From: a virus
DNA length: 36,671 nt
Strand: one strand, 5' to 3'
Virus record (IMG/VR): IMGVR_UViG_3300036792_000065
Span: 1-36,671 of that record
Shown piece after piece: positions 1 through 36,671 of this stretch. The notes under the pieces were generated by a model. It saw nothing but the letters and a program-made list of their open reading frames with translations, searched no databases and had not been told where the DNA came from. The position numbers were made by a program, and so were the translations under genes. How positions within the stretch are numbered: position 1 is the stretch's first letter; every line of letters starts with the position of its first letter.

Positions 1-680
1 CTAGGAACGATCATCTGCAGATGTGTCTGTGAGTAAGACCGACCAAGCTGAGGCAATCCTAGCTGGACCTGTGTGTACAATGATCCAGAATCTGTGATAG
101 CAGGCGTTAGCGCGTACTCCATCAGATATGTCGTGACAAGGTCGTTCCAGGCATCGTAAATGAACTTGAGGCTCGATGCTTCAGTAACAGATCCGACTAC
201 TCCTGAATAGTTTACAGTATCAATAATTCCAGATTGATTAAAGTACTGTCCACTACCTGCAATACGTCCGCCAGGCTTACCTACGGCATACAGTAGTTCC
301 TGCCGAAAGATCTCAAAGATGTCCATGTTCGTATAGGTCAGATTATTCGTGATCTGTCTATGCTTAAAGATCTCCTCAATGGTCGCCGCCTGCACCGGCA
401 GGTTCCCAGCAGTCAAACTGTTGTGAGGGTTACTAGTAACTGGACCATGCCAAATAGGATGCCCATCCTGCAGGATCCACAAGATTGACCGCCAAGGGAT
501 CAAGGCGTTCTTCCAGATCGCCCGCTGAGTTGGACTAGAGTTCTGGTCCAATGTTAGCGAACCTGAAAATGAACCGACCGAATTAACTTGTCGTGATGCG
601 TTCTGTCCGACCAAAGGCAGACTATCGCACATCACCTCCCCTGTCAAGGTGTCAGTCGAGATAAAGCGGTACGTCGACAC
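1..680 (-). CDS. Minor tail protein (tail-tip/Tal-like), truncated by window edge
   Basis: The frame stays open from a GTG at 680 to the left edge (226 codons seen). The GTG shares one base with the TAG of the preceding fibre gene. The N-terminus reads MSTYRFISTDTLTGEV, followed by SGSLTLDQ, IWKNALIPWRSILWILQDG and HPIWHGPV. This 'values set by tag-like interface, then base-plate-type beta domain' pattern is usual for siphovirus minor tail proteins encoded just after Dit. It probably forms part of the tail tip with the Dit-like protein encoded at 1778-2686. The C-terminus lies outside the window, so any hydrolase or receptor-binding domain cannot be judged. The family call rests on pattern and position, not on a catalytic motif. 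Confidence 0.7.
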   Translation of the reverse strand, partial: MSTYRFISTDTLTGEVMCDSLPLVGQNASRQVNSVGSFSGSLTLDQNSSPTQRAIWKNALIPWRSILWILQDGHPIWHGPVTSNPHNSLTAGNLPVQAATIEEIFKHRQITNNLTYTNMDIFEIFRQELLYAVGKPGGRIAGSGQYFNQSGIIDTVNYSGVVGSVTEASSLKFIYDAWNDLVTTYLMEYALTPAITDSGSLYTQVQLGLPQLGRSYSQTHLQMIVP

Positions 681-1768
681 TAGAGTGTCACCGGCTGTAC
701 GCGCAGATAACCTAGGTGTCCAGTGTTCGCGATAACTGTTACAGGCTGTGCAGCACTCTGCTGTGACGCCCAAGCCTTCCAGGTAATCGTGTGCGCGCCC
801 GCTGATGGTGTGTCTCCAGCAGCTGCCGAAGTCGTATAACTCGTTGTCGCACCGTTGTAGCCGAATGTCGCGCTCGTCAAGCCAGCTCCGACCTCAATCA
901 GGTCTAGCTGCGTGCTGTCGATGTAGATCGCCATCTGGACCTGCGTCGGCGTAGGCGTAGCCATTGATAGACCAGCCCAGTGGATCGTGATCAGCAAGTC
1001 AGTACTACCGTCGCAGTTGATACTCGCCGACATCGGTGTACTACCGAAAACAACGGTAGCCATAGTACCACCGCTGCCGACATTGCCTGGAAGCGTCGCT
1101 GCCGCACTACCGACGACTTGCGCAGGCGGAAAAGGCATCGCCTTGAATGGCCTCGCGCCGGCTGATGTGAGCTGGAAGTACCGACCGTTGACAACATCGA
1201 AGCCGAGAATTCCTACGTCACCTGCAGGCAGCGAGGACATGCTCGGACAGTTGATGACACCTCCAGCTAGTGCCGTCCAAATGCGCTGATCTGTAATATT
1301 GCTCGCCGTAATGCTCGACACACCAGATCCAACCGCGATCTGCGCAAGTGCAACAGAGTTGGTCGGCAGGCTCGGAGCACTCGGACTAGTGCTCGCTGTG
1401 CCAGTTACCAGTTGTAGCTGGGCAAATGAAGTACTGTTCCCGTTATCAACAACTGTTGCACAGATCAGGTCAATCCGCGAGTTCGGGCTTGAAGGCGCTG
1501 TCGGCACCGTTAGAGTCCCAGCTGTTGGACTGACGACACGATACGAGCCACTGCCTGCCGAGTTCGGAACAATTGCAGTACCTGCTGCAACCCCTACAGT
1601 CATACCACTACTGGCAGTAATCTGCAGGTCACCTGTCCCGGTCGGCAAGACACCGCCACGACTCGCTCCGAGATATGCCGTGCCTGCAATGTCAGCGCGG
1701 CCGATCGAGTCACTGAATGACGTACCGGCAAGCCATTCACAGTAGCCGAGGTTTATGCTGGTTGCCAT
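680..1768 (-). CDS. Minor tail / fibre-like protein, 362 aa
   Basis: A 362-residue protein rich in Ala, Ser, Thr and Gly, with no signal peptide or catalytic motif. It starts MATSINLGYCEWLAGTSFSD after a strong AAGGAGGCGGG ribosome site, nine bases beyond the Dit-like gene stop. The first half (about 25-165) has the pattern of phage fibre or base-plate domains with short beta strands (PTAPSSPNSRIDLICATV, then LPTNSVALAQIAVGSG). The second half (about 210-360) is another predicted beta domain ending in LRVQPVTL. Position between Dit and the next tail-tip gene supports a virion role in adsorption or the tip complex. The exact component is inferred. Confidence 0.65.
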   Translation of the reverse strand: MATSINLGYCEWLAGTSFSDSIGRADIAGTAYLGASRGGVLPTGTGDLQITASSGMTVGVAAGTAIVPNSAGSGSYRVVSPTAGTLTVPTAPSSPNSRIDLICATVVDNGNSTSFAQLQLVTGTASTSPSAPSLPTNSVALAQIAVGSGVSSITASNITDQRIWTALAGGVINCPSMSSLPAGDVGILGFDVVNGRYFQLTSAGARPFKAMPFPPAQVVGSAAATLPGNVGSGGTMATVVFGSTPMSASINCDGSTDLLITIHWAGLSMATPTPTQVQMAIYIDSTQLDLIEVGAGLTSATFGYNGATTSYTTSAAAGDTPSAGAHTITWKAWASQQSAAQPVTVIANTGHLGYLRVQPVTL

Positions 1769-1777
1769 CCCGCCTCC

Positions 1778-2686
1778 TTAAATCCACGCTGCTTGATAAA
1801 CCATAGTCAGTTGTCCGCCACTACTTGATGTCCCTGCAGCTGTTAGTGCAACCTGGTTCTGTCCAGGGTTCAGCACGAACCAGCCAGACTTAATGTCTGC
1901 TGCTACGTATACACCGTTAAGGAACGCTTGTCGAGCATCAAAGTCGACAACCAGCAGGTCGCCACTGCGAAGCGTAATGTTAGGACTCTGCCAAGAAACA
2001 GTTTGACCAGTGCTGACCAGAGACAACGCCGGCCCTACAATCGGTCCCCAAATGAGTGCATCAGGTCTAGTCTCATAAGTCCCTGGATTAAAGCACTGAA
2101 TGATGCCAGGTGCTACACCTGCCGACAAGGCTGCTGGAATAGTTGTCGGAATCGTAATCAGGCCTGGAGCTGCTCCTGCTGTAGACGCGGTGTTGTAGAT
2201 CGTCGTTGAATACTTCCTCGGGTCAGGCGCAACCATAACAACGCTGAACACTACCTCGAGCAGATTGTCGTACTGCTCGGGAATCTGACCTGAGCGCCGA
2301 ACGTACGCGACCTTTGGTATCGGCTCATTGTAAGTAAAGGTACAGAGGTCGTTGACTGGAACAACTTGCTGTAGCAATGCTCGTGCTAGATCGCGAGTGT
2401 ATTGATCAGGCGCCGAGGCTCGTAGCGTCAAAGTCATTGTCCTCGGTCCGTAGAACTGTGCTGCAGGATATGCACCCTGATCAGCTGCACGCTGGATGAC
2501 CTGTCCAGACACTTGCGGACTATCCCAGCCTTCGAGCTTCTGAATGATCCAGGCAATACCGTTACTGTCAGGACCTGTTCCCAGACTGAGCACAAGTGGC
2601 GACGTCATATACGGAGCTTGATACGAGAACGATCCAGTGAAGTAACCAGTATCGACCGAAAGCGTTCCTGTTCCAGTGTATGTCAC
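1778..2686 (-). CDS. Distal tail protein (Dit-like)
   Basis: A 302-residue protein directly after the tape measure gene, the canonical place for Dit, which forms the hub joining tube and tip. The N-terminal 155 residues carry the tail-component pattern: YMTSPLVLSLGTGPDSNGIAWII, RTMTLTLRA, and VVFSVVMVAPDPRKYS near residues 145-160. The last of these is a common phrase in actinophage Dit-like minor tail proteins. The C-terminal half ends in a beta-rich part with GDLLVVDFDARQAFLNGV, a carbohydrate-binding-like fold often appended to Dit. The start is GTG at 2686, overlapping the tape measure stop by four bases (GTGA). Confidence 0.78.
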   Translation of the reverse strand: MTYTGTGTLSVDTGYFTGSFSYQAPYMTSPLVLSLGTGPDSNGIAWIIQKLEGWDSPQVSGQVIQRAADQGAYPAAQFYGPRTMTLTLRASAPDQYTRDLARALLQQVVPVNDLCTFTYNEPIPKVAYVRRSGQIPEQYDNLLEVVFSVVMVAPDPRKYSTTIYNTASTAGAAPGLITIPTTIPAALSAGVAPGIIQCFNPGTYETRPDALIWGPIVGPALSLVSTGQTVSWQSPNITLRSGDLLVVDFDARQAFLNGVYVAADIKSGWFVLNPGQNQVALTAAGTSSSGGQLTMVYQAAWI

Positions 2687-5600
2687 GGCGCCACCCCCAG
2701 AGCCAGTGCAAGGTCAATACGCTGATGAGCTGTCATCTCTGGCGTCGGGAACTGAGTACCGTAGTAGTTCTGGTTAACAACAATCTGCTTACCGCTGCCG
2801 CCATTACCTAGCGGAACGATGTCTACGCCGCCGCCTGGCCGCGCCTTCGCTACTTCCATACCCTGCTCGCCGACATAGCCCCACTGTCCTGCAGGCAGGA
2901 AGCCTCCAACAGCGTAGCCGTGGCCAGATCCCATGCCTCCCATTTGGTCGGACAGCGTAGGACCATAAACAGCACGCGCATAGTTGATAGCCGCTGCAAT
3001 GTTCGCCAGCGGGTCGTAAATGTTGTTCGAGGTTCCAGGCCAGTGATACATGTCGAAGGTTGACATGATGACCTGCAGCAAGCCTCGCGACGGGTCGCCC
3101 ATCTGAGCATTAATGTCGGTCAGGTTAATGGCGTTCGGATTGCCACCCGATTCTGTCTGCATCTGATACAGAACCTTCGAGTCCAAGCTAAGCGGCAGAC
3201 CTTCCATTCTCAGTGCCTGATCAACAAGGCCTTTCCAGCGAGCCACTCCAGAACCGACATTAGCTACAGCGGCTGCCTGAGCGGCTGCAGCCGCAGCCGA
3301 AGACTTGCTAATAGCCTGTATCCAGTCAGTAGCGACCGCCGCGGTCCAGCTCTTACCGTCAGTCACAGACCATGATCCGGAGGTCGAGCCTACATTTGTC
3401 TCGTCCGTATTGATTTGCGACATGATCCTACCGGCCGTTTGATCGACCAGTCCACCCGCTGCGAACTTCCCAGCGTTGATCATGTCCATGAAAGCCTTGC
3501 CGTACTTATCGACAGAGCTAGCCTGCACGACATACTCGCCCACGCTGGCCAGAATAGGAACATTATCCTGCTTCGGACCGCCGTGCCCCTTAATTATACC
3601 ACCAGTAGCAAACGTGGTCGCTAGGCGCAGTTCCTTAGCAATACTGCCACTGATCGAGGCGGCGATCTGCGGACTAGAAGCTGTAATCGTAATTCCGCCG
3701 CCGCCGGTAACGTTAACACCTACGTCGACAGTCTTACCATGCAGGCTATTGATCTCCTGCTGCATACCTGGCAGGTCTTGCTTCCACAGCGCGTCTGCCT
3801 GCTGCTTAGTCAGCCCCAAGCCTTGTTCTGCATAGTTCACGAATGCTCGCTGCGCCGCCGGCAAGCTATTGTTCGACTGGATCAGCAACTGTGCCATGAC
3901 CTCTTGCGTTGCAGTCCTGAAGCTCTGACTGTTCGTCGTACCCTTCTCGACGTCTGTCGTGAAGGTATTCCAGGCCTGCTGGCCGCCTTGAGCTTGAAAC
4001 AGTGCGACCGCCTGCATGTTCTTCAGTGTCGTTGACAGGACATCTGCAAGACCGCTAACCTTGGTCGTCGAGTTCGCGACAATGCCGTTCATATTGCTCA
4101 ACGAAGTGGAGTTAGTACCAATCCACTGGTTCAGTGACTTCAGAGTAACTGTGCCCGGCCCGAGAGCGTTATTGATCAGGTCGACCATGACCGTTCGGGC
4201 TTCTTTGTTATTACCAGTGTAAGCTACAATCTGCCCAGCTCCAGTTGCGACAACCTTAGTTAGGTCGCCCTGACTAATGCTCTGCTGCTGTAGAGCATCA
4301 ATCATCTTCTGTAGCGAGGGAATGGACTGGGTGTACAAGGTGTTAGAGAATGCCAAGCTCTGCTGGTTAACCCCGGTCAGGTTCCCGCCAGCCAGCTTCG
4401 CCGCATCAGCAAGACCACTAGGCGAAACAAACTTGGCTGTTGTACCTTCGATAGACTGCTGAAAGTTATTGAAGGCGGCCTGTCCGCCGATTACGACATT
4501 GATGATATTGTCTTCAGCCTGTGTGATCTTCTGAATAGCTGGCAGCGTCTCATTCATGTACATGTTCGTCAAGGCGTTCTGCGCGGCATATGCCATTCCA
4601 CCTTGCTGCTGATAGCCGGCTAGCTGAATTGTTGCAGTGATCAGGTCCTTTATCTCAGTAACAACAGTTGCATATGCACCGGCACTCAGCTTGTAGATAT
4701 CCAGCCCTTTGACACCAATCGACTGCAAGTCAGCCTGCGTCTGGGCAGCGCTGCCGGTCATTTGGTTAAGCTGCGCCATGCGAGAAGTCTGAAGACCGAT
4801 CTGCTGAGTTAGCGCCTGCGAGTTACTAGTAAGTCCTGTCCAAGCAGGGTTCAGCGTAGTGATCGTACTAACCATGCCATGCATACCGACAACAGTCTGG
4901 GTTATGTATTTGGGTGTAGTAGCCAGCTGCTCGTTAGTCTGCTGCAAGCCCTGAGCAAGGTCCGCAGCAGCCTGAGTCAGCGTCGGAGCCTTGCTGGCCA
5001 TATCATCAATGGCACCTAGCGACTGCTGCGCCGCTGACTTCATACTTCCTAGCCACACTACAAGGCCAATGACCGCCCCGACAGCTACCGCAACCCAAGT
5101 AAACGGATTCGAAAGCATCGAAGCTTTGAGCGCGTCCCAAGCGCCCGCAAGCGTCGCGGTCATCGCAGCCATAATACCTTCCTCGCCTGCGATGATGCTA
5201 AACATGACGCCGAACTTGACTAGCGCATTAATCGCGCCGCCAGCCCAGCCTACAACAGCCATTAGCGGCCCTTGTAGTTGCATAATTGCAGTTACTGCCA
5301 AGCCTCCCCAGAGAACTGCTCCGTGGAACCACAAGCCGATGTTGAGCAGCCCTTGAACGACTGAGTTAGCTGTGATAGCCTCTAGTGCGCCAGTAACATT
5401 TTGTAGCGCACCGAACAAAAGTTGTGCATATCCTGGCAGGTTCTTCATAATATTACCGAAGATGCCGAATACGTTACCAATGATATTACCGAGCAGCTGA
5501 ACGTCCTGAGCACCCTTGGAGACCAGTCCAGTTAGGCCGCTGCCGCCAAGAGCGTTCTGCGCACGCGCTCCTAGGCCATCCAATACTTGACCTGTACTGA

Positions 5601-6405
5601 GTGCTAGTTGCTGAAACAATCCGGTATGCTGATTAATGGTATTGAGCGCCGCACCGAACAATACATATACCTGAGGCTTGACCGAGTCGGTAAAAGTCTG
5701 CAGTCCACTATTCACTCCAGGAAACGTGACGCCCATTGACTTGAAGGCTGTCGTAATAGTGAAGAACGCCTGTTCCGACTTGTAGATGTCGTTGGCTGTA
5801 GAACTAGCGGCTGCAGCAAAGACTCCCAAGGCAATCGCGGCTGGAATAACTACAGCTGCAATCTCTAGAATCGCATCTGCCGCAAGGTGAAGGCCACCAA
5901 CCGTGCGAACAAGTGGGATTCCAGACAGCAAGCCTCCGAACAGCGGAATCTGACGGTTCAGCGCACCGAGGACTCCCCAGAAGCCAAACGCTGCTCCAGT
6001 CAACCCGAGGAAGCCTCCGCCGCCTCCTCCTCCACCGCCTGTGCCTGTAGCTTTATCCTCAGCAGCCGACAGAGCAGCCAGTTCTCCTACAGCCTGAGTA
6101 ATACCTGTAACGTGAAGGTCAATGTTCGCCGACTTAGACAGCGTGTCAAGCTTTGTCTGAATCTCGGCCAGCGAAGTGTTCAGTTCGGTCTGGTTAATTC
6201 CTCCGATAGACAACGCCTTCATCTGCAGCGAAGCCAGCGAACGCTCAATCGACGCAATTGCGGGGTCAGCATCGATGCCAACCTTAATGAGAACATCGCG
6301 AACAGCTTTCAGGCGTGCCTCAATAGCTGCGATGCTAGCGTTTACTCCGGCATAGTCAACGTCGACTTCTAGATAGCCAGACCCAACCTTGAATCCGCCC
6401 GCCAT
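2683..6405 (-). CDS. Tape measure protein with C-terminal lytic transglycosylase-like domain
   Basis: At 1240 residues this is the largest protein in the window and it lies directly after the tail chaperones. The tape measure sets tail length and is ejected at infection. The N-terminal 110 residues are helical (IEARLKAVRDVLIKVG repeat-like). A Gly run precedes hydrophobic segments around 140-450, and long Gln/Ala-rich helices follow. Residues about 1057-1150 form an SLT/lysozyme-like domain: LYQMQTESGGNPNAIN supplies the putative catalytic Glu near 1085, then GLLQVIMSTFDMYHWPG and NIAAAINYARAVYG. That domain would open peptidoglycan during DNA entry. By the usual 1.5 angstrom per residue rule the tail would be roughly 180 nm (inference). 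Confidence 0.93.
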   Translation of the reverse strand: MAGGFKVGSGYLEVDVDYAGVNASIAAIEARLKAVRDVLIKVGIDADPAIASIERSLASLQMKALSIGGINQTELNTSLAEIQTKLDTLSKSANIDLHVTGITQAVGELAALSAAEDKATGTGGGGGGGGGFLGLTGAAFGFWGVLGALNRQIPLFGGLLSGIPLVRTVGGLHLAADAILEIAAVVIPAAIALGVFAAAASSTANDIYKSEQAFFTITTAFKSMGVTFPGVNSGLQTFTDSVKPQVYVLFGAALNTINQHTGLFQQLALSTGQVLDGLGARAQNALGGSGLTGLVSKGAQDVQLLGNIIGNVFGIFGNIMKNLPGYAQLLFGALQNVTGALEAITANSVVQGLLNIGLWFHGAVLWGGLAVTAIMQLQGPLMAVVGWAGGAINALVKFGVMFSIIAGEEGIMAAMTATLAGAWDALKASMLSNPFTWVAVAVGAVIGLVVWLGSMKSAAQQSLGAIDDMASKAPTLTQAAADLAQGLQQTNEQLATTPKYITQTVVGMHGMVSTITTLNPAWTGLTSNSQALTQQIGLQTSRMAQLNQMTGSAAQTQADLQSIGVKGLDIYKLSAGAYATVVTEIKDLITATIQLAGYQQQGGMAYAAQNALTNMYMNETLPAIQKITQAEDNIINVVIGGQAAFNNFQQSIEGTTAKFVSPSGLADAAKLAGGNLTGVNQQSLAFSNTLYTQSIPSLQKMIDALQQQSISQGDLTKVVATGAGQIVAYTGNNKEARTVMVDLINNALGPGTVTLKSLNQWIGTNSTSLSNMNGIVANSTTKVSGLADVLSTTLKNMQAVALFQAQGGQQAWNTFTTDVEKGTTNSQSFRTATQEVMAQLLIQSNNSLPAAQRAFVNYAEQGLGLTKQQADALWKQDLPGMQQEINSLHGKTVDVGVNVTGGGGITITASSPQIAASISGSIAKELRLATTFATGGIIKGHGGPKQDNVPILASVGEYVVQASSVDKYGKAFMDMINAGKFAAGGLVDQTAGRIMSQINTDETNVGSTSGSWSVTDGKSWTAAVATDWIQAISKSSAAAAAAQAAAVANVGSGVARWKGLVDQALRMEGLPLSLDSKVLYQMQTESGGNPNAINLTDINAQMGDPSRGLLQVIMSTFDMYHWPGTSNNIYDPLANIAAAINYARAVYGPTLSDQMGGMGSGHGYAVGGFLPAGQWGYVGEQGMEVAKARPGGGVDIVPLGNGGSGKQIVVNQNYYGTQFPTPEMTAHQRIDLALALGVAP

Positions 6406-6406
6406 A

Positions 6407-6778
6407 TCAATCGTCCGTCACAGTAGGCATCTCAAAGATTGGTGCTATCTGTCCGAGAAAAGGTTCAGGTTTTCCAGCCGCAGCGAGTTCAGCCAAGGTT
6501 GCCGCTCTGTCAGGCTGTATCATTGAAGCCTCCTGTACAGGGACACTTACTCGACCTTCCTTCTCCGGTGACAGTTCTGCCTGGTCTACATAACGCGGCG
6601 GAAACTGCGCTTCGTAGCGTGCCTGCTCTGCCTGAGCCTCTGCACCCTGAACATCCTCTAGCCAGCCTTCGAGATCCGTACGCGAGGCACCTTCGTAGGC
6701 AGGCAACCGATATGCAAGACGAAAAAAGGTAGGACCGTCGAGCTTTCGAATGTCTCGCACTTGATGCAGGACACTCAT
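6407..6778 (-). CDS. Tail assembly chaperone, downstream (frameshift) part
   Basis: A 123-residue open frame ending two bases before the tape measure. The ATG at 6778 has no ribosome site. Its frame is open upstream without a stop through 6877, overlapping the end of the first chaperone gene in the -1 frame. A perfect CCCAAAA heptamer at 6862-6868 would move ribosomes into it, giving a fusion of about 273 residues (122 from the first frame, 151 from this one). The part upstream of the ATG reads RDQEPPGWTLRAAQLIWI, plausible coding sequence. As in lambda G/GT, the fusion is thought to bind the tape measure during tail assembly. Independent initiation at 6778 is the less likely alternative. Confidence 0.85.
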   Translation of the reverse strand: MSVLHQVRDIRKLDGPTFFRLAYRLPAYEGASRTDLEGWLEDVQGAEAQAEQARYEAQFPPRYVDQAELSPEKEGRVSVPVQEASMIQPDRAATLAELAAAGKPEPFLGQIAPIFEMPTVTDD

Positions 6779-6816
6779 GTCGCTGCATACACTGTCGAGA
6801 CAATCGACGATCCATA

Positions 6817-7227
6817 TTAGTTGCGCCGCCCTGAGCGTCCACCCGGGCGGTTCCTGGTCCCTTTTGGGCGCTCTGTCTTACCAGTTGCGATCCGGATTGC
6901 AGCCGTCAGGATGAAGTCGTACTGCTCCTGCTTGAGCTTGTCGTAGTCCATGAGGGCATCGTAGCCCTCCTCACTGAGCATCGACGTCAGCATGAAGTAG
7001 GCAGCAGGTCCTTCCCCCTCATGCTTCAGGATATGCAGGTACCTGAGTCCGACTGTCGGAGATGGATTCTTCGGAACCTTAAACGCCTTGTCGTCGATCT
7101 CGAAGAGTGTGATGTACTCAGTCTCTTCTGCTTCGTCCTCAGTCGAGAGACGAAGGATGTCCACATCGCCGGGAGCGATATCAATCACTCCCGACGAATC
7201 AGTGGACCGCTTATTGGTGTCCGCCAT
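6817..7227 (-). CDS. Tail assembly chaperone, upstream (short) product
   Basis: A 136-residue acidic protein starting MADTNKRSTDSSG, after a GAAAGGGACTGTT ribosome site. It has the usual size, and the usual place between major tail protein and tape measure, of the lambda G-like chaperone. Features include YITLFEIDDKAFKVPKNPSPT at about 38-58, the helix VGLRYLHILKHEGEG, and a basic tail ending RNRPGGRSGRRN. The basic tail is replaced by the downstream frame in the frameshift product. Its role would be coating the tape measure before tube polymerisation. Chaperone sequences are poorly conserved, so position and the slippery site carry most of the weight. Confidence 0.87.
   Translation of the reverse strand: MADTNKRSTDSSGVIDIAPGDVDILRLSTEDEAEETEYITLFEIDDKAFKVPKNPSPTVGLRYLHILKHEGEGPAAYFMLTSMLSEEGYDALMDYDKLKQEQYDFILTAAIRIATGKTERPKGTRNRPGGRSGRRN
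6862..6868 (-). other. -1 programmed ribosomal frameshift site (CCCAAAA)
   Basis: On the minus strand the zero-frame codons are CGC CCA AAA GGG. This gives the slippery heptamer C CCA AAA, which exactly fits X XXY YYZ. Slipping back one base re-pairs the tRNAs on CCC AAA and continues in the frame that runs open to 6407. The zero frame stops 43 bases later at 6817-6819. A site at this place between two tail chaperone frames is the rule in siphoviruses. Confidence 0.88.
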
Positions 7228-7242
7228 AACAGTCCCTTTCTA

Positions 7243-7398
7243 CTAGAACCAGTGAGCCCGACCGCCGACCGGGTGGCCGACGTAGCCGAGACCGAATAGA
7301 CAGAGTCCGACGATCAGAAGCACAAGCCCGATGACGAACAGGATGTTGATGCCGAGCAGAATCCCGACGAGAAGTAGAACTAGTCCGAGAACGAACAT
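7243..7398 (-). CDS. Small two-helix membrane protein ending GHPVGGRAHWF (DUF6131-like)
   Basis: A 51-residue frame with an ideal AAGGAGG site eight bases before the ATG, between the major tail protein and the tail chaperone genes. Residues 3-38 are almost wholly hydrophobic (FVLGLVLLLVGILLGINIL, then FVIGLVLLIVGLCLFGLG), fitting two membrane helices. The C-terminus GHPVGGRAHWF resembles small actinobacterial proteins ending in a (R/H)xVGGRxHY/W motif, which I recall as DUF6131; that name is from memory. A function in the tail module is unknown. It may act in lysis or be a cargo gene inserted between tail genes. Confidence 0.75.
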   Translation of the reverse strand: MFVLGLVLLLVGILLGINILFVIGLVLLIVGLCLFGLGYVGHPVGGRAHWF

Positions 7399-7411
7399 GT
7401 TGTTTTCCTCC

Positions 7412-8044
7412 TTAGGCGGTCTGGTCGTACACGACGAACGGTGAGACAGTCGCGCTCACGTAGTAGCACGTGAACGTGCAAGCCCACATCGTCTGCGTGG
7501 TAAGGTCGTACTTCGCCTGCGCCTTGACGTCGTTCAGCACCTTGCGCAGGATGAAACGACGACGTGCAGCTGCTCCAGAGCCGAGCGCGGGCGCCCAACC
7601 ATCGATGAGCAGCGCACTGTAGGTCGGCTGCGTCAGCGTTGGCGTGTTCGTTCCAGGAGCAGCAACCGCGCCGCCCGGGTCGAACGTAGTGATACCCGTG
7701 CCGACTGAGATGGTAGCCGAGTTGTTCATTGCTGACTGCAGGTTGACCAGCGTCGCCTCAAGAAGCGACGTGGTCACCGTGATCGTGCGACCGGTCAGGC
7801 GCGCGCCGATCGGGTCCACGATCTGGTCTGCCTTGATCTGGCCGTACGTGTAAGCTGTGTCCCATGCGACACCGCCCGACGTGCCGCCGTAGTCAACCCA
7901 GCCTGCACCGCCGGCGCTAACCGGATCGGTCTTGATTGCTGTGTTTGTTACAGGAGGCTCGGTGACTGAACCGAAGATCCCGTTGTAAATGGTCGCAGGC
8001 CCCTGAACGACGTTCCCAGGGGTAACTCCCACGTATCCTGTCAT
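7412..8044 (-). CDS. Major tail protein (tube subunit)
   Basis: A 210-residue protein starting MTGYVGVTPGNVVQGPATIY with GGAGGTGTAGGC before the ATG. The length, the early 'tube subunit' phrase (PATIYNGIFG), GRTITVTTSLLEATLVNLQ near 85-103 and the C-terminal RRFILRKVLNDVKAQAKYD are typical of actinophage tube proteins. They are beta-sandwich proteins that polymerise around the tape measure. It lies between the tail terminator side and the chaperones, as expected. Codon choice is more G+C-rich than in the neighbouring tape measure, as is common for highly expressed virion genes. Confidence 0.85.
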   Translation of the reverse strand: MTGYVGVTPGNVVQGPATIYNGIFGSVTEPPVTNTAIKTDPVSAGGAGWVDYGGTSGGVAWDTAYTYGQIKADQIVDPIGARLTGRTITVTTSLLEATLVNLQSAMNNSATISVGTGITTFDPGGAVAAPGTNTPTLTQPTYSALLIDGWAPALGSGAAARRRFILRKVLNDVKAQAKYDLTTQTMWACTFTCYYVSATVSPFVVYDQTA

Positions 8045-8055
8045 GCCTACACCTC

Positions 8056-8439
8056 CTAGTAAACGCCGCCGGACTGAACCACGCAGAGTCCAGACACATT
8101 CGCGGGTGTCGAGAAATTGATCTGGACCAGATTGCCGCCTGCGTTGGCGTCTACCGTGTAGAACGGCCCAAGCAGATACATGTGTGCAGCGATCGCTTCG
8201 GGCAGAGCAATAGCACCAACACTCTGACCGAGAATCTGCGCGCCGGGAGTGATTGACGCACCAGGGTCACCTGTTACCGTCTTACAGATGACCAAGGTCG
8301 CCCCGGGTAGGTTCGGAAAAGTGAAACCGGTGTTCGATCCCAGTGAGGCCAGAGTCAGCGCTGTTAGGTCGAGTACACCATTTCCTACTAGGGCTTGATA
8401 CCCAGGCGAGACACCCGGACCAAGCGCAAGAATTGTCAT
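8056..8439 (-). CDS. Small beta-rich virion protein, unknown
   Basis: A 127-residue protein starting MTILALGPGVSPGYQALVG after an AGGAGGTTAGTA site. It is rich in Gly, Ala and Val without charged clusters, and reads as short beta strands (SNTGFTFPNLPGATLVICK, then VDANAGGNLVQINFSTPANV). It is encoded between the tail terminator and major tail protein genes, on the same transcript. A decoration or tube-associated role is plausible from composition and place, but I do not recognise the family. Confidence 0.7.
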   Translation of the reverse strand: MTILALGPGVSPGYQALVGNGVLDLTALTLASLGSNTGFTFPNLPGATLVICKTVTGDPGASITPGAQILGQSVGAIALPEAIAAHMYLLGPFYTVDANAGGNLVQINFSTPANVSGLCVVQSGGVY

Positions 8440-8484
8440 TACTAACCTCCTCTTCTTCTCTCTACGTCCGCCAAGACTATCGGG

Positions 8485-8982
8485 TTACTGGATGATCAGT
8501 GCAGCCTCCCGCCAAGACAGTGACATATCCATGGTATAGCAAGCCCAGTTTCGCGGGTCGCTATACGAACGTCGTGGCTCTGTGTGAACAGTAGCTTCAA
8601 TACATGCAGCTGAAGCGTACTCTACGCCGTTTGCAACAATGTTTAGCGGACGTCCAAAGACTCCCGGTAGCTTACTCATCGTAGCCAACCAAATCCTGCT
8701 GACTAGATCATTAGCTGCAAACCATGGAGGCTTATTAGATCCAGGCTTAGTTGCATAGCCTCTGACTTCAACAATAGGCTGCGCTATTGGCATTCCAGCC
8801 ATCGGTGTACCACCGACAACTGTTACAGTAATAAAGTTCGCGAGGCCATCTTTATTCAATGGCCAGTTCTGGTCTGGAGGAGGCTGCGTGGCAACCATGC
8901 TAGGAGTGAAAGTTCCGAACTGCGCTGGAATGCTCGCAATCCATGCCATGGCGACTAGCTCACTAGTCGGGTGCGGAGCCAT
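8485..8982 (-). CDS. Tail terminator protein
   Basis: The 165-residue form starts MAPHPTSELVAMAWIASIP. Its ATG overlaps the TGA of the gp10-like gene (TGATG) and has GGAAG five bases upstream. An in-frame ATG at 9012 with a similar GGAAG site would add ten residues. The features PIAQPIVEVRGYATKPGSNKP and NDLVSRIWLATM, with a C-terminal YTMDMSLSWRE strand, match the alpha/beta tail terminator family (lambda gpU-like) in length and order. It caps the tail tube and joins it to the head. It follows the gp10-like completion gene and precedes the major tail protein, the expected order. Confidence 0.78.
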   Translation of the reverse strand: MAPHPTSELVAMAWIASIPAQFGTFTPSMVATQPPPDQNWPLNKDGLANFITVTVVGGTPMAGMPIAQPIVEVRGYATKPGSNKPPWFAANDLVSRIWLATMSKLPGVFGRPLNIVANGVEYASAACIEATVHTEPRRSYSDPRNWACYTMDMSLSWREAALIIQ

Positions 8983-9398
8983 CAATACTTCCGACCGCGA
9001 AGAGCCATCCAAGCTTCCAAGGTCTGCGGTCGACCTAGACGCTGAACACCTGGAGCTATAAGAGGAGGAGTGCCTTCAGGGTCTGACGGCGTACGATACT
9101 TGTAGAGCGCGGGGCGCAAGAAGGGCTGCTCTTCAACTAGCTCAGGACCCGTGACCCCGGTAAAGCGATGGTATACACGGTGTCCGAATTCAACATCGGT
9201 TGAATAGTCTGCGGTAGAGTAGATGATAACCGTATTACCGTCGGCATAGTACTCAATACCTGCAGCGAGAGCGCCTGTGCGCTTAGGGGCATAACGAATA
9301 GCGTCCGCAGCAATCAACGGACCAATAGTCGACACGAGAAGTTCTTCAGCGTCTGCTTCAATATGCCCGATCGCATCGGGGTCAATATAGACCTGCAC
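8982..9398 (-). CDS. HK97 gp10-like tail completion / neck protein
   Basis: A 138-residue protein from a GTG at 9398. It shows the gp10 signature: IRYAPKRTGALAAGIEYYA at about 54-72, then DYSTDVEFGHRVYH, and EEQPFLRPALYKYR near 100-113. This family sits between head connector and tail tube. Its gene is separated from the connector genes at 12 kb by an unusual insertion of seven small genes (9573-11864). The 174-base non-coding stretch upstream holds a strong stem-loop, so it may head its own transcript. Confidence 0.87.
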   Translation of the reverse strand: MQVYIDPDAIGHIEADAEELLVSTIGPLIAADAIRYAPKRTGALAAGIEYYADGNTVIIYSTADYSTDVEFGHRVYHRFTGVTGPELVEEQPFLRPALYKYRTPSDPEGTPPLIAPGVQRLGRPQTLEAWMALRGRKY

Positions 9399-9506
9399 TA
9401 GCCACGCCCTCTACGGTTGCGGCACGATCGAGCTCCTGGTGTCTACCACCGTTAAGCTCTTTCGCTCTCACTCTAAGTCTATCATAAGGTCACCTAGGAA
9501 AGCTAT

Positions 9507-9555
9507 AGCCCCTCACTAAATACTTAACTATACTAAACAGTTTTAGTGAGGGGCT
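9507..9555 (-). terminator. 14-bp perfect stem-loop in the 9399-9572 gap
   Basis: The arms 9507-9520 (AGCCCCTCACTAAA) and 9542-9555 are perfect reverse complements around a 21-base A/T-rich loop. The right arm can also pair with 9532-9537, giving a competing small hairpin. No clear U-run follows on either strand, so a factor-independent terminator is not proven. RNA processing or attenuation between the membrane/peptidase gene block and the tail genes is equally possible. The remainder of the gap shows no open frame. Confidence 0.5.
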
Positions 9556-9572
9556 CCTAGCCCGCATCTAAA

Positions 9573-9689
9573 TTACTTTGACGAGTCGACGTTAGTCTTC
9601 TCATCTGTGTCCTTCGGCTGGAAGGCCTGCCAGATCGGAGAGATGAACTGGTCAAACACCCACCGAAGGAACAGCTTCCAGCGAGGCAT
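9573..9689 (-). CDS. 38-residue peptide, unknown
   Basis: The ATG at 9689 lies one base after the TGA of the peptidase gene (GGTGATCTGACATG), and the frame stops with TAA at 9573-9575. The product MPRWKLFLRWVFDQFISPIW has an amphipathic aromatic first half, and the second half is polar and charged (KDTDEKTNVDSSK). It is too short for a domain call. Placement after membrane proteins and the peptidase suggests a shared role, but this is inference. Confidence 0.6.
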   Translation of the reverse strand: MPRWKLFLRWVFDQFISPIWQAFQPKDTDEKTNVDSSK

Positions 9690-9690
9690 G

Positions 9691-10548
9691 TCAGATCACC
9701 AGCTGCTTGTAGTCCACGTAGTGACCTAGGAGATCGAGTGTCGAGGCGTGGATCAGGTAGTCACCTTGAAGGCCGAACTGCTCGCTCCACGAGTTGCGGA
9801 TCTTGATGACCGTCTTCTGCAGGTCGATTGCGCCCACCTTCGTCTGTGCGAGCTGCACGATCGCACGCTGTGTCGTCTCGTGACCTCCGGCGACGCCTGA
9901 CTGGATCGCAGCCTTTAGAGACTCGACCGAACCGTCTCCGTCGACGAAGCCATCAGAGTCCGGAGACATCCACGAGTTGAACCACGGAGCACCCTGCATC
10001 ACCGTACCCTTCTGGAGCGCTAGCAGGGCACCCTGGATGTTCGTCGGAACGATGAAGTTCTTGGCCAGCTTCTGCTTGACTAGCATCTGACAGCAGGACT
10101 CACCGTCCGAGCCGCAGTCCGTCGGAGGCCACTCAGACGATGGGTCATTCGTCTGGTCCGTGTCTAGGTGGTAGAACACGATGGCCCACTTCTCGTTGAC
10201 CGCTGCCGAGTTCGAGGCAGAGCTCGGAGCCATACGCCAGACCTTGCCTCCGAAGCCGACTTCGAGCGACTCGAGGTCCTTGCCAGCTGCGACTGACATC
10301 TGCGCAGCGTGCGCTGTCGAAGACTGAGCTGTACATGACCCGAGAGCGTCGACCGCCACCGCTCCGGGGATGAACTGCGATACCTCGATGTCCTGCTTGA
10401 ACAGGTCTTCCTGGTCGAGTACCGGGATCGGAATGTCCCAGCTAACCTCCTTGAGTTGCTCCTCCGAGTGGAAAAGCGTCCGCTCCGGGTCTAGCTTCGG
10501 AGTACGGTGATTCCGACCGAACTTGGTCCTAGTTGCACCTTCATACAT
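9691..10548 (-). CDS. Papain-like (C1 family) cysteine peptidase
   Basis: A 285-residue protein with the three landmarks of the papain fold in order. Cys72 lies in ALGSCTAQSSTAHAAQ (papain CGSCWAFS). His223 lies in GGHETT. Asn252 lies in IRNSWSEQFGLQGDYLI (papain NSWGxxWGxxGY). There is no signal peptide, and the first 60 residues could be a short pro-like extension. The start ATG at 10548 lies inside the HNH gene (58-base overlap) with GAGAGGA about 12 bases upstream. Such enzymes are uncommon in phage structural modules. Virion maturation, host-protein cleavage or cell-wall peptide cleavage are all possible. Confidence 0.8.
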   Translation of the reverse strand: MYEGATRTKFGRNHRTPKLDPERTLFHSEEQLKEVSWDIPIPVLDQEDLFKQDIEVSQFIPGAVAVDALGSCTAQSSTAHAAQMSVAAGKDLESLEVGFGGKVWRMAPSSASNSAAVNEKWAIVFYHLDTDQTNDPSSEWPPTDCGSDGESCCQMLVKQKLAKNFIVPTNIQGALLALQKGTVMQGAPWFNSWMSPDSDGFVDGDGSVESLKAAIQSGVAGGHETTQRAIVQLAQTKVGAIDLQKTVIKIRNSWSEQFGLQGDYLIHASTLDLLGHYVDYKQLVI

Positions 10549-10991
10549 AACGCGATCAGTCCTCTCACGAACTTGTACGCCGCATAATCTGCCGCACTAA
10601 TGATGTGTACACCACCATGCCCTCGATGGTGCCACAAACACAAGAGCGTCAGGTTCTGATCGGAATCGATCCACTTGCCGATTCCCATTTGTGAAACACC
10701 TGGATAGAACTGCTCCAGGAGCTTAATGTCGACGCCGTTCTGAAGTGCATACTCAATGATCGAGTGGTGCGCCTCTAGCGGAGCTGTTAGGTTACACTCT
10801 GAGGAGTCACCGCCACGGAACTGCTGACTGAAGTCACAATAGTAACTCCCGCCCGTCTGTCGACGACGTTTGAACTCCTCAAAGTCTGCGTACCAGGGAT
10901 CGTCAGCGCGCCCGGGGTGTGCAGGATAACGCACAATGTAATTATGCGTTATCCGTTGCACGTGCGCCGCGATCGTCCCTAGGAACCGCAT
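10491..10991 (-). CDS. HNH-like nuclease domain protein
   Basis: A 166-residue protein beginning directly after the TAG of the 39-residue peptide gene. It has a zinc/HNH-like layout: CDFSQQF at about 52-58, ECNLTAPLEAHHSIIEYAL with the His-His pair near 75, and DSDQNLTLLCLWHHRGHGG with Asn and the final His-His near 113-126. That is H...N...H in a beta-beta-alpha arrangement. HNH enzymes often cluster with packaging genes in HK97-like phages, but this one is far from the terminase gene. It could be a homing-type or DNA-processing nuclease. Activity is inferred. Confidence 0.72.
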   Translation of the reverse strand: MRFLGTIAAHVQRITHNYIVRYPAHPGRADDPWYADFEEFKRRRQTGGSYYCDFSQQFRGGDSSECNLTAPLEAHHSIIEYALQNGVDIKLLEQFYPGVSQMGIGKWIDSDQNLTLLCLWHHRGHGGVHIISAADYAAYKFVRGLIALCMKVQLGPSSVGITVLRS

Positions 10992-11111
10992 CTACAGCAG
11001 CACCCCGAACGCTTGCTGGATCAGCCAGGCCCCGAACAGGATCCCGACGCCGACGCCTAGTGCCACGCCGATCGCCGTAACGATGATGCTACCGATAGTA
11101 TCGCCGTTCAT
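10992..11111 (-). CDS. 39-residue single-span membrane peptide
   Basis: The ATG at 11111 follows an ideal AAGGAGGTCA site, and the TAG at 10992-10994 abuts the next ATG. The product MNGDTIGSIIVTAIGVALGV continues with GVGILFGAWLIQQAFGVLL, so one long Gly-rich membrane helix fills almost the whole peptide. Together with the two membrane proteins upstream it may be a holin-type or lysis-accessory peptide. No sequence signature proves this. Confidence 0.68.
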   Translation of the reverse strand: MNGDTIGSIIVTAIGVALGVGVGILFGAWLIQQAFGVLL

Positions 11112-11131
11112 GATTGACCTCCTTCCCTCTT

Positions 11132-11515
11132 CTAGCTGCAGTGAAACTCTTCCTTCAGAGTCATGAAGTCTTGATATAGTGCATAACTAGCCGCCCTTGA
11201 CTGATTCGAAGAAGGGTTGGTCGGCTTAGCTACCGGGTGACTCGTCAGAAGGTCTACCGTTGCACACCACTTCCCATCATCTTGCTGTATGGCTTGTTGA
11301 ATAGCTAGCTGGGTATTGCGGGTCGCGTTGGCATTACTCACCAGCAGATAAACGACCGCTGCGACCAGTCCAACGATCACAAGCGTCTGAACAGCGATTA
11401 GCCACCAGAGCGTACGCATCCCCTGTCGGGTAGCTTGCTCTAGCAACTCCCTAGTCTGCTCATCACTAAGAGGCTGGATAGGCGGCTGCTCTGGCAGTGG
11501 TGGTATTTCATGCAC
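11132..11515 (-). CDS. Membrane-anchored protein with proline-rich cytoplasmic start
   Basis: A 127-residue protein. Residues 1-18 are proline-rich (MHEIPPLPEQPPIQPLSDEQ), and 20-35 form a charged helix. A single span follows at about 37-60 (LWWLIAVQTLVIVGLVAAVVYLL). The C-terminal 65 residues, with two Cys (WCATVDLL and final FHCS), would be outside. The arrangement is typical of small actinophage lysis or virion-associated membrane proteins. It overlaps the coiled-coil protein gene by eight bases. A spanin-like pairing with that neighbour is conceivable but unproven. Confidence 0.7.
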   Translation of the reverse strand: MHEIPPLPEQPPIQPLSDEQTRELLEQATRQGMRTLWWLIAVQTLVIVGLVAAVVYLLVSNANATRNTQLAIQQAIQQDDGKWCATVDLLTSHPVAKPTNPSSNQSRAASYALYQDFMTLKEEFHCS

Positions 11516-11864
11516 GAGGCTGTACCTCCAGCAGTGTTGTTATATGGTCGACCTTTGCTACCAGCTGCCCAAGTATCTGGCTACCTGTAGCCATTTCCTT
11601 TAGCATAGTTACTTGACCATTGAGATCAGCTATCTTCTTGTCCTGATCTGCTATCTGCAGGGTCTTAGCTTGGTCCTGTGTTTGCAAGGCCTTTATTTGA
11701 TCCTCATAGGCTGCGGCTCGCTGTTGCCAGGCATTCGCAGTTCCTTGATAGATCGTAATCAGCTGACTGTTCTTTGAGACCTTAAAGGCAAAGTACCCAC
11801 CTGCGGCCGTAGCGACCACTAGAGCCACGCCAAGGAGTCCGGTTAGTACCAAAAGCGTGTTCAC
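11508..11864 (-). CDS. Membrane protein with coiled coil
   Basis: A 118-residue protein starting MNTLLVLTGLLGVALVVATA, one membrane span at residues 3-28. A long coiled coil follows at about 40-110 (QAKTLQIADQDKKIADLNGQ with heptad Leu/Ile). It lies directly after the connector gene and overlaps the next membrane protein gene. Single-span plus coiled-coil proteins of this size serve as i-spanin-like or virion tethering factors in phages. Here only the topology is visible. Confidence 0.7.
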   Translation of the reverse strand: MNTLLVLTGLLGVALVVATAAGGYFAFKVSKNSQLITIYQGTANAWQQRAAAYEDQIKALQTQDQAKTLQIADQDKKIADLNGQVTMLKEMATGSQILGQLVAKVDHITTLLEVQPRA

Positions 11865-11873
11865 TACGCCTCC

Positions 11874-12248
11874 TCAAGCCTGTTCAGTTGTGGTTACACG
11901 CTTCAAGGTAAGTATTAGATCCGGAGTCGCACCTGCATTTCCTAGAGCTGTTACCTGATACACTTCGTAGACCAGGTTAGTAAATTCGTCGAGGATCTGA
12001 TCCGTATTACGTATGTCTGTACCTGAAGGCAGAGCACAAGCTGCTAGCCTAAGTGTACTCGGCTCGGGACTGCTAGGCTCGAAGATAGTGCTCCCGAGCA
12101 CGATCGGTCGCAAAGGGCTCATGGTCGGATAGCTGATGAACGCGATCAGGCCTGTAACGATCGGTTGCATGCTGTCTTCTACGTCACCGAAGCTATCAGT
12201 CTGAGTACTTCGTAGAATCGATACGGTCGTGTTAGCTAGTGCGTACAT
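11874..12248 (-). CDS. Head-tail connector / head-closure-like protein
   Basis: 124 residues from an ATG at 12248 (GAGGT six bases upstream); an in-frame GTG at 12254 would add two residues. The sequence reads MYALANTTVSILRSTQTDSFG, then RNTDQILDEFTNLVYEVYQV and a final beta strand LILTLKRVTTTE. Length and order fit the stopper/head-closure component: head fibre, gp6-like connector, this gene, and later gp10-like and terminator genes. The family shows little sequence conservation, so the call depends on gene order. Confidence 0.65.
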   Translation of the reverse strand: MYALANTTVSILRSTQTDSFGDVEDSMQPIVTGLIAFISYPTMSPLRPIVLGSTIFEPSSPEPSTLRLAACALPSGTDIRNTDQILDEFTNLVYEVYQVTALGNAGATPDLILTLKRVTTTEQA

Positions 12249-12369
12249 GCACACACCTCATCTCAGGCCGTTCATTGTGGATTCGCTCCAGATGACTAAC
12301 AAGCAGTCTTGCATGAATAAAGGGCTTGCCGCATCGATAGCATCTCCACGGACTAGTAATCGGGCCCAC
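12232..12369 (-). CDS. 45-residue C2H2 zinc-finger mini-protein
   Basis: The GTG start at 12369 has GGAG six bases upstream and lies inside the end of the connector gene. The frame ends at 12232, overlapping the next gene by 17 bases. The product contains WRCYRCGKPFIHARLLVSHL followed by ERIH, a textbook finger: Cys10, Cys13, His26, His31 (C-x2-C-x12-H-x4-H). Only a short basic tail follows. The spacing and Phe/Leu core positions make chance unlikely. Its role between head-tail joining genes is unknown; DNA binding or structural zinc are options. Confidence 0.75.
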   Translation of the reverse strand: MGPITSPWRCYRCGKPFIHARLLVSHLERIHNERPEMRCVHVRTS

Positions 12370-12886
12370 TCGGAGCTCCTCCGTATCCTGATATAGGTGA
12401 CCAGGGAAACACGAACTCGCCGAAGTTGACACTGTTCGCTGCATATAGGTCCTCGAACGGAGACCTAACATGTAGAGCACGAGTACGTAGCCACGAGATC
12501 CTAGACAGTGACTTACGAACTAGTGGCCCGATCATCAACGCATTGGGGTTCTGCAGCTTAATAGGTGCACGCATAGTCTGAATGGAATCTACGTCCAGCC
12601 GCGTGTATAGGTCGGGCTGTTGCTGAATCCAGAGCGTCTGATAAACAACGGCGAGCTTCAGATAGTACACATCCGTAGCTCCCACGTTTTCATACCAGGC
12701 GTACGTAATCACGGTGCCCGAACTCGGATCGGTCCATTCGAACGTGTATGGACGACCAGTAAAGAGATCGATAATAGAACCTGCGAACTGCACTTGAGCA
12801 TCGGTAACCGTCTGCCCTGTAATGTTCAGCACATCTGCTGCCGTAGCCCAAGTATTAGTTACGTTAGGCGTCGCCATAGGTCTCAT
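12353..12886 (-). CDS. Head-tail connector protein (gp6-like adaptor)
   Basis: A 177-residue protein with ATG at 12886 (AAGGGG close upstream) or 12877. The sequence NTWATAADVLNITGQTVTD begins a helical adaptor fold: AQVQFAGSIIDLFTGRPY at about 33-50, YYLKLAVVYQTLWIQQQPDL near 72-91, and SIQTMRAPIKLQNPNALMIG. These are standard phrases of actinophage adaptor proteins that bind the portal ring. It overlaps the fibre gene by 23 bases. Confidence 0.78.
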   Translation of the reverse strand: MRPMATPNVTNTWATAADVLNITGQTVTDAQVQFAGSIIDLFTGRPYTFEWTDPSSGTVITYAWYENVGATDVYYLKLAVVYQTLWIQQQPDLYTRLDVDSIQTMRAPIKLQNPNALMIGPLVRKSLSRISWLRTRALHVRSPFEDLYAANSVNFGEFVFPWSPISGYGGAPSGPDY

Positions 12887-15704
12887 CCGCCCCTTCTAGG
12901 CCAGTCTTATGAATAGTACCTGCCCGCTGTCGAGCTTCCTTCAATTGCCTACGACGACCCTGCCTAGTCTTCCTGGCCTCTAGGTAGCCTGAGACATGAG
13001 CGTCTCCAGGTCCTAGCCTTGGACGCTGTACTGTGCCTTGCAACGCTAGCACTGGTTCTGGAATACGGATTGACTCCTGAGGCGGAAACTTGAAGTTCAA
13101 GGCATGATCACGGAACCTGCCTTCGAGCCCCATCCCCCCGAAGCCTAGCCAAATTAGCAACGTTCCATCATGTACCCGTGCTGCATTAATTTGACCGCTC
13201 AATGCCGGCAACACGATTACGAGAGATCCTGTAATCGTCTGCTGAGCAAGACCCGCAATCAGAGTGGAAGGTTTAGGCAGAACTAGATTAAACGGTCCTC
13301 GCTCAGCATTATAGCGAGCAGTTAGCACAAGCCTAGGAGCAGGCAGAACGATGTTAAACGGACCGCTCTCAGTGAACTGAACAGTTCCCGACAGATTCGT
13401 TGTTAGCTGCGGGAGCGTTACGTTAAACGTACCCGCCTCTTGCAGCCGAACTCCCGGAGGTAGCCATATAACAAACGGGCCGCTAATAGTGGTCGAAAGG
13501 ATAGCACCGGATAGACTCGTCGTCAAGGTCGGCAATACTATTGTATTAGACGGTCCAAGCGGCCCTGATTCAGTATGCTGAGGATGCCCGACTAGACTCG
13601 ACGTCAGCATCGGCAAAGTAATATTGAACGGTCCATGTTCAATAACCTTGCCCGTTAGACTTGACGTCAAAGTAGGCAACGTAATATTGAACGAGCCTGT
13701 TTCAGTATGCTGTGCTGTACCCGACAAACTCGATGTCAGCGTCGGCAACGTAATATTAAATGAACCATGCTCAACAACTTTAGCCGAAAGGCTTGAAGCT
13801 GGAATCAGCAATACAATATTGAACGAGCCAGATTCGCCGCCAGTTTTCGAGCCTACTAGCGAAACTGTCGGTACTGGCAGAACAATATTAAACGAGCCCG
13901 ACTCGGTATGCTGAGCTGTACCCGACAAACTCGATATCAGCGTCGGCAACGTAGTATTGAACGTACCGTGCTCATGAATAAGCTTTGCGGCTAGTGAAAC
14001 CGTCGGTACTGGAAGCGTGAGATTGAATGAGCCAGATTCAGTATGCTGTGCTGAACCAGTTAGTGCTGTCGTGGGAACTGGGAGCGCAATATTAAAGGTG
14101 CCGTGCTCATGGATAAGCTTGGCACTCAACGAAGCTGTTAGAGTCGGAAGCGTGATATTAAACGCGCCAGACTCTGTATGTTGTGCTGTTCCGCTCAATG
14201 ATGTAGTCGGAACAGACAACGTAATATTAAACGCGCCAGATTCAGTCTGCTGTGCCGTCCCGCTCAATGATGTAGTCGGAGCAGGCAACGTAATCGCGAA
14301 TGTGCCGCTCTCAGTGCCTCCACCGCCACCTGTCAACTTGAATGCGACAAGGATTACTCCCCAGGCTTCGCCGCCGCTGCTGGTTACCGAGAACGTGCCT
14401 GTTTCGGTTCCCCCGGTGGAGTTCTTGTAGGCGAACCCAATGTTGGCGTCACTATTGCCATTAGGCGTGCCAGTCACAGTCGTGTACCCGGCCGGGGCCG
14501 TCCAGGTAGAGCCGGAGTCGCCGTCGTCGAATTCGATGTTAACCAGGAACTCGTTCGCGACTGTGCTGACGTACGCCGGTACCGTAGGGCTGGACGTGCC
14601 TCCACCGCTCTTAACACCGCTAAACGCCCCAGCTGTCCCGTCCAGGCAGGCCGTGGTATTCCCGGCGAGCAGCCCGGCTACTTCCAGGATGGTAACCGCA
14701 GCCCCGTTGCTCGCTGCGCCGGTTACCGTGATCGTCGGCTTAGTTCCGACATCACCCGCAGGGGTATCGAGCGCGAACAAGTAGAAGTTCGACAGGTCAG
14801 TCGACGTGGGACCGGTATGCACGAGCTGGGTAAAGCTGTTCGTGCCGTCCGAGACAGTAACCGCGCCCGTGTTGTTAGTCGCGATGCCAACTGCGGCGAT
14901 GAGCTTGGTACCCGAGGACAAGTTCGACGGGTAAACCGCCGAGAGAGTAGCCCCAGCGCTAGTGTTTCCGGCTGACTGGAGGACTGACCAGGAGGTTTCC
15001 TTGAGCAGAACCTGATAAACGTTACACTGTGTATTGTTGACCGAAGCTGGGTTAACAGATTCCGAGCCTGGTGCAATACTGCCCGGTCCCTGACCTGTTA
15101 GAGACCCGCCGCCAGCAAAACTAGCGTGACGAACGCTCGCACCTGTATAAGCACTAGAACCGACATAAGCTGTATAAGAGCCAGGTGTAGTAGGCAGAGT
15201 CTGACTAATCGCAGACAACCCAGCAGTCTGTCCAAAAGCCAAGTTGATAATGACACTAATTTCGCCGCTGCCTACAGCGCTAGCTGCTGGCGGCGTATAT
15301 GTTCTACCTGCTGCCGTCGTGTTATTGCACGCAGTAGTGTCAACCGTGACATACTTTCCAGCAGCTGGAGTATACGCCAGCATAAACGCCGTAAACTGCT
15401 CGGCAGTTGCACCGCAAGAAAAGACCGGAGCAGTATCTCCGCTTTGGAAAGTTCTCCAGCCGATAGCTGTTGTTAGACCAGCAGTGTTAGAACTAAAATT
15501 AAATCCGTCTAGAGTGCCACCTGAATGCGTGACCGTAAGTCCTGCAGCATAGAATGCTGCAGTAAAGATTACCAGGTCTCCCACAGACGGCGCGGTAGAC
15601 CAGGTAAACGCAGGGGTTCCAGCGCCTGAAGTGTACGAAAATGTAACAGCCGTTTGAGTCGTAAATGACGGCGAGCAGGTACCATAGCCGCGCAGTGTAG
15701 CCAT
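12864..15704 (-). CDS. 946-residue beta-repeat fibre, likely head-attached
   Basis: This long protein is encoded between the capsid genes and the head-tail connector, an unusual place for a fibre. Residues 1-235 and 236-460 look like two related beta-sandwich domains (SVGDLVIFTAAFYAAG and SGTKLIAAVGIATNNTG share the same pattern). Residues 464-854 hold about 18 copies of a 21-23 residue repeat, consensus (E/H)SGxFNITLPxLTxSLSGT followed by AQHTE. The last 92 residues are basic and end in a helix (QGRRRQLKEARQRAG), perhaps the anchor. It may be a capsid fibre or spike binding host glycans. The domain at 236-460 is encoded with visibly richer G+C than the repeats. Confidence 0.72.
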   Translation of the reverse strand: MATLRGYGTCSPSFTTQTAVTFSYTSGAGTPAFTWSTAPSVGDLVIFTAAFYAAGLTVTHSGGTLDGFNFSSNTAGLTTAIGWRTFQSGDTAPVFSCGATAEQFTAFMLAYTPAAGKYVTVDTTACNNTTAAGRTYTPPAASAVGSGEISVIINLAFGQTAGLSAISQTLPTTPGSYTAYVGSSAYTGASVRHASFAGGGSLTGQGPGSIAPGSESVNPASVNNTQCNVYQVLLKETSWSVLQSAGNTSAGATLSAVYPSNLSSGTKLIAAVGIATNNTGAVTVSDGTNSFTQLVHTGPTSTDLSNFYLFALDTPAGDVGTKPTITVTGAASNGAAVTILEVAGLLAGNTTACLDGTAGAFSGVKSGGGTSSPTVPAYVSTVANEFLVNIEFDDGDSGSTWTAPAGYTTVTGTPNGNSDANIGFAYKNSTGGTETGTFSVTSSGGEAWGVILVAFKLTGGGGGTESGTFAITLPAPTTSLSGTAQQTESGAFNITLSVPTTSLSGTAQHTESGAFNITLPTLTASLSAKLIHEHGTFNIALPVPTTALTGSAQHTESGSFNLTLPVPTVSLAAKLIHEHGTFNTTLPTLISSLSGTAQHTESGSFNIVLPVPTVSLVGSKTGGESGSFNIVLLIPASSLSAKVVEHGSFNITLPTLTSSLSGTAQHTETGSFNITLPTLTSSLTGKVIEHGPFNITLPMLTSSLVGHPQHTESGPLGPSNTIVLPTLTTSLSGAILSTTISGPFVIWLPPGVRLQEAGTFNVTLPQLTTNLSGTVQFTESGPFNIVLPAPRLVLTARYNAERGPFNLVLPKPSTLIAGLAQQTITGSLVIVLPALSGQINAARVHDGTLLIWLGFGGMGLEGRFRDHALNFKFPPQESIRIPEPVLALQGTVQRPRLGPGDAHVSGYLEARKTRQGRRRQLKEARQRAGTIHKTGLEGADETYGDA
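13143..14315 (-). repeat. About 18 in-gene repeats of 63-70 bases
   Basis: The DNA encoding the beta repeats of the 946-residue fibre shows repeated blocks such as GTAATATTAAACG and CAGTATGCTG roughly every 66-69 bases. Alternate copies end in AQHTE-type or KLIHE/KVIE-type linkers, so an older two-repeat unit seems to have been amplified. Recombination between copies could change fibre length. Confidence 0.85.
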
Positions 15705-15760
15705 GGCTCAGTTCGCCTCCTCGCCGCCACGAACACTCACTAGCAACTAGCAGTCGTCTA

Positions 15761-16189
15761 CTAGGTAATCGGCCAGGCAATGCTTGGAGTTCCAGTGATC
15801 GACACGTTGTCGCCAGATGTAACCGTCGTCGACGACAAGTTGAAGTCGCCGCCCGAAGTGGCAACAGTGCCCTGAATCAGAGCAGTACCGCTCGAGTTCA
15901 GGATCCTAAAGAAGGTTGCTGTTCCCGAGGCTGAAGCAGTTACCGTCGTTGTCGGAATGTCCAGGTTCTGAACACCGCCAGAAGACGCTGCCCAGCTGGC
16001 CGCAGCTGCAAACGAAAAGGTTGCAAGAGCTGTGTTACCGGACAGCGCTGTGTCTACCGTCGTAGGCTTCGTGCCGGAGTAGACTACTAGCGTGCCTCCA
16101 CCGAGCTGGTCAGCCACCGATGCAGTGTGCGCCGTTGCGTCGTAGGCCAGCAGCGCATTAACGAACGTAGCGCCGAGCTGAATAGTCAC
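15761..16189 (-). CDS. Head decoration-like beta protein
   Basis: A 142-residue protein starting MTIQLGATFVNALLAYDATA. The order TLVVYSGTKPTTVDTALSGN, ALATFSFAA, then SGTATFFRILNSSGTALIQG and a final VSITGTPSIAWPIT is a pattern seen in many siphovirus head-region proteins of about 130-150 residues. These are small beta domains taken to decorate the virion. The gene overlaps the 99-residue gene by four bases and directly precedes the large fibre gene, so its product could be a partner or adaptor for the fibre. No enzymatic motif is seen. Confidence 0.68.
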   Translation of the reverse strand: MTIQLGATFVNALLAYDATAHTASVADQLGGGTLVVYSGTKPTTVDTALSGNTALATFSFAAAASWAASSGGVQNLDIPTTTVTASASGTATFFRILNSSGTALIQGTVATSGGDFNLSSTTVTSGDNVSITGTPSIAWPIT

Positions 16190-16485
16190 TTGTCTGCCGC
16201 CTTCTTGACCCGACCAGTGACCTCGACGAACGTAAGACCGCCTTCACCACTGACCTTGGTGTCTGCAGTCTTAGCAGGTACGAGACCTTGTTCGCGAGCG
16301 TCAGACTGCCACAGCTCGACAACCTCAGCCAGCGTCTCATCGCTAGGCGTCGGCGGCCAGATCTGGAGCCGGTATGTCTTCGAGAACTCACTCGTCGAAG
16401 CCGACTTGGCCTTCGTCTTCGAGTACTCGCCACCCTTCTCTACAAGGCCTGCCTGCGCCTCGTCGTCCTTTTCCTCTTCAGCCAT
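16186..16485 (-). CDS. 99-residue head-module protein, unknown
   Basis: A charged, Lys/Glu-rich protein with a strong AGGAGCCTGAT site upstream. It starts MAEEEKDDEAQAGLVEKGGE and contains YRLQIWPPTPSDETLAEVVE and LTFVEVTGRVKKAADK. Small acidic-start proteins directly after the major capsid gene are frequent in actinophages, and some are head-maturation or decoration factors. The central part could be an alpha-beta domain. I do not recognise the family. Confidence 0.7.
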   Translation of the reverse strand: MAEEEKDDEAQAGLVEKGGEYSKTKAKSASTSEFSKTYRLQIWPPTPSDETLAEVVELWQSDAREQGLVPAKTADTKVSGEGGLTFVEVTGRVKKAADK

Positions 16486-16551
16486 ATCAGGCTCCTTCCT
16501 CGAAGAGGGGACGGGCAGCCTGAGATACCGCCCGTCCCCGAACTCGATGTG

Positions 16552-17595
16552 TCAGCCAGTCGCTTCGAGAAGCGCGAAGGCGTTCTCGTGACCCATCGAG
16601 AACGCGCGCCTCATGCGGCCACGAAGGATGGTCGTGTCCGTACCTGAGTACATCGGCGGCACGATCTGGAACTCGGGCGTTGCGGCAGGGTTGTTCGGGT
16701 TCGTGGTCCGCTTGCCCGACAGCACGTACAGACGGTTGCAGAAGACCAGGAGCCTGTTGCCTGCCGTGCCAGCGGCGGCCGACCCTGACGTGGCGTAGTT
16801 CGGCGTGGCGAACTTGCTCGACGGCGCGGTCGTCACGTTCGCGCCGAGGCTCCAGAACACAGGAATCCGGAAGATGGTGTCCGGAGACGCGCCCTGGCCG
16901 CCGCCTGGGAACCCTCCGGAGCTCTCCTGGAAGATCGGGCGACCCTGCGTGTCCTTGACCTGTCGCAGTCCGTTCCTGAAGAACGGGTGAGCGATGCAGA
17001 TCATGTCCTCCTCGTTGAAGTAGTCGCCCTGCTCGACAAAGCTCAGGGCCGTCGAGAGCTGCGAGTAGGTCGGCAGGCCTCCCGTACCCGCGCCGGTGGC
17101 GATCACGTTCGCGTTGGCGGTGTAGCCCGTGTTCGCGTCGGCGTGCGTCAGGCCGTAGTAGACCGATGTGGTCTGCGCGTTCGAAGTGCCCGGAGCCGCA
17201 TTGACACCGATAGAAACGTTGTCGTACACCTTCGCGAGAGCGGTACCGATCGCGTTGGACTTGGAGTTGATGATGTCCGCCAGAGAGTCCATGATGTCCT
17301 CTTCGGCGATGTCCACCTCCGTGCCCCACTTGCCTGCGGTCAGCAGAACAGCGTCCTCAACGTCATCGTTGGAACCCATGCCCTGCGAGCCACCGCCGAC
17401 GGCGTAGGTGCTGCCCTTGGCGACCAGGCCAGCCTCGATGCCCTGGTCTCGCGAGATGTATCGCGAGTTCGAGGTCATCATGACCGACTGACCGTAAGTC
17501 TCCACAGCGCTGTGCTGGGTGACCCTCTGGATGACCTGGGCCCCATACTCAACTGGGATCCAGTTCGAAAAAGTTGACGCAGCCAACTTTAACAC
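16552..17595 (-). CDS. Major capsid protein (HK97 fold)
   Basis: A 347-residue protein from a GTG at 17595 (GAAAGGTGGGT upstream). HK97-family features run in order. The N-terminal part WIPVEYGAQVIQRVTQHSAVE is typical of mature-form subunits, and KGSTYAVGGGSQGMG may be E-loop. The spine helix follows (VDIAEEDIMDSLADIINSKS, then IGTALAKVYDNVSIG), then MICIAHPFFRNGLRQVKD. The C-terminal P/A-domain strand ends RRAFSMGHENAFALLEATG. No protease gene is visible nearby, so maturation may rely on scaffold release alone. High G+C codon use fits heavy expression. Confidence 0.92.
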   Translation of the reverse strand: MLKLAASTFSNWIPVEYGAQVIQRVTQHSAVETYGQSVMMTSNSRYISRDQGIEAGLVAKGSTYAVGGGSQGMGSNDDVEDAVLLTAGKWGTEVDIAEEDIMDSLADIINSKSNAIGTALAKVYDNVSIGVNAAPGTSNAQTTSVYYGLTHADANTGYTANANVIATGAGTGGLPTYSQLSTALSFVEQGDYFNEEDMICIAHPFFRNGLRQVKDTQGRPIFQESSGGFPGGGQGASPDTIFRIPVFWSLGANVTTAPSSKFATPNYATSGSAAAGTAGNRLLVFCNRLYVLSGKRTTNPNNPAATPEFQIVPPMYSGTDTTILRGRMRRAFSMGHENAFALLEATG

Positions 17596-17629
17596 CCACC
17601 TTTCAAGTCGTCACCCAACGGTGGCCGAC

Positions 17630-18361
17630 TTATCTGCCTGCCATTCCTTGTCCCAGAGGCATCGCCCCTGTGACCTGATCGGCTAGGAGTTGCGCGAAGC
17701 CCTTCGGCTTCGGATCCTCGCCACTCCTATCCTTCGTACGCCCCGACTTCGAACCCGAACCTCCGTTAGCGTTTGGCGCCGCCTTCACGCCATTCCCTGT
17801 CGAGGCTGCAAACAGATTCGGGAACTCTTCCTTCAGCTCTTCGATCTGCTCTTCCAGACCGACTAGCTCGCCATCATCACCCAGCTCGACCTTGCTTAGG
17901 TCAAGCAGACCTACTAGCTTGGCGGTACCTGACTGGACACCAGCTCCTCTCAGTTCAGACGCAGCTAGCGCCTTAATGAGTGGACCCTTGACACGCTCTT
18001 CAGCCTCGGCCGCTGCCTGCTCCTTAGCCTCCAGAAGCTGCCGCTCTTCAGCGGTCGCATGCTTCTTCTGAAGCTCCTTGAACTCTCGTTCAAGGTTACG
18101 AGCACGCGTACGCTCTGCTGTAAGCGCCTTCTTCAGTCCTGCCGTCGGATCGTCGTCGCCAGTCTTCGCAGGTGCTGGACGCGTCGAAGGCTTGGCTGCA
18201 GGCTTCTTGCCTTGGCTGCCATCCTTCTTGTCGTTCTGACCTTCGTCGTCGGTAACGTCATCCGTATCGTCAGTACTGTCGTCGGTAACGTCGTCGTCGG
18301 TAACGTCGTCCGTAACGTCCTCAGTAACGTCATCGGTAACGTCAGTAGTATCCTTAGGCAT
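17630..18361 (-). CDS. Capsid scaffold protein
   Basis: A 243-residue protein between portal and capsid genes, started by GGGAGGGCGAG-ATG. Residues 1-45 are an extreme acidic Asp/Thr/Val stretch (TDDVTEDVTDDVTDDDVTDD). A Lys/Pro linker follows, then a long coiled coil at about 80-140 (GLKKALTAERTRARNLEREF, then KKHATAEERQLLEAKEQAAA). The C-terminal basic region SGSKSGRTKDRSGEDPKPKG may contact the capsid. This is the classic scaffold layout. The protein is expected to leave the procapsid during maturation. Confidence 0.88.
   Translation of the reverse strand: MPKDTTDVTDDVTEDVTDDVTDDDVTDDSTDDTDDVTDDEGQNDKKDGSQGKKPAAKPSTRPAPAKTGDDDPTAGLKKALTAERTRARNLEREFKELQKKHATAEERQLLEAKEQAAAEAEERVKGPLIKALAASELRGAGVQSGTAKLVGLLDLSKVELGDDGELVGLEEQIEELKEEFPNLFAASTGNGVKAAPNANGGSGSKSGRTKDRSGEDPKPKGFAQLLADQVTGAMPLGQGMAGR
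18242..18350 (-). repeat. Short tandem repeats encoding the acidic start of the scaffold
   Basis: On the plus strand GTAACGTC, usually followed by NTCN, recurs about every 12-15 bases, for example at 18251, 18290, 18299, 18311 and 18323. It is a multiple-of-three micro-repeat encoding VTDD/VTED units. The tract is likely to expand and contract by slippage without shifting frame. Confidence 0.8.
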
Positions 18362-18394
18362 CTCGCCCTCCCTCTGGAAGCATCACCATCGCGG

Positions 18395-19936
18395 TCATAC
18401 CTCCTCACTTGTTCCAGGCTCGCCTTCGTCCTCTTCAGTATCGAAAGTCTCGGCCGCAATAGTGCGACTGGCTTGACTCCCGACCTCGATCGTCACTCCC
18501 CATGTATCGAGTTGCTCAGGCGTGTAACCCTGCTCCTCGAGGAGCTGTCGATCTGGGACTCCGATTTGCCCCTTGATTAGCTGTCCCTGTAGAGTCGCTA
18601 GGTCGTTAACTGTCGCTGCTGGAACCCAGTGAACCTGTACCTTCGCAGGATTCGCTTGACCCTTCAGCTTCAGAACGAACCTAAACAAGTCCCGCCAAGT
18701 CGCACCAAACGACAGCTGACGGTTGCGCACCTTCCTCGCGAAGGGCGCTTCGATAACTCTCAGGGACTCACCCGACACATTTGACACGATTGGATCGAGG
18801 AAATGCATCGGAGTCTGTGTGATCACGGCCATTGCGTGAATATACTGCATAAATGGATCTAGAAACGCTGCAGGATCGCCGACCGGGAACTGTCCATAGG
18901 ACGAGATTCCCTTCATGAACCAGACCGAAGCTGGATCTGCAGTCAACTGCGACTTCGGATCCATGCCTTGATCGAGAGTCGCACCTGTATCGATCGAGAA
19001 CGCGTACTCACCCTCATCGCCCATGGCAGCTTCAGAAGTGTCATACCCTGAATCTAGAATTGCCCAGCGCTGCGGAAACGCGTTGTAGTCAACCGACGCC
19101 ATGTGACTCACGATAAGCTTGTGAATCGCATCCTGAGGTCCGTAAGCATTTACATGCTCAGGTACACCGTATGGGAACTCACTGCGAAAGTGAAAGACAG
19201 GGACTTCGCCAAACGGATTCTCTAGAGGCCATTCGCCGTTGTCACTCTCGTCGAGCCGCTTCTCCCACTTAGGCTTTTCACCTGACTGTGGCTGAGGAGC
19301 GAGCATATACTTCTCGATGCGATCCGGGTAGTACAAGTTCGCAAACGTAAAGCCAGAGCGACTATCCTGCCAACGCTTAATCGCGTACTGCTTCTCGTTC
19401 TCGTTCTCGTCGTCGTAGAAGACGCGCATGACGCGTGGTGACTGGTAGAAGATATCGATCTTCGCATTACCCTGCTCGTCGACTTCTCCTGTAGCACTAG
19501 GCCAAACAAAGAGATACGCGTCACCAAGCTTGCAAGCCTTTTTCATCACGTCAGGCGCGTTCAAGTCTAGATTATTGTCTAGCCAAGCCTCACGAATGAT
19601 ACCAAGCGACGTCTGATCTTCCGTGAAAATGGAAGCAACCTCAAGACGTTCAGCTACTGCATCAACAGGTAGCTTGGCAAAGTTGAAGTTGAATACGACA
19701 CCAGTCGCACCCATGGCAATCCTCAAACGGAGCGATGCAAAGAACTCAGGCATCGTACCGTTGTAGTACTGAATTGCCTTAACATAGTCCATCTGAGACT
19801 CATCCAGGCTCAGGACGCCATTTCGCAGGTCAGCTCCTGGGTCATCCTCAGGTTCAGGTGCAGGTCGCGGAATGGCCATACCGAGGAAAGTATTCCCCGG
19901 CATCATCGCGCCTCTTTGAGACAGGTCGTTAGCCAT
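18395..19936 (-). CDS. Portal protein (SPP1 gp6-like)
   Basis: A 513-residue protein overlapping the terminase gene by eight bases. The SPP1 gp6-type signature is visible: DYVKAIQYYNGTMPEFFASL near 50-70, KACKLGDAYLFVWPS near 135-150, IEKYMLAP, and GEVPVFHFRSEF near 265. The long helices LIVSHMASVDYNAFPQRWAI and GESLRVIEAPFARKVRNRQL correspond to stem and wing. The acidic C-terminus ends DTEEDEGEPGTSEEV. It forms the dodecameric ring through which the terminase packages DNA. Confidence 0.93.
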   Translation of the reverse strand: MANDLSQRGAMMPGNTFLGMAIPRPAPEPEDDPGADLRNGVLSLDESQMDYVKAIQYYNGTMPEFFASLRLRIAMGATGVVFNFNFAKLPVDAVAERLEVASIFTEDQTSLGIIREAWLDNNLDLNAPDVMKKACKLGDAYLFVWPSATGEVDEQGNAKIDIFYQSPRVMRVFYDDENENEKQYAIKRWQDSRSGFTFANLYYPDRIEKYMLAPQPQSGEKPKWEKRLDESDNGEWPLENPFGEVPVFHFRSEFPYGVPEHVNAYGPQDAIHKLIVSHMASVDYNAFPQRWAILDSGYDTSEAAMGDEGEYAFSIDTGATLDQGMDPKSQLTADPASVWFMKGISSYGQFPVGDPAAFLDPFMQYIHAMAVITQTPMHFLDPIVSNVSGESLRVIEAPFARKVRNRQLSFGATWRDLFRFVLKLKGQANPAKVQVHWVPAATVNDLATLQGQLIKGQIGVPDRQLLEEQGYTPEQLDTWGVTIEVGSQASRTIAAETFDTEEDEGEPGTSEEV

Positions 19937-21641
19937 TTTCGCTTACTCCCAAAGGCGTACGCCTACCGTAGCTGTATGTTCCGCCACTAACCTTCTTAGG
20001 AATCGTCAGGAAGTGTCGCGCACCGATTTCAACAGCATCGAGGATGTCCTTGTCTTCGCCGCCGTCATACGCACACTGCGTCTGCTCTAGACGCGGCAAT
20101 GGGCTCGCGTGTATGATCCGACCACGCTGGTACAGATTTAGCATCCTCGTCTGTCGGATTGCTTTCGACAAGCTACTCCAGGTTAGCTTCAGCTTAACTG
20201 GAATATGATGGAACACCATACTCCATGTGTCGCCACCCTGGTTCGACTCAACAACCATCTCGCCGATTTCAGGCCACTGCTCGAGATACCACAGAACAGA
20301 TTCACGTAGCTGCTTTGGCGGCAAGTGCAGGATCGTAGCGAACTTCACTACAACCTTAGGCTGAAGCATCGTGCCCTGAAGCTGTTCAGGCAGGTCGTCT
20401 TCTAGAGGCAACTGTGCCCTAGGGTGCCATAGACCAACGATCGCCAAACCAGTATCGTGAGAGTTCTCGTGCGAAGTTACCGCAGGGTCAATCGCGAGTA
20501 CAGTACGCACCGTGGGAAGGTTCGCATAGATGTAGTCCTCGGCCGACCAGTACGTTCCATTCAACGAGACTGGCTGATTGAGGAACTCCTTCTTGAATTC
20601 CTTCGTGTGCTCATGCTTCTTCAGATATGCGATTGGCCACTTACCCGGCCAGCAGGATCGCTCAGTACCATCATCGTTCAGGAGGATCGGAGGGTAGTAA
20701 TGAACCTGAATGTTCTGGTCTTGGATCCAGTCTTCTGACTCATCGACATCTTCAGGGTGCAGCTGATATTCAACCAGCTGGTGCATGATCGATCCAGGAG
20801 CAGTAACAGTTCCGACGATAATCACGCGCGCGAACTCGTTCAGGTGAAATACCGTCTCAAGCATCCAGCGCAAGCGGTGACGCATAATCGTCGGACTGTA
20901 GTTTTCTTCACCAGGCTCAATGTCATCGAGGACGATCAAGTCAGGTCGCATCTTACCGACCTTAAGACCGCGCGCTGCAGTACCAGAGCCCTTAGCCATC
21001 ATGACGAAGCCGTTACGCTGCTCAATCATGTCGACGCGACTCGCGACTAGCTTCTTGCCGAGCGCTCCACCCTGCCGACGAACCTTAGGCTCACAGAGGT
21101 CACTGAAGTCCTGCTGCAGCAGATCATTGGTGTCGAGTTCACCGCGGATCGTCGCTAGGTGGTTCTTTGCCTGTTCGGCAGAGTCTGAGAACGCAACGAT
21201 GAACTTGACATGCTTATGTGCAGCTGCCCAAACAGGAAGCAGCAAGAACAGCCAAGTACTCTTGCCGCAACCGCGAGGTGCTACGTATGAGTCACGGTGC
21301 TCGCGAGGATCATGAGCCTTCTCCATCCAGGACTTGGCATGCTCCAGCAAGTCCAGATGAAACTCCGCAAACGACAACTTGTCATGCGTCTCAACGGAGT
21401 ACAAGTGGTGAGAGAGATACGTTAGTGCAAAAAGAAGCGGGTCTTCTTTAGTTAGTGCTGCCCGCGCTATAGGCTCGTTGCCAGCCAGTACAGATCTGTC
21501 CAGGGACCGAAGATAATTCTGAAACCACTCCGGCCCCTGAGGACGATCGATCAGGTGAAGTAGGAAGTCAGGGTACTCGAACTCTTCCGGCTCAGTACTA
21601 AAAGCTGGATCGTTCTCGAAAAAGTACCCTTGACGTTCCAT
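19929..21641 (-). CDS. Terminase large subunit
   Basis: A 570-residue packaging motor. Walker A is APRGCGKST at 121-129, Walker B with catalytic acids is DLIVLDDIE at 234-242, and the coupling motif is VGTVT at 276-280. The RNase H-like nuclease domain shows Asp385 in VLAIDPAVTSHE, Glu465 in EMVVESNQGG, and an acidic DKDILDAVE near 530-538. The length is usual for the family. No recognisable small terminase precedes it; the four small genes upstream lack an obvious HTH. Packaging mode (cos or pac) cannot be read from the window. Confidence 0.95.
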   Translation of the reverse strand: MERQGYFFENDPAFSTEPEEFEYPDFLLHLIDRPQGPEWFQNYLRSLDRSVLAGNEPIARAALTKEDPLLFALTYLSHHLYSVETHDKLSFAEFHLDLLEHAKSWMEKAHDPREHRDSYVAPRGCGKSTWLFLLLPVWAAAHKHVKFIVAFSDSAEQAKNHLATIRGELDTNDLLQQDFSDLCEPKVRRQGGALGKKLVASRVDMIEQRNGFVMMAKGSGTAARGLKVGKMRPDLIVLDDIEPGEENYSPTIMRHRLRWMLETVFHLNEFARVIIVGTVTAPGSIMHQLVEYQLHPEDVDESEDWIQDQNIQVHYYPPILLNDDGTERSCWPGKWPIAYLKKHEHTKEFKKEFLNQPVSLNGTYWSAEDYIYANLPTVRTVLAIDPAVTSHENSHDTGLAIVGLWHPRAQLPLEDDLPEQLQGTMLQPKVVVKFATILHLPPKQLRESVLWYLEQWPEIGEMVVESNQGGDTWSMVFHHIPVKLKLTWSSLSKAIRQTRMLNLYQRGRIIHASPLPRLEQTQCAYDGGEDKDILDAVEIGARHFLTIPKKVSGGTYSYGRRTPLGVSENG

Positions 21642-21648
21642 TTATCAG

Positions 21649-21924
21649 CTAAGCTCCGAACGCATGCGAGTGGAAAACGACGTTCTGGCCTGCGGTCCCA
21701 GAGACCGCATAAACAGGCTTACCGAGCAAGCCGAGCGCTGCAGCATCAAGGACCACCGGCACAGGCATATTCGGAGGCAGTGTCGCTACCGCATTACCTG
21801 TAGTGACACCAGGCCCGCCGATGCCAACAGCTACCGTGCCAGTGTTCCTCAGCGTCAAGACTGGACTTGACGTGCAGAGCAAGGTAGCCGAAGTACCTGC
21901 ATTGACCGCGCCATCATGGGCCAT
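21649..21924 (-). CDS. Small beta-sandwich-like protein, unknown
   Basis: A 91-residue protein just upstream of the terminase gene. Its ATG abuts the TAG of the previous gene. It reads as a compact beta domain: SSPVLTLRNTGTVAVGIGGP near 20-40, PPNMPVPVVLDAAALGLLGK, then PVYAVSGTAGQNVVF. The R-N-T-G and G-G-P pattern recurs in small phage virion proteins of unknown role. It has no HTH and so is unlikely to be the small terminase. A capsid-decorating role is a guess from composition. Confidence 0.65.
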   Translation of the reverse strand: MAHDGAVNAGTSATLLCTSSPVLTLRNTGTVAVGIGGPGVTTGNAVATLPPNMPVPVVLDAAALGLLGKPVYAVSGTAGQNVVFHSHAFGA

Positions 21925-22167
21925 CTAGTTCCAGCCTCCGCCGTCATCTTGGAAGCCGCGCTGCCGATCCGTCATGAACTGGCCAGTAGCTGGAATCGAT
22001 GGGTACGAGCCAACGTCGTCGGTGTCGTTGTCGCCATCGTTGCGCGACTGGTACCCACCGATCCCAACGAAGCCGTTGGAGTCATCAGGTTGCTGCCAAG
22101 GCAGGTTCCCGGACTGAGCGTTCACTTCCGGAGAGTGATTGTAGGCCGCACCATGATTGTCAGCCAT
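21925..22167 (-). CDS. 80-residue polar protein, unknown
   Basis: Starts MADNHGAAYNHSPEVNAQSG after AGGAGGAACAA. It is rich in Asn, Gly, Asp and Gln, with GNLPWQQPDDSNGFVGIGGY and a C-terminus RQRGFQDDGGGWN. It looks largely disordered. Its N-terminus loosely recalls the two genes upstream (Met, polar residues, His-Ala, Tyr), suggesting a family of small leader proteins at the start of the late transcript. Function unknown. Confidence 0.6.
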   Translation of the reverse strand: MADNHGAAYNHSPEVNAQSGNLPWQQPDDSNGFVGIGGYQSRNDGDNDTDDVGSYPSIPATGQFMTDRQRGFQDDGGGWN

Positions 22168-22176
22168 TTGTTCCTC

Positions 22177-22431
22177 CTAAACAGTTGGTATGATGCCCAT
22201 ATCTGAAGTCGAGGCTGGATCTATTGGTCCTCGACCTGAGTTGACAACATCGCTAGGAGTCATCTCGCTCAGACCAGCAAAGTCACACTGGTTCGAGCCT
22301 CCGGAGAAGTCCTGTCCAACAGGTCCAGAAATAGTGTCGGCCGAGATCTGCCAATTTTGGACAGGACCAGCTTGCGTCGCTGTCTCCCGCCCAGGTGCCG
22401 CGTAGTAGTTCAGCGCATGCTGGTCGCTCAT
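22177..22431 (-). CDS. 84-residue polar protein, paralogue of the next gene
   Basis: Starts MSDQHALNYYAAPGRETATQ, clearly related to MSNQHASKYYFGPGTETNAG encoded at 22428-22622. The two align for about 20 residues and then diverge (here QNWQISADTISGPVGQDFSG). The genes overlap by four bases (ATGA). No domain is recognised. The conserved start with a variable rest resembles a shared targeting or assembly signal, but that is inference. Confidence 0.65.
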   Translation of the reverse strand: MSDQHALNYYAAPGRETATQAGPVQNWQISADTISGPVGQDFSGGSNQCDFAGLSEMTPSDVVNSGRGPIDPASTSDMGIIPTV

Positions 22432-22622
22432 GAAGAACCGCGCCGCTTGTCTTGAACGACTGGTGCGTTGAGACCTGGCTGCGGGGTCGAGAAGTCTGCG
22501 GGCGTGTCAGAAAGCGCGGCCGGCGCAGTCTCGATTTCTACGTACGTATCGATCGTCCCTGAACCAGCATTCGTCTCGGTGCCTGGTCCAAAGTAATACT
22601 TTGACGCATGCTGATTGGACAT
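22428..22622 (-). CDS. 64-residue polar protein, first gene of the late transcript
   Basis: Begins MSNQHASKYYFGPGTETNAG 28 bases downstream of a TATAAT box, with GAGGGAGAGTT before the ATG. It shares its first 15-20 residues with its neighbour encoded at 22177-22431. The remainder is acidic and proline-containing (IETAPAALSDTPADFSTPQP) with a basic end (DKRRGSS). No domain recognised. Confidence 0.65.
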   Translation of the reverse strand: MSNQHASKYYFGPGTETNAGSGTIDTYVEIETAPAALSDTPADFSTPQPGLNAPVVQDKRRGSS

Positions 22623-22649
22623 AACTCTCCCTCTACGCTCCTTAACTCC

Positions 22650-22670
22650 ATTATATACTAGATACTAGTA
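22650..22670 (-). promoter_or_regulatory. Late (leftward) promoter -10 with adjoining dyad
   Basis: On the minus strand TATAAT lies at 22655-22650, 28 bases before the first late ATG. Directly upstream, in the -10/-35 spacer, 22656-22670 is a perfect dyad TACTAG-ATA-CTAGTA, well placed as an operator. No good -35 hexamer is seen, so an activator may be required. Confidence 0.5.
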
Positions 22671-22721
22671 ACCCGCACGTGAGACGCTCTATAAATTTTC
22701 AAGAAAACTCACAAGAACCTA

Positions 22722-22751
22722 TTGCTTAGCTCTGTTGTCTCGTGATATAAT
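22722..22751 (+). promoter_or_regulatory. Rightward early promoter (TTGCTT-18-TATAAT)
   Basis: TTGCTT at 22722-22727 and TATAAT at 22746-22751 are separated by 18 bases, a good sigma-70-type promoter about 50 bases before the first early gene. A short dyad TTTTC-AA-GAAAA at 22696-22707 lies just upstream. The 22623-22802 gap holds this promoter, the leftward promoter and no gene. Confidence 0.65.
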
Positions 22752-22802
22752 TTTCATATGCGAGATAATCCGAGAAAATCCTAGAGAGAGGTCACAATAC
22801 AA

Positions 22803-23069
22803 ATGGCTGAGCGTGTCGAGGGTGCCACAGAACCGCGTAGGAGGCGGTGGTACCCATGGCAGGAATGGACAGATGGATCCGTCTGGAGCGCTAAAAAAGA
22901 CAAGGACTTCAACTGCAGTCCTGCTAGCTTCCAGACTGCACTACATCTACGAGCTCGTCAGCAAGGTCTCAGCGTAGTTACAGGCAGCCCAGAGCCTGGA
23001 GTAGTCGAGTTCCAGTTCACTAAGAAGACAGAAGAGGAAGTAGTCGATGCCGACACCTCCGTCGAATAG
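22803..23069 (+). CDS. W..TDG..W small protein family, copy A
   Basis: An 88-residue, first gene of the early unit. Residues 16-72 carry the pattern WYPWQEWTDGSVWSAKKDKD, then SFQTALHLRARQQGLSV and VEFQF. The same layout occurs in the products of 24845-25072 (TDGSIWKAIQDEDF, SFRTLLRYQARKRNI, VVWFQF) and, more weakly, 27359-27580. Basic N-terminus (TEPRRRRW) and helix-strand order could suit nucleic-acid binding, but no named domain is recognised. Being first after the early promoter suggests a regulatory or host-takeover role (inference). Confidence 0.72.
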   Translation: MAERVEGATEPRRRRWYPWQEWTDGSVWSAKKDKDFNCSPASFQTALHLRARQQGLSVVTGSPEPGVVEFQFTKKTEEEVVDADTSVE

Positions 23070-23220
23070 GCATCCACAGGAGCCGTTCACGGAGCTCCAA
23101 GAAAGCGCAGCCCAAGTTCATGAATATCATCTGTCTCTAGTAAGTGCAGGATTTACCGAACAGCAAGCCCTATATCTCACAGGTCAACTGATCCGAGCTC
23201 TAGTTGCTAAGGCGCAGTAA
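23047..23220 (+). CDS. 57-residue helical protein, unknown
   Basis: ATG at 23047 with GAGGAAG eight bases upstream, overlapping copy A by 23 bases. It stops at 23220, four bases before the ATPase gene start. It reads MPTPPSNRHPQEPFTELQES, then a helix pair HLSLVSAGFTEQQALYLTGQ and LIRALVAKAQ. Similar short 'GFTExQALYL' proteins occur in many actinophages near replication genes, from memory. It may be a small accessory of the ATPase, with no direct proof. Confidence 0.72.
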   Translation: MPTPPSNRHPQEPFTELQESAAQVHEYHLSLVSAGFTEQQALYLTGQLIRALVAKAQ

Positions 23221-23223
23221 GAA

Positions 23224-24156
23224 GTGCCAGAACTAGATATCGATGAGCTCCCGGTACCTCCGCCTAGTAGCAAAGCTATCCAGAAACGCGCCCAGATGTT
23301 CCTAGAACAGCAGCTAGGTGATCAACGAGGCAAGCATGAGCTCATCGAAATGATTGCCGACGCGGAGTACTCGCTTCCAGCTCCGCAGTTGTATCCAGAC
23401 TTTCTAGCCATCGACTTCCACGCACCACGATATCGCATCGACCAGCTCTGGCCGTTCGGTGGAACTGTCTTGCTCGCAGCTAGATACAAGTCTGGCAAGA
23501 GCACTCTAAAGCTCAACCTCCTGCGCTGTCTAGCTCGCGACGAACCTTTTCTAGGACAGTCCGTTATTCCGATCGGTCCTGATGAAACTATCCTTGACGT
23601 TAATCTCGAGGTAGACGAGCGCACGCAACAGCACTACGCTAGGCCTTTCAATCTGCCTAGTAACTCTCTCGTCCTCAACCTGCGAGGTCAAGCCAAATCG
23701 TTCAATATCATTAGTGATACGATCCGCGGCCGCATTGCAACGATGCTTAAGGACTTCAATGTTAAGGTCCTCGTCGTCGACCCTCTAGGACCGCTCATTC
23801 GTGTGTTCAACCTGAACGAGAATAGCAACTCATCAGACGGAGGTGGAGCACTTGTCGAAGGATTCAACGAACTGGCCTACGAAGCTGGTGGTATCGACAT
23901 CCTCCTGGTTCACCATACGGGGCATAACGCTCAACGGAGGGCGCGAGGTGGTAGTGTTTTCGGAGACGCAGCCGACGCTCTCTGGTCGTATCGCATCGGA
24001 GGCGCAGGCCGAAGCGATGACGAGGAATATGAGGCTGATGAAAAGGGCGTTCGGTACTTCAGCGCCACAGGACGACTAGAGTCTGACATGCCTGAATTTC
24101 CAGTCTTCTTCGACGAACGAACGCATCATCTTTCAAGGACACCGGCGCTGCTATGA
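23224..24156 (+). CDS. RepA/DnaB-like RecA-fold ATPase
   Basis: A 310-residue replication ATPase of the RepA/AAA_25 type, starting GTG at 23224. The P-loop is AARYKSGKST at 85-94 (Ala instead of the first Gly, Lys92). Walker B is KVLVVDPLG at 181-189. The His-His of LLVHHTGHN at 228-235 and R-A-R-G-G-S-V-F at 239-246 are hallmarks of the hexameric RepA/KaiC-like group. The C-terminal strands YFSATGRLESDMPEFPVFF close the domain. It probably unwinds DNA at the phage origin together with the polymerase encoded at 25723-27000. The N-terminal 60 residues are helical, perhaps for hexamer contacts. Confidence 0.85.
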   Translation: MPELDIDELPVPPPSSKAIQKRAQMFLEQQLGDQRGKHELIEMIADAEYSLPAPQLYPDFLAIDFHAPRYRIDQLWPFGGTVLLAARYKSGKSTLKLNLLRCLARDEPFLGQSVIPIGPDETILDVNLEVDERTQQHYARPFNLPSNSLVLNLRGQAKSFNIISDTIRGRIATMLKDFNVKVLVVDPLGPLIRVFNLNENSNSSDGGGALVEGFNELAYEAGGIDILLVHHTGHNAQRRARGGSVFGDAADALWSYRIGGAGRSDDEEYEADEKGVRYFSATGRLESDMPEFPVFFDERTHHLSRTPALL

Positions 24157-24446
24157 ACTACCAAATCAGTCCTGTCTACCTAAATGGCCCGCTAAAAGAC
24201 CAAGAGCATCCGATCGAGAGAGGAGCGGGCGGCCTCGAGACGATCGACCCTAATACGAACAAGACCCACATTTATCAATTCAAGAAGTTCGGCTGGGCTT
24301 CAGGTAATACTGCTCTCTACATTTGGATCGCCTGGTGTGGTCCCGACGAGCCAACTGCAATGGCTATTGCCAAAGCGCTCATAAAGCCTGAACTTGTTAC
24401 AAAACTAATAAGTCCTCCAACTCCGAACATGCCAGGCATCCTATGA
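24153..24446 (+). CDS. 97-residue protein, unknown
   Basis: ATGA overlap with the ATPase gene. It starts MNYQISPVYLNGPLKDQEHP; the 'xGPLxDQEH' phrase near the start is like the GGPLDGQ motif of many small actinophage proteins. KTHIYQFKKFGWASGNTALY follows, and a Pro-rich tail (SPPTPNMPGIL). It might be a small alpha-beta protein. No function assigned. Confidence 0.68.
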   Translation: MNYQISPVYLNGPLKDQEHPIERGAGGLETIDPNTNKTHIYQFKKFGWASGNTALYIWIAWCGPDEPTAMAIAKALIKPELVTKLISPPTPNMPGIL

Positions 24447-24649
24447 TAACACCTGTCTATATACGTCACAGAGTCGGTCGGTGTCCAAGATGCAGCGGGC
24501 CGCTTCTTGATGCGGGGTGGACCGACGATCCTAACGGCTGGACTCACTCAGTTCCAGCATGTAATGGTCGCCCTATCAAGCCTACGCCGAATGCACTAGG
24601 CTACGGTCCTTGCTCGATGTACCTCACACGAACGGCGAGCATCGTATGA
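24443..24649 (+). CDS. Small zinc-binding protein, tandem copy 1
   Basis: A 68-residue protein starting MITPVYIRHRVGRCPRCSGP; the Cys pair C14-x2-C17 is followed by DAGWTDDPNGWTHSVP, a Cys at 40 and GPCSM near 57. The following gene product (24646-24843) matches it over the first 35 residues and again at PCSM, so the pair arose by tandem duplication. The Cys-x2-Cys plus later Cys/His suggests a zinc knuckle. ATGA overlaps on both sides show tight translation coupling. Confidence 0.72.
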   Translation: MITPVYIRHRVGRCPRCSGPLLDAGWTDDPNGWTHSVPACNGRPIKPTPNALGYGPCSMYLTRTASIV

Positions 24650-24843
24650 ACGGTATCCCTGTCTACATCAGGCACATAATAGGTTATTGTGCAATATGCG
24701 GAGCACCTATTCTCGACGCAGGCTGGACAGATGACCCGAATGGTTGGGCACATTCTATACCTGTACACCTACACGAAGGCACCTGGGGCTGGGGCCACCC
24801 GCTCCTCTTCGCTCCATGTTCTATGGCACTAAGCGCGAGATGA
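24646..24843 (+). CDS. Small zinc-binding protein, tandem copy 2
   Basis: 65 residues from the ATG at 24646, which overlaps the preceding TGA (ATGA). Longer starts inside copy 1 are less likely. It reads PVYIRHIIGYCAICGAPILD then AGWTDDPNGWAHSIPVHLHE, parallel to copy 1. The end has APCSMAL as in copy 1. C11-x2-C14 and two His provide possible zinc ligands. The divergence between copies is strongest between residues 36 and 55. Confidence 0.74.
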   Translation: MNGIPVYIRHIIGYCAICGAPILDAGWTDDPNGWAHSIPVHLHEGTWGWGHPLLFAPCSMALSAR

Positions 24844-24844
24844 T

Positions 24845-25072
24845 GTGGCTCCAAAGATCGGCCGCCCTTCTAAGTACGACTGGGAAACGCTAACAGACGG
24901 CAGTATCTGGAAAGCAATACAAGACGAAGACTTCGACGCTACTCCTAAGAGCTTCCGAACGCTACTACGTTACCAAGCGCGTAAACGAAATATACCGGTC
25001 AAGATCCACGTTCGTGGAAAAGTCGTTTGGTTTCAGTTCTCTAAGGCGGACTTAGGGTGGCGAGCTGGTTGA
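24845..25072 (+). CDS. W..TDG..W small protein family, copy B
   Basis: 75 residues from a GTG at 24845, two bases after the preceding stop. DWETLTDGSIWKAIQDEDFD, SFRTLLRYQARKRNIPVKI and VVWFQFSK align with copy A without large gaps. The basic first residues (APKIGRPSKYD) resemble an AT-hook-like GRP patch. Function unknown. Confidence 0.7.
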   Translation: MAPKIGRPSKYDWETLTDGSIWKAIQDEDFDATPKSFRTLLRYQARKRNIPVKIHVRGKVVWFQFSKADLGWRAG

Positions 25073-25497
25073 CCGTTAGTGATGCTGATTGGGTAGCACT
25101 CACAGCAAGATTCGCAGGTCTACGCGGAGGTAGGGTAGATGAGCGCGGCCGAGTAATATATCGGTCGGAAGAAGAAATGCGACGCATGTTCAACCTAGGA
25201 CTACCAAGCAGTCCATTGGGAGAGTCGGAAAGAGTCCGATATCGCACAATCGTCCGTGAAAGAGTTCGGGAAGTCGACGGAGACACCAAGTTCAATGACC
25301 CCTACTTCGAGCTCGAGTGGCTACGTGTTCAACGCGAAGACCCTAGTCTCCTAACTAATGCCGAAGAAAACCGCGACGTTCTATGGAATGCATTCTACGC
25401 ACGCGATACAATTAAACGGGGCGGCTGGCGCAGACTCTGGAGTCAGAAACTAGGTCGTCCAATGAGCCCGAATGAAGTAGACTACGGAGATACGTGA
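25057..25497 (+). CDS. 146-residue charged protein, unknown
   Basis: GTG start at 25057 overlaps copy B by 16 bases. The product is strongly charged (GRVDERGRVIYRSEEEMRRM, then ERVRYRTIVRERVREVDGD) with a C-terminal helix AFYARDTIKRGGWRRLWSQK. It lies between ATPase and polymerase genes, in the replication block. No known domain; a role in DNA metabolism is plausible by context only. Confidence 0.68.
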   Translation: MASWLTVSDADWVALTARFAGLRGGRVDERGRVIYRSEEEMRRMFNLGLPSSPLGESERVRYRTIVRERVREVDGDTKFNDPYFELEWLRVQREDPSLLTNAEENRDVLWNAFYARDTIKRGGWRRLWSQKLGRPMSPNEVDYGDT

Positions 25498-25739
25498 TGT
25501 CCGAATCTCTTAGACTCAAGGCCCTAAAGCGTCGCTGGAATCAATTCTGGTATCGCTGGGGTATCCTTTATATCGGCCACGTAGATGACGTCCGAAAGCT
25601 AACTCAGCACGGATACTTCTGCGGCTTCACGATCTTGAAGTCACACCGCGCCTATCTCATCATGCCACTGAACCGGCTCGCAGAGAAGCGATACGCCAAG
25701 AAAATCAAAGCTTGGGGCGGGCATGCAAAAGTTCGATAG
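25497..25739 (+). CDS. 80-residue basic protein, unknown
   Basis: ATG at 25497 forms TGATG with the preceding stop; an upstream in-frame GTG at 25494 would add one residue. Very basic and aromatic: LKALKRRWNQFWYRWGILYI, FCGFTILKSHRAYLIMPLNR, KKIKAWGGHAKVR. It overlaps the polymerase gene by 17 bases. It could be a polymerase accessory or DNA-binding protein, from charge and position only. Confidence 0.68.
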   Translation: MSESLRLKALKRRWNQFWYRWGILYIGHVDDVRKLTQHGYFCGFTILKSHRAYLIMPLNRLAEKRYAKKIKAWGGHAKVR

Positions 25740-27000
25740 CTGGGATGTCAGCGACGCTCCGAAGCCTTCTAAGCTTACTCCGGAAGCCAGAAAGAAGCTC
25801 GCCCGAGAACGCGAACTAGCCAAAAGACGTCACGTCTTCGTTCCGCTTACTACACACTTCGCAGACCTTGAAGGCACACAGGTCTGCTACGGAGACCTAC
25901 GAAAAGTAGCCAAACGTATCGCAGACACGTTTCAAGACAACAAGCAACGTATCATCTTCAGCGAAGGAATTCCGATACCTACATCTTGGGGCAAGGTATG
26001 TATGCATACCTACAAAGAAGGCACCCAAGTTACAGGTGGAGAACTGTGGTACCAAGTAGGGTCTAATCCTAAGAGGACTAACCACATCTTCGACGTTCGT
26101 CCTTTTTTCTTGCAGTCACGTGCAAAAACAGCGGCTCTATACGGAACTAATGATCCACCTACAATCATGGAACAGGCTCGAACAGAACTAGCCGAAGTCG
26201 GACTACGAGCATACCAGAACCGTTGGTTCCGAAATTCATCAATAGCCGACTTTCTATTTCACGAAATGAAGATCGACCTAGATCGTATACCGATAGTAAA
26301 ACATGGATTCGACTCTACAGCCGAAATCGGATCAGCAGCATGTGGATATATCCCAGGACCTATCCACGAATACGATCTAGTTAGTGCTTACGCCTCTACC
26401 ATGCTCGAATTTCCGCAGCTAGGCGAGTTCGCACAAGCACTAGATGATGCCCGTAAGAAACTAGAAGGAAAGCCTACCGCACGAATCCTGAAGGTGACTC
26501 AAAGTGTCTTGCCGGGAAAGTTTCTATCAGCCAAGCTACCAACGTTCCGTCCAGACTTGGGAACTTACATACGCGGAACGACACGAGCTCGGCTCATTGA
26601 TGCGATGCAAAGAACTGTCAAGAACTATGGTACTGTTTATCGATGGAACACTGACGGATTTTTCACCAACGTCGATATTTCTTCCGAGCTCGATATCGGA
26701 AACGCACTTGGTCAATGGAAGCATACGGTTCACGATTACCTCCTCATCGTCCAGACTAACATCTTCAAAACCGACAGTAAGGTTAGAGACTGCGGATTCA
26801 ACGTCGACTGGGACGCCGCAAGAGCTAACCCTCTAGAGGTTCGTGCAACAATACCAAACATCGACTGGACGACACTAGAACAAAAACTAGTTCCTAAGGT
26901 ACTCCGGTTCGACGGAGGCTATCATAACTGCAAACGAGACGGTTATGGATGTCGCGATGAGTATCACTACAAGCGAGAAGCCGTAGATCAGTGCTGGTAG
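25723..27000 (+). CDS. Compact divergent family-B DNA polymerase
   Basis: A 425-residue protein with family-B palm motifs in order. Motif A is EYDLVSAYAST with Asp218, Ser221, Tyr223 and Ser225. A motif-B-like stretch ILKVTQSVLPGKF lies at 255-267 (compare KxxxNSxYGKF). The helix GTYIRGTTRARLIDAM precedes motif C, YRWNTDGFF at 306-314, which has Asn309 and Asp311 in place of DTDS. Motifs A and C are only about 95 residues apart, so terminal-protein inserts (TPR1/2) are absent. The N-terminal part resembles a worn exonuclease domain (HIFDVRPFFLQSRAKTA, then GLRAYQNRWF) but lacks a clear DxE and the Asp of the YxxxD motif. It is probably the phage replicase. Confidence 0.72.
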   Translation: MQKFDSWDVSDAPKPSKLTPEARKKLARERELAKRRHVFVPLTTHFADLEGTQVCYGDLRKVAKRIADTFQDNKQRIIFSEGIPIPTSWGKVCMHTYKEGTQVTGGELWYQVGSNPKRTNHIFDVRPFFLQSRAKTAALYGTNDPPTIMEQARTELAEVGLRAYQNRWFRNSSIADFLFHEMKIDLDRIPIVKHGFDSTAEIGSAACGYIPGPIHEYDLVSAYASTMLEFPQLGEFAQALDDARKKLEGKPTARILKVTQSVLPGKFLSAKLPTFRPDLGTYIRGTTRARLIDAMQRTVKNYGTVYRWNTDGFFTNVDISSELDIGNALGQWKHTVHDYLLIVQTNIFKTDSKVRDCGFNVDWDAARANPLEVRATIPNIDWTTLEQKLVPKVLRFDGGYHNCKRDGYGCRDEYHYKREAVDQCW

Positions 27001-27008
27001 GTAAGAAA

Positions 27009-27254
27009 ATGTCAGAACTCGGTTATATCCAATGGAAATCACATACTATCCCTATCACTCATATCGAATTTCACCATGGCGGCGCAAAAGCGTGTGCAGA
27101 AGGTGAAGGGCCGTTCGAGCCATACAATGGTCCAGCCGACATTTACGGAACTGATGGCTTTCTAGTTAATGTCAGAAAAAGTGCCATAGTAGTGCCAAGG
27201 ATTAAAGCTCGAGAGCGTATCGAGCTCGACCTTTATATAACGTTCGACGATTAG
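27009..27254 (+). CDS. 81-residue protein, unknown
   Basis: ATG at 27009 with TAGGTAAG upstream, preferred over a GTG at 26991 inside the polymerase gene. It reads MSELGYIQWKSHTIPITHIE, then FHHGGAKACAEGEGPFEPYN, and ends with strands AIVVPRIKARERIELDLYIT. It looks like a small beta-rich domain. It is the last gene before the 104-base gap, so it closes the first early operon segment. Confidence 0.66.
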   Translation: MSELGYIQWKSHTIPITHIEFHHGGAKACAEGEGPFEPYNGPADIYGTDGFLVNVRKSAIVVPRIKARERIELDLYITFDD

Positions 27255-27288
27255 TACGAACCGTAATTGCATTGCAAAAAATAACTAG

Positions 27289-27338
27289 AGCTTTTTTCGC
27301 TGAAACTATTGTAAAAAAGCTAGTACTTATGTGATAAT
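27289..27338 (+). promoter_or_regulatory. Internal early promoter with overlapping inverted repeat
   Basis: The 27255-27358 gap is A/T-rich. AGCTTTTTT (27289-27297) and AAAAAAGCT (27313-27321) form a perfect 9-bp inverted repeat. TTGTAA (27309-27314) and GATAAT (27333-27338), 18 bases apart, look like -35 and -10 boxes. The right arm of the repeat covers the -35, so a repressor or a hairpin could control the second early segment. Confidence 0.5.
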
Positions 27339-27358
27339 TAGATAGAGAGAAAAACAAG

Positions 27359-27580
27359 ATGACAACGGCAGACTATAGCCGGGAGCTGAGAGAATCAGCC
27401 CAAGATGGTCAATGGAAAACAGCTAGGCAGGTTAATCCTGCTGATTTTCCGAGAGTAACACACAGACTACGTTATCAAGCAACACAACTTGGTCTGACAA
27501 TCAGAATAAATACGGATAAACAAGAACATACAGTCTCATTTCTTACGTGGAACGAATCGCGAGAGGAGAGAGAGCGATGA
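27359..27580 (+). CDS. W..TDG..W small protein family, divergent copy C
   Basis: 73 residues after AGAGAGAAAAACAAG. It lacks the TDG box but keeps the order Q(D)GQWKTARQ, RVTHRLRYQATQLGLTIRI and TVSFLTW. This matches the second half of copies A and B (LRYQARKRNIPVKI, then VVWFQF). Like copy A it is the first gene after a promoter-like region, which makes a regulatory role attractive though unproven. Confidence 0.65.
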   Translation: MTTADYSRELRESAQDGQWKTARQVNPADFPRVTHRLRYQATQLGLTIRINTDKQEHTVSFLTWNESREERER

Positions 27581-27753
27581 CCGAATTCAACCAAGACCAT
27601 GTTGAATCCATACAATATCGCTCCTTGGACATGCATGCGGACGTGAGCAACCACACTGTATCATTTCAAACCTGGGCGCTGACGCTCAGACAAACCAGGG
27701 AGCACAATACGAGATGCACTACTGTCATAACTGCCGTTGGTGGAGACTGCTAG
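27577..27753 (+). CDS. 58-residue protein, probable partial duplicate
   Basis: ATG at 27577 overlaps the preceding TGA, with GAGAGGAGAGAG upstream. It reads MTEFNQDHVESIQYRSLDMH, and its SNHTVSFQTWA matches EHTVSFLTWN at the end of copy C, at DNA level too. It may be a decaying duplicate of that gene. It overlaps the next small gene by 40 bases, so its reality is less sure. Confidence 0.5.
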   Translation: MTEFNQDHVESIQYRSLDMHADVSNHTVSFQTWALTLRQTREHNTRCTTVITAVGGDC

Positions 27754-27839
27754 TGGACGGCGTATATTGTAGCTATTGTATTAAATGGTTCCACACTCAC
27801 GGTACGCTGCCAACAGGCCGTGAGGTAGAATCAAAATGA
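27714..27839 (+). CDS. 41-residue double Cys-x2-Cys mini-protein
   Basis: Starts ATG at 27714 and ends TGA at 27837-27839, overlapping the next ATG (ATGA). The product MHYCHNCRWWRLLVDGVYCS continues YCIKWFHTHG. Cys4-x2-Cys7 and Cys19-x2-Cys22 make a compact four-Cys zinc ribbon. Upstream GGGAG lies 11 bases from the start. Function unknown; protein or nucleic-acid binding is typical of such mini-ribbons. Confidence 0.65.
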   Translation: MHYCHNCRWWRLLVDGVYCSYCIKWFHTHGTLPTGREVESK

Positions 27840-28144
27840 ACAACACCACTCAGCCCATCACGCAACGCCTTCTTAAAGGCTCGGCGGGGTGGGTTTACGT
27901 AACGATCGAAATCGCTATTTGGGACTATATCGTCGAAGAAGACGAACAGCTAACAAGAGCGTTCAGACGTGGTCTCAAGTCACCATCAGGCAAAATTCTT
28001 ATCTGCACCTGCTGGAGCATTCTGACTGCTCATCTCTTCGGTTTAATACCGAAGAATTTCGACCCTATCTATATCGCAGCCGAAGCAGCACAAAGAAGGA
28101 GACGTCGTGAACAAGCAAGAAGTCAACCGACAAGAGAGAGCTGA
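27836..28144 (+). CDS. Small membrane-associated protein (DUF7427-like)
   Basis: 102 residues. The run WVYVTIEIAIWDYIVEEDEQ, LTRAFRRGLKSPSGK, ILICTCWSILTAHLFGLIPK and FDPIYIAAEAA recalls a small protein family common in mycobacteriophages. Those have 'W...vaiyE...gedeqLS..v.....HP....I.....ahLln.iP...DP' layouts, which I recall as DUF7427 (name from memory). One or two membrane-embedded helices are likely. Its role in phages is not known. Confidence 0.68.
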   Translation: MNNTTQPITQRLLKGSAGWVYVTIEIAIWDYIVEEDEQLTRAFRRGLKSPSGKILICTCWSILTAHLFGLIPKNFDPIYIAAEAAQRRRRREQARSQPTRES

Positions 28145-28346
28145 GAGTAATGAGGCCCGCTCGACAGCGCATCGAACAGGCAACTACCGATTCGAACCAT
28201 TTCAGAGCACGGAGGAACGTGTGCAGCGACCGTCCAATTGTTATGGATGCTCATGGGAATACGTCCCGAGGCGCAAGACTTATCGGCTCAAGTTCCAGCA
28301 TAAGCTCTGCTACCCGAACCATGAGCCCATGCAGGCAGCCTCATGA
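28107..28346 (+). CDS. 79-residue Cys-containing protein, unknown
   Basis: GTG start at 28107 preceded by AAGGAGACGTC. The N-terminal half is polar and disordered-looking (NKQEVNRQERAESNEARSTA). The second half has NCYGCSWEYVPRRKTYRLKF then QHKLCYPNH, with Cys45-x2-Cys48, a later Cys and His as a possible zinc site. Stop overlaps the next ATG (ATGA), which favours this frame over the overlapping 28150 frame. Confidence 0.62.
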   Translation: MNKQEVNRQERAESNEARSTAHRTGNYRFEPFQSTEERVQRPSNCYGCSWEYVPRRKTYRLKFQHKLCYPNHEPMQAAS

Positions 28347-28570
28347 CTCCTGAAGAGCGAAAAGCCGTTGACAAAGCTGCCAGGGCATTCTCAATCTCGC
28401 CAAATCCAGCTCTAGCAGATTCACTGCTCAGACTGCTCGGTCCTCATCGACAAGACAACGAACACATTCGGAATACGATCAACTACGTGCTCGACTATAA
28501 GTTCCTCGTCGGAAACATTGACAACCCTAAGGAGGTAGCCTCATCCTCCGACCAGGAACTTGTTCTATAG
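28343..28570 (+). CDS. 75-residue helical protein, unknown
   Basis: Starts MTPEERKAVDKAARAFSISP with ATGA coupling to the previous gene. Helices NPALADSLLRLLGPHRQDNE and IRNTINYVLDYKFLVGN follow, and the tail is acidic. It precedes the lysis-type genes by 20 bases. No family recognised. Confidence 0.66.
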   Translation: MTPEERKAVDKAARAFSISPNPALADSLLRLLGPHRQDNEHIRNTINYVLDYKFLVGNIDNPKEVASSSDQELVL

Positions 28571-28590
28571 TCAACCGTTAGGAGTTATCA

Positions 28591-29223
28591 ATGCGGAACC
28601 TGTCTGAAAAGATCTTCGATCGCATCGTTAGCCACCACGTTTCCCGTCGCAAAGTCGTAAGCTACGCAGCCGTAGGAATTGCAGGCGTAGCAGCCGCAGC
28701 GACGATCCACTACTACACGGTCCAGCCTGGCGACACCTTGTCGTCGATCGCGGCTAGAGCGTGCGGAAACGCTAGCGACTGGACCGGAGTCTATCAGCAG
28801 AACGCAGACGTGGTGGGGGGCAACCCCAATATGATCTATGCAGGACAGCGTCTACAGTTCAAGTGCAACGCGGCAGCCATTCAGACCGAGATAACTACTA
28901 CCGCAGCACAACCGATCACGCCCGCAAGCTCAAGCGGGAGCAGCGCAAGCACTAAAAGTGTTTATGTCGCTCCCGCACCCCAGGCCCCGTCAGGGTCGTT
29001 TCAAGCATGCGTGATCAGCCGCGAGTCAGGTGGCAACTCTCAAGTCATGAACTCCTCAGGTCACTACGGGCTCTATCAGTTCAGTGCGAGCACGTGGGCA
29101 GCCTATGGAGGCAACCCGTCGGACTTCGGCAACGCGTCCGTATCCGAACAGAATGCAGTGTTCGACAACGCCATGGCTACTCCTAATGGCGCGTCTAACT
29201 GGTCCCCCTATGATGGCTGCTAA
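28591..29223 (+). CDS. LysM + Rpf/transglycosylase-like cell-wall hydrolase
   Basis: 210 residues with TAGGAGTTATCA before the ATG. A membrane anchor or signal lies at about 22-40 (VVSYAAVGIAGVAAAATIHY). A LysM domain lies at 40-92 (YYTVQPGDTLSSIAARACGN ... NPNMIYAGQRLQF). A Ser/Thr/Ala/Pro linker spans 100-135, then a resuscitation-promoting-factor-like lytic domain spans 137-210: ACVISRESGGNSQVMNSSGH with putative catalytic Glu145, then YGLYQFSASTWAAYGG. It would cut glycan strands, probably exported by its own N-terminus. It overlaps the NlpC/P60 gene by 14 bases, forming a two-enzyme cassette. Confidence 0.85.
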   Translation: MRNLSEKIFDRIVSHHVSRRKVVSYAAVGIAGVAAAATIHYYTVQPGDTLSSIAARACGNASDWTGVYQQNADVVGGNPNMIYAGQRLQFKCNAAAIQTEITTTAAQPITPASSSGSSASTKSVYVAPAPQAPSGSFQACVISRESGGNSQVMNSSGHYGLYQFSASTWAAYGGNPSDFGNASVSEQNAVFDNAMATPNGASNWSPYDGC

Positions 29224-30043
29224 CAAGCAGCCGCAGCGGAGTCGCCGACGACCGTGTGATCACTGTCGTCGGCGGCACCGCCGCATAGCGGCTACAGGAA
29301 TAGCGAGCGCCCTGCTCGCTATAGGTGTAAGCCTCAGCATCGCTGAGCTACCTACTGGAAACGGCGCTCAGCTAACTGCAGCAATGAGCATTCCGACTCG
29401 CGTCCACGTTCATTCGATCAGCACAGGCCCGAACGTGACATCTGCTCAACAGCTACAGGAACAAGCCAAAGTGGCAGATCTAGCACTCGTACACGCGAAG
29501 CTGGTCAAGGCAGAAGCACATGCCAGCCCATCCCCCACCCATAGCACCATCATCGCTTCTATACCTAATCCTACTACTCCCGCCCCTACTCATAGCAGTA
29601 CTCCAACCGCTCCTACTCCGACGCCGTCGACACCAACACCGACGGTAGCAGCAGTTGCAACTGTCAGTCCAGCATCAAGTAGCAATCTCGGAGCGGAAGT
29701 CCTAGCAAAAGCCGAAACTATGCAAGGAGTGCCTTATGTCTACGGCGGAGATACTCCGTCAGGTTTCGACTGCTCAGGCTTGATTTACTGGGCATCACAG
29801 CAGCTCGGAATTACCGGAATGCCTCGAGACACCTACGCGATGCTTGGTCAAGGCGTCTCTAACGGCACGCTAGTTCCGACTAGCAATCCGCAAACTGGAG
29901 ACCTAGCGTTCTTCGGCTCTGGGCATGTCGAGATCTACATCAAATCCGGACAGACCTTCGGAGCGCAGCAACCAGGTACCAATGTAGGATTCCACTCCTA
30001 CGGGTACGGTTACGTTCCGACGGCGTTCTACAGCATTCACTAG
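29210..30043 (+). CDS. Membrane-anchored NlpC/P60 peptidoglycan peptidase
   Basis: 277 residues from the double ATG at 29210/29213; the frame extends further upstream but would lie deep in the preceding gene. The N-terminus is basic with CDHCRRRHRR, then one membrane helix at 26-47 (IAATGIASALLAIGVSLSIA). A long Pro/Thr/Ser linker (about 105-150) leads to an NlpC/P60 domain at 158-277: PYVYGGDTPSGFDCSGLIYW with Cys188, then QTGDLAFFGSGHVEIYI with His239. It would cleave stem peptides next to the glycan-cleaving enzyme encoded just upstream. No separate classical endolysin is visible, so this pair may do that job. Confidence 0.85.
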   Translation: MMAANKQPQRSRRRPCDHCRRRHRRIAATGIASALLAIGVSLSIAELPTGNGAQLTAAMSIPTRVHVHSISTGPNVTSAQQLQEQAKVADLALVHAKLVKAEAHASPSPTHSTIIASIPNPTTPAPTHSSTPTAPTPTPSTPTPTVAAVATVSPASSSNLGAEVLAKAETMQGVPYVYGGDTPSGFDCSGLIYWASQQLGITGMPRDTYAMLGQGVSNGTLVPTSNPQTGDLAFFGSGHVEIYIKSGQTFGAQQPGTNVGFHSYGYGYVPTAFYSIH

Positions 30044-30052
30044 AGAGGAATC

Positions 30053-30367
30053 ATGTTCGAACCGGTTCAGATCATCGGTCTAGGCACTATCGGGGTCAGC
30101 CTTATCGTCGCAGGCGCAACCAAGTTTGGCCGGTGGATAGAACGCCAAACGCAGGCTGCTGAATTCCGTGCACAGAAGCGGCGATGGTTCGAAGAGGTAG
30201 CGCCGACGATCGACTGGACCGTTCGCGACTGGCCTCCAGTTGGAACAGCCTCCGCCACCTTCTTCGGTACCGACATAGTCGCGTACGATCCCGAGGCGGA
30301 TGCTCGCGAGCACATAGCCAAACTACATCGAGAGACCCAGGAGTACATCCAGAGGATACGCGCATGA
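30053..30367 (+). CDS. Single-span membrane protein after the hydrolase genes
   Basis: 104 residues, with GAGAGGAATC before the ATG. One helix at 6-26 (QIIGLGTIGVSLIVAGATKF) is followed by a basic helix IERQTQAAEFRAQKRRWFEE, then a soluble acidic part with HIAKLHRETQEYIQRIRA. The position right after two wall hydrolases suggests a lysis accessory or holin-like role, but the large cytoplasmic domain is not typical of a holin. Confidence 0.66.
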   Translation: MFEPVQIIGLGTIGVSLIVAGATKFGRWIERQTQAAEFRAQKRRWFEEVAPTIDWTVRDWPPVGTASATFFGTDIVAYDPEADAREHIAKLHRETQEYIQRIRA

Positions 30368-30633
30368 ATACCGACGAACTATTCAAGGAAATGGAAGCCT
30401 TCGATAACGAAGGCCCCGCCTACCTGTCCCCCTGCAGCTACGCAAAGATCCGCCCAGTTAGTGGTCCGCAAATCTACGGGTGGATTCGCTCAGGACAGCT
30501 GAACTCGAAGTACTGCGAATGCGGTCGTAAGGTTATCAACGTCAAGGAAGCAGACGATCTGCTTCGACAAAAAGGCAAGCTGCCTAATCTGAGGGAAGAA
30601 GAAGAGCAGGACGATGTCGGACGCGACGATTAG
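30364..30633 (+). CDS. HTH DNA-binding protein (MerR/excisionase-like)
   Basis: 89 residues, ATGA overlap with the previous gene. The core SYAKIRPVSGPQIYGWIRSG then CECGRKVINVKEADDLL has the winged-HTH layout of excisionase or MerR-like domains: first helix, recognition helix at 'GPQIYGWIRSG', wing with two Cys (YCECG), then a helix at the end. The C-terminus is acidic (REEEEQDDVGRDD). It may control the early operon. No integrase accompanies it, so an excisionase role is unlikely. Confidence 0.72.
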   Translation: MNTDELFKEMEAFDNEGPAYLSPCSYAKIRPVSGPQIYGWIRSGQLNSKYCECGRKVINVKEADDLLRQKGKLPNLREEEEQDDVGRDD

Positions 30634-30844
30634 GACCAAAATCCTAGCTGCTATCGACAGTTTCGAGAGAGAGGTGCCACTTGATCCTGTTTTCGGCTTG
30701 CAAGGCACACATGCACTAGATATACTCCGCTCGCGAATCGAAGAAGCCTTCAACGACGAGAATAAGAACAACGACGAACCATCCTCATCACCTTACGATA
30801 TCTACGTACAAAACGCTCGTCGGGAGTATGGAAAGCGACACTGA
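30614..30844 (+). CDS. 76-residue helical protein, unknown
   Basis: MSDATIRTKILAAIDSFERE, then FGLQGTHALDILRSRIEEAF and an acidic linker with YDIYVQNARREYGKRH. All-helical and charged. It overlaps the HTH gene by 20 bases and the next gene by one. No family recognised. Confidence 0.66.
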   Translation: MSDATIRTKILAAIDSFEREVPLDPVFGLQGTHALDILRSRIEEAFNDENKNNDEPSSSPYDIYVQNARREYGKRH

Positions 30845-31080
30845 TGCCGAAGATCAGAATACTCCGTCTGCTCGAGTACGTCTACGACAACCCAGAACGA
30901 GCTCAGAAAGACCAGGAGCGCTGGCAAGTCCCAGCTAATGGCTCACGTCTAACAGGGGACATGATCGTTCGTTCATCTATCATTACCGACATGCACTACG
31001 TAGAAGAGACCATCACTATTCCAGCCGCCGACGTTGACGGTTACTATGCTTGGAAGGCTGCACAAGATGACAAACTATGA
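30844..31080 (+). CDS. Conserved actinophage small protein (LLEYVYDNPERA type)
   Basis: 78 residues with TGATG coupling. MPKIRILRLLEYVYDNPERA, KDQERWQVPANGSRLTGDM and IVRSSIITDMHYVEE follow a pattern that is very common among small actinophage early proteins ('llRvlEYvydspeame.D..rW.vp'). Function remains unknown in that group. No catalytic residues are evident. Confidence 0.72.
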   Translation: MPKIRILRLLEYVYDNPERAQKDQERWQVPANGSRLTGDMIVRSSIITDMHYVEETITIPAADVDGYYAWKAAQDDKL

Positions 31081-31426
31081 ACCGATCTGCGGATTCGGAC
31101 CAGATAATAAACACTGTCCGGCGCTCTGGCAAGAACATCAAAGTTCTGTGGACGCAATCGCAGCCGCCAAGAGTCGAGTCGAGGAGGCCGTAAATACGTT
31201 CCTGCGGGATCTCGTATACACCGCACCTGAGATGCTAGGCGAACGCTTGTATCAAGAACTGCCTGGTATCGTTTTGCGAGCATTCAACCCGCCACAAAAC
31301 CTGGCAGGTACGATCGTCGAAGCTGACACCGTTTATACCGATACTATCGCTTTCGATCGCACAAAAACGGTGCCTCAAGATCAGCTCTTCGCAAATCCGC
31401 ATCTAGGCAATTACAAGGGGCGATAA
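31067..31426 (+). CDS. 119-residue protein, unknown
   Basis: ATG at 31067 with GGAAGG upstream, overlapping the previous gene by 14 bases. Starts MTNYEPICGFGPDNKHCPAL; helices AKSRVEEAVNTFLRDLVYTA and ELPGIVLRAFNPPQN follow. The Cys pair near the start might bind metal. The tail is charged. No recognised family. Confidence 0.66.
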   Translation: MTNYEPICGFGPDNKHCPALWQEHQSSVDAIAAAKSRVEEAVNTFLRDLVYTAPEMLGERLYQELPGIVLRAFNPPQNLAGTIVEADTVYTDTIAFDRTKTVPQDQLFANPHLGNYKGR

Positions 31427-31728
31427 TGGCAATCGAAGACCCTAAAGAAGGTCTCGAAGTACCTGATATCTACTACGTCAAGGTCTGGCGTAAAGTTCCT
31501 GGCAGCTACGAGGTCTGGGTCGAAGAGATTAACGAGAAGACCTCAGCTCAGTCATCACTCGGTGCAATGCAGAGCATCGTGGATGCTCAAACAGCCAAGG
31601 TAATGCTCGAGAACAAGCGAGGAACAGAGCCAGAGGCTCCAGAACATCGTCCATCGCTACGAGTACGCATCGGAGTTAAAGACGTTGAAGGCGAGCCACT
31701 AGGTGCTAACGACACGGAGACACAATGA
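31426..31728 (+). CDS. 100-residue protein, unknown
   Basis: Starts MAIEDPKEGLEVPDIYYVKV after AAGGGGCGATA. Alternating strand pattern YYVKVWRKVPGSYEVWVEEI, then helix SSLGAMQSIVDAQTAKVMLE and a strand SLRVRIGVKDVEGE. It may be a small alpha-beta domain. TAATG coupling to the gene before and ATGA to the gene after. Confidence 0.66.
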   Translation: MAIEDPKEGLEVPDIYYVKVWRKVPGSYEVWVEEINEKTSAQSSLGAMQSIVDAQTAKVMLENKRGTEPEAPEHRPSLRVRIGVKDVEGEPLGANDTETQ

Positions 31729-31919
31729 CAAAGGTTCTCATCATTCCACTGCCTGACGGCAATCCTGACTACGCATACTTCAGCTGGGTCAAAGCACTCG
31801 ATACCGAGACTATTACGGTAACTAAATATCAGGTATTCACTGCCGACCTCGATGAAGGATTCCTAGCCCAAGCGAGAGCAGGCTATGCATCGGAACAAAA
31901 CAGGCCTACCGTGGTCTGA
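31725..31919 (+). CDS. 64-residue protein, unknown
   Basis: MTKVLIIPLPDGNPDYAYFS, then WVKALDTETITVTKYQVFTA. Short beta-rich protein with an ATGA start. The final residues overlap the next gene by 35 bases. No function visible. Confidence 0.62.
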   Translation: MTKVLIIPLPDGNPDYAYFSWVKALDTETITVTKYQVFTADLDEGFLAQARAGYASEQNRPTVV

Positions 31920-32127
31920 CTATCTCAACGCAAAAACCAGCCAGCGCAAGCGTCCTCTGCCGAAAACGCACGGCCTTCAGTGTGCAGACTGTCGTAGGAT
32001 CCATCCGTACAACGGATCAGATAAGCTCGGGCTCGACTACATGCATCGTGACAACCAGCTGATCATTCTCTGGCTCTGTCCCTATACCAATAACGTCCTT
32101 GGAGAAGCATCCTATGTCAAAAAATGA
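31885..32127 (+). CDS. 80-residue Cys-containing protein, unknown
   Basis: MHRNKTGLPWSDYLNAKTSQ starts inside the previous gene; no later in-frame start is available. The core GLQCADCRRIHPYNGSDKLG then WLCPYTNNVLGE carries Cys-x2-Cys, His and a further Cys, a possible zinc site. It overlaps the next gene by 14 bases. Confidence 0.58.
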   Translation: MHRNKTGLPWSDYLNAKTSQRKRPLPKTHGLQCADCRRIHPYNGSDKLGLDYMHRDNQLIILWLCPYTNNVLGEASYVKK

Positions 32128-32350
32128 CGATCGCGACGATAGCGACCCAGGCCGCGATGCCCTCCATGATGCAATTCAAGGTCTTAGCCCTGACGACATT
32201 CTAACTGGCTGGGTCGTAGCAGCTGAATGGATGGATAAGGATGGCAAGCGCATGCTGGGTGTAGCCAGAGCTGCAGAAACGACGCCATGGAACGCTAAGG
32301 GTATGATAATTTCTATACTCGACAGCGAAACAGTATGGGACGTCCTATGA
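32114..32350 (+). CDS. Conserved actinophage small protein (LTGWVVAAEW type)
   Basis: 78 residues from the ATG at 32114 (GGAGA upstream). DDILTGWVVAAEWMDKDGKR then MLGVARAAETTPWNAKGMII match a widespread small actinophage family with the pattern 'vltgWvvv.E..d.dG.r.l......g.t.W.a.Gml'. That match is from memory. It probably folds as a small beta-alpha domain. Function unknown. Confidence 0.72.
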   Translation: MSKNDDRDDSDPGRDALHDAIQGLSPDDILTGWVVAAEWMDKDGKRMLGVARAAETTPWNAKGMIISILDSETVWDVL

Positions 32351-32535
32351 TTACGTCCTCCCAACTAGCAACGAAAATAGCCGGACTTATCCTTATACAA
32401 GCGCTCGAAGCATTCCTAGCGCTGCAGTCAGGGAGCCGACACTTCTATGGAGCCGCCATATTCTTCGCGGCCGGGACTCTCCTCACCACGAGAATCCTAC
32501 GCCAAACCCTCAACAAGTGGAGAACAATCCGATGA
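32347..32535 (+). CDS. 62-residue two-span membrane protein
   Basis: ATGA start at 32347. MITSSQLATKIAGLILIQAL is a first helix and FYGAAIFFAAGTLLTTRILR a second, with a basic end (LNKWRTIR). A small inner-membrane protein of unknown role. The next gene also encodes a membrane protein. Confidence 0.66.
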   Translation: MITSSQLATKIAGLILIQALEAFLALQSGSRHFYGAAIFFAAGTLLTTRILRQTLNKWRTIR

Positions 32536-32876
32536 AACTTCAATTCATGTCACCAACAAAGCGCATGTTCCTAGGCTTCGGTGCCCTTATCGGCGGCGTC
32601 ATTGGAGCTGTCGCATGGATAGCTCTAACCATCGGGTTTACGATGCTCATCGGATTCCTGCCGACAGCCTTTATGGAAGCGATCCTCCTCTTGATGTTCG
32701 TCATCTACAGGATCGTCTATCGCGTACGAGCTCTCGGACATAAATACAGCACCGTGCGCGAATGGGACACTAAGAACGCTGACCTCGAAGGCTCAACCGC
32801 ACGCTTCGGTGTTCCGTTCGATCAAGGTTCTCACATGTCGCGAAGGAAGCCTAGTGCGCTCCCTAGAAAATCCTAG
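32532..32876 (+). CDS. 114-residue two-span membrane protein
   Basis: ATG at 32532 overlaps the preceding TGA; a GTG at 32517 is the less likely start. Helices at about 13-35 (FLGFGALIGGVIGAVAWIAL) and 38-62 (MLIGFLPTAFMEAILLLMFV), then a basic cytoplasmic end (SRRKPSALPRKS). Two adjacent membrane genes in an early operon suggest a host-envelope or exclusion function; no family recognised. Confidence 0.66.
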   Translation: MKLQFMSPTKRMFLGFGALIGGVIGAVAWIALTIGFTMLIGFLPTAFMEAILLLMFVIYRIVYRVRALGHKYSTVREWDTKNADLEGSTARFGVPFDQGSHMSRRKPSALPRKS

Positions 32877-33192
32877 CTGGGGCTCCTCAGAAGACAACTC
32901 CAAGGCCATCTTCACGAATGCTGAAGTACGGGCCGCACGTATCCTCCGGGTCGTGTTCGAAATGCCTATCACCGACCTGGTTCTAATGTACCGGCCCTGC
33001 AGTCGCAATACCATGAGCTGTCTCTTGCGTGGAGTCACATACGCCGACGCAGGCGGACCAATTTCTGCCGGACGAAAGAGTCCAAGTCGAGAGCCTGGAC
33101 CACGCTCGCGCAGGTACAGACTTGGGGAGCGGGATTCCCAAGGGAAAGGAAAGGTATGCGCCTCCAAAAAGGATGGATCGCAGCCGCTGTAG
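32854..33192 (+). CDS. HTH-type DNA-binding protein
   Basis: 112 residues from GTG at 32854 (AAGGAAGCCTA-GTG); a GTG at 32809 without a good site is possible. The core FTNAEVRAARILRVVFEMPI, TDLVLMYRPCSRNTMSCLLR and GVTYADAGG follows the recombinase/HNH-linked HTH pattern ('lt..ev..iR.l...g.s...la..f.vs..ti..il.g.tY'). The C-terminus is basic (RKSPSREPGPRSRRYRLGER). It overlaps the GH16-like gene by 37 bases and may regulate late or accessory genes. Confidence 0.66.
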   Translation: MRSLENPSWGSSEDNSKAIFTNAEVRAARILRVVFEMPITDLVLMYRPCSRNTMSCLLRGVTYADAGGPISAGRKSPSREPGPRSRRYRLGERDSQGKGKVCASKKDGSQPL

Positions 33193-34148
33193 CAACACCA
33201 GCACTACTAGGAGGACTGTTCGGAGCATCGCACCTGACACAAGCCTCAGGACCAACGGCTACGCGACTGACAACACAAGTGACCAGCCAGTCGCTAGTAA
33301 CACAGTTCAGTCCACAGACGCTAGCTAGTAGCGCCTGGAACCCGACGAACCAGCCGGGTAACTGTCCGACAGTGAACAACGGTGCGAGGGTTAACAGCTC
33401 CGGATATGCAGAGATCGACACAAACGGAGCCAACAACGACTGTAGGAGCATGCAGTCGCCAAAGGCGAGCCTGTCGACCGCACCTGGGACCATCTACGAG
33501 GTGCTGATCAAGTTCAGCAGCTTCCACGATTGGCCCGCCCTCTGGATGTATGGGCGCGACTGGCCTAACCAAGGCGAGATCGACGCCGTAGAAGGAGGTC
33601 CGGGCCAGAGCTACGTCACTTGGCACCAGGCTGGCAACCACACTGTCGGCCCTGACTCGTGGGACAACACAGTAGTACCTCACGCTGGAGGTCCTAATAT
33701 CCAGCCTAACGTCTGGACCACAGTAGACATCGCGTTCACTACAACCGGCGTGAGCGTCTACTACAACGGTCAGGACTACGCAGACATCCCCGAAACCGTC
33801 ACGACCGGCGGAAACGACCCGATGTACCTGACCATTAGCGAAGGTTCCTGCAATGCTGATGGTACTAACGTATGCAACGGTGGTACATCACCAGCAGGCA
33901 ACGTTCAGGTTCAGTGGGTCCGTGAGTACAGAACCGGCGGACACATCCTCACGCCGACTCCGGCTCCGAAGGCTACAGTTACACATACTTCGGTGCCAAC
34001 AGTCACACTGCCGAAGGCGGCTCCCATCTACGGGTGCGTAGACAACAACGCACTCATGGATGTCTACACCAACGCCGCCGCCTTCAAGGCATTCCTGGCC
34101 GCGAACCGCGGCAAGTGCCCAGCCGGCAAGGCCGTAACAGTCGGCTAA
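33156..34148 (+). CDS. Secreted GH16-like glycoside hydrolase
   Basis: 330 residues with AAAGGAAAGGT before ATG. Signal peptide at 1-30 (MRLQKGWIAAAVATPALLGG). A beta-jelly-roll at about 60-258 has the GH16 signature GEIDAVEGG with Glu141, Asp143 and Glu146, plus FHDWPALWMYGRDWP before it and YLTISEG after it. A Pro/Thr linker (TPTPAPKATVTHTSVPTVTL) leads to a small C-terminal Cys-containing domain (YGCVDNNALMDVYTNAAAFK ... GKCPAG). It probably cuts beta-glucan or a related envelope or biofilm polysaccharide outside the cell. An enzyme of this type in an early phage operon is unusual. Confidence 0.8.
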   Translation: MRLQKGWIAAAVATPALLGGLFGASHLTQASGPTATRLTTQVTSQSLVTQFSPQTLASSAWNPTNQPGNCPTVNNGARVNSSGYAEIDTNGANNDCRSMQSPKASLSTAPGTIYEVLIKFSSFHDWPALWMYGRDWPNQGEIDAVEGGPGQSYVTWHQAGNHTVGPDSWDNTVVPHAGGPNIQPNVWTTVDIAFTTTGVSVYYNGQDYADIPETVTTGGNDPMYLTISEGSCNADGTNVCNGGTSPAGNVQVQWVREYRTGGHILTPTPAPKATVTHTSVPTVTLPKAAPIYGCVDNNALMDVYTNAAAFKAFLAANRGKCPAGKAVTVG

Positions 34149-34153
34149 CCTAA

Positions 34154-34301
34154 AACGTCCGGCTCGGGACTAGGACGCCCTGGAAATGTGGGACTCCAGG
34201 ATCATCCCGAGCCGGGCCTTGAACGTCCTGTCCAGACCTCTTGGTAAACGCAGAAGGGGTTCCGCGGGCCTGCTGAGGGTCTGGACAGGGCCTTGAAGGC
34301 C
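34154..34301 (+). ncRNA. Two-copy structured RNA element
   Basis: Unit 1 (34154-34223) and unit 2 (34222-34297) both start AACGTCC and end GGGCCTTGAA. Between these boxes lie perfect but unrelated stems: 34159-34169 with 34205-34215 (11 bp, CCGGCTCGGGA), and 34227-34238 with 34278-34289 (12 bp, CCTGTCCAGACC). Unit 1 has an inner 6-bp hairpin 34179-34184/34195-34200. A third small hairpin GGCCTT-G-AAGGCC (34289-34301) follows. Conserved ends with a maintained but re-sequenced stem point to RNA structure under selection. The element lies in the 175-base gap between 34149 and 34323, before a zinc-finger gene. Confidence 0.6.
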
Positions 34302-34323
34302 AAAACCTACACCGGAGTTTCTT

Positions 34324-34821
34324 ATGACGAACCCTAGCGAATCAGCTCTCAAGTCCATGCGAACCATCATTAACCGTACCGAATGTCCGAAATGTGGCGT
34401 GCAAAAGAAGCAGCAATGCGTCTACATGCAAACTCCAGTACCAGGACACCCTAGAGACTGGTATCGACAGCATCGATACTGGAGTCCTAAATATACGAAC
34501 CCTTGGGACCGATACGAGCTATCAGGCAAGCCAATGGAAAAGTTCATTCACAGTGAACGACGGGAACTCGATCGACATCGACACGCCGCCCGTATTCGTC
34601 GACAGAGAGAGCAGCCGCTACCTCGAGGCCTATCACCAGATGGTAATCGAGCAGCTCAGGCCATGCGCAAATGGGACGTCGATGAGTATGCGCGGCTAGT
34701 CAGTTGGTGGCGCGAGTGGGGCTGGCTAATCGAGAACGCCGATGCTATGAGACCTGATGGAACAGTTCGGGGAGATACTTACTGTCTTCCACCACGCGGA
34801 AGCACGTTCCAAGATTACTAA
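34324..34821 (+). CDS. Zinc-finger protein with helical C-terminus
   Basis: 165 residues; CCGGAG lies six bases before the ATG. Residues 18-50 hold TECPKCGVQKKQQCVYMQTP then HPRDWYRQHRY, a Cys-x2-Cys ... Cys ... His arrangement common in actinophage early proteins. A basic helical middle (ERRELDRHRHAARIRRQREQ) and a Trp-rich part (YARLVSWWREWGWLI) follow. Nucleic-acid binding is likely. The structured RNA element lies in its 5' leader. Confidence 0.7.
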   Translation: MTNPSESALKSMRTIINRTECPKCGVQKKQQCVYMQTPVPGHPRDWYRQHRYWSPKYTNPWDRYELSGKPMEKFIHSERRELDRHRHAARIRRQREQPLPRGLSPDGNRAAQAMRKWDVDEYARLVSWWREWGWLIENADAMRPDGTVRGDTYCLPPRGSTFQDY

Positions 34822-34829
34822 GGAAGACC

Positions 34830-35012
34830 GTGAATCCTGAACTAGTAACGACAATTATTATAGGTATCGGCCTACTGATAAGTTTCAGACAGGCTATCAA
34901 AATCGCCAGATCCGAAAATCGCAACTGGACTGCAGCGATTCCTATACTTATTCCCTGGATACCAGCAATGATCGTATTCATCGCAGTCCTAATCTGGGGA
35001 CTTGTTCTTTGA
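34830..35012 (+). CDS. 60-residue two-span membrane protein
   Basis: GTG at 34830 with AAGGAAGACC upstream. MNPELVTTIIIGIGLLISFR is one helix and AAIPILIPWIPAMIVFIAVL another. A short basic loop (RQAIKIARSENRNW) lies between, probably inside. Function unknown. Confidence 0.66.
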   Translation: MNPELVTTIIIGIGLLISFRQAIKIARSENRNWTAAIPILIPWIPAMIVFIAVLIWGLVL

Positions 35013-35287
35013 ACCGAACCAGCACACGTAACCCTCCTAGCACAGGCTATCAGAGGCCAACGGAGCGGAAATTCTACATCTGGCAGGACCGATTCATTAC
35101 CTACGGTCGCAACGATCGTCGCTGGGAAACGCATCCCTGGCGTTGGATATGTACTATGTGCGAGCCTCCATCATATGGGTTCCGGGCCAAAGAAGGAGCC
35201 TTTAACGCTATTCTCTACACATCTATGCCTAGACACTTCTTCGTCCGGCAATACCATCATAGGCACGTAGCGAGGACTTATAAATGA
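35009..35287 (+). CDS. 92-residue basic protein, unknown
   Basis: TTG start at 35009 overlapping the TGA of the membrane gene; no ATG is well placed. KFYIWQDRFITYGRNDRRWE, WRWICTMCEPPSYGF and HFFVRQYHHRHVARTYK: basic, aromatic, with one Cys-x2-Cys and C-terminal His. A zinc or nucleic-acid-binding role is possible. ATGA coupling to the next gene. Confidence 0.6.
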   Translation: MNRTSTRNPPSTGYQRPTERKFYIWQDRFITYGRNDRRWETHPWRWICTMCEPPSYGFRAKEGAFNAILYTSMPRHFFVRQYHHRHVARTYK

Positions 35288-35502
35288 ACGACAATGACGA
35301 CTTCACAGACGGAATTACTGTCGAGATCATGGCTAAGAACTTCACACCGAAACAGGCGGCGCACATCAAGTACAAGGTGCTTGCTATACGCGCTGTCACC
35401 GACAAGGAATCTCTGGAGTACAGCGACCGTGTAATAGGCAACGACCCTGGACATCGCTGGTTCTGTTTCTGCCTAGATGCCGTAGCGAGGAGAGAATCAT
35501 GA
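35284..35502 (+). CDS. 72-residue protein, unknown
   Basis: MNDNDDFTDGITVEIMAKNF, then TPKQAAHIKYKVLAIRAVTD and WFCFCLDAVARRES. An acidic start followed by a helix; the end is Cys-containing. ATGA overlaps on both sides. No family recognised. Confidence 0.64.
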   Translation: MNDNDDFTDGITVEIMAKNFTPKQAAHIKYKVLAIRAVTDKESLEYSDRVIGNDPGHRWFCFCLDAVARRES

Positions 35503-35804
35503 CCGAGCGCTTTATTCCAGACGCAAGCAAAACACATGACCAGGTCATTGGTACTCCTACCGGAAACTCTTGGCACGCTAACCGTAAGGAGCCAACCTGT
35601 GAACCGTGTCGCATCGCGATCAATGCCTGGAGAGTGGCGTATCGCGCACGAGGCTTGTGTGCAACCGGGCTAGGCTGGCCACTGTCACTTCGCCACCGCG
35701 AGACTCCGACCAAGTTCAGGATCAAGCTACCGAGGCAACAACAGACTCGAAGAGACGTAACTGAAGCTGACGACCAACTCCTCCTCAGGATGCAACATGA
35801 GTGA
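35499..35804 (+). CDS. 101-residue zinc-knuckle protein
   Basis: MTERFIPDASKTHDQVIGTP; the middle HANRKEPTCEPCRIAINAWR then YRARGLCATGLGWPL follows the actinophage pattern 'HGtx.GYx.hkc...C..A...y.r..R..G.ca.GLGWPl'. His and Cys-x2-Cys would bind zinc, with a helix after it, and a basic C-terminus. It is probably a small DNA-binding protein. Confidence 0.7.
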   Translation: MTERFIPDASKTHDQVIGTPTGNSWHANRKEPTCEPCRIAINAWRVAYRARGLCATGLGWPLSLRHRETPTKFRIKLPRQQQTRRDVTEADDQLLLRMQHE

Positions 35805-36051
35805 CATTATCAGGCCAAGCGGTTTGTATGGGGATCGTTACCGACCAGAACGATGCAAACACGCGCCTGATGACGGATGTGAATGGTGCTGCCAGACATG
35901 CAACTATGATCGACACTTTTGTCCTGGCTGCGGAACTGTAACTGACCATAAGGAAACAGTCTGCCCTGAATGTGCATCAGCATCGCTGCCAACGTGCTAC
36001 AGGTCAGGCATCGGCATCAAGATTCACGGTCCAGGATGCAAATGTGACTAA
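35797..36051 (+). CDS. 84-residue Cys-rich zinc protein
   Basis: Twelve Cys in 84 residues: RCKHAPDDGCEWCCQTCNYD, FCPGCGTVTDHKETVCPECA, and the end HGPGCKCD. Pairs Cys-x2-Cys fit two zinc ribbons plus a third partial site. It overlaps the previous gene by eight bases. Function not known; such rubredoxin-like proteins could bind nucleic acid or act in redox. Confidence 0.68.
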   Translation: MSDIIRPSGLYGDRYRPERCKHAPDDGCEWCCQTCNYDRHFCPGCGTVTDHKETVCPECASASLPTCYRSGIGIKIHGPGCKCD

Positions 36052-36181
36052 GCACAAACCGCCTCGCTTGCAATGGTACTGGGATCCTCCAGGCAGCATC
36101 TGCTTCATGCGCAACTTCGACTACGATCCCGCACCGATCGTAGGCTGGCGTCTATTCGCGATAGTAGTCCTATGGAAATGA
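36044..36181 (+). CDS. 45-residue protein, unknown
   Basis: GTG at 36044, with AGGA upstream, overlaps the previous stop by eight bases. MTKHKPPRLQWYWDPPGSIC, then FMRNFDYDPAPIVGWRLFAI and VVLWK: aromatic and Pro-rich with a hydrophobic end. A longer reading from 35972 would lie inside the Cys-rich gene and is less likely. Confidence 0.52.
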   Translation: MTKHKPPRLQWYWDPPGSICFMRNFDYDPAPIVGWRLFAIVVLWK

Positions 36182-36185
36182 AGAC

Positions 36186-36323
36186 ATGACCTGGAAAGAA
36201 CTAGCCACTGTCTACCCCGACTTCGTCCAGTGGGTAGTACAAGTCTACGGTCCACTACCCGAAGGGGATGTGACTGAAGCTGATTACGAGCGCTTCGGGA
36301 CCGCTTACGATGCGCGAGCATAG
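36186..36323 (+). CDS. 45-residue acidic protein, last gene
   Basis: ATG at 36186 with GGAAATGA upstream, TAG at 36321-36323. MTWKELATVYPDFVQWVVQV, then YGPLPEGDVTEADYERFGTA. A small helical acidic peptide. It is the last gene before the 348-base non-coding end. Confidence 0.58.
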   Translation: MTWKELATVYPDFVQWVVQVYGPLPEGDVTEADYERFGTAYDARA

Positions 36324-36339
36324 CCGGCTCTTCAACTGA

Positions 36340-36546
36340 TCATCCGTCACTCATAGCCGCTTCATAACGTGTACTTCAGTCCCTCACAGTGTATTCATCT
36401 GTACCACATCAGTGGCTCATCGGAATCTCATCGCCTCTTCATCGTTGAATCGTTTCAATCATCTATACCCTATCAGTCCCTCATCGGGAGCGCATAGTGT
36501 CTTCATCAACTTCTCATCGAACCCTCATCGGGGGTACCTCACCAAT
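36340..36546 (+). repeat. 11-base-period tandem array (core TCATCG), iteron-like
   Basis: Units start every 11 bases at 36340, 36351, 36362, 36373, 36384, 36395, 36406, 36417, 36428 and 36439. After one shorter spacer they resume at 36459, 36470, 36481, 36492, 36503, 36514 and 36525. Most begin TCAT, often TCATCG (36417, 36428, 36439, 36481, 36514, 36525). The blocks at 36395-36423 and 36459-36487 are near copies of each other. The period matches about one helical turn and is not a codon multiple. It resembles binding sites for an initiator or partition-type protein. Confidence 0.68.
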
Positions 36547-36671
36547 CGTACCTGAGTGACGGTCCCACGTGATGTCACTCTCTGTCACGTACGGGTCAGG
36601 TGAATTTTCCAGTTCCAGTGTCTGTAACGGACGACAGTATCTAGTCCGTAGACTGGTACTTACATTTGCTC
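36547..36671. other. Non-coding right end with dyads
   Basis: No gene is seen. GTGAC (36555) and two GTCAC copies form inverted pairs around CACGTGA. A nested stem lies near 36613-36656: CCAG...TCT...ACGGAC (36627-36632) pairs with GTCCGT (36644-36649) then AGACTGG. These could belong to an origin, a terminator or an end-related site. Confidence 0.4.

Follow-up and report, generated by a model that had tools for sequence, protein, structure and literature searches.

Truncated family-A polymerases that are paired with helicases and prime DNA synthesis have been described several times: CCPol-MP (PMC7581432), the PolA-SSB primases (PMC10061031) and the TV-Pols (PMC2579912). In family B, UL8 is an inactivated polymerase (PolB) within a helicase-primase that retains one of three catalytic aspartates (PMC8187027), and piPolBs lack the first Asp of motif C and are still active (PMC7544198). 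The PolBs closest in sequence and fold to the gene described here are the replicases of 15–19 kb actinobacterial tectiviruses, namely Rhodococcus phage Toil (gp07) and Streptomyces phages Forthebois and WheeHeim.

The window, by which we mean the whole 36.7-kb stretch of DNA that was analysed, is a piece of a tailed-phage genome. It contains an ORF that we term mini-PolB, with these features:

25723..27000, + strand: mini-PolB, an intact 425-aa ORF; a B-family polymerase by homology, fold and motif alignment, without TPR1 and without aligned exonuclease acids
25834..26334, + strand: exonuclease-derived domain, residues 38-204, with catalytic acids absent (alignment and model)
26089-26109, + strand: F123DVRPFF element inside the exonuclease-derived domain (alignment)
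26368..26397, + strand: motif A, residues 216-225 (EYDLVSAYAS), with catalytic D218 at 26374-26376
26413..26520, + strand: two-helix fingers (231-246 and 251-266) with R244 and K257 (alignments and model; statistics of the segment alone are weak)
26491-26523, + strand: altered motif B, KVTQSVLPGKF (alignments and model; statistics of the segment alone are weak)
26635..26667, + strand: motif C hairpin, residues 305-315, with RWNTDGF inside and catalytic D311 at 26653-26655

Four IMG/VR contigs (L001–L004) encode homologues that are 70–75% identical; three of these contigs are 78–79 kb long and have a gene order common to all from end to end. Judged from its sequence relationships, mini-PolB is a true, drastically shortened B-family polymerase, the very small family-B enzyme that an earlier note on this DNA had proposed. 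PHROG 11768, 'DNA polymerase', matched it at E 1.6e-6. Scored with a profile built from six PolBs of actinobacterial tectiviruses, it reached 42 bits, against at most 9 bits in 2000 shuffles, and profile-profile comparison with 19 Toil-like PolBs gave E 1.5e-14 over mini-PolB residues 48–405. Its closest annotated relative is the Toil PolB. The annotated start of that gene (L044:2213-4288, compared with KY817360 gp07) looks too late; the frame is open further 5', and this added stretch includes FLAVDGEG, the Exo I motif, shortly before the annotated GTG. There were zero matches of mini-PolB to Pfam, and a PDB sequence search with the five-sequence mini-PolB profile gave only chance matches to centrin. 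Several patterns tried against viral and genome contig collections yielded no additional members; a motif-B/C DNA pattern returned eight contigs, all unrelated, and a plasmid search gave no real match, with a single weak one at E 0.3.

An AlphaFold2 model was built from a 63-sequence alignment, comprising the five mini-PolB members and 58 PolBs taken from viral contigs. It has a pLDDT of 81.5 and a pTM of 0.78, with palm residues 208–360 mostly above 90; because the alignment includes PolBs, model and homology are only partly independent. The five close relatives alone gave a pLDDT of 34. An exonuclease-derived domain, palm, two-helix fingers and thumb are all seen in the model. The earlier note had allowed for a fold unlike the PolB palm; instead both D218 and D311 are placed in a phi29-like palm, and the best solved-structure match is phi29 polymerase itself (2pyj_A; Z 14.1, rmsd 4.0 Å over 332 residues), with other PolBs at Z 10–12. 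Toil PolB was the top match in a viral structure library. Two other arrangements were considered and rejected. A complete loss of the fingers, suggested by the first pairwise alignment, was dropped when deeper alignments and the model placed two-helix fingers with K257; a polymerase split over two genes was discarded, the exonuclease remnant, palm, fingers and thumb forming a single ORF.

The catalytic core is unusually compact. From the motif A Asp to the motif C Asp there are 93 residues in all five members, close to the 95 or so estimated earlier, compared with 178–247 in the 58 viral PolBs. From motif A to the motif-B Lys the distance is 39 residues vs 119–150, and from motif B to C it is 54, where tectiviral PolBs have 50–54 at their short end. 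Missing are TPR1 and adjacent palm strands, a loss of ∼80 residues from the A-to-B interval and of ∼90 from the core overall. The modelled motif-A helix (222–227) leads nearly straight into the antiparallel fingers helices (231–246 and 251–266), and the absence of the TPR1 insert, claimed in the earlier note, is thereby borne out.

In phi29 polymerase TPR1 binds the terminal protein. A protein-primed polymerase starting at genome ends, with a terminal protein such as the product of the 146-aa neighbour gene, might be imagined here, the nearest relatives being protein-primed PolBs of tectiviruses. However, mini-PolB has no TPR1, and no inverted terminal repeats were found in the terminal 1.5 kb of the relatives' contigs, whose ends may not be genome ends; we regard this reading as extremely improbable.

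Motif A (EYD218LVSAY), QSVLPGKF (260–267) and motif C (RWN309TD311G) occur in the order originally described and are unchanged in all four relatives. Of the metal-binding aspartates, D218 aligns with Asp in 57 of 57 PolBs and D311 in 58 of 58. K257 falls in the motif-B Lys column (58/58) and K266 aligns with Lys in 57/58, R244 with Arg or Lys in 58/58 and R288 with Arg in 58/58; K257, G265, R288, T310, D311 and G330 are identical in all 63 aligned sequences. Motif B has been altered, from Kx3NSxYGK to Kx3SVLPGK: K257, G265 and K266 are retained, while Asn, Ser and Tyr have become Ser, Val and Pro, the Asn and Tyr each being present in 58/58 PolBs. The Pro of SLYP is Ala in mini-PolB. The least secure point of the assignment is the motif-B register. 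By itself the segment scores no better than shuffles; with collinearity enforced the register was matched by 9 of 1000 shuffles and an alternative register by 26 of 1000. Every multiple alignment, and also the model, gives the register used here.

Because the motif-B Asn and Tyr and the SLYP Pro are replaced, catalysis could be lost or changed. This raises the prospect of a catalytically dead polymerase fold that serves a helicase as a scaffold or as a DNA-binding subunit, in the manner of herpesvirus UL8. All exonuclease acids (see below) are gone, as are two motif-B residues that are near-universal in PolBs, and UL8-type proteins occur among the structural matches of the model, but D218, D311, K257, R244 and R288 are all retained and no other part of the protein is as well conserved as the palm, so that we think such a role unlikely. 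The position of the first motif-C Asp is occupied by N309. The NTDG motif is thus present as the earlier note had it, but is less unusual than it might seem: Toil-type PolBs carry ETDG or ATDG. Since they have Glu or Ala there, and since active piPolBs lack this Asp, N309 is by analogy no sign of a dead enzyme.

The exonuclease domain is worn. The Asp and Glu of Exo I in PolBs align to a gap in mini-PolB, the Exo II Asp column has K, Q, Q, W and R in the five members, and Exo III falls within a deletion; F123DVRPFF aligns to the conserved PolB element IxDxxxFF. The alignments thus show that every exonuclease acid has been lost and the scaffold kept, in line with the earlier description, and on this basis we agree that the protein is probably non-proofreading. 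Such losses, with the altered active-site pocket, would also suit an active accessory polymerase, filling gaps or bypassing lesions in helicase-linked repair or recombination-dependent replication, with no part in priming. PolAlpha and PolZeta, exonuclease-inactivated PolBs, offer a parallel (PMC7544198), the large relatives already encode a replicase, and recombination genes (PDDEXK, AAA_24) are present. These lie in the other arm, however, whereas mini-PolB is linked to a helicase gene, and the absence of a primase (below) would remain unexplained; an accessory role of this kind seems doubtful to us.

In a tree of the palm, the mini-PolB family falls within the Toil-like clade, on a long stem of 2.3 substitutions per site. 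It is best explained as an offshoot of tectivirus-type (Toil-like) polymerases, acquired by ∼79-kb actinobacterial tailed phages. Comparison of the window with the relatives put nonsynonymous change in mini-PolB far below synonymous, and lowest in the palm (pN ∼0.10, pS 0.64–0.72). Purifying selection acts on the gene, and most strongly on the palm region; with far fewer nonsynonymous than synonymous changes it is functional rather than decaying.

The best terminase matches are to Streptomyces phages. Together with an SsgA homologue in one relative, these lead us to infer an actinomycete host. SsgA is a Streptomyces regulator of sporulation and cell division; the SsgA-family gene (relative G003, L015:11187-11606, Pfam E 1e-16) hints at host manipulation as well as host identity. 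The same relative carries QueE, QueD and FolE genes (L015:17994-18776 and L016:8511-9646), suggesting 7-deazaguanine modification of the phage DNA.

Upstream of mini-PolB lie the following genes:

23224..24156, + strand: RepA-like ATPase/helicase, AAA_25, 310 aa (AAA_25 E 4e-19), 73–81% identical in relatives
24443..24649, + strand: CxxC..H..C protein, copy 1, a putative zinc module (zinc binding predicted from the motif)
24610..24843, + strand: CxxC..H..C protein, copy 2, likewise a putative zinc module
24845..25072, + strand: conserved 75-aa protein, paralogue of the protein at 22803-23069
25057..25497, + strand: conserved 146-aa protein, directly 5' of mini-PolB in relatives
25494..25739, + strand: 81-aa ORF, specific to the window at this position and overlapping the genes on both sides

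The ATPase named as RepA-like in the earlier note is thus an AAA_25 protein, and its gene is in one operon with mini-PolB in all five genomes (the window and four relatives). The order is AAA_25, CxxC..H..C proteins, small conserved proteins, the 146-aa protein and then mini-PolB; in L001 and L002 the 146-aa gene ends in a stop codon that overlaps the start of mini-PolB. The two CxxC..H..C copies of the window are tandem and overlapping, where L001, L002 and L003 show one copy at the corresponding place. The paralogous small proteins at 22803-23069 and 24845-25072, with the pattern WTDGSxWxA..DEDF, sit either side of the AAA_25 gene, and both are found in L003 too. Elsewhere in the window, 12864-15704 encodes a 946-aa structural protein that is rich in tandem ESGxFNITLPxxTSSLSG-type repeats.

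A UDG-family A polymerase (UDG-PolA) is encoded in all three relatives of 78–79 kb; that of the window phage presumably lies outside the 36.7-kb fragment. In relative G002 (L024, 12526-15960) UDG-PolA has an in-frame insert of ∼255 aa in its UDG domain; with ends like those of inteins (C..., HNC) and a LAGLIDADG-like motif, it is probably an intein. The earlier note had cast mini-PolB as a minimal replicase that works alongside the RepA-like ATPase. The PolB fold, catalytic aspartates and helicase neighbour would be in keeping with that, but with UDG-PolA present in the three large relatives, proofreading apparently lost and the motif-B Asn and Tyr replaced, the replicase role finds no support, and we consider it very improbable.

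No primase was found by Prim-Pol and Toprim_2 searches of the three 78–79 kb relatives. Toprim_4 gave one match there, below cut-off and probably due to chance (G001:C1:13439-13573 (-), 12.8 bits, E 0.008), the sole sign of a TOPRIM domain. When 60 proteins of one relative were compared with PHROGs, primase-named families among the best 25 of 42 matched through the AAA_25 domain only, and the KimJongPhill primase-helicase found no match in the relatives, in a search run without a positive control. Zuko-type Streptomyces phages, which have a related terminase plus SNF2 helicase, PolA and AAA_24, encode an 802-aa primase-AAA_25 fusion; in Mycobacterium prophage McProf, Prim-Pol and AAA_25 are separate genes. 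Since related phages pair a primase with AAA_25 and the relatives have no detectable primase, mini-PolB occupies the place in which one would look for a primase.

From this gene context we infer priming. The reading we favour, though tentatively, is that mini-PolB is a PolB-derived primase or priming polymerase, which would make it a family-B equivalent of the CCPol-MP primases of family A. More speculatively, it may have taken the place of a tailed phage's AEP or TOPRIM primase, as part of a split primase-helicase with AAA_25. Under the scheme we propose, mini-PolB would still perform nucleotidyl transfer, without proofreading, acting with the AAA_25 helicase and possibly with the zinc-module-like and 146-aa proteins as partners; it would make primers, as a primase or short-primer polymerase, and the UDG-PolA replicase would extend them. 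Against this, a divergent primase or host DnaG could prime instead, and the contigs may be incomplete.

The mini-PolB family illustrates how small a portion of a B-family polymerase can be maintained by selection: its distance from motif A to C is roughly half what is seen in any collected relative (58 PolBs). If active, mini-PolB defines a minimal PolB core that would be useful in engineering, and as part of a split primase-helicase it would perhaps be the most compact PolB catalytic core known. If it primes, this would account for how these phages begin DNA synthesis, and a family-B path in primase evolution would join the TOPRIM, AEP, PolA-SSB and piPolB types.

Compared with known systems, mini-PolB is nearest to the actinobacterial tectivirus PolBs, with which it shares an xTDG motif C, YDxxSAY in motif A, IxDxxxFF, and LGxW after motif C. 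These differ in having TPR1-size inserts (at least 178 residues from A to C, vs 93), an intact KLxxNSxYGK, exonuclease motifs and a replicase role. At 13% identity, phi29 polymerase is more distant, with TPR1, TPR2, an active exonuclease, DTDS and NSLYG. The piPolB of pipolins resembles mini-PolB in the absence of the first motif-C Asp but is a full-size replicase (PMC7544198). UL8 is likewise PolB-derived, associated with a helicase and stripped of its exonuclease motifs; by contrast with mini-PolB, in which D218 and D311 are kept and invariant, it has lost most of its catalytic aspartates. As for CCPol-MP, the PolA-SSB primases and TV-Pols, the likeness is in a shortened polymerase whose operon also holds a helicase and small proteins, in elements that lack a classic primase. 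For mini-PolB, no MP-like partner with an OB fold was identified. CCPol-MP and PolA-SSB have a family A catalytic domain, with MP an OB fold, and their priming has been demonstrated, whereas mini-PolB has a PolB fold and, judging from its gene context, may prime.

Follow-up and report, generated by a model that had tools for sequence, protein, structure and literature searches.

Long, interrupted intergenic hairpins are familiar as RNase III sites in phage T7, the early message of which is divided by the host enzyme, and variable hairpins with conserved ends that lie directly past a stop codon are familiar as the attC sites of integrons. A long intergenic hairpin with an interrupted duplex is likewise cut by Streptomyces RNase III, at or beside its internal loop, within the polycistronic rpsO-pnp message (PMC10126417). 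Beside the genes of actinophages, the ESAS of cluster K mycobacteriophages form repeated, sequence-conserved inverted repeats of 17 bp with variable spacers of 4-13 bp, upstream of gene starts (PMC3203893); the dispersed 17-bp palindromic repeats of cluster O mycobacteriophages are invariant, inconsistently oriented and often inside genes, consistent with DNA sites (PMC4351075). TIGR arrays, which go with Tas proteins, are phage stem-loop units that are sometimes tandem (PMC12045711).

The hairpin family described here is new, while the intergenic mRNA hairpin as a kind is already known; we found no description of this element in the papers searched, all from an open-access library. The family departs from RNase III hairpins in having a conserved foot with two fixed 1x1 mismatches and in being dispersed and covarying, and cleavage of its members is something we infer. 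The cluster K and O repeats are the nearest descriptions, but they are conserved in sequence and differ in kind from hairpins whose stems covary and which, unlike ESAS, begin after a stop codon. Compared with attC, the box sequences are different, a recombinase is missing from 17 of 18 contigs, and the wobble pattern is of RNA type; compared with TIGR arrays, no dual spacers were seen and no Nop-domain Tas protein was present in any of the 18 contigs.

The source is a 36.7-kb IMG/VR virus record from an uncultured phage (IMGVR_UViG_3300036792_000065), the whole of which (36,671 nt) is called the window below. The host is probably an actinobacterium, since the phage terminase is ~41% identical to those of Streptomyces phages, e.g. 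KimJongPhill and Zuko. Two hairpin units occupy the gap between a gene for a 330-aa protein, the stop codon of which lies 5 nt ahead of unit 1, and a gene for a 165-aa protein that matched no Pfam or PHROGs family (Table 1). The 330-aa protein matched PDB 5jvv weakly (E 1.1e-4), and its signal peptide was recognised by eye, having been missed by a crude predictor.

The earlier note had reported identical boxes at the ends of both units, and these are exact, AACGTCC at 34154-34160 and 34222-34228 and GGGCCTTGAA at 34214-34223 and 34288-34297. It had also placed the end box of unit 1 directly against the start box of unit 2; the adjacency holds, except that the boxes overlap by AA (34222-34223). 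The perfect stems it saw at matching places were recovered as 11 bp in unit 1 (34159-34169/34205-34215) and 12 bp in unit 2 (34227-34238/34278-34289), extending to 13 and 15 pairs, respectively, with the U.G and G-C pairs of the boxes. When 34100-34340 was dinucleotide-shuffled 3000 times, 17 shuffles contained a single perfect stem of 11 bp or longer and none contained two; the folding z-scores were -3.7 and -3.3 for the single units and -6.8 for the pair together. Rather than being motifs in their own right, the boxes make up the hairpin foot: they pair mutually (AA/UU, G-C, U.G, C-G, C-G) with a C.C mismatch among the pairs; in unit 2 they also flank a G.G mismatch with an outer helix beneath (34215-34220/34296-34301). 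Positions 34215-34217 would be claimed by both the stem foot of unit 1 and the outer helix of unit 2.

Table 1. Features of the hairpin locus in the window, with the sites of a second element in related phages.
Feature	Position	Strand	Basis or remark
Upstream gene, 330-aa protein	33156..34148	+	translation; signal-peptide-like start, glycoside hydrolase family 16-like motif
Unit 1 hairpin: 5' box AACGTCC, variable top, 3' box GGGCCTTGAA, without outer helix	34154..34223	+	perfect 11-bp stem, 13 pairs with wobble; 36.3 bits under the held-out model in a search of this unit by itself
Unit 1 stem, 5' arm GTCCGGCTCGGGA	34157..34169	+	stem search
Unit 1 variable top	34170..34204	+	first 15 nt including stem end (GGACTAGGACGCCCT) shared with a phage G006 unit
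Unit 1 stem, 3' arm TCCCGAGCCGGGC	34205..34217	+	stem search
Unit 2 hairpin: outer helix, G.G and C.C mismatches, long inner stem, variable top	34215..34301	+	55.8 bits (E 4.9e-17) under the held-out covariance model
Unit 2 outer helix, 5' side GGCCTT	34215..34220	+	folds; partner 34296-34301; overlaps unit 1 foot
Unit 2 foot, 5' side: G, A, A, C facing G, U, U, C	34221..34224	+	mismatches G.G and C.C with two A-U pairs between; pairs counted across 35 units
Unit 2 stem, 5' arm	34225..34239	+	15 pairs
Unit 2 stem, 3' arm	34277..34291	+	15 pairs
Unit 2 foot, 3' side (C, U, U, G), and outer helix, 3' side (AAGGCC)	34292..34301	+	pair tallies, folds
Downstream gene, 165-aa protein without assigned function	34324..34821	+	start 28 nt past the 3' box of unit 2
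Second leader-like element	L276 2023; L276 1314; L274 8391; L301 3327; L312 10502	- (all)	

A similarity search of annotated phages with the locus DNA gave no match, and the neighbouring proteins used as bait yielded no relatives in viral contigs, so the terminase was taken as bait instead. Searching the terminase relatives for the unit and the junction gave clear new units in other phages, and viral contigs were then scanned on both strands with a pattern for the boxes plus a stem filter (a bare 14-mer scan had given mostly chance matches). With near-identical contigs merged, ~35 distinct units were obtained in ~20 IMG/VR contigs, many contigs holding 2-4; at the same thresholds, reversed sequence gave 17 matches against 67. 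G014 was retrieved with the same boxes but excluded as a possible chance match (35 bits, 76% GC).

A covariance model, R1, built from 17 units, none from the source phage, found unit 2 in the window, and found unit 1 when that unit was searched alone; unit 1 was probably missed in the whole-window search because the overlapping unit 2 masks it. Nearly all true units scored at least 42 bits, the exception being L295 15034 (138-nt interior, 24.3 bits), and on their opposite strand these units scored 19-36 bits. Neither the annotated isolates KimJongPhill and GuyFagieri nor 199 actinobacterial genomes gave a convincing match to R1; a pattern scan of the bacterial genome collection returned mostly chance matches, the best two scoring 28.7 and 26.9 bits under R1. 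The family was found here only in uncultured phage contigs. The earlier note had been able to name no RNA class for the units, and Rfam 15 agrees, with no match in the window (gathering score), in ten loci (E up to 0.5) or in nine further loci.

We examined the fold by aligning the arms of the 35 units and counting base pairs position by position. Pairing was found in 94.6% of cells and collapsed when the partners were slid by one column; both sides had changed in 16 of the 20 base pairs, and double-changed cells numbered 118, against 35 +/- 5 in shuffles. Compensation extends into the boxes, where U.G became U-A in 8 units and G-C in 2, and one C-G became G-C. It is also seen between homologous units, that of G012 and those of G023 and G025: their outer helices are exchanged, the stem has an additional GG/CC in one but not the other, and every difference is compensated. 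The contents between the boxes had been described as unrelated, which proved too simple, as the stems follow a K-G-Y-Y-C-R-R pattern and some apical modules recur in other phages. In 26 of 35 units the sense strand had the greater stability (p 2.6e-4). Taken together, these features mark an RNA helix in the mRNA sense rather than a double-stranded DNA site, and the RNA reading of the units is strongly supported. The earlier claim of a selected RNA fold is thus upheld by the relatives, by very strong covariation and by the better folding of the sense strand; the claim had been open to defeat if related units were absent from other genomes or if the pairs were DNA-level sites only, and the search instead recovered both source units with a model from which they had been withheld, among relatives with an RNA-like pattern.

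The foot, UGAAC/CUUGA, is nearly invariant. Its G.G and C.C are 1x1 mismatches two base pairs apart in an otherwise continuous duplex, and each was kept unpaired in 29 of 35 units, the 5' base of the C.C being otherwise U or A and never G. Three divergent units have changed the neighbouring pairs while keeping the spacing of G.G, 2 bp, C.C. Reversed sequence was not a valid control for a scan of this architecture because pairing survives reversal, and other mismatch combinations were used in its place; most gave 0-3 matches, and C.C/G.G gave 12, which are probably the same hairpins read on the other strand. A strongly covarying structured-RNA family that is absent from Rfam recurs at gene junctions with an unusual mismatch pair.

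A same-strand upstream stop codon could be placed for 31 of the 35 units, at most 16 nt from the 5' box in 24 of the 31 (median 9), and the median distance from the 3' box to the following start codon is 30 nt, so that most units lie between a stop and a start on the same strand, within putative operons. Directly past a stop codon is the usual place for a terminator, and a long GC-rich hairpin there might halt a share of the RNA polymerases and lower expression of the gene downstream. No U-tract follows the stem (T content is at background, and 32 of 35 units lack a T-run above 2), an absence that is tolerable insofar as actinobacterial terminators can do without one; a simple terminator scan gave no call at the site, the conserved mismatches would be left unexplained, and because the next start is so near there is little room for a promoter in many units, so that full termination would silence the next gene. 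A terminator or attenuator is therefore unlikely, if still worth keeping in view. The same spacing bears upon the idea that the hairpin insulates or couples the two genes in translation, either by masking the Shine-Dalgarno sequence of the second or by preventing reinitiation. The foot would lie under a terminating ribosome, and in a minority of units the outer helix does reach the Shine-Dalgarno region (e.g. G024 21585, G025 4888 and G022 50035); for most units the start codon is too distant, sequestration fails as a general rule, and the mismatches are again unaccounted for, leaving a translational role quite improbable.

The strict sense orientation, the stop-to-start position, the missing U-tract and the lack of promoter room are best fitted by a cis-acting message element. 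Starting from the observed family, fold, covariation, orientation, position and signal-peptide bias (below), we propose, tentatively and at a little short of an even chance, that the units are transcribed as hairpins that separate or protect neighbouring messages, to the benefit of the phage, the reader being host RNase III or a phage RNA-binding protein. One or two hairpins would form at a gene junction of the polycistronic phage mRNA, each with a conserved foot and about 20 bp of duplex, between the stop codon and the next ribosome-binding region. A double-strand-specific reader, most likely host RNase III and otherwise a phage RNA-binding protein, would recognise the duplex with its mismatches and cut or cap the message there, so that two cistrons, often one of them for a secreted protein, would become separate mRNAs of separate stability. 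The ~20 paired positions per unit amount to the duplex of about two turns expected of an RNase III substrate in mRNA, and such a duplex with a mismatch is a typical substrate of a double-strand-specific nuclease. None of the 18 contigs carries a phage RNase III gene, and the host enzyme would have to cut. We know of no RNase III site with a conserved sequence foot like UGAAC/CUUGA; as this foot exceeds the known needs of RNase III, another reader, e.g. a phage protein, may act.

Genes adjoining the units are enriched for signal peptides, found by the crude predictor in 10 of 45 such genes as against 43 of 1962, counts that come from phages of shared ancestry and from a predictor that missed proteins judged secreted by eye in the window, G006, G010, G012 and G023. 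Sets of secreted-protein genes are bracketed by two units in G022, G028, G013 and G023. At G013 576-3008 and G022 42565-44360 (L276; L301 2565-4360), differing secreted genes lie between two units within homologous flanks, the homology starting again at the right-hand unit's 3' edge, and these stretches are possibly exchangeable gene cassettes bounded by hairpins. G012 and G025 have a 63-nt unit in common (90% identity) in non-homologous flanks. Such arrangements, together with a variable hairpin with conserved ends and mismatches right after stop codons, are what a DNA-level site might show if, like attC, its folded single strand served a recombinase in exchanging secreted-protein genes. A tyrosine recombinase was found in just 1 of the 18 contigs, most of which may be fragments, and a Y1 (HUH) transposase of IS200/REP-type elements in none, an enzyme that could be acting from elsewhere; the boxes do not match the attC consensus, and the wobble pairs and stability of the sense strand point to RNA. 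We consider a cassette site very improbable.

The tops of the hairpins are mostly unrelated. At orthologous junctions of G013 and G022 the genes and foot persist while the top changes from 55 to 24 nt, from which most tops seem to be free. Some do recur: different stems in three phages carry GUGUUCCUAGGA...GAGGCUCCGC, and the beginning of the unit 1 top aligned locally with the G006 unit at a score of 25 (shuffled maximum 19). Plain processing needs no such recurrence, which is a point against it, and any final mechanism must explain free and recurring tops alike. The earlier note had thought of a small RNA, a leader or a decoy, for none of which was positive evidence found, the stop-to-start position in the mRNA sense pointing first to a cis-acting element. 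Trans-acting RNAs, cut out so that their tops bind proteins or RNAs (e.g. as sponges or host-defence decoys) with the shared foot as a handle, would suit the recurring tops and the tandem arrays of related hairpins in G004 and G005; they are distinctly unlikely, given that most tops are unrelated and vary in length at orthologous junctions, and that a trans RNA would not require a fixed place and an invariable sense orientation. A bolder combination, and one well on the unlikely side, is a phage RNA tag system, in which the G.G/C.C foot would be read by a dedicated protein or nuclease, messages for secreted proteins would be singled out and separated, and modular hairpins would be set free, their exchangeable tops working in trans; other places in these genomes have tandem hairpin arrays with a related 5' box. 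Should the mismatches form a recognition code, they would represent an RNA-protein interaction for partitioning phage messages, particularly around secreted-protein genes, and repair of one mismatch is predicted to abolish function while making the hairpin more stable.

Other elements were seen in these phages. A second leader-like element consists of a variable hairpin with CGAGGGACTACGGAYGGWCCGTAG after it and lies just 5' of secreted-protein genes in five cases from four phages (Table 1). Tandem arrays of two to three hairpins, with the 5' box AACGTCC and without the CUUGA 3' box, lie at L164 16476-16715 and L171 511-655 (minus strand), directly past the stop codon of a gene for a conserved 203-aa protein. 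Long, hairpin-dense non-coding stretches without an Rfam match occur 3' of the orthologs of this gene (L164 from 16474, L171, L172, L179, L274, L276, L301, L304 and L312), several with GGGACAACGC...CACTGGTGTCCC and some with tRNA-like ends. At L179 4411-4491 (minus strand) ARAGORN called a tRNA whose TTA anticodon would read a stop codon. Genes resembling the 7-deazaguanine pathway are common to many element-bearing phages (L165 10419-11033 and neighbours; G004 21041-31869), FolE being supported by search and QueD, QueE and a DpdA-like protein by eye, which suggests modified DNA in these phages. L165 12526-15960 encodes a DNA polymerase-like protein with an apparent intein-like insertion in an N-terminal part that by eye resembles uracil-DNA glycosylase. 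The window itself holds two further perfect inverted repeats, one of 11 bp (GTCCTGTCCAA; 22309-22367, minus strand) inside a predicted gene, where R1 matched weakly (14.8 bits), and one of 14 bp with a 21-base loop (AGCCCCTCACTAAA; 9507-9555) between predicted genes.
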